From contig JAHLMK010000012.1 in NCBI GenBank assembly GCA_019915135.1, positions 62,001 to 126,000 of the forward strand: 64,000 nt of DNA, written 5' to 3'. Position 1 is the stretch's first letter; every line of letters begins with the position of its first letter. Below, one piece after another: positions 1 through 64,000 of this stretch. The notes under the pieces were generated by a model, which was not told the DNA's origin, did not search any database, and saw only the letters and a list, made by a program, of their open reading frames with translations. The position numbers and the translations under genes are program-made. This stretch comes from Strobilurus pachycystidiatus (Eukaryota; Basidiomycota; Agaricomycetes; Agaricales; Physalacriaceae).

Positions 1-2612
1 TGCTAATGGAATGGCGCTTTCCTATTGGAAGTCCATGCCATGAGGGAAGCCGCCATCCAATGTGTTGCGAGTGACCCGGCGGTTGTGTGATGCTGGGTGC
101 AAGAGCGCCAAGCTGTGTGTTGCGAGTGACTTAGCAGTTCTTGGGGCCGTACTGCATATGCGCCAATCCCTGTGTTGCCGATGACTTGGCGCTTTGTGAG
201 GCTGAGGGCGGTAACGCCATTCCCTGTGTTGCGCGTGAAATGGCCCTCTTGTGAAGCAGAGGGCAAAAGCCACTATGTGTGTGTTGCGTGTGAGATGGCG
301 GTTTTGTGGGGCGGTCTTCATAAACGCAATTCCCTACCTTGCGAGTGAGGTGGAGGTTTTGTGAAGCTGAGTGGAAAAGCACCAATGGTTGTGTTAGGGA
401 TGGATTGGCGCCATCCGCTGTGTTGCGAGCAGTATGGCGGTTTTGGGAGGCAGGAGGTGGGTCCATGCCATTAGTGAGAGCACCATCCTCTCTGTCGCGA
501 GGGAAATGGCCGTTGGTGGAACTGAGTGAGCCACCACTCTTATGTTGCGGAAGGAATGGTGCTTTCCGAGTGTGAGTCCAGGCCATATGTGAAAGCGCCA
601 TCCCCTGTGTTGCAAGTAAAATGGGGGTTGTGTGGGGCTGAGAGCAAAGCGCCATTCTCTGTGTTGCGAATGAAATGGCGGGTGTGTGACGCTGAGAGGA
701 AAACCGCCATCCTCTGTGTTGCGAGTGACATGGCGGTTCTGTGAAGCTGGGAGCAAAACCACCATTCTTGGTGTTGCGGAGGGTATGGTGCTTTCCGAGT
801 GTGAGTCCAGGCCATATGTGAAGGGGCCATCCTCTGTGTTGCGAGTGAAATGGCGGTTGTGTGAGGCTGAGAGCAAAAGTGCCATTCTCTGTGTTGCGAA
901 TGAAATGGCGGTTGTGTGAGGCTGAGGGCAAAAGCGCCATCCCCTGTATTGCGAGTGAAATGGCGGTTCTGTGAAGCTGGGAGCAAGCAAACCCACCATC
1001 CTCTGTGTTGCGAGGGAAATGGCGGTTCTGTGAGGCTGAGGGAAAAAGCGCCATCCTCTGTGTTGCGAATGAAATGGCGGTTGTGTGAGGCTGAGGGCAA
1101 AAGCGCCATCCCCTGTGTTGCGAGGGAAATGGCGGTTCTGTGAAGCTGGGAGCAAGACCACCATCGTCTGTGTTGCAAGTAAAATGGGGGTTGTGTGGGG
1201 CTGAGAGCAAAGCGCCATTCTCTGTGTTGCGAATGAAATGGCGGGTGTGTGACGCTGAGAGGAAAACCGCCATCCTCTGTGTTGCGAGTGAAATGGCGGT
1301 TCTGTGAGGCTGAGAGAAAAACCGCCATCCTCTGTGTTGCGAGTGAAATGGCGGTTTTGTGGGCTGAGTGGGAAAGCACCATTCTGTGTGTTGCGGATGA
1401 TTACGGTGCTTTCCGTGTGTGGATCCAGGCCATATGTGGAAGCGCCATCCTCTGTGTTGCGAGGGAATTGGCGGTTCTGTGAGGCTGAGAGGAAAACCGC
1501 CATCCGCTGTGTTGCGAGTGAAATGGCGGTTGTGTGAGGCTGGAAGCAAAAGCGCCATCCTCTGTGTTGCGAGTGAAAGGGCGGTTTTGTGGGCTGAGTG
1601 GGAAAGCACCATTCTGTGTGTTGCGGATGTAATGGTGCTTTCCGTGTGTGGATCCAGGCCATATGTGGAAGCGCCATCCTCTGTGTTGCGAGGGAATTGG
1701 CGGTTCTGTGAGGCTGAGAGGAAAACCGCCATCCGCTGTGTTGCGAGTGAAATGACGGTTGTGTGAGGCTGAGAGCAAGAGCGCCATCCCCTGTGTTCCG
1801 AGTGAAATGGCGGTTGTGTGAGGCTGACGGCAAAAGCGCCATCCAGGGGATTGCGCGTGGAATGGCGGTTCTGTGAGGCTGAGGGCAAAAGCGCCATCCT
1901 CTGTGTTGCGGGGGAAATGGCGGTTCTGTGTGGCTGAGAGGAAAACCGCCATCCTCTGTGTTGCGTGTGAAATGGCGGTTTTGTGGGCTGAGTGGGAAGG
2001 CACCATTCTGTGTGTTGCAGATGTAATGGTGCTTTCCGTGTGTGAGTCCAGGCCATATGTGAAAGCGCCATCCTCTGTGTTGCGAGGGAATTGGCGGTTC
2101 TGTGAGGCTGAGAGGAAAACCGCCATCCGCTGTGTTGCGAGTGAAATGATGGTTGTGTGAGGCTGAGAGCAAGAGCGCCATCCCCTGTGTTCCGAGTGAA
2201 ATGGCGGTTGTGTGAGGCTGACGGCAAAAGCGCCATCCAGGGGATTGCGCGTGGAATGGCGGTTCTGTGAGGCTGAGGGCAAAAGCGCCATCCTCTGTGT
2301 TGCGGGGGAAATGGCGGTTCTGTGTGGCTGAGAGGAAAACCGCCATCCTCTGTGTTGCGTGTGAAATGGCGGTTTTGTGGGCTGAGTGGGAAAGCACCAT
2401 TCTGTGTGTTGCAGATGTAATGGTGCTTTCCGTGTGTGAGTCCAGGCCATATGTGAAAGCGCCATCCTCTGTGTTGCGAGGGAATTGGCGGTTCTGTGAG
2501 GCTGAGAGGAAAACCGCCATCCGCTGTGTTGCGAGTGGAATGGCGGTTGTGTGAGGCTGAGAGGAAAAGCACCATTCTCTGTGTTGTAGATGAAATGGCG
2601 GTTTCCAAAATC
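1..2612. repeat. 55-bp minisatellite array (about 47 units)
   Basis: A head-to-tail array whose units are mostly 54-55 bp; for example the motif GTGTTGC starts at 607, 661, 716 and 771. A longer variant unit (about 65 bp) carries an extra AGTCCAGGCCATATGTG-type segment and recurs at 795, 1430, 1660, 2050 and 2440. Most units contain an inverted pair, CGCCAT ... ATGGCG, about 20 bp apart. The array enters from beyond the left window edge and ends near 2612, where unrelated sequence begins. All three minus-strand frames stay open for hundreds of codons because a stop-free unit of length 1 mod 3 opens every frame; no start context, intron or family resemblance supports a protein. Copy number is estimated from length. 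Confidence 0.95.
1381..2566. repeat. Higher-order duplication inside the minisatellite
   Basis: Blocks of several units are themselves duplicated. The marker ATTCTGTGTGTTGC occurs at 1381, 1611, 2005 and 2399, so the last two spacings are exactly 394 bp. The segments 1771-2164 and 2165-2558 are almost identical, including rare variants such as the TTCCGAGTG unit and the CAGGGGATTGCGCGTGG unit. This points to recent segmental amplification of about seven units at a time. Confidence 0.85.
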
Positions 2613-2727
2613 CTTCCAAAACAAAATTTTGGTTTGAATTGGAGCCCTCCACTTCCGTTTCAAGAGGGATAGGGTGACGACGCGCAAGCCCCACATAAGA
2701 CCGTGATGAAGTTTCTAGAGGCAACAG

Positions 2728-2957
2728 TCAGCAAAAAGTAAATAAAAACGCGTCAAAACAAACTCTGTGGCGAACCATGAACCTTTTCTGATGCTCCTCC
2801 TTTGTCTCGTCGATGAGACGCGGAAGAGGGAACTCGACGTGATACATCGTCTCGAACCGCGCCTTGAAGGCAACGACTTGAACATCCGTCAAGAGAGAGC
2901 GCACCACTTCGCGTCCCCAGGACTTGAAAAACGCGCCTTCGTCCGCAGTGAACCCCT
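2728..2957 (-). other. Possible exon of an unidentified gene
   Basis: On the minus strand a good acceptor (TTGTGCAG) at about 2958 is followed by an open stretch of about 75 codons ending at 2728. The translation has a mixed, protein-like composition (GFTADEGAFFKSWGREVV near its start). I do not recognise it and could not connect a convincing upstream exon; an open frame at 2972-3196 is a weak candidate. It lies just right of the minisatellite and in the same direction as the small gene at 3408-4079, so it may be debris of the same mobile-element neighbourhood. Confidence 0.25.
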
Positions 2958-3407
2958 GCACAATGATCAGACTATGTTGCAACAGGGAGGGAGGGCGAAA
3001 AGAACATACCGCAGGCAAGGGAGGAAGGGAAAGATACGATTGAGACATGGCTGAGACGAGGGAAGGACAACAGTAAGTAGAGAGATGTTATGGGAGAGAA
3101 AAGAAAGTTCGGGGGGTTTTGTTCGCGGATGGACGCCGTGTCGAGACTCCGAAACTCAGCTGCCATGAGAACGAGACGGCGAGACGGCGGGGCCAAGCGT
3201 TGTGGCGAATCCGATTCATTAGACTTCCCGAGTCTTCTATTGGACTTTTACGTTACGTTTCGCGTCGCCGTTGTTGGGTTCCAAATCAATCAAATGTTGT
3301 GTACTGGCCTGGCTGAATTAGAAGTGCACATAATACACACATGGATCATCATACAACAAGCACGCCGCGTCAAGAGAGTGAGGAAGGAATGAGGGCACAC
3401 ACATCGA

Positions 3408-4079
3408 TCATTGGACCTGCTGATGGTTGAGCTGGCGCTTACGTTTTGCCAGGTGTAGCGTCGCTCGCTCTGCATAGAACAGAATGTCCGCAATGTATCC
3501 ATGAAGCGTCTCAAACTTTACGCGCGTTGCCTCGATATCCTTCCAATAGTCGTTATCGACGCCGGCCTCCTCTTGAACCTGCCGCAAAGCGTCCGTCACG
3601 TATTCCAATTTGTGCCAATAGAACTCCTCCTTGGAGGAGATGTGTTGGACACCCCTCATATGCCCATAGTCCTCGTACGCAAACGTAAGGCCGGAGGCAT
3701 AGCCGACGAGAGTGTTCCCGGTCTCAGCACGCATCTCGGCGTCGATGAACTGAACACGACCACGAAGGCGCTTGCAGAGGGCTTCGTCAAAATATCTGAG
3801 GAAAATGTGGGTATGGATAGAATAGAGCAGAGGCTACGCACTCGGGAGTCGAGGCCCTGACGGCTTGTTGGCGACAAGTCCTGCCGTCTCGTGCGGCCTT
3901 TTCGTCGTAGCGCTTCTTCATCTGGTCCAGCTGCTGGGCGCAGTTCCTAAGGAGAGAAGGCTGTCAGTGAGAGGAGAGAGTGGGTAGCAAGACGCGTACT
4001 TCTTATACCAGCGCATTCTCTTCGCCCTATCGGCTTCTTGCTTGAGCTCGGGCGTGTTGTACAGCTTTTTGCGAACCAT
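3408..4079 (-). CDS. Spliced 190-aa basic N-terminal protein, KDZ-cargo-like
   Basis: Three exons read cleanly on the minus strand: 4000-4079, 3842-3946 and 3408-3795, joined by introns of 53 and 46 bp with donors GTACGC and GTGCGT. The sum is 573 nt, 190 aa, without an internal stop. The ATG at 4079 starts a very basic N-terminus (MVRKKLYNTPELKQEADRAK), followed by a helical, charged body rich in Glu, Arg and Tyr. The layout (basic start of about 45 residues, total near 200 aa, two or three exons) parallels the AT-hook protein at 27904-28565 inside the intact KDZ transposon, so I infer that it belongs to the same loose class of transposon-associated proteins. No enzymatic motif is visible and the function is unknown. 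The splice model is strong; the class assignment is an inference. Confidence 0.6.
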
Positions 4080-5237
4080 TTTTTTTTGTAGATGGTGGCT
4101 GAGAGCAAAGAGCTATGAGCAAAGTTCAACAACGGCAACACGGGGTAAGCAGATGTGGAGGTGGAAGGGTATTGGTGTGGTTAGTGGCAAAACTTGGTGG
4201 GGACACTGGTGGGTGCAGGAGTCAAACTCGCAATTTCTTAAGGCTATTGCCTTAGGATCTGAGTTCACTAGACCTTAATTGGACCTTTTCTGGTAGCCTC
4301 GCTGATAAAATAATTTGAGGCGGCAGTCCCATGCGCATCAATAAAACAAGATTTATGATATTTTTTATGAGAGGTTTGGTTGGGGCATTGCGTTTAACCA
4401 GTCGAAATGTCGGTGAAGTGGATATTCGGATTCATAGGACTTCTTTGGACCCGATTGGACCGTCATTGGACCGCATGTGCGAGCTCTTGTGTGAGAATGG
4501 TCGACTGACTGGGGATGACTTGAATCAATAGTAAGGTGTATTGAACGCTATCGGATCTCCATCCGAGAGTGGTAGAACCAGCAATGAGTCTCACAGAGAC
4601 CGAGTATGTTTACTGTAGTGCCTAGACTTCTATTGGACCGAATGCTATTGCAAGTGAGGAGATGCCGACCAATTCCTGGGGAAGGATTGTCTCCAATCCT
4701 GAGGTCGCCTGGAGCCTATACACCTGTTCCGGGGATGTTCCCGCCAAGTGAGACAAATACAGAGCAAGTGATCGTCAGACGGATTCCATTGGACTTTTTC
4801 AGTTTGGGTGATGCTGCAGTGCCGACGCCTTGGTTTTTCCTGGAAGTTCTAAGCCATGCGTCGGAGAGGAGAATAGAGTATAACCGGAGGAGGGAGGGAT
4901 GTTCCGAGGATATCTTTTCAAGTGACCGCTCCTAGGCTATGAAGAGCACCGGAAGAGAGTCGCCGACTACAGAGTCCGATTGGTCACCCTGATGTGACCA
5001 CGGGAGGATCCGAAGTATCAATTCTCGATACAGGTTGAGGTGCAAGAAGCTTCAAGTTCATCGCGGCACATTGGTGGACTGGCTCCAGTGTCTGATAATG
5101 GCTCTAGAGTCAGTCCTCAATGTGCCGCCATTCCGCTAATTTGCGGCACAAGTAACCTTTTGCCAATCAGCTTACCATTTAGACAGCTTGTGGCGCGTAA
5201 AGTTTGGTTTCATTCGCAGCCCATTGGCGGACTGGTA
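4080..5237. other. Unassigned interval
   Basis: No convincing gene. Open frames at 4331-4531 and 4606-4935 (+) have no recognisable domain or splice partners. A short motif resembling CTATTGGACC or ATTGGACC recurs near 3238, 4450, 4630 and 4787. Around 5080-5275 there are short complementary stretches (GGACTGGTATTAG / CTAACACCAGTCC) that could fold. This may be decayed transposon DNA. Confidence 0.4.
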
Positions 5238-5564
5238 TTAGTCTCCAAGCAATTCTAACACCAGTCCCTCATGGGTTGCTATCATGTTTGAGAGAACCCA
5301 TTCCACGTCTTGAACCGCAAAGACCCATTCACCGAGACCCAGAACGTCCGATTTGCATGCTGTTCCCCACCACGCAAGGTACGCCATGACACTCAGATGT
5401 CCGTTCACGCCACTGGTACGTAACTTGCCCCAGCCGCGTCCCAAAACGTCTGGTCGGTTATGCTCGCGGAATGGCGCCTGTGAAGCGACAACGTCCCGCC
5501 ACTTGGGTTGGACACTGGCCCACCAAGGCCAAAACTGTGCGGCATGTTCGCAAATCGTGAGGTT

Positions 5565-6037
5565 TAGACATGAGCACGAATGTCGGATATTTTCGGATAT
5601 TTCAATTATATTCGTATCCGACATCCGAAGATATTCGGATGTCGGATGTCGGATACCTCTCGGATGTCGGATGCCTCTCGGATGTCGGATGTCCACTTTC
5701 TGAGCAGACATCCGAGACATGATAGTGTGGGCTGTAGTATATGAGTGTTCTGTGTTAGTTATGTGACTCTAATTGACATTTATACACAGTGTAATACCAT
5801 AACTTCATAGTAGATATGGTTTCAGGCTGCTCTTGATGCAATATTATGCCAATACTCATGGATATTCAGATATATTCGAATATATTCGGATGAATATTCA
5901 CAAATATTCGGATATTGGACAATTATCTCGGATGCAATGTCGGATATCCATCCGAATACGAATATCTGGGTTTGAGGTGCACATATTCGTGGTTCGGATG
6001 TAGGATACATCCGAATAGACACTCGTGATCATGTCTA
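5565..6037 (+). mobile_element. hAT MITE, family A copy 1
   Basis: 473 bp starting TAGACATGAGCACGA and ending TCGTGATCATGTCTA, which are terminal inverted repeats. It is flanked by a perfect 8-bp target duplication, GTGAGGTT at 5557-5564 and 6038-6045. The interior is AT-rich and built from ATTCGGATGTCGGAT-like repeats, with no ORF of note. The 8-bp duplication and TAGA-type ends identify a non-autonomous hAT element. It interrupts the minus-strand companion-gene relic inside the RPNLT codons; the reading continues on the other side of the element. Confidence 0.93.
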
Positions 6038-6686
6038 GTGAGGTTGGGGCGGTAGTCGGCAGCGCGAGCTCGCTGAATCCAATCCTGAATACACGTCGGT
6101 CGGATTCTGTTTGCCGGGATGGGCTTCCCGTGCACGAAGTCGAGCTTCTCTTCGGCTCTAGCAGATGGAAGCTCTCGAGGTACGTGTATGCGTCCTTCAG
6201 CCAAATTGGACGACTGGCAGTAGGTTCAGAGAGCAGAGAGGCTGGAGTCGCGGAGCTTTCGGAAGGACAAGGTATGTGCATGCGCGGTATGTTGGCAAAG
6301 GGATGCGCAGAGTCGTTTGGTCCGCAGGTTGGAACGAAGTCGGGAGGTAGAAGGGCCGGATCGATATCTAGGTTACTGACAGGTCTGACAGATGTCAAAT
6401 TGGTGATGTCGGTGAGGACAGGGAGGCGAGTGGGCGGCGAAGGTTGCTTCCCAGGCTGGAGAGGTTGAACAAGCTGGCGTGTATGCGCCGCCGGGGGCCC
6501 ATTCTCGGAATTGCTTGTCTCGTCATCCTCATCCTCAGCAGCGCCAACCGCCCCGGCGGCCTTCTTCCGTCCAGATACATGGGCGGGACCTTTCTTACGC
6601 GATTGCGACTGACGTCCTCCTCGTTTCCGCTTTCAAGAAGTCGTTTCTTCGGGTCGGTCATCGGACGTCTCGGTGGATACTGATGG

Positions 6687-7157
6687 TAGGATTTTAGAGT
6701 TGAGTTGCAATAACCGGATTGTTTGAACAACCCAACTCAACTCAGGTTGAGGTTGTTCAAAATTTAACTAAATTCAACAACCTCAACTTGGGTTAGGTTG
6801 TAGGTTTTTGCTGAAGGTGTAATTTTCAATAACCTTCAACAACTTGTGTCATTTTGGTACTCATATAATGTGTATTTAAGGTGATATGAGACTGTTAAGC
6901 TTGAAGTATAGTTGTAAATCATTGAAAAATAATATTCTAAATAAAAAATTTATGTGTTTTGAGTAAAAAAGAGACATAAACAAATAAAGTCAAGATTGCA
7001 ACCAGTTTTTGAGGGTTTTTTGAGGTTGTGAAAAGTTGAAAAACAACCAGATTGAGGTTGAGGTTGTTAGAAAATCATGAATTTCAACAATCGATTGAGT
7101 TGAGGTTGTTCACAAAATAAGTCAAAAAACCCAACCCAACTTAACTTTAAAACCCTA
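6687..7157. mobile_element. hAT MITE, family C
   Basis: 471 bp, AT-rich, with ends TAGGATTTTAGAGTTGAGTT and the complement of TAGGGTTTTAAAGTTAAGTT. It has a perfect 8-bp target duplication ACTGATGG at 6679-6686 and 7158-7165. The interior is dominated by GTTGAGGTTGTT and its complement, so the whole element can fold on itself. It lies in the Ser/Pro-rich linker of the companion-gene relic. Confidence 0.93.
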
Positions 7158-8927
7158 ACTGATGGAGGCGTGTCACTGGCTGGGGCGGCGCAAGGGACAT
7201 TCCAAGGATTGTCTTTGCGTAGAAACCACGGGAGAGTGGTTGGCATCTCAACGCCTGGGAGGGATCGTGCGCGCTGCTGCTCGTGTGGTAAACAATGTTA
7301 GAATCTTGAATGAAACAAAGAAAGAAAATTACTTACTCCAAGACGATACTCCAAACTCGCCAAGCGCCGCCAGGTACGTTCGAAATCGAAGCTTACCGCG
7401 CTCTCCATCAGCATGAGGAAACGTTTTGGGTACCGAAGCGCGGTTCTTGCCTACGTCAAGCCTGACAGACGCGTTAGCGCATCAATTCAATGAGGGAAAG
7501 CGAGCATTGGAAACATACGTGATGACATTGACCTGTCCTCCTTTGCGAGGCTCAGGGCCCGTCCACGAGAAGGAGATGTTGCCGCCGAGAAGAGTGGATA
7601 GACCTTCGAGTAGAGGCTGCATGCTTCCGGCCAGTCCATCAAGTGCGCTGCAAGGTCCGTGTAAATCACAACAAATGAAGTAAGAAATGAACCTTACGCT
7701 TGAGTTTCCACTGGAGATAAAAGCTCGACGGGACGACGAGCGGCTTCCTTGCCAGCTGCCACCTTGGCAGCGTCTTGGCGAGCACGGTCGCGCCAATAGT
7801 TCTGTTCTTCTTCGGGAAGATCCTCCAATTGCGCTGCACTGAAACCTCCGACTTCCCCAATCCGTTCACGACGCGCATTCTTTCCCGTTTCGGCAAAAGA
7901 TGAATCAAAGTCATCCTTCCTGCCTTGGAATCGGTCCATTGCCCATAGTTGAGCAGCCGTGCGGGCGCGCTTACGCGTCACATCGACGCCGGCAACCTTG
8001 GAGACGAACATGGCGACGGGATCTTTCCGTAGTTGTTCCTTGCTCATTCTGTTGATTGGAGTCGCCTTGCTCCAACGGCTTTCATAGTAATTGCGTACTC
8101 CCTGGAACAAAATTAGATTGAATCAATCAATGGTGCCGTGAAATAGACGCGCCGTTAACAGACGCTGCAGCAAATGCGCCTTCTTGTCGCGGTCGTACTG
8201 AGATAGAGACGCGTCAGGAAGCGGAGGGAATGTATCGGTGCCAGGTTCCTGATCCAGAGGTAGGTCCCACGGATACTTTTCGCAGAGCTGGTTGAAGATG
8301 GTATCCGCAAACTCCTGTCCAGCCGCCTTGCTCTTTTGACGCGCCGCAATAAAGTCCGACAACGCTGCTTCGACAAGAATCTTGCGACTGCCCTTCAGCC
8401 AGTTTTTGTGGAAGGCCGGGACGGTCGAAGGGTCAAATTGTGGAGTGTTCCTGGAAACAGGGAAACATTTAGCCAATCACACGGACGCGGAATAACAATC
8501 CCAAAGGAGATGTAAACGCCAGCAAGACTCACTGCGTGGATGCCATAGATTTAGACTGTGAGGAAAGACGCGTTGTTGGTTGATCTCAGTATGATAGAAC
8601 ATTTTGAAGTAAACGAGGAGATCAACAAGGATTGTCTGGCTTTGCTTGGCTAGGGAACGACGGCGCCACGACGGCATGACGGCTTGGCCGCAACATAATA
8701 TCACTGTGGCAAGGAGAGTCGAGGACCTCTACTGGTGTGGGAGCGTGGCTCAACCTGCGGCTCACCTTACGTGGCAGTGTATTTCCCTGTGTTTTTGGAG
8801 CACGGGTTCGATTGACAGTAGTGCCATTGTTTTTACTATCATACATTCTACAAGTGTTACTCAACGGCGCTTAGTTCTCGATGAAAATGAGATTACAAGA
8901 TGATTGGAATATATTTATGTGCAATGC

Positions 8928-8970
8928 CGGGAACGGTGGGAACGGGAACGGCGGGAACGGGAATGGCGGG
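8928..8970. repeat. GGGAACGGC-type short tandem repeat
   Basis: Five or so imperfect units of GGGAACGGCG / GGGAACGG run in tandem, followed by GGGAATGGCGGGG. It is a short GC-rich microsatellite with no coding function evident. Confidence 0.7.
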
Positions 8971-9240
8971 GAAAGCCACCGAATCAATGTTTGTATCCAT
9001 CAGCGCAACCTGCACATATCTCAAATCCCACTAGTATATTGATTCATGAAGGCTAGAGGGCGTCGTGGAGGCGGGAGCGCGCCCAGCCCGCCAATATGCC
9101 GCTATTGCAGATGCTGAAACAGATACGGCAAACACCGGGCACACCGTATTAAGCGCAAGGAGGGTTTTGTGCAGTGCAGCTAAGGGAGTCTCAATAACCA
9201 CAGCCTCAGAAATTCAAGGGTAATTGTTGCCCTGCAATAC

Positions 9241-9286
9241 AGGCGCGCTGCAAGCGGGGTACCAGGCGCGCTGCGAGCGGGGTACC
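9241..9286. repeat. Direct 23-bp tandem duplication
   Basis: AGGCGCGCTGCAAGCGGGGT-ACC at 9241-9263 is repeated with one substitution at 9264-9286, and a third partial copy (AGGCGGGCC) follows. It lies in a GC-rich spacer left of the LTR-like block. Confidence 0.85.
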
Positions 9287-9554
9287 AGGCGGGCCATCAG
9301 ACACGGGCGTGCCTGCTGACTAAGTGGTCACGTGACGCGCTCGCGCAATGTTCATGTTTCGGAGATTGCCATATTATCGAAAAGAAATGGATTGACGGGA
9401 CCCAGGCTTTTGAATATTGTAGCCTCAAGGTAGGGTTGAGGGCAGCTGAGCCTAGGGTTAGCAGCTGAGCTGGTTATATCAACACTTTGTGGAATTGGCC
9501 TTCAAGGCTATAACAACTGGAATACACCTCATATTACGTCTGGGCCTGGGATAT

Positions 9555-9966
9555 TGTCATGACTTGACTGCGCCACAGACGCCTAGCCGATCGAAGGCGG
9601 CGCCTGCGCGGGCGGGAGCAACGTTATCGCGCCCATCATCGGGATCTATCCGACGGCCGTCTGACGGTAGCACATGGTGGCGGAGCTCGGCCGACGGGAA
9701 AGCAGGATCGGGCGGGATAGGGCGCGCTCCCGACCAATCACGGGCGGGATGGCGCAATGACTCGTGCGATGACTCGGGAATGAGTCAGAAGGGCGCACCC
9801 GCGCCCATCGGGCGTCGGGAACCGTATAAAAGAATCAATAGTCAGTAGAGTAGTTCTTCAGAGAACCGTTGTCTTTCCCCCGGGATTCAATACACCACCT
9901 CTTATACCGCTCTCCAGTCGTTGCCTCGTGCGCCCTCGCTATAGACAAATAGGCCCGATGCTGACA
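9555..9966 (+). repeat. LTR-like block (possible solo LTR)
   Basis: About 412 bp beginning TGTCATGACTTG and ending GCTGACA, with a TATA-like GTATAAAAG near 9826. The first 12 bases match the reverse-complement start of the solo LTR at 39844-40735 (TGTCATGACTTGGCG), which suggests the same superfamily. I see no 5-bp duplication at the proposed ends (GATAT versus CGACT), so the boundaries are uncertain. Confidence 0.35.
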
Positions 9967-10860
9967 CGACTCAGCATGAACATGGCGCCAAACACGCTTA
10001 TGTCGGAAGGGAACGAAGTGGAGCCAGAAGCGAGGGGAGAAGAGGAGCGGGGAAGTGGGAAGAAGATCTTGTCCTGGATTTGGACAGCTCAGGGAGCCCC
10101 AGATGATTCAGACGAGTATCTGCATGAATGTACGTTGGATCTGTTTGTTTCTCGTACTAATTTTGTGCTGTAGCGGTCCGCGTTGAGTGGTGCAGAGCAC
10201 ATGCGCGGAAGGAAAGGTGGCGGGAGGAGGTCCTGATTGGGGAGGCAGAGATGGATCGGACTCTAGCCTCGTTAAGGTACTATGTGGTGCACTGGCAGAC
10301 GCTAGAGATCCCCACGAGTTATTCAATGATCTGAACCTTGATCCTCAGAGAGAATATCCTCTCCAAAATTAAATAAACCTTGATCCTTTCAATGATCCTT
10401 AAGTTTGGATCATTGAGCAATTCGAATCAAGGATCATTGAATGTTCCTTCTATGTTTGGGTGATAGATGTCTGATGTCTGATAGAATATGCATGCATAAT
10501 CATCAATATGTACCATTGAAAGCTGTTTAAGTACTGTGGAAGCTTTTCTGTACTTGTATTTGCATAAAGTTAATGATTCAACAATGATCCTCCAATGATT
10601 TTTACCTTCAGTGAATGAACCTTGATCCTTACAATGATCCTTAGGTTCGGATCATTGACATGTTAATGATTTGAACTTCGGATTAAAGTCAAGGTTCGGA
10701 TCAAGGATATCCTCTACTTCTAATGACTCGTGAAGATCTCTAGCAGACGCTGGCGGAGACATCAGTGGGAGGGGTCGCGGAGCGGCAGGGTCGGCGGGCT
10801 TATGCCCTGCGTCAGGTTGCGATGTATGAATTGGTCCTGGGAAGCTTTGCCCGGCAATGA
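9967..10860 (+). pseudogene. KDZ transposase 3' relic, cut by a hAT MITE
   Basis: The translation from 9967 carries GKKILSWIWTAQGAPDDSDE, then an intron (donor GTACGT at about 10131, acceptor CTGTAG at about 10173), then VRVEWCRAHARKERWREEV and, after the MITE, RRAYALRQVAMYELVLGSF, ending at a TGA at 10858-10860. These segments match in order the C-terminal region of the intact KDZ transposase in this window (GPTWIWQG ... LRVEWCKSYARMRRWTEEV ... ARAYAYRQSHIRSRVANHF). The 5' portion is missing and an LTR-like block abuts it. A hAT MITE (10303-10742) splits the HWQT|LAET reading. It is not functional. It shows that another KDZ element once lay here. Confidence 0.65.
10303..10742 (+). mobile_element. 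hAT MITE, family B copy 1
   Basis: 440 bp with ends TAGAGATCCCCACGAGTTATT and the complement of TAGAGATCTTCACGAGTCATT. It has a perfect 8-bp target duplication GCAGACGC at 10295-10302 and 10743-10750. The interior is rich in ATGATCC / GGATCATTG. A second copy lies in opposite orientation at 19132-19561. It is inserted in the coding frame of the KDZ transposase relic. Confidence 0.93.
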
Positions 10861-12090
10861 GGGGGAGGACATTGCGGGAAGCGCCCGCACAAAAAGGACA
10901 GCCAATCATGATCTCGGAATTACTTAATCTTTGATCTGTATATGGAATGAACTTGTGTTTCAACTAGCTATTGCGTCGAAATGTATCCGATTTGGACAGT
11001 ATGGAGGCCTGTGACGGTAACAGAGGCACCTAGGGCAAGATGGTCCCAAACGGGAAGAGGGCGGATTACCCAATTGGGACACTGGGTGGCGAGCGTCACC
11101 AAGTTAGGCGCGACGGTCCCGATTGGGACACGACCTGTGTCATATCCATGCTTCATGACACAGGATTGGACCGGATCTCCGACTTACTCAGCCAGTCACG
11201 CGTCTCCTCGTGACCCCATTAATCATCCATCCTCGCCAAGTCTTGCCAAGTCCAGCCGGGCCGCTTGGACCTCCGCACGTGATCCTTTACTCAGCATCTC
11301 TACCGCCAAACTTGCCATACCCTTGACCCAGACCATGCTGCCCTTTGCCCAATACATGTGGACCTCCGCTTGTGATCTTACTTATCTCCTTATGCATCTA
11401 CCTACTCAGTCCAGTATTTAAGCGCTTGTACTTTACCTATGTTTCCTCAGTTCGAATATCAACTTAGACGCTCCAGTCTAGTCTTCATCTCTTCTTCTTG
11501 TCTGAACTCAACTTGCAGAACTCCGCTCGTTGGCCTAGACTTACATTCTCCAACTCGCGTTGTCCTTACGGACCTCCGAGCTCATCACTTGTCTCTTTCC
11601 TTCGGATTTGCTCTTCCTTGGCGGACCCCCGGATTCAAGGCTCGACTCAAGGGACCAACCTGCTGAACGCAGGCAGCCCTGGTTCCGGACCACCAACAAT
11701 CCTCAAGACCGGGCCCCCTGCAACTCTCACCACAACCGAGGGATAGCCGGACTACTGCTTGACGGGGATCCATAGGGTTGCAGGTGTGGAAACACATGCC
11801 AATACAGAATAGGTAAACTTTTTACCTTTTCTTTCTTTTAAACACTTCTACGCTTATTCTTTCACAGGCTCAGAGCACCGCTTGTGCTATGCTTACCGAG
11901 AAATCCGGTTTTGGACATCCGATTGACTTGGTCTGGGGCACGGTCTTAACAACCTGCTTACATAGCATAGAGGATATGAGCCTCATGTCTGGCTACACCC
12001 GGACGACCAGCCCGGCCTGGCTAGCTCCAGGATTTGAGCAAAGTGATTTCTCTGGCTAGAGCTAGCCTTGAGGCTCAGAACCCACAGCTA
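10861..12090 (+). other. Non-coding interval with a possible LTR
   Basis: No gene recognised. The stretch 11137-11872 begins TGTCATATCC and ends TCTTTCACA, with a TATA-like AGTATTTAAG near 11411. It could be the 5' LTR of the gypsy remnant that follows. No target duplication or second copy was found in the window, so this is tentative. Between 11041 and 11130 the motif ATTGGGACAC occurs twice. Confidence 0.3.
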
Positions 12091-12094
12091 GAGG

Positions 12095-13570
12095 TGACAG
12101 GGCACCGACTTTCAGAAGGTTCACGCAACTTTGCATGTTGATCTACCCAAGTACTCCTACAGTCCTCTGAATCCAAATGTGGATGCGGATGTAGAGCCCA
12201 AAATTCCACGCTTGCCTAACCAGATCCGTGCCGACTCTCGCCTAGAACAAGTGTGGAAGTTCTTGGATGACCTCACACTGCCTTCAGGCTTGTCCGACCG
12301 AGATCAACGCACCTTCATCAAGTATGCCGGTAACTTTTTCATACAGGGCGGAGTACTCTGGCGACGCGTGGTATCTAGGCGACATCAGTCTTATGTTTGC
12401 CTATGTGATTGTATACGCATCCTGCGTGCCGCACACGACAACCTTGGACATAAGGGGCTGTTCTCGGTCCAATTCCATATCTCGCAGCGTTTTTGGTGGC
12501 CGGGCCTCATGAATGATGTGAAATGGTTTTTGCGCACCTGTCATGAGTGTCAGCTTAGGCAGACACATCACTGGCACCTGCCACCTGTGGTTGCCATGCC
12601 GGCGCCACTGTTTTCAAAAGTCTACATAGACACCTTCTTCATGCCTCGGGCTGGCGATTTCAAGTATGTCCTCCATGCTCGGGATTCCCTCACTGCCTAT
12701 CCTGAATTCCGCCTACTCCGAAAGGAGAATACTTCCACAATTTCCGCCTTCATCTTCAAAGAACTCATTTGTCGATGGGGATCTCTCCGGGAGATAGTCA
12801 CAGACAACGGTCCAGCCTTCATTGCGGCCATGGAGGAACTCCATAAAATCCATGGCGTAAAACACATACACATTTCAGCGTACAACTCCCAGGCGAACGG
12901 GATAGTCGAGAACCGCCATTTTGACGTGCGCGAAGGACTCCTGAAAATCTCGAAAGGGAATGAAAGGACATGGTACAAGTCAGCCCATGCTATGATCTGG
13001 GCCGAGCAAGTATTGGTATCGCGTACTACCCGCATGTTGCCCTTCTGAGCTGTCACAGGCGTGGAACCACTCTTGCCTATGGACTTTGTCCAGGCATCAT
13101 GGATGACGACTCCACCAGAAGGCCTTCTCTCTGACGAGGAGTTGATAGTTCACCGCGCGCAAGATCTCTTGAAGCGTGAGGAGGAACTTGAATGTCTGCG
13201 TGAAGGCGTCTATGATGCCCGAGTACAGGCGGCCCAGCGCTGGGTGCAGGATCATAAAAATTGGGTTCGCGACTTTGACTTTCCCCGTGGCGCTTTGGTT
13301 CTACTCGAAAACTCGCATGCCCGGAAGGACCTCCCTGATAAAGCCAAGCCACAATATTGGGGTCCGCTCATTGTGTTGTTTTGAAACCAGGGAGGAGCTT
13401 ACCATCTTTGCGAGCTCAATGGTGTAGCCTTGCACCAACCAGTGGCTGCTAGGCGAGTGATGCCTTACTTGGCACGGACGGCTGTGCCTCTTCCTGGCTT
13501 TTTCTCGGGTGGTCTGTCCCAAAGTGAGCTGCATCAGCTGGGAAGCTCTCACAATGAGGGAGCAGACTAG
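12095..13570 (+). pseudogene. Ty3/gypsy integrase region, degenerate
   Basis: The frame open at 12131-13048 encodes the C-terminal part of a gypsy polyprotein. It has a His/Cys zinc region (AAHDNLGHKG ... FWWPGL ... TCHECQ) and then an integrase core with Asp in YIDTFFMP, Asp in VTDNGPAF and Glu in YNSQANGIVE. After an in-frame TGA at 13046-13048 the same frame continues to 13384 (PLLPMDF ... VRDFDFPRGALVLLEN ... QYWGPLIVL), and a frameshift then leads into GGAYHLCELNG ... RVMPYLAR at 13385-13570. This is the usual C-terminus of a common Agaricomycete gypsy lineage. Reverse transcriptase and gag are absent, so the copy is a deleted remnant that cannot move by itself. Confidence 0.85.
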
Positions 13571-13732
13571 CCCTGTACACTATATCACTCTGAATGACAA
13601 TTTCGGTTCCTTACCTTCCTGTGCTCACTCTTCACTAAATCTACTCCTGGTTGAGTGATGGCCGGTAGGCAGCTGGGTTATGTCATTCTATTCGCCTACG
13701 TCCGCCATTTTGGTGCTTTCGGTCTACTACTT

Positions 13733-13915
13733 CAGGCAGGCAGGTTTGATGCTGCCTTGCTTTCACTACTACTGCCTTAGGGCGCGACTTGGTTTCCTAC
13801 TTGGCGGCCTACAACTGGACAGGATTGATGCTGTCCCACTCTCACTACAACAGGTTAGGCTTGATGCTAGCCTGTTTTTGACCACGGGCAAGCAGGTTTG
13901 ATGCTGTTTTGCCCA
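13733..13915. repeat. Four degenerate CAGGTTTGATGCTG repeats
   Basis: The motif CAGG(T/A)TTGATGCTG appears at about 13741, 13819, 13856 and 13892, spaced about 37-78 bp and separated by pyrimidine-rich sequence. It lies between the gypsy remnant and the MITE. Confidence 0.6.
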
Positions 13916-14125
13916 TGCTACGCCTGAAACTCAGGCAACAAGAATCTGGATAGGGGACGCCTGATTCCGGATTACTTTTACGCAACACACATTTACGACA
14001 ACTATCTGATTCCAAGAACCTCACAACTTGACTACTGTACGACAGTATGACAACTTTACGACAAGAGATGGGTACTATTCAATCTGCGTTTTGCCTTTGT
14101 CCGCAGTGGTACCCTAGCTCTGACC

Positions 14126-14598
14126 TAGACATGAGCACGAATGTCGGATATTTTCGGATATTTCAATTATATTCGTATCCGACATCCGAAGATATTCGGA
14201 TGTCGGATGTCGGATACCTCTCGGATGTCGGATGCCTCTCGGATGTCGGATGTCCACTTTCTGAGCAGACATCCGAGACATGATAGTGTGGGCTGTAGTA
14301 TATGAGTGTTCTGTGTTAGTTATGTGACTCTAATTGACATTTATACACAGTGTAATACCATAACTTCATAGTAGATATGGTTTCAGGCTGCTCTTGATGC
14401 AATATTATGCCAATACTCATGGATATTCAGATATATTCGAATATATTCGGATGAATATTCACAAATATTCGGATATTGGACAATTATCTCGGATGCAATG
14501 TCGGATATCCATCCGAATACGAATATCTGGGTTTGAGGTGCACATATTCGTGGTTCGGATGTCGGATACATCCGAATAGACACTCGTGATCATGTCTA
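14126..14598 (+). mobile_element. hAT MITE, family A copy 2
   Basis: 473 bp, same orientation and length as the copy at 5565-6037; by eye I find a single difference (GATGTCGGATA here, GATGTAGGATA there). It has a perfect 8-bp target duplication CTCTGACC at 14118-14125 and 14599-14606. Near-identity at two sites with different duplications indicates recent transposition from a common source. Confidence 0.95.
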
Positions 14599-14790
14599 CT
14601 CTGACCCCGCCTATTCTTCATCACTACTCTCAGAAGAGTCATCCTGCTGCAACTTGCCGTCCTCGTTGAATTGGTGGCGCGACTCTCCCTTGTCTTCGGT
14701 ATCCAGTTCTTCAACATTCTCAATGTCCGGCACTGCATCCTCTAGAAGGATAGGGAGGCGGTAGCGAGCTGCGAGTTGCAAGGCCCCCAC

Positions 14791-15360
14791 TTAGAGCACA
14801 TGACCACGACACTGAACTTCTTCGGCCTGCAGGCAGAGCTGTGTCGCCTCGGCAAAAAGAGCTTTGCCTGTTTCCTCGCGAGCATTCGCCTGGCTGAGCA
14901 GCTGTCGCGCCTGCATATCCAGAGTCTCCGCCTGGAGGCTCTGCGAATAGGCGGAATGGGCGGCGCCTGCGATGGTGAGCCCAGCCGGGAAGGACTCCCC
15001 AAGAGCCGCCACCAGGCTGTGCGCTACGTTTGAAACAGGGCGCGCAGTGTCTGCAAGGGTGTCAGATAGAAGAAGGACAGACTGGGGGAGAACTTCACCT
15101 TTTTCCTCGACTTTGACACGAGGTGCTGGGGTGCCGGCCGACGAAGAGGCATTGCGCATATTCTTCCTCCTTGCGCCCAGATTGGCACCCCCTTGGGTGC
15201 AGGTCAGGCGCCTACACTTGCAGCGAACGCAGACAGGAGGAAAGACACCAGTATACGCTGGAACCAGGCACTTAGCACCAGTGGCTTTGATGCAGTTGTT
15301 GCAGGGAGGAGAGTGCAGACACTTTCGGGAAGATGAGATAGGCGGAGGCCTATCGGCCAT
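14791..15360 (-). CDS. Cys-cluster protein, second overlapping ORF
   Basis: 190 codons from an ATG at 15360. Near the N-terminus are paired cysteines, CNNCIKATGAKC and then CVRCKCRRLTC, consistent with a zinc-binding cluster. A basic stretch (GARRKNMRNASSS) and a helical Ala/Gln-rich tail follow (QARQLLSQANAREETGKALF). It begins inside the end of the upstream ORF (15204-15695) in another frame, so the two could be joined by frameshifting or be separate products. Together they form a gene running opposite to the gypsy pol remnant. The zinc layout resembles the C-terminal part of the antisense frame at 36052-37524. Function unknown. Confidence 0.5.
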   Translation of the reverse strand: MADRPPPISSSRKCLHSPPCNNCIKATGAKCLVPAYTGVFPPVCVRCKCRRLTCTQGGANLGARRKNMRNASSSAGTPAPRVKVEEKGEVLPQSVLLLSDTLADTARPVSNVAHSLVAALGESFPAGLTIAGAAHSAYSQSLQAETLDMQARQLLSQANAREETGKALFAEATQLCLQAEEVQCRGHVL

Positions 15361-15970
15361 TGAACACTGAGCCGTTTGAAGTGGAACTCGTGGGGGACAA
15401 GGGTGCTGGAGACCTGAATGAACTGGTCAAACGATGGTCGTCCAGAGTAGGGAAGGAGTTTTGGAGGAGCCCCTTCAATGGCTTGCACCGCCTGGAGGTT
15501 ATCGTGCTCCATCTGGAGCTCGCCTATGGGCTCACACCATTTGGGGTGGCCAATGATGAGGGCGGCCAGGCGACACGACCACAAGCTGGATACAAGTGTC
15601 ACCCGGAACTTTTGGAAGGCTATGTACGCCATAGGATAGTCGGGGCAGGGGTAGTTTCGCCCCATGCAGACTTCCTGGAGCGCATCAAGATACGACTAAA
15701 ACGACGACTGAGGTTGAAGATAAACGGGACGACAATGATCTGACTTACTTTATGTGCAAAGACTTTGGACACAAAGGAGTCACGCCCAGCAGGATCAAGG
15801 TCGAGACCGTGCTCTGGGTTCAAAGCGAGGAGTTGGACCAAGAACTTGGCCTGCAGATCTCCAAGAGCATAGAAGGCCTTGGCGAGGTTATGGTCGACGG
15901 AGCCTTGGGCCTGGTTGGGGAGAGGCTCGGGGCAGGGAACAGTGATGATGTTGGGGTCGGTTTGATACAT
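15204..15970 (-). CDS. Antisense gene beside gypsy pol, first ORF
   Basis: Exon 1 is 15749-15970 (ATG at 15970, 74 codons). A 53-bp intron (donor GTAAGT, acceptor TTTTAG) leads into exon 2 at 15695, which stays open to 15204. The N-terminal half is helical (KAFYALGDLQAKFLVQLLAL). Exon 2 contains SSLWSCRLAALIIGHPKWCE and ends with FKRLSVQ before it overlaps the Cys-cluster ORF. A TATA-like sequence lies about 45 bp upstream of the ATG on the same strand. It is an intact, spliced, promoter-bearing gene in the otherwise degenerate gypsy region. I recognise no enzyme family; a nucleic-acid-binding accessory or gag-like role is only a guess. Confidence 0.5.
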
Positions 15971-16007
15971 GGGGGGGAAGTTGGTGGTTGAGGAGTAGAA
16001 GGGGTTG

Positions 16008-16020
16008 CCCTTTTATAGGA
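16008..16020 (-). promoter_or_regulatory. TATA-like box of the antisense gene
   Basis: Reads TCCTATAAAAGGG on the minus strand, about 40-50 bp upstream of the ATG at 15970, with a pyrimidine-rich leader between. It suggests that the antisense gene has its own promoter and does not rely on an LTR. Confidence 0.6.
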
Positions 16021-17310
16021 AGGTGCTGGGAAGGGGCTAGGAAATTTTAGTTGGGGGGAGATGTACAGACTGAGTTCTCCCTGAGGAGGGAACTCAGCTG
16101 TTGTCGGCATACTAGGTGCATGCCTCAGGCGAGGGACATTTGGCCGAAGGGACCATACTGCCAAGACATGAGCCGCGTTGCTCGGACAGGAAGCGCACAC
16201 ATTCGAGACATTGGAGCTGAGGGAAGGATACCATTCCGCTCTTCCTGCCTATGGAGGAGTTGTTCCGTTTCCGCCGCCTCCGCCCGCTCCACTACTCCGC
16301 AGTACTCGCTACTAGATGAGCCCGGATAGAGGAGTGGTGGGCCATCTCTGATCCACACAGGCGAAGTTCAGGCAAGACCGTATAGGCGAGGAAGACCAAT
16401 GCTCGCCTGGACAGTTCCGCAAGGAAGAGAGATTACGCAGAGTATTGTATTTAAGGCAACACACTTGTAGTAGTTACTCAGTTAGATATCACCTACTTTC
16501 ACTCAATACTGCTCACTCTCACTTGGCGAACTCCCTCGCCTCACTCGATCTCAGGTGACACACTCCGCCTGAGCATCACTTGCCATTTCACTTCACTGTA
16601 AGCGAACACCTTGCCTACACATTCCGCATCGCGCAGCACGTTTTGCCTATCCTCGAGCTAGTCTCTCGGATATTGGGGTATCCCCCATGCGTACATATTT
16701 CTTGTACAGGACCGTTTAGGCATCTACACTGTTGTCAATCATTCACAGGCTGATGGACCCGGAGCATCCACAGCTATTAATCCCACAGCTTTCCAATTGT
16801 CTTTTGGAGACAGCCGGGAGCCTCCAGATCAGTCGCCTGTGCCAGTTCTTTACCATTTTCTCCCAAATCCTCAAAAACGACGGAAAAATTTCCTTATCTT
16901 CTTCGGAGCTTACTGTCGTCATCTCCTCCTTCATCTCTGTCCGCAAGAAAGTGGGACTGGAGCTGGGTGATATGCTTATAACCCTCGGCGTCGACAAGTT
17001 CACCGTCAAGAAACGCTCTGGTTCGAGGAGTAGGTGAGCCGTCTTTCTCAACGGCACCTTTCAGTGACACTCAGGTTATGCCGACAGCTCCTAGACCCAG
17101 CCCGCATTCATTGCATGGTTTTTTCCCACTCCCCTCGCTATCTCCATGTAATCTTTCATTGCTTTCCTTCTTGCTTTCGTTCCTTGCGGTTACTATTATT
17201 GGAGCATATTCTGGTCATTGGTGCTATTTAATACCACGCTTTCCCCACAATCTTTGCAAGCAAGTGCTTCTCTCAATACCGTCTGACATCCTGATATCCT
17301 TATCTGTGCA
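16021..17310. other. Non-coding interval, LTR-like in part
   Basis: 16097-16747 begins TGTTGTCGGC and ends ATTCACA, with TATA-like TGTATTTAAGG near 16448 followed by a pyrimidine-rich, CTCACT-rich leader. This resembles an LTR but has no partner or duplication here. An open frame at 16732-17037 (+) has no recognisable domain. A TATTTAATA box near 17223 precedes the small ORF at 17311. Confidence 0.3.
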
Positions 17311-17572
17311 ATGGACGCCCCAACGCAACGGCCGCAACCTCAAAACGGCGACCATCCATCTGGCGATGTGAGCTGCCTTCCAGGTAAGTAAAGACCACGT
17401 AGCCGTGTTTTGTGTCTGACTGACGCCTCGCACAGCTGATAGTCTCACACGCTGTCCAGATGATCATCTTACGCGGCACCCGCATGATATGCTTATATGC
17501 CGGACGGGTGACGCCACCCTCTCCAAGTCCACAGACCTTGTGTCTTTGGCGGCAGGACATTGCAGCGCTTGA
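17311..17572 (+). CDS. Possible small spliced ORF (69 aa)
   Basis: ATG at 17311, donor GTAAGT at 17384, acceptor CGCACAG at 17435, stop TGA at 17570-17572. It gives 69 aa with a His/Asp-rich segment (RCPDDHLTRHPHDMLICRTG). An upstream TATTTAATA box and pyrimidine tract fit a fungal promoter. No family recognised; it could be the 5' end of a decayed gene, since further intron-like signals (GTATGT) follow the stop directly. Confidence 0.25.
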
Positions 17573-18534
17573 GTATGTCTCTTGTTTATCTTCAAATGCT
17601 TTCCGGATCTCACAGTCGACCCTTAGAGCGCTCCGCTCGAACAGCGTACTTGGCGTTACTCTGATCAAGGTGGCAGCTGATAGCGAGGAGCTTCCGTTAT
17701 CTCATTGTAGTTTCTCCGCCAGTCCACTGACTGCGGTCCCTATTCACATTATAAGAAGTCTAAATGAAGGCATGAATGATGTTTGATCCCCCCTTCCACG
17801 TGTTGACATTGCACTGAGCCGACAGAGTTTTAGCTCGTTGGCACTGTCCGGCACAATGAAGTACCAGTCACGACCGCGACTGAGGCCGGTCAAGTCACAA
17901 ATACGGCCAACAAATCTTTGTCCGCTTCAATTCCAGTGGCTGGGTGACGAGCGCCTTGTGTTTCTTCACATAATGCAATGCATCCACATCGCCGGGCTCA
18001 AAGCCCATCTGCCACCTCTTTTGCCAGATACATAGGGTGTATATCCGAAGGAGGACGGTGCAGAGAGCGACAGCAAAGAAAAGCCAGCCAGTCCAGATGT
18101 TCAAGACCGTTATATGCGTTGGCGGTGAACACGACGGCAAAAATTGTGGCCGTGTACAGTAAGCCTGTCCACGATCCGGTTGAACAAGCCAATCGCAATC
18201 ACAGGCGCAATGATTCAAAATGAATTCCAAAAGAGAAGGTATATATTTTCAAACACGCTTTGGGCTGGTGAGGTCAAGTACGCAGACAAATGGAAAGACA
18301 ACCCACTAATCTGGATTCCTAACCACGCAGGATCGGGAACCACCGCAGCTCGCCAATGCACATGATGTTTGTTTAGCGGAAATGCAGAACCCTGTAGTAC
18401 AGCGCGTTAGCACCTGGATCATACCGCACGCTCAAAGACTAACACGTACCTGTCCCATTCCTTGCTCAACTCCAATGCCCATGCGCGAGCAGTTTCAAAA
18501 ACCAGAATTGGGCAATGGCATAATCACTGGCGTT

Positions 18535-18996
18535 TAGAGATGTCCACAAATATATATTCGAGTATATTCTTATTCAGGCACACGAATAATCCCCCCTCCA
18601 AGGGTCATAATCGTTATTCATGAATATACTCTTAATCTTATTCGTCAACTTAATCTTCACTGCGAATATTTTGCTTTTATTCATGAATATTCATGAATAT
18701 ACGAGTATAATCATCTCAATGTCACTCAAGATCACAGTTCAAGTTATTGAATGACCTATAAATCATTCAAACAGCATCTAAATTTATCATAAACTTGTCT
18801 TTAGTACTGAGAATTCAGTATTATCAGACACTCATGAATGAGTTGAGGATTATGTGAAACTGAAGGTTCATATTCTATATGCGTCAACTTATTCTTATTC
18901 ACGAATAGAATATATTTGTCATATTCATATTCATGAATAAGATTAGGAATATATTCATGAATATTCTCCTTTACTCCTTATTCGTGGTCATGTCTA
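18535..18996. mobile_element. hAT MITE, family D
   Basis: 462 bp with ends TAGAGATGTCCACAAATA and the complement of TAGACATGACCACGAATA. It has a perfect 8-bp target duplication CTGGCGTT at 18527-18534 and 18997-19004. The interior is AT-rich with many ATTCATGAATAT palindromes. It interrupts the GLQAVNA|SDYAIAQF reading of the P4-ATPase relic. The TIRs are related to family A but the interior is different. Confidence 0.92.
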
Positions 18997-19131
18997 CTGG
19001 CGTTGACTGCTTGGAGACCTTGAAATGCCGACGCCAATGTCCGCTGCCTGGAGTGGAATTGTCAACAATTGAGAACAAAGGGAGGGCGACAGACAACGAA
19101 GGCAAGCTGTCGTTGAAAGGATAGAGATCTT

Positions 19132-19561
19132 CACGAGTCATTAGAAGTAGAGGATATCCTTGATCCGAACCTTGACTTTGATCCAAAGTTCAAATCATTA
19201 ACATGTCAATGATCTGAACCTAAGGATCATTGTAAGGATTAAGGTTCATTCACTGAAGGTAAAAATCATTGAAGGATCATTGTTGCATCATTAACTTTAT
19301 GCAAATACAAGTACAGAAAAGCTTCCACAGTACTTAAACAGCTTTCAATGGTACATGTTGATGATTATGAATGCATATTCTATCAGACATCAGACATTTA
19401 TCACCCAAACATAGAAGGATCATTCAATGATCCTTGATTCGAACTGCTCAATGATCCGAACTTAAGGATCATCGAAAGGATCAAGGTTTATTTAATTTTG
19501 GAGAGGATATCCTCTTTGAGGATCAAGGTTCAGATCATTGAATAACTTGTGGGGATCTCTA
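19132..19561 (-). mobile_element. hAT MITE, family B copy 2 (inverted)
   Basis: 430 bp, the reverse complement of the family B copy at 10303-10742 with small indels and substitutions. It has a perfect 8-bp target duplication TGAAAGGA at 19124-19131 and 19562-19569. It sits just after a GTAAGT donor, in what was an intron of the P4-ATPase copy. Confidence 0.93.
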
Positions 19562-19985
19562 TGAAAGGAAGAAGGAAAAAGAATACTTACCTGCATCATG
19601 CTAACATCTTCGCACCATCCCCAATCGCTAGCGTCATAGCACCCATCCTTCACCATATCCGCACTACAAGCGCCTTCTGCAAAGAGGACACCAAACAAGA
19701 TATCACGCCCTCGCAAACTGTCGCCAAAACGTAACAGGAGCGCTTTGTGTGGGGATTTGAGAGAGCCTGTATGAGCATTAGCAAGGTGAATAGAATGAAG
19801 ATAGAGAAGAACTTACCCACCCAACGCCGCCCCATCAATAACTAGGACAAATCCACCTGGCCGGTCTCCATTCCTAGTGCCAATGTGTCTGTAAGTTTCC
19901 TGCAGTGTCTCTGGCAACGTCGAGAGCAGGATCTTCACACAAGGCTGGAGCATCGTCGCCTTCGAATCATCAATCATTGGAGTAA

Positions 19986-20993
19986 CAATTCTGAGTAGCG
20001 AACGTCGGGAACGGGAAAGTGCTGCGTTGATGTGTGAGGAGAGACAATAAATAACGTTGCATTTGTGACTGCAGAAATGTCAGCATTGATAGCGAAAACA
20101 GAGTGTTCTAGAACTCACTCCGCCGCCTTCCGTTTGTCAGTCTTCAATTGTGTCAAGGACTCATGATGGAAGACGGTCACATAGCTAGGATCGTGGAGGT
20201 AATGATGCCGGTGATCTAGCAGCGCCGCAAGGTACTTGGTGAGATCCTCTTGAGAGAGAGGTACAGTAATTGGCCTACCATTGTTGTTAGTGGGTACGTC
20301 GGGCACGGCATGATAGGAGCACATACTCGCACTAGCGCCGTAGATACTATCAAACACGTAGACGTGTTCCAACTTGCCCTGTGTGCTCTCTGACATGAGA
20401 GTGACTGGAGAGCAGATTTAAATCCTGAGGGTCGGTGACTGGAGCGCGACGAGAAGGGAGGGCAGGATGGTCTGGAAATTGACTGCCGAGGAGGTAGATT
20501 TGAACGCTTCCAGCAACGCAATGCAGTGATTCAAAATCAACGCTGCAATGTCTTGATCCTCCAGATATGTCAACCAGATGCCACTCAAGAAGGCGAGGGC
20601 GTCATCCTGCATGTTACCAAACAGGACTCTGAGGGTGTTCATCGTGATCGCTACAGAAGACATAGTCGCTGCTTTGTAGATCCTGCGCATGAACGCAACA
20701 TATTGATAGTCGCGAACATCCAATGTGTTCTGTTTTGCGTAAGATTAGATCCAGTGGAATGATGAACGAGATCAGCATGGACTCACTGCAGTAAAGCCTT
20801 GCATCAGCCAATTGATAACGATCCCTTCAGGTGGCTGAACCTCGGCAGCGATGGTCACTAAGGAGATCTGTAACCAATAGACGGTATTCTTGCTGTTAGG
20901 CTTCATGGCAGTGCTCCTGCCGAGTTTCGTATCGTCAATATGCTAGTGCAGAAAGGATGAGCTGAGAAAGTTAACAAGAACGACTTAACCCAC
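19986..20993 (-). pseudogene. UTP10-like (HEATR1) relic, downstream segment
   Basis: Minus-strand exons with retained introns read in the order expected of the U3 snoRNP HEAT-repeat protein UTP10: IDDTKLGRSTAM, NTVYWLQISLVTIAAEV, DVRDYQYVAFMRRIYK, RVLFGNMQDDALAFLSGIW, FQTILPSLLVALQS, then YVFDSIYGASA, EDLTKYLAALLDHRHHYLHD, VTVFHHESLTQL, and SRSRRSLLRIVTPMIDDSK. A TAA at about 20418-20420 and a change of frame after ALQS break it. The upstream part continues at 39246 on the far side of the nested LTR element, and the downstream end is fused to P4-ATPase sequence near 19985. In a functional genome UTP10 is an essential single-copy 90S pre-ribosome factor, so this is probably an extra, dead copy. 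Identification is by family knowledge only. Confidence 0.68.
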
Positions 20994-21182
20994 TGTTATG
21001 ATCTTGGTCCGGGTGTCCGACAGGCACAAGGCCTTGCCATCCTCCTGGTTCCCGAAAGGTTGTCTGAAACCCCTCGGGGCGCTTGAGGAGCGTACCCGCG
21101 GGCGAAGTCTATATCTTGTTCCACCACGAACTCCGTTCACGGATATCATCTCCGCGGAAGCACCGTCTTCCTCCCTCCCCCT
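20994..21182 (+). repeat. 5' LTR of copy 1, first part
   Basis: Starts TGTTATGATCTTGG and matches the start of the 3' LTR at 38163 with a few substitutions (for example GAAAGGTTG versus GAAAGGTCG). It ends at TCCCCCT, where the KDZ transposon enters. Confidence 0.9.
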
Positions 21183-21330
21183 CACCCGTCGATGTACCTA
21201 TTATATATTATGAGCTGAGTATTCCTCGCCCCCCTCATTGTATTATATCACGACATGTGTCGAGGAGGTCCATAATATATTACAGGCTTCTCTGGGGATG
21301 TCCCCGGCTCCCCGGCAGAGCTCAGCCAGC
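21183..21330 (+). repeat. Left TIR of the KDZ transposon
   Basis: Begins CACCCGTCGATGTACCTATT. It pairs with the complement of 34450-34597, with conserved blocks GTATTATATCACGACATGT and TAATATATTA. The outer 30 bp and the block around 21240-21300 match best. Confidence 0.85.
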
Positions 21331-21442
21331 ATTGCTGCCGTTCTGCCAGCTCCTCTTGCTGCTGACTAATTCCTCTGGGCCACATTTCTTTGTTCAAAGC
21401 GAATAAATTAGGAAATAATGATATAAATGGACAAATATGGTA

Positions 21443-24400
21443 TCAGTCTAACGCCCCCCCCTCAATATGCGCTTCCTGCTCATACTCCTCCATTACCACA
21501 TCCTCCTCAACGTTCCCATCAAGAATATCATCCCCCTCCATATCAGTGTCGTCTCCTCCTCCTTGAATTGATGAGGTCCCACCCTCTCTTTCGTCCAGAT
21601 TGCGCCACAGATGCTGAAAATGGTTGGCAACCCGGCTACGAATGTGGGATTGGCGGTAGGCGTAGGCTCGAGCTCCTTGGCTGCAGCGACCGTCCTCTCC
21701 CCGCTCCTTCCACCATTTAGCAAAATGGCGCAGGAATACCACTGTTCTTCTCATTTCCTCCTTCACCAGCTTTACCTCCTCAGTCCACCGCCTCATCCGA
21801 GCATACGATTTACACCACTCCACCCGCAGCCCTTCCTGGAGATACTCCTGCTCCCTAGAGTCAATCCCCTGCCAAATCCATGTCGGGCCTTCCCTATACC
21901 CTTCCCCCCTCCTATTGTCCCCTCCGTCCTCCCCCTGGCGAGGCGCCCCTCTTCGATTTCGTTCTCGAACAAGAGGGGCGTCAGCTCCCTCATCCAGCAT
22001 GCGCACATCCTTCCCCACATCCAAGACTCGCCACTTGGGATCCAATGTCTCTGAGCTTGCATCTACCAATGCCGCCCTAGCTTTCCGCGCCAAGATATAT
22101 CGAGCGGCGTGCTGAGCGATCTTCACTTCGTTTCTCCGAATAAGAGCCTGCGCCCGTGTTGAGGCTCCCTGATGTCGAACCTCCCCTCCTCGAACTCTCA
22201 GCATACGGGCCTTGATGGTGAGTTGAGACCGTAGACCGTCCAATGCCCAGCCCATCTGATGCTCTCTCAGCTCCTTCTCCAGCTCGACCACCTCTCCCTG
22301 GCATCCGCTCATGCGTTGTTGGGCAGTCATCTGGGAGGGGAACATGATGATAACGTCTTCAATGTGGCTGGTTTCTGAAGCGGAGCTGGCCAGATCCAAG
22401 TCGGAGAGCGCTCTTCCCGATCCAGGAGTGTAGACCGACTGTAGCTCCCGTATGCGATTGAGTGAACGAGACAGCTTTGTCCGCTGCTCCAAGAGGTTGG
22501 TGATTTGAAAAGCAGTCTCGGGCTTCTTGGACATCTCCAGCTCAACACGGAGTCGGGATCTGACTGAACGTCAGATTGAAAGATTCAACAAGAGCAAAGA
22601 AAGCTTACTGAGACTCCTCCAAGTCAATCAACTGTAACATAAATCCCCTCGACGAGACATCGTGAAAACAGCTCGTTCCTGCGTCTGCTTCCGCCTTATC
22701 CTGCTCTGCAAAGCTCTTCCGAACCTCAGCTTGGCTGATTTTCTTGGTCTCCGGCATGGCGTAGGGGTTGGGATTGGAAGAGTCGTCGTCAAACGCCTTC
22801 ACCATGGCGAGCCACTTAGACACATTATCCTTCTGCGCCAATGTAAACTCTTGCCAAGCCGCCGTTTGGGCGTTTCGTTCGGGGATGGCTCGTAAAAGCC
22901 GTCTCTTCAATGAAGCACCTTTGAGGTTGGTCAGTCACAAACATCGAACATGAAAAGCTGTGCTAACCCAAGCCAAATAACTTGACGATGTTCCAATGGC
23001 CGAGGTGATCCTCGATTGTATTCCGCCGATGTCCAGGACCCATTTCTCGCGTGCTCGTTGCAATAGGTCCGATGTTTGCCCACGGACGCTCGATTCCTTC
23101 TCCATCCGTACGTGCGGTGTGGAGCAGGAAGTTGAGAGAGAAGTACATGCGACACCACCAAAGATGGCCGCGAATGTGGAGTTTAGGGATTACGTATCGG
23201 AGGATTCGGAGGGTAATGTCGATTCGGTGGCTGGGTGGGAGATTCTTGAGGCGTACAGCAAGGTGCTTGAACCATTGACACATGATGTCGTACGACCAGA
23301 CAATCATGAGCAACGGGTGTATGAACATGAGAATGCAGGCCGCAATCCAGTCCATGTTGGCAAATCTAAGTAGTAGCTCAAACCAACGCCTTCAAGCAAT
23401 TTGACCAAACTTACCGTTCTCCCTTCTGAAGGTCGCAGACCCCATTCCGCATAACGAACTCGTGCCTTGCACATACGGCCAGCGCAATTCCCGTGGAGGC
23501 GTAGCCCTTGGAGTATTTGGTGTTGGCCATGTCCATCGCTGCGAACCCGGAACATGAGCTCATCTAAAGAAGTGTCAATAAGGAAAATAAGAGGAAAGGA
23601 AGCATGTCAACTCACGTCCTTCTGGTCTGTGACAGTCTTGAGATACTCATAGAAGGGCTTGATCTCTGAGTAGTACGCCCATCCCATCCCAAGGCCAGGA
23701 TCCTTCTTCTCACTAGATTTGGCCAAACGCTTCAGTCGGAAGCAAGCGTCGACCGCAATAAACAAGATATAGAGAGCCCGAACGTCTGGAGACGCTTTAT
23801 CCCAGCCTTCAGGTAGGTTTATGTCCGGATGTGGGCAAGCTGGGCATAGAACCGCCAGCTCTCCAGCACGCGTCTCCTCAACGCTCCGTTCGGGGTCGTT
23901 ACCACGCCCAGCACGCTTGAGCATCCTAAGATGACGCCATTGTCTCAGGATGAGCAAAAAAGACTTGTATCGATCCTATGGCATTGTCAGAAACAGCTAA
24001 AGCAGAAGGGTGAGATTGTACTCACCGGAAGCTTGCGGACGCCCGTATTGTCTGTTAGACGCTCCAATGATGTATAGTAGTCGTAGGTGGTCGTCTTGCT
24101 CTGAAGTGTGAGCATGTGAAACTGCCGAAGACATTCGAACGTGGCGCAGGTTCGCGGTTCTATTTGCGAAGAAGGGAAGAGACCACGACGAAGAAGTTGT
24201 TGATGGTAAAGACCCGCCTTTGAGCGTTGTTGACATGCGCAGCAGTCGATGGCAACCTCATGTATTCCAGTTGTGTGTATTACCACAAATCGGTGGTCAG
24301 CCGGGCGTGGATTGGGACACGCGGTACCCAGACGATGTCCAAGCTGGATTCGGAGCCCTATATCTCGTAATGTTGCGTCCTCAAAGAATTTCCCAGTCCA

Positions 24401-25061
24401 ATGCTAAGCTTAATGAGTACTAGGAGTCGAGGGACAAGCAGAGCACACACCAGGATGATATCAAAAGGTCGGCGAACATGCTCTTTCACATTACACGCCC
24501 GACACGCGAGCTCGCGTCCCAAACACGTCTGACACCTGTAGAGATCTTCGTCCGTGCTGCCACAACGGTAGCAGGACTCCTCGGCGTCCTCCAAGCCATC
24601 CTCGCGCAGACATTCGCCCAGAAATTCTGGTCTGCTGGGTACCCAACCCGTAAGAGGTTCATCCTGTAGCCATTGAATACACTCGGTCAGATGATGCCAG
24701 CCACGCTGCGCGCTACACGCACCGAGGTAATATATTTACGTCTCTGCCAGCTCTCTACCTCGGGCAGGACCGTGGAGGCGACCGTTGTAGACGCTTGAGG
24801 ATCCGAAGGAAAGTCCACTTCAAAGGCCTGGCTGTAGTCGACTTCATCCGTCCAATCAGCTTGCTCCACCTGCAAAATATCTCGCAGTTTCCGCGCCCGT
24901 TTGACAGGAGAAGGAGGGGCTGCTGCTGTAGACTGCACGTTGAACCGGCGACCGTCAGTGGAAGGGCGGTGAACGTCAATGGTGCCCCCATCGGAGTCAC
25001 TGTCGGAGTCGGAGCCTTCCAAGGCAGCAGTGAAGACGGCGCGGCTCCTCTTTTTTGGCAT
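21443..25061 (-). CDS. KDZ-family transposase, uninterrupted (1087 aa)
   Basis: Eight exons: 24723-25061, 24451-24663, 24026-24403, 23616-23975, 23415-23563, 22968-23365, 22609-22918 and 21443-22559. All introns are about 46-60 bp and GT-AG, and the sum is 3264 nt with no stop. Start ATG at 25061 (MPKKRSRAVF), followed by an acidic Ser/Asp run. Residues 144-175 carry C144-x2-C147, C157-x2-C160, C167-x2-C170 and H175, the CxC-type zinc domain of this family. The catalytic core shows VDACFRLKR (D386), the CSGFAAMDMANTKYSKGYA block, WSYDIMCQW (D506) and TDGEGIERPW (E569 or E572), in the order of the RNase-H-fold DDE triad. A coiled-coil, Arg-rich C-terminal region follows. It should bind the TIRs and cut the element out; that is family knowledge. 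Divergent to nothing; TET/JBP lies upstream in the same direction. Confidence 0.93.
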
Positions 25062-25185
25062 GGTATGATGGCAAGAGCAAGAACACGTGTGTGGCCCCAC
25101 CCTCTCTCTTTGCTAACTAGGGTGATACCCTTGGTCTCTGTTACCCCCTTGTTATGAATTTAGACTTTTATTTTTACAGCTTTAA

Positions 25186-27233
25186 TCAAGACGAATACTG
25201 TCTAACGAGTTCCTCCCATACTGGAAATAAATCTCTATTTCTACCTGGCATCCCCTGGCGATGATATCCCCAAGCCGCCAAATCCTCCTTTGACGCGCTC
25301 TCTTTGAACTCCTTGTCAGACATTCGGCCGTTCAACACCCAACGGAAAAGACCCGCCGCTGAAAAAAGCACGAACGCGGAGCGGCTCTGGCCTTGCCACA
25401 CAGTGATGTTGCCGTGGGTGATAAGAGCGGAGGGCAAAAGGATGAGATTTCCCGGTGGAAACTCAATGACCAACCAAAGATCCCAAAGTATGAGATGCCC
25501 GCCCATAGTTGGGTCAAAGTCATCTAAAGGCCAAACGCCACACATCCCTCCGACGCGGTTGAGATGGTCGGTGTGGAGGCGCGTCCAAGCTCCTGGGGGA
25601 AAGTTCACGTGCGCCGCTGCAAATGCACAGCTGCCAAACGGTCGTCGCAGGTTTTTGTCGTCGTCTACGATGGCGTCCAACGTCTCATCGTACTCCTTCC
25701 ACATCTCTGGAAAGTACGTGGCAAAGGCCTCTGTAAGATTTGTTAACCAATGAGAACAGGTAAATGTTGAAAGAGCAAACACTTACTATTGGCGAATTCC
25801 GTCATCCTCACAAAGGGCTCTTCCTTAAAGAGCTCTTCCAGTACCTTGGCGTTGCCAGGCTCGTTATCAATCCAGCCTGGAATGATGCGGCCCCCTCCAA
25901 AGCTCAAACCCCAGCCCAGAGTTTCATAATCGCCGCGGCGGTGAAAGCTATGCTCCGTGTCAAAGCGGCACTTGGCTTTGGCAGCGCGAATAAGCTCCGC
26001 CGCCCGACGCATCAGGGCTGGCCAGTCCCCGACGTCCGGGTGCCCAACGAGCACCAGGAGTAGGCGCCCTTCCGCGTCCAGCACAACTTGAGGTTTGCTA
26101 GATACTTTGAAATCAGCCCGAATTTCAAAATGGAAACGTTCAAGAAAGGCTTACACTCCTTTCCAGTTCATTTTCTTGAACGCCCGGTCCACCATTCGGC
26201 GCATTTCATCCAGAGTCCACACCTTTGGATCCCAGTCCGTCCTAGGACCCTGCCAGGTCCCGCCCGGGTGCGCATACTCACTATCAAAAACTGCGGCCTC
26301 TACAGCTCGCCGCTTGGCTCGAGCCTTCGTCGTTCCTCTGCTGCTCTCCCCACCCCGAGCCTCGAATCTTTGCCGGTGTTGGCGTCGTCGAGTGCGTTTC
26401 CGAGGCGGCGGGTTCAATCCTTCCTCCGCCGCTCTCAAACGAACTGTCTCTTTCTGGCGCTTGCGCTTACGAGCGCGCCTGGAAGCGGACCCTTGCCCTT
26501 GCTCCAGGTCAGAAGAGGGTGGCGGGTCTGGCGGCGTAGGAGGACGCAGAGGAGGCTCAAGGCGCACAGGAGGTTCTGGCTGTGCGAGCAGAGGCGGCCG
26601 AGGTTGTAGAGGCGGGAGAGCTAAGGGTGACGGCGAGCGAGACGGCGGGCGGCGTGGCGGGAGGGTTGAAGGAGACGACAAGCAGGAGATGAAAGGTGGA
26701 GGAGAGGGTAGAGGGCTGAAGCTCGACGAACGTGCCGGCGGGGTCGGAGATCGAGAGAGGGATGATAGAGGTGAGAGAGGCGGGGATGGTGGGCGCTGGC
26801 GTCGGCGCAGAGGGCGCCCGCGAGCCTCCTCAAGACGGGTGTAGACGTCTTCGCAGTCGCTGTCGTCATCGTCGCCCCGCTGCAGAGCCTCCTCTGCCCG
26901 TCGCGTTAAAAGCTTCGTAAGCGTCGTTCTCTGCACGACGACGGGCGCGCAATGTTGAGGGAGGTCGGGCACGCCATATCCAGAGAAAACCGTGCCTTGA
27001 CGCGTCTTTCGTTCTGTCAAAGGCGTCAGCTTACTCTAGACTAGGCTTGGAAGGAGGGGAAAGAGATAACAGCTCGAAAAAAAAATTGAGAAGGGCGCGC
27101 CCGTCTTTTCGCCCCCAAGTTCGAGGGCGTACTCGTCGCGCGTGCCCCAAAGAAAGAGTACGCTACAGTAAAAGAGAAGCTGTTAGAAATGCTCACCTGT
27201 CAGCGGCGGACGCGCAAGCCCCGTCGTAAACAT
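25186..27233 (-). CDS. TET/JBP-like 2-oxoglutarate/Fe(II) dioxygenase (583 aa)
   Basis: Four exons: 27197-27233, 26155-27013, 25787-26097 and 25186-25730, in frame throughout. The first exon is short (12 codons); I chose it because the long second exon has an acceptor but no ATG at its start. Residues 60-270 are Pro/Ser/Arg-rich and low-complexity. The C-terminal catalytic domain includes KPQVVLDAEGRLLLVLVGHP, then LHTDHLN with the metal ligands H455 and D457, GGHLILWDLWLVIEFPPG, ITHGN with H508, and QSRSAF with R519 for 2-oxoglutarate. These are all the expected ligands of the double-stranded beta-helix fold. Fungal TET/JBP enzymes oxidise 5-methylcytosine and are known to be linked to KDZ transposons. 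Here the gene probably counters methylation of the element; that role is inferred. About 125 bp separate it from the transposase start. Confidence 0.85.
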
Positions 27234-27903
27234 GCTGGCCGCCGTTCGGACTTGGAAAGCGTTGGAGTTCTGGAGACCTGGTCTGGACTGTGACGGCAAC
27301 GCCCAAGCAAAGCCCCGTCACGCTTCCCGCGCCGGACGTCCGTTCTGTAACCGTCAGTCCTTTATCCTAGACGGTTGTGGTGTCGGTATCCTGCCAAATT
27401 TTGGTTTGTTGGAGAAGTCTAAATGAATTTAGATTATCTACACTCTTAATAGTGCAATATATCATGTTCGTCCTTCCTCATACACGTCCTCATCTTGGCA
27501 CTAAGATTTGGTCAGTCATTTAGCCTCTCATAGACAGACACTTGTACAGCTTCATATTCTATACTCGCAGCGTCTATGATGCTATTTGAGTCTGGTCACG
27601 GATTTTGTTGAGCAGGAGAATGGGTGCGGCCCGTCTACAATGACTTCGCAAAGCAACAAGCTATAACACATACTGTTACTCGCCTTGTTGCAATTAGGCG
27701 TTTTCAGATTGTCTGGAATTGATTTTATTAGTTCATAGATACAATCCTATGAATGTAAGTAAATCTAAAATTATATTATTTCGGCGATTCACAGCTGAGA
27801 AAGTGTTATAATTTACGGTCTGACCAAAACTTGCCATGAGCAACTACCTTTCAAAACGGTCGTCGATCACTGATCGACGGCCTCTTTAATCTCGACCACC
27901 ACT
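27234..27903. other. Intergenic spacer in the KDZ element
   Basis: The divergent interval between the TET/JBP and AT-hook genes. It is AT-rich from 27420 with a short inverted stretch (CGGTCGTCGATCACTGATCGACGGCC) just before the ATG at 27904. No ORF of note; presumably holds both promoters. Confidence 0.5.
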
Positions 27904-28565
27904 ATGGCCTTCGGGAAAAAGCGTGGGCGTCCGCGGATACATCGTACGGACGCAGACCGCCGTGAAGCTCGGCGCACCTCAAACCAGGACTACTACTCGT
28001 CTAAGCGCGAAGACATCCGGGTGCGAAGGCAAGCCAAATATCTTGAGGAGGGGACGGATGATCCCGCCCGGTGCGTCTCCTAACTCTCGCCCGCGCCCAG
28101 GTTGACTAACATGAGTTTAGTCTGATTGCCAAGAGAAAGCAAGCCACCGAGCGCAGCAAGCCCGCCGTCGTTGCGCCTTTGGAAGTCATCAACCTTCTGC
28201 GTACCATCCGGGTTCATCGTGCCTGCATGCGCGTAGCAACGGACAACGACGTTGTCGCACATCTCAACATGCGCTGCCAGGAAATGGTCGACGCCCTTGG
28301 CAATTCCAAGCTTTACAAGGCGGTGACGATTCGGTTCAAGCACGATGCAAAAAGGCTGCACGATGATATGCTGGCGTCGAAGGAGGCTCTGGGCAGAATA
28401 ATGGAGGTGCTAGGATTGGAGAGTGCAGAGGCAGAGGAAGGTGACAAGCTTTGCTTAGAGCTGGCAGAGGGTGCACGCCTGTATGGCGGCGTCGCGGCCA
28501 AGGTTCGCGACGAGACGGTCTGCGCCAGATTTCTGTCGGGCATTCTGCCTCATCAGATGGAGTGA
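27904..28565 (+). CDS. AT-hook-like small protein of the KDZ cargo (203 aa)
   Basis: Two exons, 27904-28070 and 28121-28565, joined by a 50-bp intron (donor GTGCGT, branch-like CTAAC, acceptor TTTAG). The N-terminus has an AT-hook-like core, KKRGRPRIHR (residues 5-14), in a very basic 60-residue stretch (DADRREARRTSNQDYYSSKR) expected to bind AT-rich DNA. The rest is a helical domain (LRTIRVHRACMRVATDNDVV; LYGGVAAKVRDETVCARF). It is transcribed divergently from the TET/JBP gene. The layout resembles the 190-aa gene at 3408-4079. A role in recognising the AT-rich TIRs is possible but not shown. Confidence 0.75.
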
Positions 28566-28718
28566 GCTTCAAGTACAATAGATGCCTTACCTTTACCTGT
28601 TCAATCTATTTCACCAACTATTCTGTACCACTGCTGAAATGGCTAATGAGAGGTGCTTTGAAATAATTGCAAGATGTAAGATATTGGATGTGCTAAAATG
28701 TGAATAGAGGCGACGGGG

Positions 28719-29638
28719 CTACAAGCTCTCCTCGGCGTTCCCCTCGGTGCTTTCGGCCCCGTACACGCGAACCTCCCCAGTTGCCTCGTCGTACTCATAC
28801 TCATACTCCGTCTCCGTCTCTATGCTCAAATCGTCGCACTCCCACTCTATCTGGTTGCCTTCGTCGTCTTTGCCTTCCTCTGCGTCCGAATCTTCCTCGT
28901 CCTCGTCCTTGTCCTCCTCGTTATCGTCTGAGGGTGCGGGGAACCAAGCGGCAGGTTGCAGGTCGTAAAATCGCGTCCGAACGATATCTTCTAACATTGA
29001 GGCCTGCGCCAGATGTTCGCGGGCTTGGTCAGCCCAGGCGGCGTGTGTGGGATCTAGACTGGCTGCATCACTGAGGGAAAGAGTTAGCAAGGTGAGGGGA
29101 GTTGTTGAAGGGAATCACTTACTTGCGCTCTACAAGCCAGTCCCAGGATTGCAAAGCTACGCGAATTCCAGAGACGGACTGCCATTCGGCTTGGAGCTGC
29201 CAAACGGCGTCGGACTTGGCAGTTGAGAGCCATTGCGCAAAACGAGGAGCGACGGTGATGGGGGGCGTGATGGCGCAACGCGCACGGGAAAGGAAGCGTT
29301 CAAACTTTAGCCTGTAACGGATAGCCTGGGAGCGGTCAGAACGTAAGATAAGAAAGATATAACCAACGCACATCTTTCTCAACGTCCGTGGGCTCCTTCC
29401 CATACCAATCCTTCCAAACCATCCACAGACGAAAGAAGAAAGGGTAGTCGTTTCCCAGCGTCATCGAGTTGGTGTAATACGGATGGAGGATTTGTAGGAA
29501 GTGAAGCCGGGCGGGGTGCATCGGCGTCCGAAGGTAGTTGGCGAACATCGAGTGCGGTTCGGCCTTGACTGTCGCACGGGAGGCTTCGATTTCGGAGGGC
29601 AGGAAGTGGGTGCCCAAAAAACTGAGCAGGACGGGCAT
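28719..29638 (-). CDS. 273-aa acidic-tailed protein of the KDZ cargo
   Basis: Three exons, 29372-29638, 29123-29325 and 28719-29070, with introns of 46 and 52 bp; 822 nt, no stop. The N-terminal two thirds is helical with many aromatic residues (NYLRTPMHPARLHFLQILHP; DYPFFFRLWMVWKDWYGKEP; CAITPPITVAPRFAQWL). The C-terminus has a long acidic run (DNEEDKDEDEEDSDAEEGKD) and a Glu/Tyr-rich tail. I do not recognise the family. It converges with the AT-hook gene and is divergent from the 248-aa gene 132 bp away. The preserved frame and introns argue that it is a functional part of the transposon. Acidic tails of this kind often bind histones or basic proteins, which is speculation here. Confidence 0.75.
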
Positions 29639-29770
29639 GGTTGGCAGAAGAGAGCGTGGGTGCGAGCCGAAAACGGACGAGTCAAGTTGATGACTACAAG
29701 TTGATGACTAAATGTGCTTATGCCGTTCACTTCCGCAAACCGTCGTTCCGTCTCTTCTCCCATCACCGTC

Positions 29771-30618
29771 ATGTCCTCCGCTAAGTACCGATGCACGCCG
29801 CCGTATCATCCGGCGTACTCTCATCGCGGCCAAGATCCCCGCGATCTGGGGACGTTTTACCTAGTTAAGAGGGGGTTGAACGAGCACGTTGGGATTTACA
29901 CGGACTGGTGCGTGGTGCAAGCGTCTCACGACTTGCATGACTGACACAGAATGGCAGGGATGCCATCCCGATGGCGGCCCAGACACCTCCTCCCAAGAAA
30001 GAGTTTGTTTGGGACAAGATATGCTCTCGCTGGGGCGATTTTTGTGTCGCCAATCATAGACACGACGAGCGATCCCCCCGCATCACGGACCAGCAGTTAT
30101 ACCGGAGCTGGGCGACAGAGTGTCTCCAGAGCTCCGAGACCTCTCCTCCCTTGGACGACGACCATGACGACTCTATCGAGGAGATCGCACCTCCCACCTC
30201 CCCATCCCCGCCTTCATCCCCCGTCAAACGCGCACCGTCTCGCGCACCGTCTCCGAAGAAAACGTCCCAGAGAAGCGCCCAATCTGCATCCGTCTCGTCC
30301 GTATCCCGTCCGTCCGCTTCCATCATACAAGCGTCCGCGTCGGCGTCTTTTCCCTCCGCGCCATCTTCCGGTTCAACACGTGCGGCCAAGGCTCGTTCTA
30401 CGACCGAGGAGTCGGTCTGGTACTTGGTGGAATACAACGGCAGCCGTCATGTTTTTGCTTCAGTGTAGGGTCCTTTACCTTGTTTTGCTGTGAGAGGCTA
30501 ACATTGGCGTTCTAGGTCGGACGCCTTTGACGCAGCAGAGCGTGATGGCGGAGAGGACTCCATTCAGATTCACCGAGGTAACAAGTTCAAAGCGCGGGAA
30601 TGGATGGAAGGTATCTAG
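29771..30618 (+). CDS. 248-aa protein with RNase H1-N-like repeats
   Basis: Exons 29771-29907, 29958-30464 and 30516-30618 (introns 50 and 51 bp) give 747 nt without a stop. The first exon ends with GTFYLVKRGLNEHVGIYTDW and the last part reads VWYLVEYNGSRHVFASVSDA then FDAAERDGGEDSIQIHRGNK. Both resemble the small [FW]Y-V-x-G ... IY-x-W module of the RNase H1 N-terminal / caulimovirus viroplasmin fold, which binds RNA-DNA hybrids. Between them lies a Ser/Pro-rich linker. Start ATG at 29771 was chosen because the conserved module begins just after it. The fold assignment is a motif-level judgement; the splice model is solid. No catalytic RNase H residues are seen. Confidence 0.65.
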
Positions 30619-30753
30619 TTGTCATGCTATAGATCCCTACCCAAATGTACCCCCCTTCATCTATATATGTATCTACACGGTGACTGTTAGCTTGGCTGAT
30701 CGCTGGCACTGGCAGAGTGACAGTAACATCACACAGACCTGTACCTTGACGCC

Positions 30754-33700
30754 ATGACCCGCCCACGAGACCCCGCAACACTGCGGAAACGCGGCCGCAA
30801 ACCTATCTGGTCGGACGACAGAATTGCTTTCCTCAAGGAATGGTTCGCCAAACGCGAAGGGCTAGACAGGAAGGCGGTGGCTGGGTTCAACGCGAATTTT
30901 CTGCAGGCCTGGTGGGCAAAATTTCCCTACCATTTGGACGATGAACGACCGGAACATTGGCCTCCGGAACCTCTCCCGAATGCTCCTACAGTAGAAGTCG
31001 ATCCTTGGCCTGTTGTTGAAAAATACACGGACGAGCAGGAGAAGCTCACCAGCCTGAAGCAGGCCATGATCAATACGGGAGAAAAGGTGCGTGATTTGCC
31101 TCACATTTGAGGACGCGTCTGATTGCATGACTTCAGCAACTGCGTACTTGGTTCAACAATGCCATTGCTCACAAGCAGTCCGTGTCCGCTACCATTGGGA
31201 GAACGGCGTTTGGCGGAATGATGAAGAAGTTGCACAACACAAGCGTCCGCCCCATCCATATCCCCGATTACAAATTCTACATGCGCCACCCCGACTTCGT
31301 TGAACATTGTCGAACCGCGACCGAGGAGGATCCTGCATTTGAGAACCTGGAGAGGGGGGAGGTGTTGGCGTTTCGGTGCCAGATCGCCAGTGAACTCTAC
31401 GACGACGAGGATCTTGAGGTGAAGGAAATGATAGAGAGGGAGAACGAGGCCGCCTACCAACAGCGCGTCGCCGAGTTCAACGGCCTGGCTGGGGAGGAGG
31501 GAAATGCAGATCAAGCTGTGTAAGTAATTCCGCTTCTCCTTCCAGTTATCTAACTAACGGTCCTTCCCTCAGTTGCCGCATGAACCTCGCGCGCGTTGTG
31601 CAGCCGCTGTTAGAGTCTCTCAGCCTGGCTACAGGATATTCAATGGCGCTCGTTGCTGGCGCTCCCCCAAAGGTTGGCGAGAAGAAGTTCTCTCTAGCGG
31701 GCGTGTATTCCGGGCGAACAAAGGATACGCGTCAGGACTTTGGGGAGTGGATGGGGGAGAAAGAGATGCGCAAGAAGGTTTGGAATCCGTTCATGAAATT
31801 TTTGTTGCAGTGTGACCCAAGTAAGTCCGCTTTTGCCTGCCAAAGGACGCGTCTAATATACCTTGTGTAGACGGAGAAAGTATCCCCAACGTAGAGATGG
31901 CGGATGTGCAGATGGAGTCTGCGGACAGTTACGGCGCTGGTGGCGACGGTGAAGATGAAGATGAGGGAGAAGGGGACGAGGATGAAGATCGTCCGGCGAA
32001 GAAGAAGAAGGGAGGGAAAAAGGGCAAGAAGAAGGGAGAAAAGGAAAAGGCAGACGCCTCCCCTACCGTACCCGCTCCCGCTCCAGCTGCGCCCAACCCG
32101 GCAACCTCCTCTCCTATTCCCCCTCGCCAGCAAAGGGTCGATCAAGCCGCCTTGGACCGCGAGGTTGAGCGCGAACAGCAACAAGAGGACAATTTCCGTC
32201 TCTCTGCCAGCCGTAGTCCATCTCCCACTCCTTCCAATAGAGCTCCCACCCTCCCTCCTCGGGAGACTACGCCCGACCTTCCCGAGTCTGTCGCCAGTAC
32301 CATCACCGAGTTTATGATGTCAAAAATCAACGCTCTCGAAACAGGCGATAGGCGTGCCGTCCTTGCTCAGCTCTCACGGATGTCAGAGTACGAGGTTTCC
32401 AGAGAGTGCAATATCACCCGTAACAAGGAGGAGCTTCGGAAGCTAGGATTTGAAGCCGAAGAGGAGGGAGTGTTGAGAGGAAGGCGGCTCAAGGCGGACC
32501 CTGTACCTGAAGAAAGCTTGACGCCCAATTCTGCGCCTGTGGAGAAGAGTGCACCAGAGCCCCCTCCAACCCGTATGACTCGAGCGTCCGCCGCCGTGGA
32601 TGCTGCATCTAATTCTCCTGCGGCTGATTCTGCAAGTCGAGATCAACCCGGCCCGACCCCCGGTCATAGGGAGCCATGGCTGTAGTATTTTGCCTTTTCT
32701 TCCTGGCTGTAGCCAGAAGAACCTGATTTATCTAACGTGGCACTAGCCAGGAAGCCTAGCGGAGTGTCGTATTGAAAGTCGGCTGACTCAGCAATCAGGG
32801 GTATTCATATTAAAATATAATCTACTTAATAATAAGATCAATTATGCATTGTCATTTATTTAACAATATTATCACATATTCATACAGCAGTAGGAGTTAT
32901 TTGATGTCATGATATCTAGTTTTGCATTTTGAAGCAGCCACAGAGTAGGACAATTACTATAATTGGCAGCCCATAAAATCAATTAATTTCCTATTTATTA
33001 TTTTCTCATCATTCTTCCCCTCATAGAAAAACGTTTTCAAACCCCCGAGACAACCCTAACCAACCCTAACCTAACCCTAACCGGTCTACATTAGACACTA
33101 TTCTAAATCAGACTTAGGTTGCTCATCGCAACCTAAGCCTTTATATACAATAACACAAGGTTAATTATGTAATTGAATATTTAAGTGTATTAATACTGAT
33201 CACGTGACCTTAACCTAACCTATCACATGACTTTGTAGTGGTTTCATCTGTCTGGCTCTAGCCAGGCTCCTGGCTTTGCCAGGGAGGATAAATCAGCTTC
33301 TTGTGGCTACAGCCAGGAGTTTATAGAAATTGCTACAGCTACAGGTGTCATAGGCCTACTCCACCAGCGCCGGATACTCCCGAGGCTGATCCCGCTCAGC
33401 AGTGTGCAGCCGCTCCTGCGCCGACTCACGCTCAGCACGCTACTACTCCCTCTCAACATACGCCAACTTCCAACCAACGTTGCTTAACAACACCGGATGT
33501 TGCGCCGGCCGTCAATCAAGGCACGGCAGCTCCCCAACAATTCGAACTGCAGGCAAACGCCCGTGGCACCCCGTCTCCCCCTAGGCAACTTACGCCGGCT
33601 TCTACCGAAGATGCTTCTCGAATGGAGGTGGATGCTCCCACGGCTCAGGCCAAACCTGCTGGAGAGCAGAGTCCCGTTACGATGGCTGGGTGGACGGGGT

Positions 33701-34284
33701 GGATGAAGGATTCGTTCAACATCTACCTGAAGGATAGGGTGAGGGGAGGTCTAGGGGAGCTAGTCAACCTATGGGGGAGGTTGGAGCTTCATTTGGGAGC
33801 GGATGCAGAGGGAAAGGGTTCGGGCTATGGAACTGCCAGCAGACCAGAAGAGATTGGGCAGTGGCAGAAGTATGGGCGTAAAGCTAACGCCCCCCCCTCT
33901 TTGAAGGCGAAGACGTTCGGGGATGCTCTGAAGAAATGGTGGATCGCCCTCAACCCCAATTGGAGAAAGGGCGATGATGGGGAGGTGGTTGCAGGGGGTG
34001 AGGTCGAGGATGAGTGGGGGAAGCTTCCTGCCAAGGGAAAGAACGGCATCTTTCTTCTCTTATTGGCGGTGGCGTGGTGGGGAGAGGCGGTGGAGGTGGA
34101 GGAGGGGGATCTGAAGGAGTGGGAGGGCATGGTTGCTGATATGAGATGGGTATTTGACAAGATGCTGCAGTCCCCCCCACCCCCACTGCCTGCTGTCAAG
34201 AGTGCTGGTAGGAAGCGGGGTTCCATTGGCGCTCCCTCCTCTGTCCCAGCTCCTTCTGCTAAAAGACCTCGACGCACTGTGTAA
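30754..34284 (+). pseudogene. KDZ companion gene (897 codons) split by a TIR element
   Basis: Exons 30754-31086, 31137-31519, 31573-31820 and 31871-34284; the last carries an insertion at 32671-33346 plus its 8-bp duplication. Leaving those aside the frame runs 2694 nt with no stop. Order of parts: KPIWSDDRIAFLKEWF near the N-terminus, QLRTWFNNAIAHK, ARVVQPLLESLSLATGY, a strongly charged linker (EDEDEGEGDEDEDRPAKKKK), a Pro/Ala-rich region, and a C-terminal domain with WMKDSFNIYLKDRV, KWWIALNPNWRKGDD, GKNGIFLLLLAVAWWGEAV and MRWVFDKML. This is an expanded Agaricomycete family commonly near KDZ genes; the relic at 5238-8546 is another member. Biochemical role unknown. With the insertion the product would stop after GHREPWL at 32685. 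Confidence 0.85.
32671..33346. mobile_element. 676-bp TIR element in the companion gene
   Basis: Flanked by a perfect 8-bp duplication, GTCATAGG at 32663-32670 and 33347-33354. The ends are long imperfect inverted repeats: CTGGCTGTAGCCAGAAGAA with CTGATTTATC on the left (32705-32735) has its complement at 33286-33316, with nested TGGCTGTAGCCA palindromes. The interior is AT-rich and includes a short run of CCCTAA-like units (33052-33080). It is non-coding and hAT-like by target size; its ends differ from the TAGA-type MITEs elsewhere. Confidence 0.88.
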
Positions 34285-34449
34285 TTACCTCTCTCATGCT
34301 GTACTTATAGTCTATTGATAGTCTGAAGAACCATTTTATGCTGGATAATATTGTGTGCCGCCTGGGTTTTATTGTGCGCCACATTATCATGAGGTTGCCG
34401 TGATGCCGGCGATAAGCTAAGAACTTATGTCGGCATATACGGCAGAGAG

Positions 34450-34597
34450 ACATAGTCACCCCAGCCGAGCAGCCGGTACATCTTCCAAGGAAGCCCATAA
34501 TATATTACGGACTCCCTTGATACATGTCGTGATATAATACAATGAGGGCGATGACAGGTTCTCATCCTAATATACATTATTAGTACAGCTATGGCTG
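34450..34597 (-). repeat. Right TIR of the KDZ transposon
   Basis: Complementary to 21183-21330. The outer end read inward is CAGCCATAGCTGTACTAATA. The strongest shared block lies at 34530-34550. Confidence 0.85.
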
Positions 34598-34604
34598 TCC
34601 CCCT

Positions 34605-35515
34605 GCAAACGTACCATTGGATACGACCTTACGAGAAGCCAGCGCAACCAGGTTGCGGACTCTCTCCGTCATTTCGACACCTCAGGGAAACCCTAGCAAA
34701 CTAAGTAACATACGCGCCCACATCCGGATCACTCGGTCCGACTACAGGGAAGCCCGAAGGAATACTCTCGCCACATCACCTACCGAACTCGCTCGTACGA
34801 GTCTAGACTCAGCAGGGCGGTCGACCACCGTAGGAGAAAGGCGCGCCCGACCGTCTCCGCTCGGCCGAGGACCTTTCCCGATCGCCCGCCCCTCGCACAA
34901 CTATGTTCACGAGGGCTCTCTCCTCTGGTAGAGCTGGCTGGCGCTTCTTGAGAAGAAGCACCACGCGCTCCCATGATACCGCCCGCCCTATCGCGCCCAT
35001 CGCCATCGATTCCGCCTCGCGACCGCATGGGTGAATCCCGCCGCTGATCGGCATTGACTCCCGCCGCGTCGGCTGACAACCCGCCATCGCCGGATAGGCC
35101 TGGGTCGTTTACGCTTTTAGCCGGAACCTTGAAGAAGGTTCTCAATGTTTGGAGAATGAGTCAGGAGCGCCCTTTTGGGTAGATGGCGGGACAGCGCGGT
35201 CCCGCCGCCCGACGTATAAATACAGCGCTATCATACTTGTAAAACCTTAGAGTGGACTTTACGTTTAACCATCCCGTTCTTCGTCCTCGTCCCCGTCTCC
35301 TCATCCAAACAGACCGTCCTCTTAAGATATCGACCGGGTCGATCTCTAAAGTGAACGACCTCTCGCGAGAACAGACCAATAGACGACTCGGGGAGTCCGT
35401 CTGATTGACATCTCGACCCTCGCTCGTGTTGATTCCTGCCGGCGGAACACCCTCGATCTCGATAGACGGCCCGACCTACTTAGGATCCTAGGACGGACGC
35501 TAACAATAAGTCCAC
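34605..35515 (+). repeat. 5' LTR of copy 1, second part
   Basis: Resumes the LTR exactly where the KDZ transposon interrupts it and ends GGACGCTAACA. Matches 38354-39245 apart from a deletion of about 12 bp in the 3' LTR near 39057 and scattered substitutions. Confidence 0.9.
35211..35222 (+). promoter_or_regulatory. LTR TATA box
   Basis: GACGTATAAATA lies in the LTR about 300 bp before its end, with a pyrimidine-rich leader downstream. The same motif is present in the 3' LTR (38959-38970) and, inverted, in the second element copy (about 59561-59572 and 63317-63328). Confidence 0.7.
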
Positions 35516-35549
35516 TCTCTACTATCGCTCCCAGGAATAACACGCCACG

Positions 35550-35930
35550 ATGAACCACCTCGAATTAGCGGGCGCTGTAACGACCGCAATCGCCCTCGCA
35601 CTCCTGGGGAGATGCGTCTGGCTACTGGAGACCAGGCTGAAGGGTGGGGATCGGGGATCCTCACCGCTTCAGAGGAACAACCACCTCATAACCCCGTCCC
35701 GCCCCTTCCTCCCGAGGCCCCCTACCATCAATCCCGTCCGAGTACGACGCGATGTAGATCAAGTCGCGGAACGCGTCCTCCACTCGTTCCGTACGCACCC
35801 ACCCGTCCCGCGTCACATTGGAAACCCCCCTCGTCCAAGGAACCAGCAAGCGATCACCACGGAATGCTTCCAGTGTCGACGTGTGGGACACTATCGACGG
35901 AACTGCCCCCAGCTCCCCCTTCGAACCTAG
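35550..35930 (+). CDS. Gag-like CCHC zinc-knuckle ORF (126 aa)
   Basis: ATG at 35550, 34 bp after the 5' LTR. A hydrophobic N-terminal stretch (AGAVTTAIALALLGRCVWLL) is followed by an Arg/Pro-rich region and a zinc knuckle C-x2-C-x4-H-x4-C (CFQCRRVGHYRRNC) near the C-terminus. The protein is far shorter than a normal gag and lacks a recognisable capsid domain. The second element copy has a same-length ORF at 62612-62992 (-). It could bind the element's RNA. The hydrophobic start is unusual for gag. Confidence 0.6.
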   Translation: MNHLELAGAVTTAIALALLGRCVWLLETRLKGGDRGSSPLQRNNHLITPSRPFLPRPPTINPVRVRRDVDQVAERVLHSFRTHPPVPRHIGNPPRPRNQQAITTECFQCRRVGHYRRNCPQLPLRT

Positions 35931-36051
35931 ACGAGCGGAACGACCACGAACTTATCATTCAAACGGACACATATAACTACTACGGAAAATCGCTATAGGA
36001 CACCCAAACAAATGACCTGATCATACACCAAAGATCAACACACGAACCTCC

Positions 36052-37524
36052 TCACACTCGACGATGAGGCAGAAAGGGGAAACTCTGAGAAGGGCGTGGC
36101 GCCTTCCGGGGACCCCGAGGAGGACAAAACTCCGACCGAGAATGATACTCGGGAAGTTCGTCAAACGCTGCATCGCCCTCCCCAGTCCCATGAAGCGGAC
36201 AAACCCAGGAGAACCTCTTCCCCTCCATCGACTTCCCCGTCTCGAAGTAATGGCCGGTGTAATACGCCTCCGGGAACTCATAGTTCACATCGCGAAGGAA
36301 GCGTTGAGTGCGCAAGTGCCACTCGTAACCACCCCGACTATCCCCAATAGCAACACAAGCTCGGAGCGCATCTCGAGCCTCACGAGAGGATCGTAGGACC
36401 AAAGCCAGCGAGCACAGAACCCCCCGAGTTCGACAGCACACACAGGCAAAACTCCCCGCCTTCCACGCCCACTGGTCCAGACGAAAGAAACACGGATGAC
36501 TTTCGGGTTGGCCCGACTGGGAGCAGGAGCGACAGTCTTGTTCGGGGAACAAGCGGACCTCATAGGGTACTGGATCTGCGGCGGCCACAAACGTCTCGAC
36601 CTCCGAAATCTAGAAGGCAAAGAATTCAGCAAAAGACATACGACGAACTATATGAAGAGGGAAACACACCGTCTCTTCGAACTCGGGGAGTTCGAGGGAT
36701 GGTGCCAAAGATCGCGAGTCCGTCTCCAACGAAGGCGTCGAGTCCACGCCCCAAGAAATCGCATCGTCATCCTCGTACGATGCCTCGAACCAGTCCAAAG
36801 ACTTGGGCTCTACGACGACCGATGGCACAACAAGAGAAGGCTCGGCGACGGGGCGGACAACGCTAAGCTGGGTCGGCCTCATGGAAAAACGAGGAGGATC
36901 CCATTGCCCCTCGAAAGCGTCGTCCCCTTCCGACGGTTCGTACGCCAGGGAAGCGAAGACCGGGGGGTCCTCCCTCTCCCAACAAGTGACCTGAAGGATG
37001 GACAGGTCCAGGGGATGAGAATCCGAGTCCCACCAGTGAAGAGCCTCGGCGAAAATCCCCTCGGTAACGCCTAGGTCGAACATCAGGTCCAGTTGGACAA
37101 CGCACTTCAGGCAGATGACTACGTCTCGGAGCTCTGGACGAGCCCAGAGGATACAACCCCAAGCTCGTAGCTCTGCCGTCACACGACACAGGGATTCCTA
37201 TCCAAAGAAGTAAAGAATCAGAGCACGCCCGAGGACCCCTCGACGACCAGCACGCACCAACGGGACCCGAATCTCCGCCCAGCGTTCCAACGCTGGGACG
37301 TCCGACCCATCTACGACCGCGTCGCATAGGATCCCCGACTGGACCGCTAGAGAAATCAAGAGCGCAGGCCCTGCCAGCGCATCATGAATCTCGTCCTTCG
37401 CCGCCTCCGTAATATGTGACAACTGCCGCGGGATGGCCACGTCCAGGAGCTCCGCGCCTAGCCAGAAGTGGGACAAGGTGGGATCGACAGCGACTGGCTT
37501 GGAAGGGTTGGAGGAAACGGACAT
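36052..37524 (-). CDS. Antisense 491-codon frame with two in-frame UAG stops
   Basis: One continuous minus-strand frame from an ATG in a near-ideal context (GCCGCCATGT) at 37524 to a TGA at 36052, interrupted only by TAG at 37198-37200 and TAG at 36610-36612. The three segments are 108, 195 and 186 codons long. Segment 1 is helical (HFWLGAELLDVAIPRQLSHI). Segment 2 is acidic and Pro/Ser-rich (EPSEGDDAFEG). Segment 3 holds a Cys cluster (CRSCSQSGQPESHPC ... CVCCRTRGVLC) and an aromatic tail. The second copy (61018-62490, +) has the same length and both TAG codons at the same places. It may be a damaged ancestral gene, or its expression may use readthrough. No known family recognised. Confidence 0.55.
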
Positions 37525-37587
37525 GGCGGCAGCGATACGGGCGAAACGAACGAAGGCGGGCGGGTGGCGACTTCGCAGCCCCGTCCT

Positions 37588-37603
37588 CCCTTTAAAAGGG
37601 CGT
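37588..37603 (-). promoter_or_regulatory. TATA-like box of the antisense frame
   Basis: GCCCTTTTAAAGGG on the minus strand, about 65 bp upstream of the ATG at 37524. The equivalent CCCTTTTTAAAGGG sits upstream of 61018 in the other copy. It suggests expression independent of the LTR. Confidence 0.5.
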
Positions 37604-38149
37604 CAGACTTGGGTAACGAAGGGTCGATTCGATTCTGGAAAGGCGGCGGCCTCAGGGAGGACCGTCGACAGCTACGACGAAAACATGAGGACAAACGACC
37701 GCGAGGCGGGACCGGTTGTACCTCGCAGAAGAGCGAGGCTCTGAGATTGGGTGGCAGCCGCAGACCCCCGAAACACCGAAAGCGAATAGGAGAACACGAT
37801 CGCATCGTTCCCCCAGAACTGGGATCGCCGAATTTAGGACGAATCGACACCCAAATACTAGGCGATCGCCACACAACGGGAACATATCTTACCCGACAGA
37901 TCGATCTATCATTTCACAACCATTCATAGGGACTCGCCTGTCCTGGTCCTCGAGTTTTCGAAAAGATTTCTTAGACGCACGATTAGCGCAGAAGGTGGCG
38001 CAGGTATTCACTCTGTGCCACACCCCGCCTGTCCCGGTCCCGAATTCCCGGTTCTCAAAGCGTCGATCGGTGATATCGATCGCCGAGAGGACCGGGCTCC
38101 GCGCAAGCGAATGGATTTGTCCTTTGCGATTCTTGGGGACAAGAATCTT

Positions 38150-38162
38150 GAAGAGGAGATAT
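38150..38162 (+). other. Polypurine tract of LTR element copy 1
   Basis: GAAGAGGAGATAT directly before the 3' LTR, the position expected for plus-strand DNA priming. Its complement abuts the LTR in the second copy at 60370-60382. Confidence 0.65.
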
Positions 38163-39245
38163 TGTTATGATCTTGGTCCGGGTGTCCGACAGGCACAAGG
38201 CCTTGCCATCCTCCTGGTTCCCGAAAGGTCGTCTGAAACCCCTCGGGGCGCTCGAGGAGCGTACCCGCGGGCAAAGTCTATATCTTGTTCCACCACGAAC
38301 TCCGTTCACGGATATCATCTCCGCGGAAGCACCGTCTTCCTCCCTCCCCCTGCAAACGTACCATTGGATACGACCTTACGAGAAGCCAGCGCAACCAGGT
38401 TGCGGACTCTCTCCGTCATTTCGACACCTCAGGGAAACCCTAGCAAACTAAGTAACATACGCGCCCACATCCGGATCACTCGGTCCGACTACAGGGAAGC
38501 CCGAAGGAATACTCTCGCCACATCACCTACCGAACTCGCTCGTACGAGTCTAGACTCAGCAGGGCGGTCGACCACCGTAGGAGAAAGGCGCGCCCGACCG
38601 TCTCCGCTCGGCCGAGGACCTTTCCCGATCGCCCGCCCCTCGCACAACTATGTTCACGAGGGCTCTCTCCTCTGGTAGAGCTGGCTGGCGCTTCTTGAGA
38701 AGAAGCACCACGCGCTCCCATGATACCGCCCGCCCTATCGCGCCCATCGCCATCGATTCCGCCTCGCGACCGCATGGGTGAATCCCGCCGCTGATCGGCA
38801 TTGACTCCCGCCGCGTCGGCTGACAACCCGCCATCGCCGGATAGGCCTGGGTCGTTTACGCTTTTAGCCGGAACCTTGAAGAAGGTTCTCGATGTTTGGA
38901 GAATGAGTCAGGAGCGCCCTTTTGGGTAGATGGCGGGACAGCGCGGTCCCGCCGCCCGACGTATAAATACAGCGCTATCATACTTGTAAAACCTTAGAGT
39001 GGACTTTACGTTTAACCATCCCGTTCTTTGTCCTCGTCCCCGTCTCCTCATCCAAACACTCTTAAGATATCGACCGGGTCGATCTCTAAAGTGAACGACC
39101 TCTCGCGAGAACAGACCAATAGACGACTCGGGGAGTCCGTCTGATTGACATCTCGACCCTCGCTCGTGTTGATTCCTGCCGGCGGAACACCCTCGATCTC
39201 GATAGACGGCCCGACCTACTTAGGATCCTAGGACGGACGCTAACA
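38163..39245 (+). repeat. 3' LTR of copy 1
   Basis: 1083 bp, TGTTATGATC ... GCTAACA. It has the same ends as the 5' LTR and as the LTRs of the copy at 59281. Confidence 0.93.
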
Positions 39246-39843
39246 CGTTCTTCTCAATCGCATCCCACACCAACTCAATACTGTGTTGCCTTGGTTTTGG
39301 ATAGAGCATCAGCGGGAACAGGATCAGGTGGAAGACGTCCTTCAAGCCAGCTTTTGGACAGAAGTGGGAGCAGAGGAAAGTCAGGTGTGCTTTGAGCACG
39401 GGCTTCAAGTTTTGGATGAGATTCAAGAGTTGCGTCAGATACGTTGTGAAGTGGTCGAAGAGAACGGGGTACAATCACTGCAGGTTTGGAGTACAGCGCG
39501 TTGAGGACCAATGAATTGGAGTCTTGAGTCCTAGCAAGAAGCGCCAAGCAGGCAGACTCCTAAAACGTTGTGAGTGCAAGATGACATGACGTTCAAAGCC
39601 GAGCATACCCTGTCAACTCCAGACAGAGCATTCTGCTCAAGTTCGCTGAGCCAATTCTTTGTCGCAATGATGCGTACTTTAGAGTCGGCACTAGTGGCAG
39701 CAACGAGCATGTCGGCACTGTCCTTGTCGTTGGCTGCCTCATAAGATTGATTCTGGGACAGAATGACAATATGTCGCCCAGTCAAATAAATTACATACCA
39801 TTGACAAAGAAACGATCAACTGCTCAAGGCTGCTCTGCAATTC
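39246..39843 (-). pseudogene. UTP10-like relic, middle segment
   Basis: Minus-strand exons: SSLEQLIVSLSM (about 39810), an intron, DKDSADMLVAATSADSKVRI ... NWLSELEQNALSGVDR, an intron (GTATGC ... TTTTAG), then ESACLALLARTQDSNSLVLN and LYSKPAVIVP. Here a one-base frame change (about 39465) leads into VLFDHFTTYLTQLLNLIQNL, CPKAGLKDVFHLILFPLMLY and PKPRQHSIELVWDAIEKN, which ends at the LTR element. The order and spacing match fungal UTP10 HEAT-repeat sequence and continue on the other side of the LTR element at 20993. The frameshift supports a pseudogene. A solo LTR bounds the right end. Confidence 0.68.
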
Positions 39844-40735
39844 TGTTACGACCTGATCCCGCCGTGACAAGGACTCGCTCACGATGGCGCGTCTCTACGC
39901 TCCAACCATGGCTTTCCTGCGGGCACAACACGCATATCTCCGGAACGCATCCGTCCGGTCGCTTGGGAGGGATTGCGGAGGACCTCGACGGATGCCCCTC
40001 CGTATTGCCCAGAGAGTGAACACCCAGGAGACCCCGTCTCCTGGTGTCGCGCGGCTCATCGGACCCGGTCCGAGATGTGGCGCATTGGGATCCTTCGTTC
40101 GAGGAGTGGGGGGCGATACCGGAGTTACCGAGGGAGGGCATGGGGGGAGCCCTTGCTCAGAGGGAGTCAGAGTATCCGGCAAGGGAATGCGGAAGGAAAC
40201 TTGATAAGGATGAAGTCTGTCTGTCTACTACAAAGAGTGTCTGTATTTATACGTCGTCCTCTTGATGAGTAATTCTCCTTCTCAAAGATTCCGTCGGGAG
40301 CGCTCCCGACGCGTTGGTAGCGATGCGCTGTGGTTGCGCATGGTGCTTTTGATCGAGCGAGGAAGGCGCCCTAGATCGAGCGCCGCTGATTGGACGATGG
40401 GCGGGATAAGGCGGGATAAAGCAGGATAGGGCGGGATGGGGCGGGCCGTCGCCCATGTCATGCGGGACTGATCAGAAGATAGCGATCATTGAGTCATTCC
40501 TCGACCCAATGGGGCATCGCTTGTCCGGAGTGGCGGGGATCGGGGGGGACGGCCGACGGATGTGACGTTGGTCCGGCTAGCGAGGCGCGGCGAGGCGCGT
40601 AGTGATCTGATCGTGTCCCATCGGCAACTCCCGTGATAGCGCGACATGTTCTTTGGGATAAGTTCTTTCTTATGTGGCGCGCCCAATCTATAGTTCGTGC
40701 GCGATCTCGTGACAGGTCCGCGCCAAGTCATGACA
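39844..40735 (-). mobile_element. Solo LTR with AATTC duplication
   Basis: 892 bp, TGTTACGACC ... GTCATGACA, flanked by a perfect 5-bp duplication AATTC (39839-39843 and 40736-40740). A TATA box read on the minus strand (GACGTATAAATACAG, about 40243-40257) gives the orientation. There is no internal region, so it is the product of LTR-LTR recombination. It splits an exon of the UTP10-like relic (SETNKE|LQSSLEQ). Confidence 0.88.
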
Positions 40736-40957
40736 AATTCTTTGTTAGTTTCGGAAACGACGTTGATAGCATTGTGGAGGATGGCGGGGTAGCGTTGATG
40801 TACATGCTGCAGCAGACGACGCGAGGGAAGCACAACGTCAGAGGTGTCTACTGCCAACGTGAGGAGGTATCCGGTCAACTGTTTGATTGTCGCTTTGGGT
40901 GCATTCGGGGAAATGAGAAGGCTCTCAGGGATTTTGACGGCCGAGGTGACATCCAAT
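40736..40957 (-). pseudogene. UTP10-like relic, upstream exon
   Basis: Minus-strand exon beginning after an acceptor (ATACTTCAG) at 40958: LDVTSAVKIPESLLISPNAP, TIKQLTGYLLTLAVDTSDVV, LQHVHQRYPAILHNAINVVS, ETNKE. The reading continues across the solo LTR into the middle segment. Farther upstream (41000-41500) I could not identify reliable exons; an open frame on the same strand at 41081-41500 has no clear relation to UTP10. Confidence 0.6.
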
Positions 40958-41597
40958 CTGAAGTATACGTTAGAGACAACAATTGTCACATAGCGCCGGG
41001 TGTGAGCCACACAACAACATGTCCTCGGCTGGTGGGGGACAACTGCTGAATTGCGCTGAGGAAATGCGACTGAGATCTGCTTAGCTGCCAGCAGTAGATG
41101 CAACACCACTGCGCAAAACACTGCAATCGGGAAACATATAGTGAGTGTGCGTCGTGGGGAGGTGTACACGCGTAACAATGGGAGACTCAGAGGGTGCGGA
41201 AGCCTCGGAGCGATGGGAGCAAACAAAAACGAGCGTGGCGTATTTGGCAGGGAATAGACATTTCCACTCGCCTGAGAGAGACGCGGACGTCGTCGGGAGG
41301 GAAAGATGCTGGGGATGCCGCTGCTCGTCACTGGCAGGATGCCCAGCGCAAAGTACGGTCTGCTCCATAAAAATCAGCTGGGCACTCCATTTTCGATGAC
41401 GGAACGCACCCGCTTGAGACACGATTTGTGCTGGTCTTTCTCCCGCTGCGGATGGTGGTGCGCGTAAGGGAATCACTGGCGCAGGGTTAACGTCGGTCAT
41501 GGCGGTGTTGTCGTCAAAAGCAGATGAATGATCTGCTTGGGTCCGGTCCGATCATAGGGCTTCGACATCAACCTCCACCACAACAAGTCCTCTCTTC

Positions 41598-42137
41598 ATG
41601 GCAAGCCCGTCAATCTCTAATTCTGTGGGCTCCTACCAATCCAGTCATCCACCGTCTGCACGTGTTTGGATTGCCACGACTGCTTGCTATAAGATGCGCG
41701 ACGTTGCAGAATACACAACTTTGGAGCAGTGGCAAGGTTTATTTCATCCCGACACCAACACCGACTCCTTCCCACTTCCACAGCTCCTATCAAATGAAGA
41801 CGTCACTCCTTCGTGGCTAAACCCTGGACCACCACAGCTGCAGCCATTGGCCGCGACATTTGCTCATCCGCCTGGCGCAAAAAAGCTACGTGCAACGCCC
41901 CGCAAATCATCATCCAGGCGCAGCGGACGTTCCGCTTTACCAGAAGACGTTGCAGATTGCACACACAAAACTGCCAAAAAGCACCTATGGTCGGCTATCA
42001 CAGCAATAGGAACCGTTGGGCAAGACGTTTGCATCCTCAAAGACGCCGGGACTCCCGTCTGCACCGTTGCGTGCTGCCTGACCTGGTGTGCCAAGCTCCC
42101 GCCGTCGCCCATCGAGGCAGCCCATTCCTTTTGCTAG
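41598..42137 (+). CDS. Unidentified ORF (179 aa), probable exon of a larger gene
   Basis: ATG at 41598. The translation has a structured start (MRDVAEYTTLEQWQGLFHPD), a Pro-rich stretch, a basic run (KKLRATPRKSSSRRSGRS) and a Cys-containing end (VCTVACCLTWCAKL). Downstream at 42264-42430 another coding-like stretch reads WDANHFTIVLDPGKVAV, then a TGA, QAMVEHNTFLEKLERTPKAT, YLD, a TAG and FALMRLYHPEL before a GTATGT donor. The ORF at 42449-43378 (309 codons; Ser/Gly-rich middle, then AQRIAWEWRSENGIKPVTG) may be a further exon. No family recognised, and the gene is probably decayed. Confidence 0.35.
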   Translation: MASPSISNSVGSYQSSHPPSARVWIATTACYKMRDVAEYTTLEQWQGLFHPDTNTDSFPLPQLLSNEDVTPSWLNPGPPQLQPLAATFAHPPGAKKLRATPRKSSSRRSGRSALPEDVADCTHKTAKKHLWSAITAIGTVGQDVCILKDAGTPVCTVACCLTWCAKLPPSPIEAAHSFC

Positions 42138-43410
42138 GCAACACCGACACACACACATGTCATGTCATGCCGTTTGATTGGCGGGTACTTTCACATCTAC
42201 ACACGTCTGATATTTGTTTCCTGTACGTGACAACCTTTTGCTGTTTCTGTAGTCTAATGGTCTACAAGTTGAACCAACACACCACAACAACTGGGATGCA
42301 AACCACTTCACTATTGTTCTTGATCCAGGCAAAGTTGCTGTTTGACAGGCAATGGTGGAACACAATACATTCCTCGAGAAGCTGGAAAGAACACCCAAAG
42401 CAACCTATTTGGACTAGTTTGCATTGATGCGACTTTATCATCCAGAACTTGTATGTCCCTGTGTTATTTCCTTCTTCTTCCTGTCTTGAGGGCATTCATA
42501 GCACCAAGGACGCCGTTTTTGTATTCACTTCATTCCTCTGGGTGGGAGGGCCATTGTTGGCGATGATCGGACTGAGCCGTACGCGCGCATGTCAACAATT
42601 ACAGCTTGGACCTTTGCCCATCCGCTTCTCGGCCCTTCTGATTGACGAAGTCGCTTGTTTTGCCACCTTTGCAAGGATTGCGACGCTATATTACCGATGT
42701 TTTCCAACAGAGCCCCAGTGGTATCACGCCGGCCAAGGGAACACATCTTCGGCTGCCTCCTCAAGTTGTAGTATTGGTACGACGAGTACCGGCACAATGG
42801 GCACTGGGACAAATGTGTCCGCTTTCATGGGCCCTTCTCTGCCTGGTCCATCCGGTGCGGGAATGGGGCAGGGTGAAAACGGGCACGACAGCCGCAACGG
42901 CGGCCAAAGCAGCCTCACTAGCTTTGCCCAGCTCTCGCCTGCTCAGCGTATTGCATGGGAGTGGCGTTCTGAAAATGGGATCAAGCCAGTCACGGGCGCC
43001 CACTCCTCGTTGCCTGCACTCGTCAAGGAGACATGTACCGCTTTCCAACCATCCCTCATGCACGCGCTGCTATCTAATTCTCAAATAGAACCTTCCCGAT
43101 CTTTGCCGACACCACCACCTTCTCAGTCACCGAGGCGTTTGACGCCATTGTATGCTTCGAGTGCCAAGACTCCAACCCCCACCTTCTCAACCACCTCCCT
43201 TCTTATTACTGTCGTTGGGTCCGAAGGTCCGAGCATTCCACTGCTCGCAATGTGGAGTTCAAGCAGTGCGGACCACGACAACGGACATTTGACAGAGTGG
43301 CAGGTTGGCAATATGGTGCCACACGGAAAGGTTTTGTCTGACCTTTACCAACTCACGCAATTGAGTGTGTTCAATTGATTTGGAAGGAAGAGAAGCTGTA
43401 CTTCTCGTGT

Positions 43411-43524
43411 AGAAACCTACTTACAGTTTCTCTCTGTTCTTAGGTATGAGTAGCTACTAATACAGTCGTCTCACTATTGTTGTGCACGTCTGAGAAACCT
43501 ACTTATAGTTTCTCTCTGTTCTTA
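43411..43524. repeat. 32-bp direct repeat pair
   Basis: AGAAACCTACTTACAGTTTC... at 43411-43442 recurs with one change (TTATAG for TTACAG) at 43493-43524, 82 bp apart. Each copy ends CTCTGTTCTTA. Non-coding; upstream of the 724-aa ORF. Confidence 0.85.
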
Positions 43525-43571
43525 AGCACAACCAATTCAAAGCCTCTTGGGGGCTCAATGCTGACCTTGAA

Positions 43572-43751
43572 TAGAGACGAGTCAGTGTGAGTACTCGTCG
43601 CGAGTACTCATTGCACTTAGACCGTGCCCGTGACTCGTGCTAGGACTCGACTTGGCAAGATCCGGGATCTCGGGGATCGAGTCCCGCGGGTCCCCAAGGC
43701 GAGTCGAGTCTTGAGTACTCACGTAACCCTTGAGACTCGTGAAGGTCTCTA
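43572..43751. mobile_element. Degenerate hAT-like MITE (tentative)
   Basis: About 180 bp starting TAGAGACGAGTCAGTG and ending CACGAGTCTCAAG-complement plus GGTCTCTA, so the ends read TAGAGAC on both strands. The interior holds the palindrome GAGTACTCGTCGCGAGTACTC and many CGAGTC motifs. No clear 8-bp target duplication (ACCTTGAA versus AGGCTGAT), so it is either old or wrongly bounded. Confidence 0.4.
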
Positions 43752-43773
43752 AGGCTGATGATGGCTCACTGGA

Positions 43774-45948
43774 GTGTGTTGGACGGTTACTCTGTTGGCA
43801 CGATCGGTCACTGTGTTGGACCAAGATGTCTTGAGCGAGGCCAAGACCAACTTGTTGGGGGCCAAATTTGGGGTGAATCGGTTACAGAGTCTTCATCTCA
43901 TCAGCGTCTGGTGGACTTCAGGAAAGGAAGACATGCTGCGTCCGTACGTGATGTGGTATATTGGGGCACTGAAGCGGATCTGTACACCAGGCAAGAAAGT
44001 TAGTGGTCTTCTGAAGCTGCTGTGGCATGTCTGGTTCGCTGTGGGTAGCTGGGTGGGTAACCAGAAGGGAACTCTCAAGCCCAGTGAGGAGATTGTCTGG
44101 GCTCAGTTCACTACAAAATATCCATCCTCCGCGTCATCGTCTATCACCAAACTTCCAAAGGGACTTTATCTTACGGACGCCTCATTGGCAGCATCTCTTT
44201 CTCCACTGGATCTTGTCAAGTATGACCACTATCCGACAAAGTGTATCTCGGAGAATGACATTGCCAAGCATGTCATTGATCTTCTAGCAGACGTGCTCAA
44301 GGAGGATATCATACTCCCCAAGCTGCGACGACTTTATGGGCAAGATGATGGGAAAAAAACGCAACGCACAGTCTTGCTCTTGGAAGAGCTTGTTTCTCAG
44401 CTTACGACAGTCTTCAACAGCAACAGCTGCCTCTATCTGGGACATGTTCAGGATTTCCTCCTCTCCCACAGTAACTCATTTGCTGCTGAATCCCGCCTGG
44501 AGTCCATTGTTGCCTATATGGCAAAAAAGGGCTTGCAGGATATGTTCCCTCCTCCCACACCCAAAACCTTAGCTGAGGCATCCGCTTTGGAGGAGGAGGT
44601 GAACCAACTGCTGATGGGAATGGGCCAAGAGGGAGGAGGTGCCGTGCATGCACGTGTCAACCCAGACAATGGTGCTGGTGAAAGGACGAGCAAGCGAGCG
44701 AGGAGGGACATGGGAGTGACGCTCCTCCTTGGTAAAGGGGCAACTGCAAGTGCTCTACCAAAGGCCGGACACAAAGTTGCAGCTCGTGGCGCAAGTACAA
44801 AGAAGAAGTGTGGTAGTAGTGCGAAGGGCGGCAAGAGGCACAAAGTTGTCAAAGAGGAGGGGGAGGAGGAGGAAGGGGAGGAAGAGCAGATGCAGCGGGA
44901 TCCAGTTCATCCGCAGCTTGCGCGTCCATTGGATGAAGTTGCGCTCAACTTGCAATGGGCGGGTATGATGATTGATGGCTACCAGAACCAAGTGCAGGGT
45001 ACTTGTTGTGTCATTGAGCACAAGCGCTTTTTCAATGGTCAACATATGGTCCTGGGTGCAGTTGACAAGCATGCCAAGGAGGTTAACCCAGATCATTGTC
45101 TCCCATTCAGGAGTCTCAACAATCTTACGCAGCTCATTCAGACCTATTGGCCCTTGGGATCAAGTTTCACCGGCCGTGATGGTCTGTCGCAGCTCATGTC
45201 AATTCACAGTTTTGGAATGGGTTACGGGACAAGGAACCATCTGGGCACCCTACCAAAGCCGTTCACAAAGGAGGGTCTTTTGCTGAACCTGACAAATGAT
45301 CATGTGGATGTGGATAAGAACGCCTGGGGACAGACGTGTGCGCAGCTCTCACTAGAGCATAAAGGCAAGACATTGGGGGAGAAGCTGGCGGAATACTGGA
45401 AGAGCGATCTGCAGGATAATTGGGTGGAATTCTTGAAGAAGTACAGCATGGACGGCAAGGATGTGTCTCAGTGGGAGAAAACACTGCTTACCGTGACCAA
45501 TTTTGACGCCTTCTTCCGAGGAGAAAGGAAATTGGGGTACTGTTTTGCACCCAACACACTTACTCGCCTCCAGATGATGAACTCGATGGTTTGTTTGGGC
45601 TTGCTGCAATCACTCAAAGAAGTTGAGATGGCAAAGTGGGTCGGTCAACATGGCAGAGACGCAAAGGATGGACTGATCAGATTGGGGTTCTACTGTGGGA
45701 CGCCAGAAGATACAGCTCTCGCCTTTCGTATTGTACATCGCTATCTTGAAGCGTCACTCACGGAGCCGGAGAAGACTGTGGTTGACTTTGGACCATGGAC
45801 GACAAAGCATATTTTATGCAAGATCAAGAGGTGGTTCAGAGCCGGTGAGACAAAGCCATGGCACTTGATGACACAGAAGTGGTATGAGGCGGTTCGTGTA
45901 CACTTTACAGAATGGAAGGCGGTAGCAGCTGAGGATTTGGCTATGTAG
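43774..45948 (+). CDS. Large orphan ORF, intronless (up to 724 aa)
   Basis: Open for 725 codons ending at TAG 45946-45948. No ATG opens the frame near 43774 (it begins GTG), and the first in-frame ATG I see is about 43932 (MLRPYVMWYIGALKRI), so an upstream exon may exist. The N-terminal half is helical. A Lys/Arg- and Glu-rich linker (KRHKVVKEEGEEEEGEEEQM) lies in the middle, possibly with nuclear localisation. The C-terminal third is well structured (NLQWAGMMIDGYQNQVQGTC; FGMGYGTRNHLGTLPKP; DNWVEFLKKYSMDGKDVSQW; TKPWHLMTQKWYEAVRVHF). No known domain recognised. It is intact while the neighbouring gene is full of stops. Its length and composition support a real protein, either host or transposon. 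Confidence 0.65.
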   Translation: MCWTVTLLARSVTVLDQDVLSEAKTNLLGAKFGVNRLQSLHLISVWWTSGKEDMLRPYVMWYIGALKRICTPGKKVSGLLKLLWHVWFAVGSWVGNQKGTLKPSEEIVWAQFTTKYPSSASSSITKLPKGLYLTDASLAASLSPLDLVKYDHYPTKCISENDIAKHVIDLLADVLKEDIILPKLRRLYGQDDGKKTQRTVLLLEELVSQLTTVFNSNSCLYLGHVQDFLLSHSNSFAAESRLESIVAYMAKKGLQDMFPPPTPKTLAEASALEEEVNQLLMGMGQEGGGAVHARVNPDNGAGERTSKRARRDMGVTLLLGKGATASALPKAGHKVAARGASTKKKCGSSAKGGKRHKVVKEEGEEEEGEEEQMQRDPVHPQLARPLDEVALNLQWAGMMIDGYQNQVQGTCCVIEHKRFFNGQHMVLGAVDKHAKEVNPDHCLPFRSLNNLTQLIQTYWPLGSSFTGRDGLSQLMSIHSFGMGYGTRNHLGTLPKPFTKEGLLLNLTNDHVDVDKNAWGQTCAQLSLEHKGKTLGEKLAEYWKSDLQDNWVEFLKKYSMDGKDVSQWEKTLLTVTNFDAFFRGERKLGYCFAPNTLTRLQMMNSMVCLGLLQSLKEVEMAKWVGQHGRDAKDGLIRLGFYCGTPEDTALAFRIVHRYLEASLTEPEKTVVDFGPWTTKHILCKIKRWFRAGETKPWHLMTQKWYEAVRVHFTEWKAVAAEDLAM

Positions 45949-47658
45949 TGAGTTATTTCATTGCTCTCTCTTGTGACAAGATCTAATGGCTAAATATAGG
46001 ACACTGATTGCGTGATCTTGTCTAAAACAGAGTTACCTTCTATGAATATTGATCGATCAAGTGTGAGCTAGATATATTTAAATGTGCTCGGGTGCCATAC
46101 TCCTATTTTCTTTCTTCCCTTTCTCCACTACAATGAAAAAGTCACCGCAAAAAGTTAAGGGCAAGGTAGGTCCTCTCGAGTTATTATCTTATAGGTCTTT
46201 GAAGAGTCAATGTAGGAGCGAGTCTTGGTTCCGGATTCTAGCCCGGTATGGCTCTAGCTTGTTGTCAATGATTTTGTGGCTTACTCTTTAGCAGCTGCTT
46301 TCCGACAGCAACAGCGGTCGCTTCCGGATTTGCAAGGTGAGCCTTCAAGCAGAAGCGCATAGATGTAAGACTCACCCTCATGATAGTCGCCCATGGCCGT
46401 TGCTGTTAGTCATCAGGAGGAGCTTAGCCTTGGCAATGAGGTATACTCGCTGTTTGGTATAGATTCACCCTCTGTTTACACGTCATGAATAGACCTCGAC
46501 AGATCCAGCACCTACTGTAGCCGAGGTTATTGAGATTCATGGCAGCAATTCAGTACGTTGTTACCAGGATTTTTAAAGGACTAATATTAATGGACGCAGG
46601 AATCGGACAGAGAGGATAGGATTGTGAAGCCTCGGTCTAAGCCCATTGTCGTCAAGGCAGAGCCAGAGGATGATTGAATTCCGTCTCCCGCTATCTCCTG
46701 CGTTCTGCCTGATAGTCACAAGCGTACTCCGGGATCCGCCTTGTCTGAAACGGATGATGTCTCGGTATGTTCTGATTTATAACTTTTGTATATGTATGCT
46801 GATATTATGCAGACTCACCAGCATAAGAAGTCAAAGAAGAAGCACACTGCGAGTGAACAACGCAAGGTATGTCTGCTGTCCTATTGAGCAAGGGAAATGA
46901 CACAAACAGATTGCCAAGTCCGCATCGAGGACTGAAAAGCGGCAAACAAAGAAAACTCGAGGGGTATGTGGCATGTTGATTACAAGGCTTTTTGCACTAA
47001 CTGTAAACTGTAGAGAGATATCAATGAGAGCGACACTGATGAGTCTAATAATGACGTGTTGTCCGCCGATAGCAAGCAGGTATGTCTGTACTTTGATCCA
47101 GATTCTCTTGCTCATGGCAAGGTGTAGGTTGACGTTGTGCCCACACGCACTCGGCATGATGAGGAGTTGCATAGCGCTGCTCAGGCTATGGTGGCTGCCA
47201 AGCTCTAGGTACAATATACAGCACCGTACGCCTGAGGCTTGTTCTGACTTTTCTCGTAGAAGAGCAACGTGCTAAGGCAAAGTCGACATGATGAAGAGAT
47301 GTGTGAGGCCGCCCAAGCGATGGTTGCAAAACTCAAGGTATCATCTATTGTCCATTTGAGATAATCTTCGTTTTGATGACAATACGCGTCTATTCAGGAA
47401 GGCGCGTCTCCCAAAGAGGCTTCTCCAAACAAGAGTAAGAAGCGCAAGGTATAAGATACAATATTATTGAGGTGATCATGTATACTTACTGGTCGTCAGA
47501 GTCAAACTGTCATTAGCGATTCAAGCGGCAATGAGGCTAGTGTTGTTGTATGTACATAACTAGTATTTATGAAGTATATTCCTGACAATCTGGTTATTGT
47601 TTCAGATGCGTGAAGCTAAGCGCTCAAAGAAGGTACCTAATGAGTTGGGATCACTATA

Positions 47659-47687
47659 GAATTCTGGTGACCAGGACACCAGAATTC
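47659..47687. repeat. Hairpin at a 3' splice site, copy 1
   Basis: GAATTCTGGTG, 7-nt loop ACCAGGA, CACCAGAATTC: an 11-bp perfect inverted repeat. The loop contains the likely acceptor CCAG. Confidence 0.8.
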
Positions 47688-47777
47688 CTCGACTGTAAAA
47701 GAGGCAACACTGGCGGCACAGAAGCCGAGTAACAAGAGACAGAACGGAACGGTAAGTCTATTCTTGATATAAGCGTG

Positions 47778-47806
47778 GAATTTTGGTGACCAGAACACCA
47801 GAATTC
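47778..47806. repeat. Hairpin at a 3' splice site, copy 2
   Basis: GAATTTTGGTG, ACCAGAA, CACCAGAATTC: the same hairpin with one T in place of C on the left arm (a G-T pair in RNA). It sits at the next intron end of the same gene. Confidence 0.8.
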
Positions 47807-49560
47807 TTTGACTCCAAACAAAGAGTCGATCTCAACTAAGAAGGTGAATAAAAGTCGAAACGAGCAGACGGTGTGTACTTTCCTTCAGATTGTATGTTTG
47901 CGGCCTAATCCTTATATAAATAGGATAGCAATGAGGAGACAGAGGATTCTGAAGATGAGGATATAGTTCAGGCGCAAGAAGAGGTATGATTGAGCTCTAG
48001 TAGTATGTTCATATCTGATATGTGAAAAGGCTATTGCTAGTGCTCAGCTACAGCCAAAGGTTAAGAGGCTTGGCAACAAACAGGGAAAAGTTTTAGAGAA
48101 GGTACGTCGTAAAGATTTTGAGAGATCATACTGCTTACTCCATCGTTAGCTGAACAAGCTTGATGCGCAAGATGCTATCCTTGATGCTGATCCAACAAAG
48201 GGCATCTCTGCAGCTGCAGACGCTTGTTTTCTTGGCTACGGCAAAGTTAACTTTAGGCTGAAGGCGCTTGATAAGAGCTCGAGAAAACTTCCTGAAACAG
48301 AGATCTCTCTACGTATGGGACATTACAATTCCAGAGTCACAACGCCAGAAGGAAAAAATCAACTGTAGCTGGTATTGAAGAAGGGCAAGAGCATTAATCG
48401 CTTCAATCCTTTACATAAAATCATCCTTATTGTGAGCGAGAAGAACATTGATCTTTCCTCATTATCCACCAATGTTCGGCCCAAATATCACTGCAACATA
48501 GTCTGGGTTGGTAGAGGCAGAGCAGATCTTGGAGATGGTCAACATCGTCTCCGTATAGTCTGGAAGAAACGTAAACAACAGTTGGACAACGAGCAGGAGA
48601 AGATGGAAACACTCTACACCTAAGCCAAAAAGGATAGTGAGGTCAAAAAGGATATCACCGCACGTATCAAGTTAATTGCCAAGGAACGCGCTTTGGCCGG
48701 TCAGTGGATTGTAAAGGTTTATTCACGCGGTATGTTGGACTTTGCTCATTGTGTGAGTGTGCTCACTGTGAGTTTTTTAGGAAGGGGATGATGCTACACT
48801 CCGCAACATTCTTGTACAGCTCAATCGTCTTCCTGCCACTGCAACACGTTCAGAAGAGTAATCTTGTCTTCAGCTTGTATACTCCCACATTTGCCCTCAA
48901 TCTCAAGGTACCAGTGTACCAAATGCAGTTTACACAAATCTGAATCTTATGCTTGTGCTGAAGGATCTCTCAAATTATATCTATTTTTGGGAAAAGCAGA
49001 CTGCTGGTTTTCAGAAATAGGCTAAAGAGAGAAATCTTTATGATATTGGATTTCATACGACGCCGGTATGTTATTTTTCTTTTGTAAGACTAATACTAAT
49101 GATAAATTAGTTATTTGGTGCCCTAGTACAAACAGTGTTGATCATAACTCAGCTACTGTGTTCCCCAGTGCTTCAAAAACTCCCTATAAAAGAAGAAAAG
49201 AAGAATTTGGAAAACTATCACGCGACGAGAGACACACTTTTTTTGCAGATACATAGATGGCATTCGAACTTATCCCTCATGGACAGCGTCATATCATGCC
49301 TAACCGTATGCTTGATCGCTATAACAAATTGTTCAAAGAGGAGTTGGAAGGCAACTTTCTCATGAGCTTGGGCTTATCAACGCGTTCAGAGGAGGAAAAG
49401 TCGTGGAAATCTTGAGTGGTTGCAGTGGTGCAAACATTTGTTGAAGAGATAGAGGCATTGCTGGCTATAGCCCGTTCTCCACTCAAGGATCATGCACTCT
49501 TGGTCACCACCCTACGTCTTCCATGCTTCTATGTCTTTGAAACAGATCTCATGAACCACG

Positions 49561-50031
49561 TGTCAAGACTGGTGCCCGAATACTAAGGCGACCACCCAAG
49601 TCACAAACAAGACAGAGAAGAGGGATAGAGATTGAAGTATAAGATGTGGAGGAGTGTGTTGAGCTACAACAGTACTAGGAGCGACCAAGCAGTGAGTAGA
49701 CGAAGAGAACAGACTGAGGAAACTAAAGGGAAGGGAGCTACTATATATATACAAAGTCCGTGGCTGTGTAGTAAGGAGGAGAACAATAAGACAATAGGAA
49801 GTCCTAATGTGGCGAGACAATAGGCGGGCCGGAGTAGAGACAATAGGCGGTCCGGAGTGGACCCAGGTGGTCATCAGACCACTGATGGACAGGTCTAGGC
49901 AATGCCAAGACGATGGATGCCAAGTGAATGTGGGCTAGGCCCAGGCCGAGGTGAATGTAGAGATGGGAGAATGTGGCGATGTCGGGAGTGGAGACGTGAT
50001 GGAGGGAGCAGAATAGAGGCGATTCGTGACA
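49561..50031 (-). repeat. 3' LTR of the gypsy element
   Basis: 471 bp, TGTCAAGACT ... TTCGTGACA on the plus strand. Same length as 55890-56360, and I see no difference on reading both. Confidence 0.95.
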
Positions 50032-53000
50032 ATACCCCCTCTTTAGGATGCGCTTGCGCCTGGAGCGCAGTAGTCCCTGTCCAGATGTCGTTAACGGTGA
50101 CACCGAGAGTGCGAAGGTGGGGAAGGGGTTTGGAGTAAGCCGTGGGATGTGTACGATGGAATTCCTTGATCAAAGGGAGTGCCTTCGTGAGGTTGGAACT
50201 GGGTTCCCAGGTGTTCTCTGATGACGGGTAGTCCAACCACTTCACCAAGTACTGAATGCCGCGCTTGTTACCAGTTGGGCGAGAGTCGAGTATGGCTTCA
50301 ACATCAAACTCTTCCTTGTCGTCGATGAGGTCGGGCGGATTCGATGGGAAATTAGGCCCATGAGCCTCGGTCTCCACAAAAGGAAGGAGGAGGGCAGCGT
50401 GGAAGACAGGGTGTATACGCCATGTGGGAGGAAGTTTGAGACGATAGTTGACTGGTCCAAGTACGTCAGTGACTTCAAAAGGCCCATGATGCTTGTCTGA
50501 GAGCTTAGCTTTGGGTCGCGTTGTCTTGAGATTCTTTCCGTCAAGCAACACCTTGTCACCAACTTTGAACGTAATGCCCTTCTTGGTGACATCTCCGTTG
50601 TTCCGCTTCATGATCTCTGCGGCGGTGGTAAGGCTAGCCTTGACTTCCTCGCGAAGCCGTTCTAGGTTGGTCAACCGTTCTTCGACAGTGGGAATATTGG
50701 ACGTGGGGTTCAAAGAGGGGTATAAGCGGGGTTTGAAACCGTGAAGAAGTTCAAAGGGGGACTTGCCCGTGGCGGAGTGAATGCGACTGTTGTGAGAGAA
50801 TTCCGCAAAGGGAAGGTATTTGACCCAGTCGTCTTGTCGGTAGTTACAGAAAACGCGAAGGTATTGTTCAAGTTCTTGATTATAACGCTCGGTTTCGCCA
50901 TCTGTTTGAGGATGGTAAGCCGTACTAAGCGCAGAGGTAATTCCTAGCTTAGCGTGAACGGCTTGCATGACCTTGCTTGCAAACTGGGGACCACGATCAG
51001 AGATCATCTTGTCCCAGAGACCATAGCGTCGATAAACACCATCCACCAAGATATCAACCGTACCATCCGCATCAATGGTCTTGCGGCATGGAGATACAAT
51101 TACCGTCTTGGTGAAGCGGTCAACAACACAATGGATAGCGTTATACCCTTCGCACTCGGGTAGATCTGTAATGAAGTCGGTGGTGATAGTCCCAAAAGGG
51201 CGCTCGGGAATCTCGTTGGGTATAAGGGGAACATGTGCCGGACGATTCCTAGGTTTCGTCATCTGACAGGTAGCACAGCCATCGACATAGTCGCGAACAA
51301 AGACAGACATGCCTGGCCACCAGAATTCTCGACTGAGAAGTTCGTAGGTCTTGAAGCGTCCAGGGTGTCCAGGACCAAGAGAGTCGTGGTGCATCTTGAC
51401 AATGTCTTGGCGTAGTTGCAGGTCATCGGGAACATAGACCTTGCCACGGAAGAGAACTAGTCCGTCCTCGTAGTTCCATTCCTGTAGATTTTTGACCAGC
51501 GAACGAGGACCATTGCGAAGAATGACTTCTAACGCACCACGGACCTCAGCGTCCTTATTTGGACATTCCCGAATACGTCGTCGCAGCTCAGCGTCTCCAA
51601 CGGCTACAACTTCTCCGGGTCTGGTAGCGCAAATTCGGAAAAACTTTGGATCAAGGAGGATCCTGTCGGTGTTGTTGTCATCGACCCCCTCTTTGTGATC
51701 CGCACGGCGGGAGAGTGGGTCACTACGGTTCTGAGTACCAGGTTTATGAGTGAGAGTGAAATCAAAGCGAGTGAGGAATAGTGCCCAGCGAGCCTGTCGC
51801 CGGCTGAGTTTCTGCGAGTTGGCAAAATATTCAAGGTTCTTGTGGTCGGTGAGAATATCAACTCGGTGTGCTGAACCTTCGAGGTACTGGCGCCAGGCTT
51901 CCAGAGCACGGATAATAGCGAGAAGTTCCTTGTCATGAATGTCATAATTGCGTTGAGGTTCAGAAAGGGACTTAGAGATGTAGGCGACAGGATGCCATTG
52001 GTCGTCGTCGCCTGTCTGGGATAGAATTCCGCCTGTGGCATAGTCTGAAGCATCTACTTCCACACGATAGGGCTTGTCGGGGTTAGGCATGATAAGGACG
52101 GGTGACGATGTGAACGCATCTTTAAGTGCCTCGAAGGCCTCTTGACACTCCGGTTTCCAGACTCATGGTTCGTCTTTCTTGGTGAGATCAAACAGGGGGC
52201 GCGCAATCCGAGAGAAACCTTCAATGAAACGACGGTAGAAATTCCCAAAGCCAAGGAATGATTGGACGTCCTTGACATTCCGAGGTAACGGCCACTTGGC
52301 GACACCGTCTACCTTGACTGGGTCCATGCGAAGTTCATTGTGAGAGATGATGAGTCCGAGGAATTCAATGGACTCAGCTTCAAAGGTGCACTTCTCGGGC
52401 TTAGCATAGAGATCGTGCTCCTTCAGGCGCTGGAGAACCTGCAAGACGACCTTGCGGTGTTCTTCTAAGGTCTTGGTGAAGATCAAGATGTTGTCCATGT
52501 ATACGACAACTTTGCCGGAGTCGATCAGGTCCTTGAGAATGGTATTCATCATTGCTTGAAACGTGGCAGGAGAATTCATAAGACCAAAGAACATCACCAA
52601 GGGTTCAAACAGACCGCGGTTTGTCTTGAATGCGCCTTTCCACTCGTCTCCTTCCTTGATTCGGCAGTTGTTGTAGCCTTGACGAAGGTCTACCTTTGAA
52701 AAGTAACGAGCACCCTTGAGTTTATCGATCAATTCTCCAATGAGCGGGAGTGGGTACTCGTTCTTGATGGTGCCTTTGTTAAGTTTGCGATAATCCTGGA
52801 CGGGGCGTAGTTTTCCGTCTTTCTTTTTAACAAAGAAGAAGGGACTCGCCATGGGGGACTTGGAAGGACGTATGTATCCTTTTGCCAGGTTTTCGTCGAG
52901 AAACGCGTCAAGTTCAGCTTGTTCAGTTGGAGACAATGGGTAGGTTTTGCATGGTTTTGGCTCGAAACCGGGTTTGAGATCAATGGCATGATCCCAGGGG

Positions 53001-53935
53001 CTGTGCTGGGGAAGCCGGTCCGATATGTGCTTGTCGAAGACAGTGAGATAGGCATGATATTGAGAAGGAATACGCTCAGCGAGAGGACGGGTGTCCTTGG
53101 GCATTTGACTAGCTTCAGCAAGTTCCTGCGCCTTGCTAAATCCAGCACGTATTTGAATAGGGGGACCATCAGGAGTTTGTGGATCTCGCACCGGGCGGGG
53201 ATAATCATCCCGAAACACTTGAGTGTACATCTGCTCTTCCCATTCTCTTGGGACCTCCACTTCTTCTTCATCGTCCTCGGTGAACAAGACGACGGGAATT
53301 TGAACCCGATTGTAAACGCGGGGTCGGATGCTTCGACGTTGTCCGGCTGTACGCTGGACTGGGACAGGCCGGAGGTTGCCTTCGCGATCCTTCCATTGAA
53401 CTTGGTAGTCTCGATGGTAAAGACGAGGGTCGTGAGGAGAGCGTTTAGTGGGGATGGGAATGCGTTTGGCGTGAGCACGTACGTCAGTCACCGGGGGGTT
53501 GTTGAGGGTACAAGAGTTGGGACAGCGAGTGAAATCTATCTGGACACCAGCCCAGTCTATTTCTGGGTTGTGTTCGTCGAGCCAGTCAGTGCCAAGGATG
53601 ACGTTGTGATCACCAATGTCAGTGACGTAGAGCTCGATTAGCTCTTCGTGATAGGAATGACCGTCTCGGCTATAGATCCGGATGCGCTGGGTAGTATAGT
53701 GTCGGACCCAGCCCATAACGTTTTCGGTGCCGTCAACGTTGCGAACAGGGAAAGGGGAGGAAAGGGGCATGAGGGTGAAATGATGCTGGTTTGCATAGCG
53801 GGCGTTGATAATAATACCTTCAGCGCCGCTATCAATTAGAGCTTGTGCGACAATTCTTCTGCCAGTGATTTTGCCAATGAATTCAAGTTCCAGTGTGATC
53901 GAGGGTGTCTGTCGGTTCTGGGTGACTGCTGACAT
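49895..53935 (-). pseudogene. pol: Gypsy pol: PR-RT-RH-IN-chromodomain, one TGA
   Basis: Minus-strand frame from the first ATG at 53935 to 49895, in one frame except for a TGA at 52163-52165. Protease: ALIDSGAEG. Reverse transcriptase: KVDLRQGYNN, FGLMNSPATFQ, and VYMDNILIF at about 52490, where the usual second catalytic Asp is Asn. The TGA falls in the connection (KDEP-stop-VWKPECQ), just before RNase H (VEVDASDYATGG ... DILTDHKNLEYF). Integrase: HHDSLGPGHPGR ... CATCQ zinc region, catalytic D in TTDFITDLP, D in ISDRGPQF, E in DGETERYNQ. A chromodomain (VEAILDSRPTGNKRG ... YLVKWLDYPSSENTWEPSS) marks a chromovirus, which targets heterochromatin marks. Some fungal elements may have Asn in that motif, so only the TGA is clear damage. 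Confidence 0.9.
50032..50044 (-). other. Gypsy polypurine tract
   Basis: Reads AAAGAGGGGGTAT on the minus strand directly before the LTR, the expected primer site for plus-strand synthesis. Confidence 0.8.
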
Positions 53936-54051
53936 TTGAAGTTCTTTGGGATGGGTACGCTCACAAAGGGTTGATAACACAGAGAATCGATTGGTAAAAT
54001 TTGTGACAGAATTGCGTACAGCTCCTCCTAACGTCGGGGTAGGGGAGCGCT

Positions 54052-55844
54052 CTAAAAATCCAGGCCAGCGACATCCTTCAAGAAAGCCAAGGCCTGCGCC
54101 TTCTCATCTCCCTGTAGGCCACGGAGCAAGTTGGCCGCGTTGCTAATCTGTTGAATTGCATCGGCAGACAATGCGGGAGTAGTGTCGGAGGAAGTGGGAA
54201 CAGCCGTGACAGCGGCGGACGTGTCAGCGGCGCGAATGGTGCGGTTTGCGGCCGGAGCAGAGGCGCTGGTACCAAAGCGAGTAGGACAGTCCTTGGACAT
54301 GTGGTTGGGGCCGCGGCATCTAAAGCAAGCGCCCTTCCTGCGAAGGATTTCGCGTTCCTCGGGGGTCAGCCTAGTCAAAGGAGAGGACGAGGTAGCACCT
54401 GTGTTACGGGATGCATCTACATCCATAGGTACTCCCATATCTTGAGCGGGAGCCGGGGCGCGCTGGGGCGGGGCACGAGGAGCGTAAATGCCGGGAGAGG
54501 AATGGGAGCGCTGTGTCCAGTTAGCCTTTTCAGCCTTGCGGGCTTCATAGGCATGCTGCATCTCAACAGCGCGGGTCTTGAATTTGTCAAGGGTATCGGG
54601 AATGGGGTAGGACATGCAGATTCGGTCCAAGAGACTGGGGTTCAAGCCGCGTTTGAAGAAGTAGAGTAACGAGCTTTCGTCAAACTGGGAGTCATCAGCG
54701 TAGCCATCAAAGGCAGTGATGAACTTATCAATTGAAGATAAGTCCTTTTCCTGGCGGATGGTCTCGATGGCGGTACGCGCAGCGGTGATTGGGTCGATGG
54801 CCGCATAGTCGGCTTTGAACTTCTCGATGATAGATGCCTGTGTGGTCCAGCGTTTGCTGGTAGCTGGGATGGTATCATCGTCCTGGTCGGCATCGTACTC
54901 TTTCATGCGGCGTTCTGCCCATTTACCGGCGAGAGGTCCCTTGAAATATGAAAGGAAGACCGAGACCTTCTCGATCTCAGTAGAATAGCGGGCGGTGTTT
55001 AGCCGCATGTGGTTGCGGTATTGGGCCAGCCATGTAGTGGATGTGGCGCGGTCGCCGACGAAGTCGTCAAGCTTGGCTCCACGCTTGCTGGGAATAGTAG
55101 TCATGATAGGAGGGACTGGGTGAACTGGAAAAGATGGAGACGATGACCGAGAGGGATTGGAAGAGGAAGATGACGATGAAGACGGGGGAGTCGATGGTTC
55201 AGAGGGTTCAGGGTCTAAAGCAAGAGGTTGGGATTCAGGTGGTGAATTGTTCTGGACTGGGGATGGAACTGGGGAGGTAGGAGCGGAGTTGAAGGTTGGT
55301 TCCGATGGGGCAGGAGACGGTGGAGCAGAGGGAACTGGGGTACGAGGTGCAGGTGAGCTTGGGGTCTGTGCGGGTAATTGTAACTCAGCTTGAGTGCGCT
55401 CTTCTAAACGCCTTTTAGCCTCCTGGTGCTCTTCTAGTTCGAGGTAGTACTTTTCTCCGTCTGATTCGAGGTAGTGCCAAGATTCGGGGAATTCTTCGTC
55501 TTCGGGCTCGTAGAAGATTTCTTGGGGTTGATACTCTTCGTCGAGCTGGAAGTACTTGCCCTGATGAAGGTAGGCGCCGGGAGGTGGTGTGGGAGGCGCT
55601 TCTTCTGCAGAGAAGCGGGCGATGATGGGAGGATAGGAGTGCGTGGACCGGTATCGGTGTCACGCCAGAAACTGCGGTAATCTCCGCGATGACGAGCCCT
55701 AATAGCAGCCGGTAGAGTGTGAAAAAGGACTTCGCGGTGGGTTAACGTACGGGGAGTGGCAGCTGCAGTCTTCTTGAATACAAGGCGTGTGGGACGAGGT
55801 TGAGAGGCAGGTGTGGGGTCTGAGGTTGTGCGGTCGGCGGGCAT
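54052..55844 (-). pseudogene. gag: Gypsy gag with CCHC knuckle, N-terminal frame break
   Basis: The continuous part runs from ATG 55104 to 54052 (350 codons): a retrotransposon gag region (TWLAQYRNHMRLNTARYSTE; DPITAARTAIETIRQEKDLS) and a zinc knuckle C-x2-C-x4-H-x4-C (CFRCRGPNHMSKDC) near residue 280. The same frame stays open upstream through a Ser/Pro-rich stretch and an acidic segment (YQPQEIFYEPEDEEFPESW) to about 55650. A likely original start, ATG 55844 (MPADRTTSDPTPASQ), is in another frame, so a one-base indel near 55640 probably separates them. Gag forms the particle and binds RNA. Pol begins after the gag stop with a separate start. Confidence 0.8.
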
Positions 55845-55889
55845 GCGCCAAGCGAGGGTGTGAGGTGGGTGTAGAAGAGTCTGTTCTAG

Positions 55890-56360
55890 TGTCAAGACTG
55901 GTGCCCGAATACTAAGGCGACCACCCAAGTCACAAACAAGACAGAGAAGAGGGATAGAGATTGAAGTATAAGATGTGGAGGAGTGTGTTGAGCTACAACA
56001 GTACTAGGAGCGACCAAGCAGTGAGTAGACGAAGAGAACAGACTGAGGAAACTAAAGGGAAGGGAGCTACTATATATATACAAAGTCCGTGGCTGTGTAG
56101 TAAGGAGGAGAACAATAAGACAATAGGAAGTCCTAATGTGGCGAGACAATAGGCGGGCCGGAGTAGAGACAATAGGCGGTCCGGAGTGGACCCAGGTGGT
56201 CATCAGACCACTGATGGACAGGTCTAGGCAATGCCAAGACGATGGATGCCAAGTGAATGTGGGCTAGGCCCAGGCCGAGGTGAATGTAGAGATGGGAGAA
56301 TGTGGCGATGTCGGGAGTGGAGACGTGATGGAGGGAGCAGAATAGAGGCGATTCGTGACA
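55890..56360 (-). repeat. 5' LTR of the gypsy element
   Basis: 471 bp, same ends and apparently the same sequence as 49561-50031. It is the upstream LTR in the direction of transcription. Confidence 0.95.
56071..56080 (-). promoter_or_regulatory. TATA box of the gypsy 5' LTR
   Basis: TATATATATA in the LTR, reading TTTGTATATATATAGTAG on the minus strand. The same block lies at 49742-49751 in the other LTR. Confidence 0.65.
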
Positions 56361-58281
56361 CCACGCCTTTGACTCATCACTTGTCCAACTGTCGTGTTCT
56401 TTGCCTGTTCTCACAAGGAGTGTTCTTTTGAATACGTCTTTTTCTTCCATCTGTTATGAAGGGTGAGACAAAGGCTTGGAAGAGGTTTTTCAGCACGGTA
56501 CGATTGTGTTTGTCCCTTATCCTGAAATACGCTAAATTAACGTAGGTTGTTGGTGTTGTTGAGTTCACGGTTGACTCTGTTCTCAAGAGGGCAGAGTGGG
56601 AGCTGTTGATTGAAGCTGCATGCCGCACATTCCCGGACACTGACCGTCCCGCGCTGGCAGCTTCTCTGGCTAAATGCTACATTGAAGGCCTTCCTCGTGG
56701 TATCAGCGAGGCAATTGATTAGTTGTCACTCTAACCAGAATACCAGCGCGTTAAAAAAGGAGAATCAAGGGGAAAGAAGGGTTAAAAAGAGGCTTTGAAT
56801 GCAGAGAGGAAGGAACTCTCCAACAAGAGCCATTGCTACAGGATGAGTGGGAGCTGACAACTGAAGGAGTTGAGCTCGACAGAGTTCAACATCTTCCAAA
56901 TGCGGGAAAGCTCAACCTTGTCCTTAATATGCTCAAGCATTTTGCTACGGAATGGTATTCACTGAGACGCGGACTTAGACATCCTCAGCAACAACGCAAG
57001 CGCTTAACAGCCCTAATCCTCCATATACTCTTGCGACTTGACTAGTTCACTAAACTTCAATCTCATCCGGCAATCGCTGAATTCTACAACAATGTTTATG
57101 CCACAGTTTCAGGCTTGGCAACACATCAGAAGACCTACCAGCTGACTTAGGATGGCTTTGTGTATGAGGATCCTTCCAAAGCAGCTCTACTCGTGGATGC
57201 ACCCTAATTTGCCAACGTCAAGTTAGAAAAAGACGCAAAGACTTTTATAGTTTTTATGCATGCTTTGGACTTTCTCATCAACAAATTCATGCCTATGCTG
57301 GAAGAGGCCAAGTCACTTACTGAAAGTGTTGCTAGTGCTCAAAGAGCAATGGCTATTGTACGTTCTTGTCTTTTCTTTCAATGTTATATCTGATATAATT
57401 GTAGGGGATGTATGAGCTCATGGGTGCTCATGCAGCGGTCATCAAAAACCCAGATAAATCAGTCAAAGATTATGATTGGCAATGGGCGGAGAACAAATTA
57501 TCAAAGCTGAAAGGCTTTACCCTCGAGAAGGATAGTATTGTGCCTAGTAAACTTTTGACATATTTGGAACTTTAGGCGATGAATGCGATGGATGACTCTC
57601 AGATTGAAAAGGTGTGTGATCAATTCAAGCATCGGTACTTTGCTAACCATTTAATAAGGATGTAACAAAAAATACACAAGTGCAAGATTTGTCCGAGAGG
57701 AAAAAGGATAGTTGCAGTATCACACCACCATTAGTTGGCCGAGGAGAGTCTCCATCTGATGATGTTGAGAGTCAAACTTTGAATCACAATGGAAATATTG
57801 AAAAGGAGCAAGAATCAGGTATTATCTTAATATTTATTATATCATTCAGCTTGTTAATGTGAAACTATCAGATTTAAATAGAGATGACGGTCTAGAAAAA
57901 GAACAAGAGACCACTGTTACTCAGCTATCAACGAGTCATGATCCTCCCTCAATAGAAGAAAATCCAAAGGATGGACATGCATTGCAGATGGTGCAAGACC
58001 AGCAATAAAATGAACTAGTACGTATAAGTTTTGTTTTAATACATGGTCTCATAAAATAAGTAGGAGAATGCGGATGTTCATTCACAATGTGAAGAAACAG
58101 ACGCAAACAAAGAGATTCATAACTCAAGTAAAGATGAAATGGTCTCCAACTTGGTATGTTATTCAACACTATTAAGATGTGCTATTAACTGTTTACAGGA
58201 AGCTGAACTAAAAGACGTAATGCTAATCAAAGGATATGAGAGTCGTTATCCTGATGATGAAGTTGACTATGAAGATGATTA

Positions 58282-59280
58282 ATTGTTTGATGTAACAATA
58301 GAGTTCTTGACAAATATACAAATGAGAAGGTCTTACATTAATTGATTCATAGTAAGAGAGAGCTTGGATTGCATAAAAGTAAGTAATTACATGGATGTAA
58401 GAGGATTGCTTTGATTGATCACTGCCTGATGTAAAATAAACCCAAAAAATGGTAGCATTAAATTTTGCTGATAATAGTGATAGGGCAAGTTTCGTAGAAC
58501 AAACTCAATATGATGGGTGTTCAAGTTGGAGAATCAAAATACCTCAAAAGGTCCAGCGTTAAATTTGGGGGATTGATTATGCCTCAAAAGATCTAGCGGG
58601 AAAATAGGTGTCTTTGATAATGGTACCACAAAAGACTGAGTGTTAAATTGTGGGTAAAAATATCATGAAAGAACTCAAAGGCCAAATAATAAAGCGACAA
58701 ATTCCTTCAAAAATGAATATTAAGCAAGGAAAGTATGGACCATACTTCCGGCCGTAGATTAATAGCCCACATTGCGCTGAAAAATGACAAGTCACCCTAC
58801 ACACCCGAGACAGAAAAACGTTTTCAAACCACCAAGACACTTTCCAAACCTCACCCAAACCCTTCTAACTAGAGATAGGCACGAGCTAATGACATTCCGA
58901 ATCATCCTCGATCCAATCTGTGATTTCGGATCCGTGATTTAAATCATACCTCACGGATCATTCAAATCATGGTGATCATTCTGCAACTCATGAATCATTC
59001 AATTGTACCTACAAATCATACCTCTGAGTATCCGTCAATGATCCGATGAAATATAATTAATTCTGTCAGTCCCAAGTTCCAACAAGCAAAATGAACCCCA
59101 CGAGTATTGAACCCGTGAAGTTCTGACCGTCTCTAAAAATTGCAACAGGTACAAGTTTTGACAACGGGCGGCTTTACCACTTCACCAGACAGGTCTTGAC
59201 AGACTGCCCTTGTACACGCTCATATCACGCCAAAATCTAATATAATTCAACAAAAAAATACAACTTTGTACTTGAGTGAG
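58282..59280. other. AT-rich interval with transposon debris
   Basis: No gene. Between 58530 and 58650 three degenerate segments share CTCAAAAG(G/A)TC(C/T)AGCG and GTTAAATTTGGGG. At 58871 begins TAGAGATAGGCACGAGC, which resembles a hAT MITE end, followed by GATCATTCAAATCATG-like repeats, but no matching right end is present, so it appears truncated. Confidence 0.45.
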
Positions 59281-60369
59281 TGTTAGCGTCCGTCCTAGGA
59301 TCCTAAGTAGGTCGGGCCGTCTATCGAGATCGAGGGTGTTCCGCTGGCAAGAATCAACACGAGCGAGGGTCGAGATGTCAATCAGACGGACTCCCCGAGT
59401 CGTCTATTGGTCTGTTCTCGCGAGAGGTTGTTCACTTAGAGATCGACCCGGTCGATATCTTAAGAGGACGGTCTGTTTGGATGAGGAGACGGGGACGAGG
59501 ACGAAGAACGGGATGGTTAAACGTAAAGTCCACTCTAAGGTTTTACAAGTATGATAGCGCTGTATTTATACGTCGGGCGGCGGGACCGCGCTGTCCCGCC
59601 ATCTACCCAAAAGGGCGCTCCTGACTCATTCTCCAAACATCGAGAACCTTCTTCAAGGTTCCGGCTAAAAGCGTAAACGACCCAGGCCTATCCGGCGATG
59701 GCGGGTTGTCAGCCGACGCGGCGGGAGTCGATGCCGATCAGCGGCGGGATTTCACCCATGCGGTCGCGAGGCGGAATCGATGGCGATGGGCGCGATAGGG
59801 CGGGCGGTATCATGGGAGCGCGTGGTGCTTCTTCTCAAGAAGCGCCAGCCAGCTCTACCAGAGGAGAGAGCCCTCGTGAACATAGTTGTGCGAGGGGCGG
59901 GCGATTGGGAAAGGTCCTCGGCCGAGCGGAGACGGTCGGGCGCGCCTTTCTCCTACGGTGGTCGACCGCCCTGCTGAGTCTAGACTCGTACGAGCGAGTT
60001 CGGTAGGTGGTGTGGCGAGAGTATTCCTTCGGGCTTCCCTGTAGTCGGACCGAGTGATCCGGATGTGGGCGCGTATGTTACTTAGTTCGCTAGGGTTTCC
60101 CTGAGGTGTCGAAATGACGGAGAGAGTCCGCAACTTGATTGCGCTGGCTTCTCGTAAGGTCGTATCCAATGGTACGTTGCAGGGGGAGGGAGGAAGACGG
60201 TGCTTCCGCGGAGGTGATATCCGTGAACGGAGTTCGTGGTGGAACAAGATATAGATTTTGCCCGCGGGTACGCTCCTCGAGCGCCCCGAGGGGTTTCAGA
60301 CGACCTTTCGGGAACTAGGAGGATGGCAAGGCCTTGTGCCTGTCGGACACCCGGACCAAGATCATAACA
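59281..60369 (-). repeat. LTR of element copy 2
   Basis: TGTTAGCGTCC ... GATCATAACA on the plus strand, the reverse complement of the LTR family at 38163-39245. In element orientation this is the 3' LTR, because the polypurine tract abuts it at 60370. Confidence 0.92.
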
Positions 60370-61017
60370 ATATCTCCTCTTCAAGATTCTTGTCCCCAAG
60401 AATCGCAAAGGACAAATCCATTCGCTTGCGCGGAGCCCGGTCCTCTCGGCGATCGATATCACCGATCGACGCTTTGAGAACCGGGAATTCGGGACCGGGA
60501 CAGGCGGGGTGTGGCGCAGAGTGAATACCTGCGCCACCTTCTGCGCTAATCGTGCGTCTAAGAAATCTTTTCGAAAACTCGAGGACCAGGACAGGCGAGT
60601 CCCTATGAATGGTTGTGAAATGATAGATTGATCTGTCGGGTAAGATATGTTCCCGTTGTGTGGCGATCGCCTGGAAATGCGAGTATTTGGGTGTCGATTC
60701 GTCCTAAATTCGGCGATCCCAGTTCTGGGGGAACGATGCGATCGTGTTCTCCTATTCGCTTTCGGTGTTTCGGGGGTCTGCGGCTGCCACCCAATCTCAG
60801 AGCCTCGCTCTTCTGCGAGGTACAACCGGTCCCGCCTCGCGGTCGTTTGTCCTCATGTTTTCGTCGTAGCTGTCGACGGTCCTCCCTGAGGCCGCCGCCT
60901 TTCCAGAATCGAATCGACCCTTCGTTACCCAAGTCTGACGCCCTTTTTAAAGGGAGGACGGGGCTGCGAAGTCGCCACCCGCCCGCCTTTGTTCGTTTCG
61001 CCCGTATCGCTGCCGCC

Positions 61018-62490
61018 ATGTCCGTTTCCTCCAACCCTTCCAAGCCAGTCGCTGTCGATCCCACCTTGTCCCACTTCTGGTTAGGCGCGGAGCTCCTGGA
61101 CGTGGCCATCCCGCGGCAGTTGTCACATATTACGGAGGCGGCGAAGGACGAGATTCATGATGCGCTGGCAGGGCCTGCGCTCTTGATTTCTCTCGCGGTC
61201 CAGTCGGGGATCCTATGCGACGCGGTCGTAGATGGGTCGGACGTTCCAGCGTTGGAACGCTGGGCGGAGATTCGGGTCCCGTTGGTGCGTGCTGGTCGTC
61301 GAGGGGTCCTCGGGCGTGCTCTGATTCTTTACTTCTTTGGATAGGAATCCCTGTGTCGTGTGACGGCAGAGCTACGAGCTTGGGGTTGTATCCTCTGGGC
61401 TCGTCCAGAGCTCCGAGACGTAGTCATCTGCCTGAAGTGCGTTGTCCAACTGGACCTGATGTTCGACCTAGGCGTTACCGAGGGGATTTTCGCCGAGGCT
61501 CTTCACTGGTGGGACTCGGATTCTCATCCCCTGGACCTGTCCATCCTTCAGGTCACTTGTTGGGAGAGGGAGGACCCCCCGGTCTTCGCTTCCCTGGCGT
61601 ACGAGCCGTCGGAAGGGGACGACGCTTTCGAGGGGCGATGGGATCCTCCTCGTTCTTCCATGAGGCCGACCCAGCTTAGCGTTGTCCGCCCCGTCGCCGA
61701 GCCTTCTCTTGTTGTGCCATCGGTCGTCGTAGAGCCCAAGTCTTTGGACTGGTTCGAGGCATCGTACGAGGATGACGATGCGATTTCTTGGGGCGTGGAC
61801 TCGACGCCTTCGTTGGAGACGGACTCGCGATCTTCGGCACCATCCCTCGAACTCCCCGAGTTCGAAGAGACGGTGTGTTTTCCTCTTCATATAGTTCGTC
61901 GTATGTCTTTTGCTGAATTCTTTCCCTTCTAGATTTCGGAGGTCGAGACGTTTGTGGCCGCCGCAGATCCAGTACCCTATGAGGTCCGCTTGTTCCCCGA
62001 ACAAGACTGTCGCTCCTGCTCCCAGTCGGGCCAACCCGAAAGTCATCCGTGTTTCTTTCGTCTGGACCAGTGGACGTGGAAGGCGGGGAGTTTTGCCTGT
62101 GTGTGCTGTCAAACTCGGGGGGTTCTGTGCTCGCTGGCTTTGGTCCTGCGATCCTCTCGTGAGGCTCGAGATGCGCTCCGAGCTTGTGTTGCTATTGGGG
62201 ATAGTCGGGGTGGTTACGAGTGGCACTTGCGCACTCAACGCTTCCTTCGCGATGTGAACTATGAGTTCCCGGAGGCGTATTACACCGGCCATTACTTCGA
62301 GACGGGGAAGTCGATGGAGGGGAAGAGGTTCTCCTGGGTTTGTCCGCTTCATGGGACTGGGGAGGGCGATGCAGCGTTTGACGAACTTCCCGAGTATCAT
62401 TCTCGGTCGGAGTTTTGTCCTCCTCGGGGTCCCCGGAAGGCGCCACGCCCTTCTCAGAGTTTCCCCTTTCTGCCTCATCGTCGAGTGTGA
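61018..62490 (+). CDS. Antisense 491-codon frame, copy 2, same two UAGs
   Basis: ATG 61018 in the context GCCGCCATGT, end TGA 62490. TAG at 61342-61344 and 61930-61932 split it into 108, 195 and 186 codons, exactly as in copy 1. Only a handful of amino-acid differences are seen (for example FEGRWDPPRSS versus FEGQWDPPRFS; AEFFPF versus AEFFAF). The Cys cluster CRSCSQ ... CVCCQTRG is kept. A TTTTTAAAGGG box lies about 65 bp upstream. Function unknown. Confidence 0.55.
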
Positions 62491-62611
62491 GGAGGTTCGT
62501 GTGTTGATCTTTGGTGTATGATCAGGTCATTTGTTCGGGTGTCCTATAGCGATTTTCCGTAGTAGTTATATGTGTCCGTTTGAATGATAAGTTCGTGGTC
62601 GTTCCGCTCGT

Positions 62612-62992
62612 CTAGGTTCGAAGGGGGAGCTGGGGGCAGTTCCGTCGATAGTGTCCCACACGTCGACACTGGAAGCATTCCGTGGTGATCGCTTGCTGGT
62701 TCCTTGGACGAGGGGGGTTTCCAATGTGACGCGGGACGGGTGGGTGCGTACGGAACGAGTGGAGGACGCGTTCCGCGACTTGATCTACATCGCGTCGTAC
62801 TCGGACGGGATTGATGGTAGGGGGCCTCGGGAGGAAGGGGCGGGACGGGGTTATGAGGTGGTTGTTCCTCTGAAGCGGTGAGGATCCCCGATCCCCACCC
62901 TTCAGCCTGGTCTCCAGTAGCCAGACGCATCTCCCCAGGAGTGCGAGGGCGATTGCGGTCGTTACAGCGCCCGCTAATTCAAGGTGGTTCAT
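62612..62992 (-). CDS. Gag-like CCHC ORF, copy 2 (126 aa)
   Basis: The same length as 35550-35930 and, as far as I can read, an identical translation: hydrophobic start, Arg/Pro-rich middle and the CFQCRRVGHYRRNC knuckle. ATG at 62992, just inside the 5' LTR at 63037. Confidence 0.6.
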   Translation of the reverse strand: MNHLELAGAVTTAIALALLGRCVWLLETRLKGGDRGSSPLQRNNHLITPSRPFLPRPPTINPVRVRRDVDQVAERVLHSFRTHPPVPRHIGNPPRPRNQQAITTECFQCRRVGHYRRNCPQLPLRT

Positions 62993-63036
62993 CGTAGCGT
63001 GTTATTCCTGGGAGCGATAGAGGAGAGTGGACTTAT

Positions 63037-64000
63037 TGTTAGCGTCCGTCCTAGGATCCTAAGTAGGTCGGGCCGTCTATCGAGATCGAGGGTGTTCCGC
63101 TGGCAGGAATCAACACAAGCGAGGGTCGAGATGTCAATCAGACGGACTCCCCGAGTCGTCTATTGGTCTGTTCTCGCGAGAGGTCGTTCACTTAGAGATC
63201 GACCCGGTCGATATCTTAAGAGGACGGTCTGTTTGGATGAGGAGACGGGGACGAGGACGAAGAACGGGATGGTTAAACGTAAAGTCCACTCTAAGGTTTT
63301 ACAAGTATGATAGCGCTGTATTTATACGTCGGGCGGCGGGACCGCGCTGTCCCGCCATCTACCCAAAAGGGCGCTCCTGACTCATTCTCCAAACATCGAG
63401 AACCTTCTTCAAGGTTCCGGCTAAAAGCGTAAACGACCCAGGCCTATCCGGCGATGGCGGGTTGTCAGCCGACGCGGCGGGAGTCGATGCCGATCAGCGG
63501 CGGGATTTCACCCATGCGGTCGCGAGGCGGAATCGATGGCGATGGGCGCGATAGGGCGGGCGGTATCATGGGAGCGCGTGGTGCTTCTTCTCAAGAAGCG
63601 CCAGCCAGCTCTACCAGAGGAGAGAGCCCTCGTGAACATAGTTGTGCGAGGGGCGGGCGATCGGGAAAGGTCCTCGGCCGAGCGGAGACGGTCGGGCGCG
63701 CCTTTCTCCTACGGTGGTCGACCGCCCTGCTGAGTCTAGACTCGTACGAGCGAGTTCGGTAGGTGGTGTGGCGAGAGTATTCCTTCGGGCTTCCCTGTAG
63801 TCGGACCGAGTGATCCGGATGTGGGCGCGTATGTTACTTAGTTCGCTAGGGTTTCCCTGAGGTGTTGAAATGACGGAGAGAGTCCGCAACTTGATTGCGC
63901 TGGCTTCTCGTAAGGTCGTATCCAATGGTACGTTGCAGGGGGAGGGAGGAAGACGGTGCTTCCGCGGAGGTGATATCCGTGAACGGAGTTCGTGGTGGAA
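63037..64000 (-). repeat. Second LTR of element copy 2 (partial)
   Basis: Starts TGTTAGCGTCC and follows the sequence of 59281-60244 nearly base for base, then runs off the window about 125 bp short of its end. Small differences from 59281-60369 are seen (for example GAGGTCG versus GAGGTTG; GATCGGG versus GATTGGG). Confidence 0.92.

Follow-up and report, generated by a model that had tools for sequence, protein, structure and literature searches.

The window, a stretch of 64,000 nucleotides from Strobilurus pachycystidiatus, contains a transposon inserted into an LTR, together with a sister LTR in which the empty site can still be read. The features are listed below in positions of the window; the last three lines give relatives elsewhere in the genome.

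21183..34597, no strand: whole TET+ Kyakuja-like KDZ element, 13,415 bp, ends CACCCG...GGCTG, same ends in the C20 and C7 copies
21176..21182, no strand: left 7-bp target-site duplication (TSD) TCCCCCT; the duplication is absent from the sister LTR
34598..34604, no strand: right 7-bp target-site duplication TCCCCCT
21232..21316, + strand: left subterminal inverted-repeat arm, 83% over 86 columns to the right arm, E 2e-19
34464..34548, − strand: right subterminal inverted-repeat arm, pairing with the left arm; best arm pair found
21443..25061, − strand: KDZ transposase, 8 exons, 1087 codons; CxC2 cysteine cluster and KDZ domain
25186..27233, − strand: TET/JBP-type 2OG-Fe(II) oxygenase, 4 exons, 583 codons; HTD/H/R residues; modelled fold of a close relative resembles CcTet, NgTET1 and CMD1
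27904..28565, + strand: gene C, 2 exons, 203 aa; N-terminal KKRGRPRI motif
28719..29638, − strand: gene D, 3 exons, 273 aa; acidic tail, no known domain found
29971..30618, + strand: gene E, 2 exons, 198 aa; no known domain found
30754..34284, + strand: gene F, coding blocks 30754-32676 (4 exons) and 33361-34284, with an insert between
about 33658-34170: conserved helical C-terminal domain of gene F
32671..33346, no strand: insert in gene F, 676 bp, A+T-rich; 42-bp inverted-repeat arms, flanking 8-bp repeat GTCATAGG
38163..39244, no strand: sister LTR with the empty target site visible
C20:124901-137543: second copy, same ends, TSD AACAAAC; six genes, same order
C7:2057357-2104873: third copy, same ends, TSD GTCGTCG; interrupted by nested insertions; six genes, same order
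C22:737804-752865: divergent element, 15,062 bp, probable TSD GTAACGG, CA..TG ends; 681-bp inverted repeats at 85%

When the LTR flanks are joined at one copy of the duplication and compared with the sister LTR, 1077 of 1089 alignment columns are identical; the differences are 5 substitutions and one 7-nt indel, and the junction itself has none. The preliminary description had claimed these exact bounds, with TCCCCCT duplicated inside an LTR and the empty site preserved in its sister, and both the coordinates and the LTR alignment bear this out. The terminal inverted repeats it mentioned are present but imperfect, the best arms being subterminal and 83% identical. All three copies begin and end with CACCCG...GGCTG and each is flanked by its own 7-bp duplication, although the length of GTCGTCG in C7 is less certain because that site sits in a GTC repeat. 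A chance or assembly artefact was rejected because the two further copies share the ends yet differ in their duplications, and two separate adjoining elements were rejected because C20 encloses the identical set of six genes between the same ends. That 21183-34597 is the mobile unit is practically certain.

The transposase matches PF18758 (KDZ; E 2.1e-59, 201 bits against a cut-off of 26.6), which places it in the KDZ superfamily, and PF18803 (CxC2; E 1.2e-42). Its reading frame has no internal stop, as had been described, and carries the motifs YD..C and ER.W, both of which are found in 27 of 30 fetched genomic KDZ loci; the splice signals are weak at one intron (22967/22918). The oxygenase is likewise stop-free over its 583 codons, which include a first exon of 37 nt (27233-27197), with HTD, H and R all in place. 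The pattern of substitutions across codon positions backs all six spliced coding units, as do GT-AG introns that the C20 copy shares. In C, D, E and F no recognised domain was found; the KKRGRPRI motif of C we take to be AT-hook-like. Comparison of window genes and their relatives with hhalign gave a probability of 96.4 (E 1.3e-9) for gene D and 98 (E 1.8e-13) for the F domain, against 0.1 for the unrelated control of F with D.

Six spliced genes had been said to be legible in one piece. The six coding units stand, but F is split by the 676-bp insert, which is missing from F of both the C20 and the C7 copy. For the same reason it is uncertain whether this copy can be called complete. It is a serious possibility, somewhat short of even odds, that this copy is no longer autonomous, the insert having inactivated F so that related copies or families would supply it; the target repeat around the insert and its absence from C20 and C7 are consistent with such a loss. 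Set against this, the element sits in an LTR only ~0.5% diverged from its sister, and so the lineage was recently mobile, though either of the two insertions may have come first.

Within this one genome, the ordered cassette Tase-TET-C-D-E-F is found in 3/3 copies and at four divergent loci, and partly at a fifth; F adjoins the cassette at three of the four divergent loci. The C22 element keeps the order with E, two D paralogues, C, TET, transposase and the F C-terminal domain. At C4, C2 and a second place in C7 (2.22-2.24 Mb) the order E-D-D-C-TET-Tase agrees, with F beside E at C4 and C2. The preliminary description had presented the other genes as travelling with transposase and TET, and named terminal repeats that bound only a subset of them, or TCCCCCT repeats that fail to coincide with element ends, as what would speak against it. 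The ends in C20 and C7 enclose all six genes in the same order; elsewhere the set is modular, since of the six genes only transposase and TET were detected at the C3 locus, and C9 has just transposase, TET, D and F.

In pairwise comparisons every gene gives a dN/dS of 0.10-0.38, with bootstrap upper bounds no higher than 0.56, and, judged from these substitution patterns, the four further genes are under purifying selection. We consider it very unlikely that they are mere passengers, that is, host genes that an ancestral element captured on one occasion and that have been carried since without a role. Such an origin would fit genes without recognised domains that are missing at some TET loci, and the three middle genes are indeed far more divergent (dS about 0.8-1.2) than transposase and F (0.3). 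Against it stand the identical order and orientation at divergent loci, the selection on each gene, and the outcome of a search for homologues of C and E among host genes, which turned up nothing elsewhere in the genome except one E/D locus. The cassette is very probably an evolved unit of the element.

A further argument against passengers comes from F. Of 46 loci with the F C-terminal domain, 23 have a KDZ transposase within 10 kb, compared with a shifted-control mean of 3.1 that is somewhat low because control shifts could cross contigs; several of the pairs are near-identical copies and so not independent. Twenty of these 23 loci have no TET match within 60 kb. The count used 117/123 transposase, 64/68 TET and 46/48 F rows, the remaining rows being further fragments of genes already listed.

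In basidiomycetes, TET/JBP and KDZ transposase genes reportedly lie next to each other (Iyer et al. 2014), as they do in the window element. According to the available text of PMC12730594, that link was drawn from the association of genes and did not include the ends of an element. The analysis supports a KDZ transposon that has a 7-bp duplication at its borders and carries a TET/JBP-type oxygenase and four more genes, but its exact bounds, put forward in the preliminary description as part of what is new, were anticipated in December 2025 by exactly bounded TET+ Kyakuja elements whose ends read CA..TG and whose TSDs are 7 bp long (Kojima 2025, PMC12730594, available text). The window element has both of these Kyakuja hallmarks and, like the published elements, combines KDZ transposase and TET/JBP oxygenase in an Agaricomycete host. 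It differs in its imperfect inverted repeats, none being reported in that text for two Laccaria families, and in its four additional genes of conserved order, none of which the available part describes for Kyakuja; there the TET gene is treated alone. Since bounded TET+ Kyakuja elements are already published, only the companion genes look new, and our literature search found no published description of the ordered cassette. Among other systems, KDZ1-KDZ3 of Cryptococcus neoformans share the superfamily and inverted repeats; they measure about 9-11 kb, have been shown to move, and differ in having 4-8-bp TSDs and CxC1 instead of CxC2, with a TET gene unmentioned in the accessible portion (PMC12810828). 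The TET+ IS3EU and PHISTA elements of rust fungi likewise encode a third protein that is conserved, which is an alpha-kinase in IS3EU and undescribed in PHISTA, but have unrelated transposases and one companion gene, not four (PMC12730594, same text).

In the oxygenase the metal triad H, D, H and the 2OG-binding R, the residues expected of TET/JBP, are invariant in 7/7 aligned sequences. The window protein reached no Pfam family at cut-off and gave nothing against Tet_JBP (PF12851) even at E 10, while 2/7 of the aligned relatives match it weakly (best E 0.027). Across the genome PF12851 appears below cut-off at 13 places, 7 of which are homologues found with the window oxygenase. In a Foldseek search with the modelled fold of the C22 relative, not of the window protein, the top 12 rows are all CcTet chains (E 4e-7 to 6e-6), ranks 1-16 consist of CcTet and NgTET1, and CMD1 is also matched. 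A second structural comparison of this model (VIA-align) has TETs tying with a bacterial protein and FTO and PHD2 scoring close; structural alignments to CcTet have 13-17% identity. With FTO and PHD2 so near and no sequence-level TET match for the window protein, the substrate could be 6mA, thymine, RNA or protein and the TET label a fold resemblance. We regard this as rather improbable, given the 12/12 CcTet rows, the 7/13 Tet_JBP places and an Asn at HxD+5, which is accompanied by Cys at HxD+11 in the window oxygenase, the C22 relative, 6/6 database homologues and L062, these positions being placed by spacing from HxD and not by alignment to CcTet. The Asn occupies what we take to be the place of human TET2 Asn1387. 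Asn1387 contacts 5mC (PMC11040006, available text), and the window oxygenase probably acts on DNA 5mC.

CcTet of Coprinopsis cinerea (PDB 7vpn, 7w5p, 8jkk) is the best structural match and shares the HxD...H metal site, but has Gly331/Asp337 where the window protein has Asn/Cys (PMC11040006, available text). AG-type Kyakuja TETs have Gly or Ser at CcTet G331 and Asp at D337 (PMC12730594, as available); since Asn/Cys replace these by HxD spacing, we do not file the window oxygenase as AG type. Neither is it of the PE type, which the same text defines by HxE (PMC12730594), as it reads HTD.

In Laccaria and Coprinopsis, TET genes are enriched in oxidised methylcytosine (PMC8889193, available text), in line with the main reading given below. 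The accumulation of this base on transposons and TET genes of two mushrooms (PMC12730594, PMC8889193, available parts) would also suit an oxygenase that makes stable oxidised bases (5hmC or further), marking or protecting element DNA and not erasing methylation, a reading we think unlikely. It would also suit the CpG transitions still accumulating in C20 and C7, from which it follows that methylation is not fully removed: these copies are 98.4-99.1% alike along their whole length, and transitions affect 70/1684 CpG-context sites against 38/5165 other C/G sites. In the LTR pair 5/5 substitutions are CpG transitions. As read from the sequences, this excess is a signature of methylated target DNA, in keeping with the main reading.

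Mushroom TET genes are thought to help transposons evade methylation. The reading we prefer, with a probability of roughly 0.75, is a young Kyakuja-type DNA transposon of the KDZ superfamily, moving by cut and paste: the transposase would cut at the CA..TG ends and the oxygenase would oxidise 5-methylcytosine on silenced copies of the element, making expression or cutting possible. We infer the roles of C, D, E and F. The last may work together with the transposase, as its C-terminal domain also accompanies TET-less KDZ transposases, and we lean slightly towards F being such a partner. The basic, AT-hook-like C, together with D and E, would serve the TET-carrying subfamily alone and might guide or regulate the oxygenase, an assignment that we make tentatively. 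Because the four extra genes recur in order in related elements of the same genome, this has the look of an element that carries several genes and is equipped to counter silencing by its host. The ordered cassette and the tracking of TET-less transposases by F provide concrete candidates for transposition partners and TET-steering factors, and in an element whose ends are known, whose empty site is visible and whose transposase and TET frames are intact, the counter-silencing idea can be tested one gene at a time. A bolder and doubtful extension is that Kyakuja are multi-protein machines, F being a second KDZ transposition subunit, retained whether or not TET is present, and C/D/E forming with a distinct HxDxxN...C class of TET an element-borne complex that targets oxidation to the methylated DNA of the element itself. 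If true, this would be a transposon-borne anti-silencing system, its logic comparable to that of phage counter-defence cassettes.

Four-fold-site divergence between the window and C20 copies is about 0.1-0.4 in the transposase, 0.65 at C/D and 0.1-0.3 in F. An abrupt exchange of modules in mid-element was rejected, as the divergence forms a gradient with no clean breakpoint; recombination between element copies is likely.

The KDZ transposon and its insertion site lie on contig C12, one of the 61 contigs that make up the 51.8-Mb genome. The element (a TET+ Kyakuja-like transposon), its two further copies and an insert in one of its genes are as follows.

Features of the element and its copies
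Window 21183-34597: KDZ element; begins CACCCG, terminates GGCTG, TCCCCCT on either flank
Contig C20, 124901-137543: C20 copy; 12,643 bp, 81.7% identity to the window element across 12,523 aligned bases, target-site duplication (TSD) AACAAAC
Contig C7, 2057357-2104873: C7 copy; ends as in the window element, TSD GTCGTCG, broken up by nested insertions
Window 32671-33346: insert in gene F; 676 bp, A+T-rich, 42-bp inverted arms (86%), flanking 8-bp repeat GTCATAGG

The insertion target is an LTR. When the flanks were fused at one TSD copy and compared with the sister LTR (38163-39244), 1077 of 1089 columns were identical and the junction was unbroken, which bears out the claim of the preliminary description that the target duplication lies within an LTR whose sister shows the empty site. 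The LTR pair differs by five substitutions and one 7-nt indel; the insertion is therefore young. The two additional copies were recovered by probing the genome with the outermost 300 bases of each element end. They are 98.4-99.1% alike and form a single subfamily, whereas no second member of the window copy's own subfamily was found by this search. The right element end of the C7 copy is present twice with its flank, 28.5 kb apart (C7:2104673-2104873 and C7:2133219-2133419), so the segment carrying it would have been duplicated or split.

Gene blocks were defined as stop-to-stop frames in the comparison of the window with C20 and scored for third-position excess. Eight blocks of the transposase and three of TET showed it, as did the blocks of the further genes C, D, E and F. 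The blocks are joined by GT-AG introns of ~46-60 bases that are also kept in C20; the intron 22967/22918 has weak splice signals. The transposase (1087 codons) has CxC2 and KDZ domains, and the TET/JBP-type oxygenase gene (583 codons) starts with an exon of 37 nt that is present in C20, too. In the C20 copy the TET frame is unbroken and the transposase, D and F carry frameshifts. The insert in F includes TTAGGG-like CCCTAA runs and is perhaps a non-autonomous hAT-like element.

The element genes are under coding constraint. Between window and C20, dN/dS was 0.107 for the transposase, 0.106 for TET, 0.252 for both C and D, 0.261 for E, and 0.197 and 0.383 for the first and last parts of F; with C7 the corresponding values were 0.095, 0.095, 0.161 (C), 0.235 (D), 0.250, 0.192 and 0.364. 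The largest bootstrap bound for any gene in either comparison was 0.56. Divergence follows a gradient along the element with its maximum in C/D: dS lies at 0.29-0.35 in the transposase and in F, at 0.54 in TET and at 0.8-1.2 in C, D and E.

The gene set recurs at divergent loci. Each of the seven genome loci of gene C has a TET match nearby (six at ~2-3 kb, one at 11 kb), seven of the eight E loci are TET loci, and eight of the ten D loci have TET within 13 kb. At C2:3.03 Mb both D and TET are fragments, separated by 10 kb, and the D locus at C20:0.88 Mb is without TET nearby. There, at C20:856854-887789, an E-like gene and a D pair were seen and no TET, C or KDZ transposase was detected; this would be either the remnant of a decayed cassette or another kind of element with the cassette on board. 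In window direction the genes follow one another as Tase(-) TET(-) C(+) D(-) E(+) F(+); contigs C4 and C2 have Tase, TET, C, D(-), D(+), E, F, and C22 has the same order with the D pair inverted. At C7 2.22-2.24 Mb the C4/C2 order holds as far as E, the closest near F match being ~50 kb off. On C9, transposase, TET, D and F are spread across 28 kb; the C3 transposase and TET have 71-75% identity to those of the window, and none of C, D, E or F was detected at this locus. Window and divergent forms were matched by hhalign at 98.0% for F (E 1.8e-13) and 96.4% for D (E 1.3e-9), vs 0.1% for an unrelated control.

The C22 relative (C22:737804-752865) has inverted repeats of 681 bp (85%), and CA..TG ends lie 29-31 bases beyond both arms with GTAACGG on each side. 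Since the scan also yields chance pairs of this kind (others are listed), these C22 ends count as probable, not as proven. In C22:738001-754000 the long inverted repeats start beside the ends of the coding frames for F and the transposase.

The C-terminal domain of F extends beyond TET elements. Its 48 genome matches form 46 loci, 23 of which have a KDZ transposase match within 10 kb (2000 local shifts: mean 3.1, maximum 9); 20 of these 23 have no TET match within 60 kb. At 15 loci the transposase is preceded, 6.8-8.7 kb upstream and on its own strand, by the F-domain gene; 14 of these loci have no TET match within 60 kb, and the 15 appear to be a second class of KDZ elements. Of the 64 TET matches, 12 have a transposase within 5 kb (mean 1.3 and maximum 6 in the control). 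In the alignment of F domains, W, P, R and NG positions are shared; the predicted structure is helical, and no structural match to the modelled domain was found.

CpG decay is evident in two comparisons. C20 and C7 differ by transitions at 70 of 1684 CpG-context sites vs 38 of 5165 other C/G sites, and all five substitutions in the LTR pair (20994-21182 + 34605-35504 vs 38163-39244) are transitions in CpG context. This pattern fits methylated transposon DNA in the host, the substrate required if TET acts on the element; it shows as well that prevention of methylation is incomplete. KDZ transposases mobilise DNA with short duplications, as reported for KDZ1-3 of C. neoformans (PMC12810828), and CcTet oxidises 5mC (PMC11040006). 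TET may oxidise the element's own methylated DNA, escape from silencing being the proposal of Kojima (PMC12730594), F would be a partner of the transposase, and C, D and E could be helpers.

An exactly bounded TET+ KDZ element had been regarded as new, but this kind was already described by Kojima, who reported, from five Agaricomycete orders, TET+ families of Kyakuja that have 7-bp TSDs and CA..TG termini (PMC12730594). The available part of that paper names companion genes for IS3EU (alpha-kinase) and PHISTA, but none for Kyakuja. Literature searches, which for Zisupton covered 30 of 65 papers, found no published description of the Tase-TET-C-D-E-F cassette, though Iyer 2014 or paper supplements may record it.

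Elsewhere in the window, the minus strand of 49898-55659 carries long open frames of 535, 646 and 755 codons, and one of the three has sequence like that of a retrotransposon polymerase; this is probably another LTR retrotransposon.
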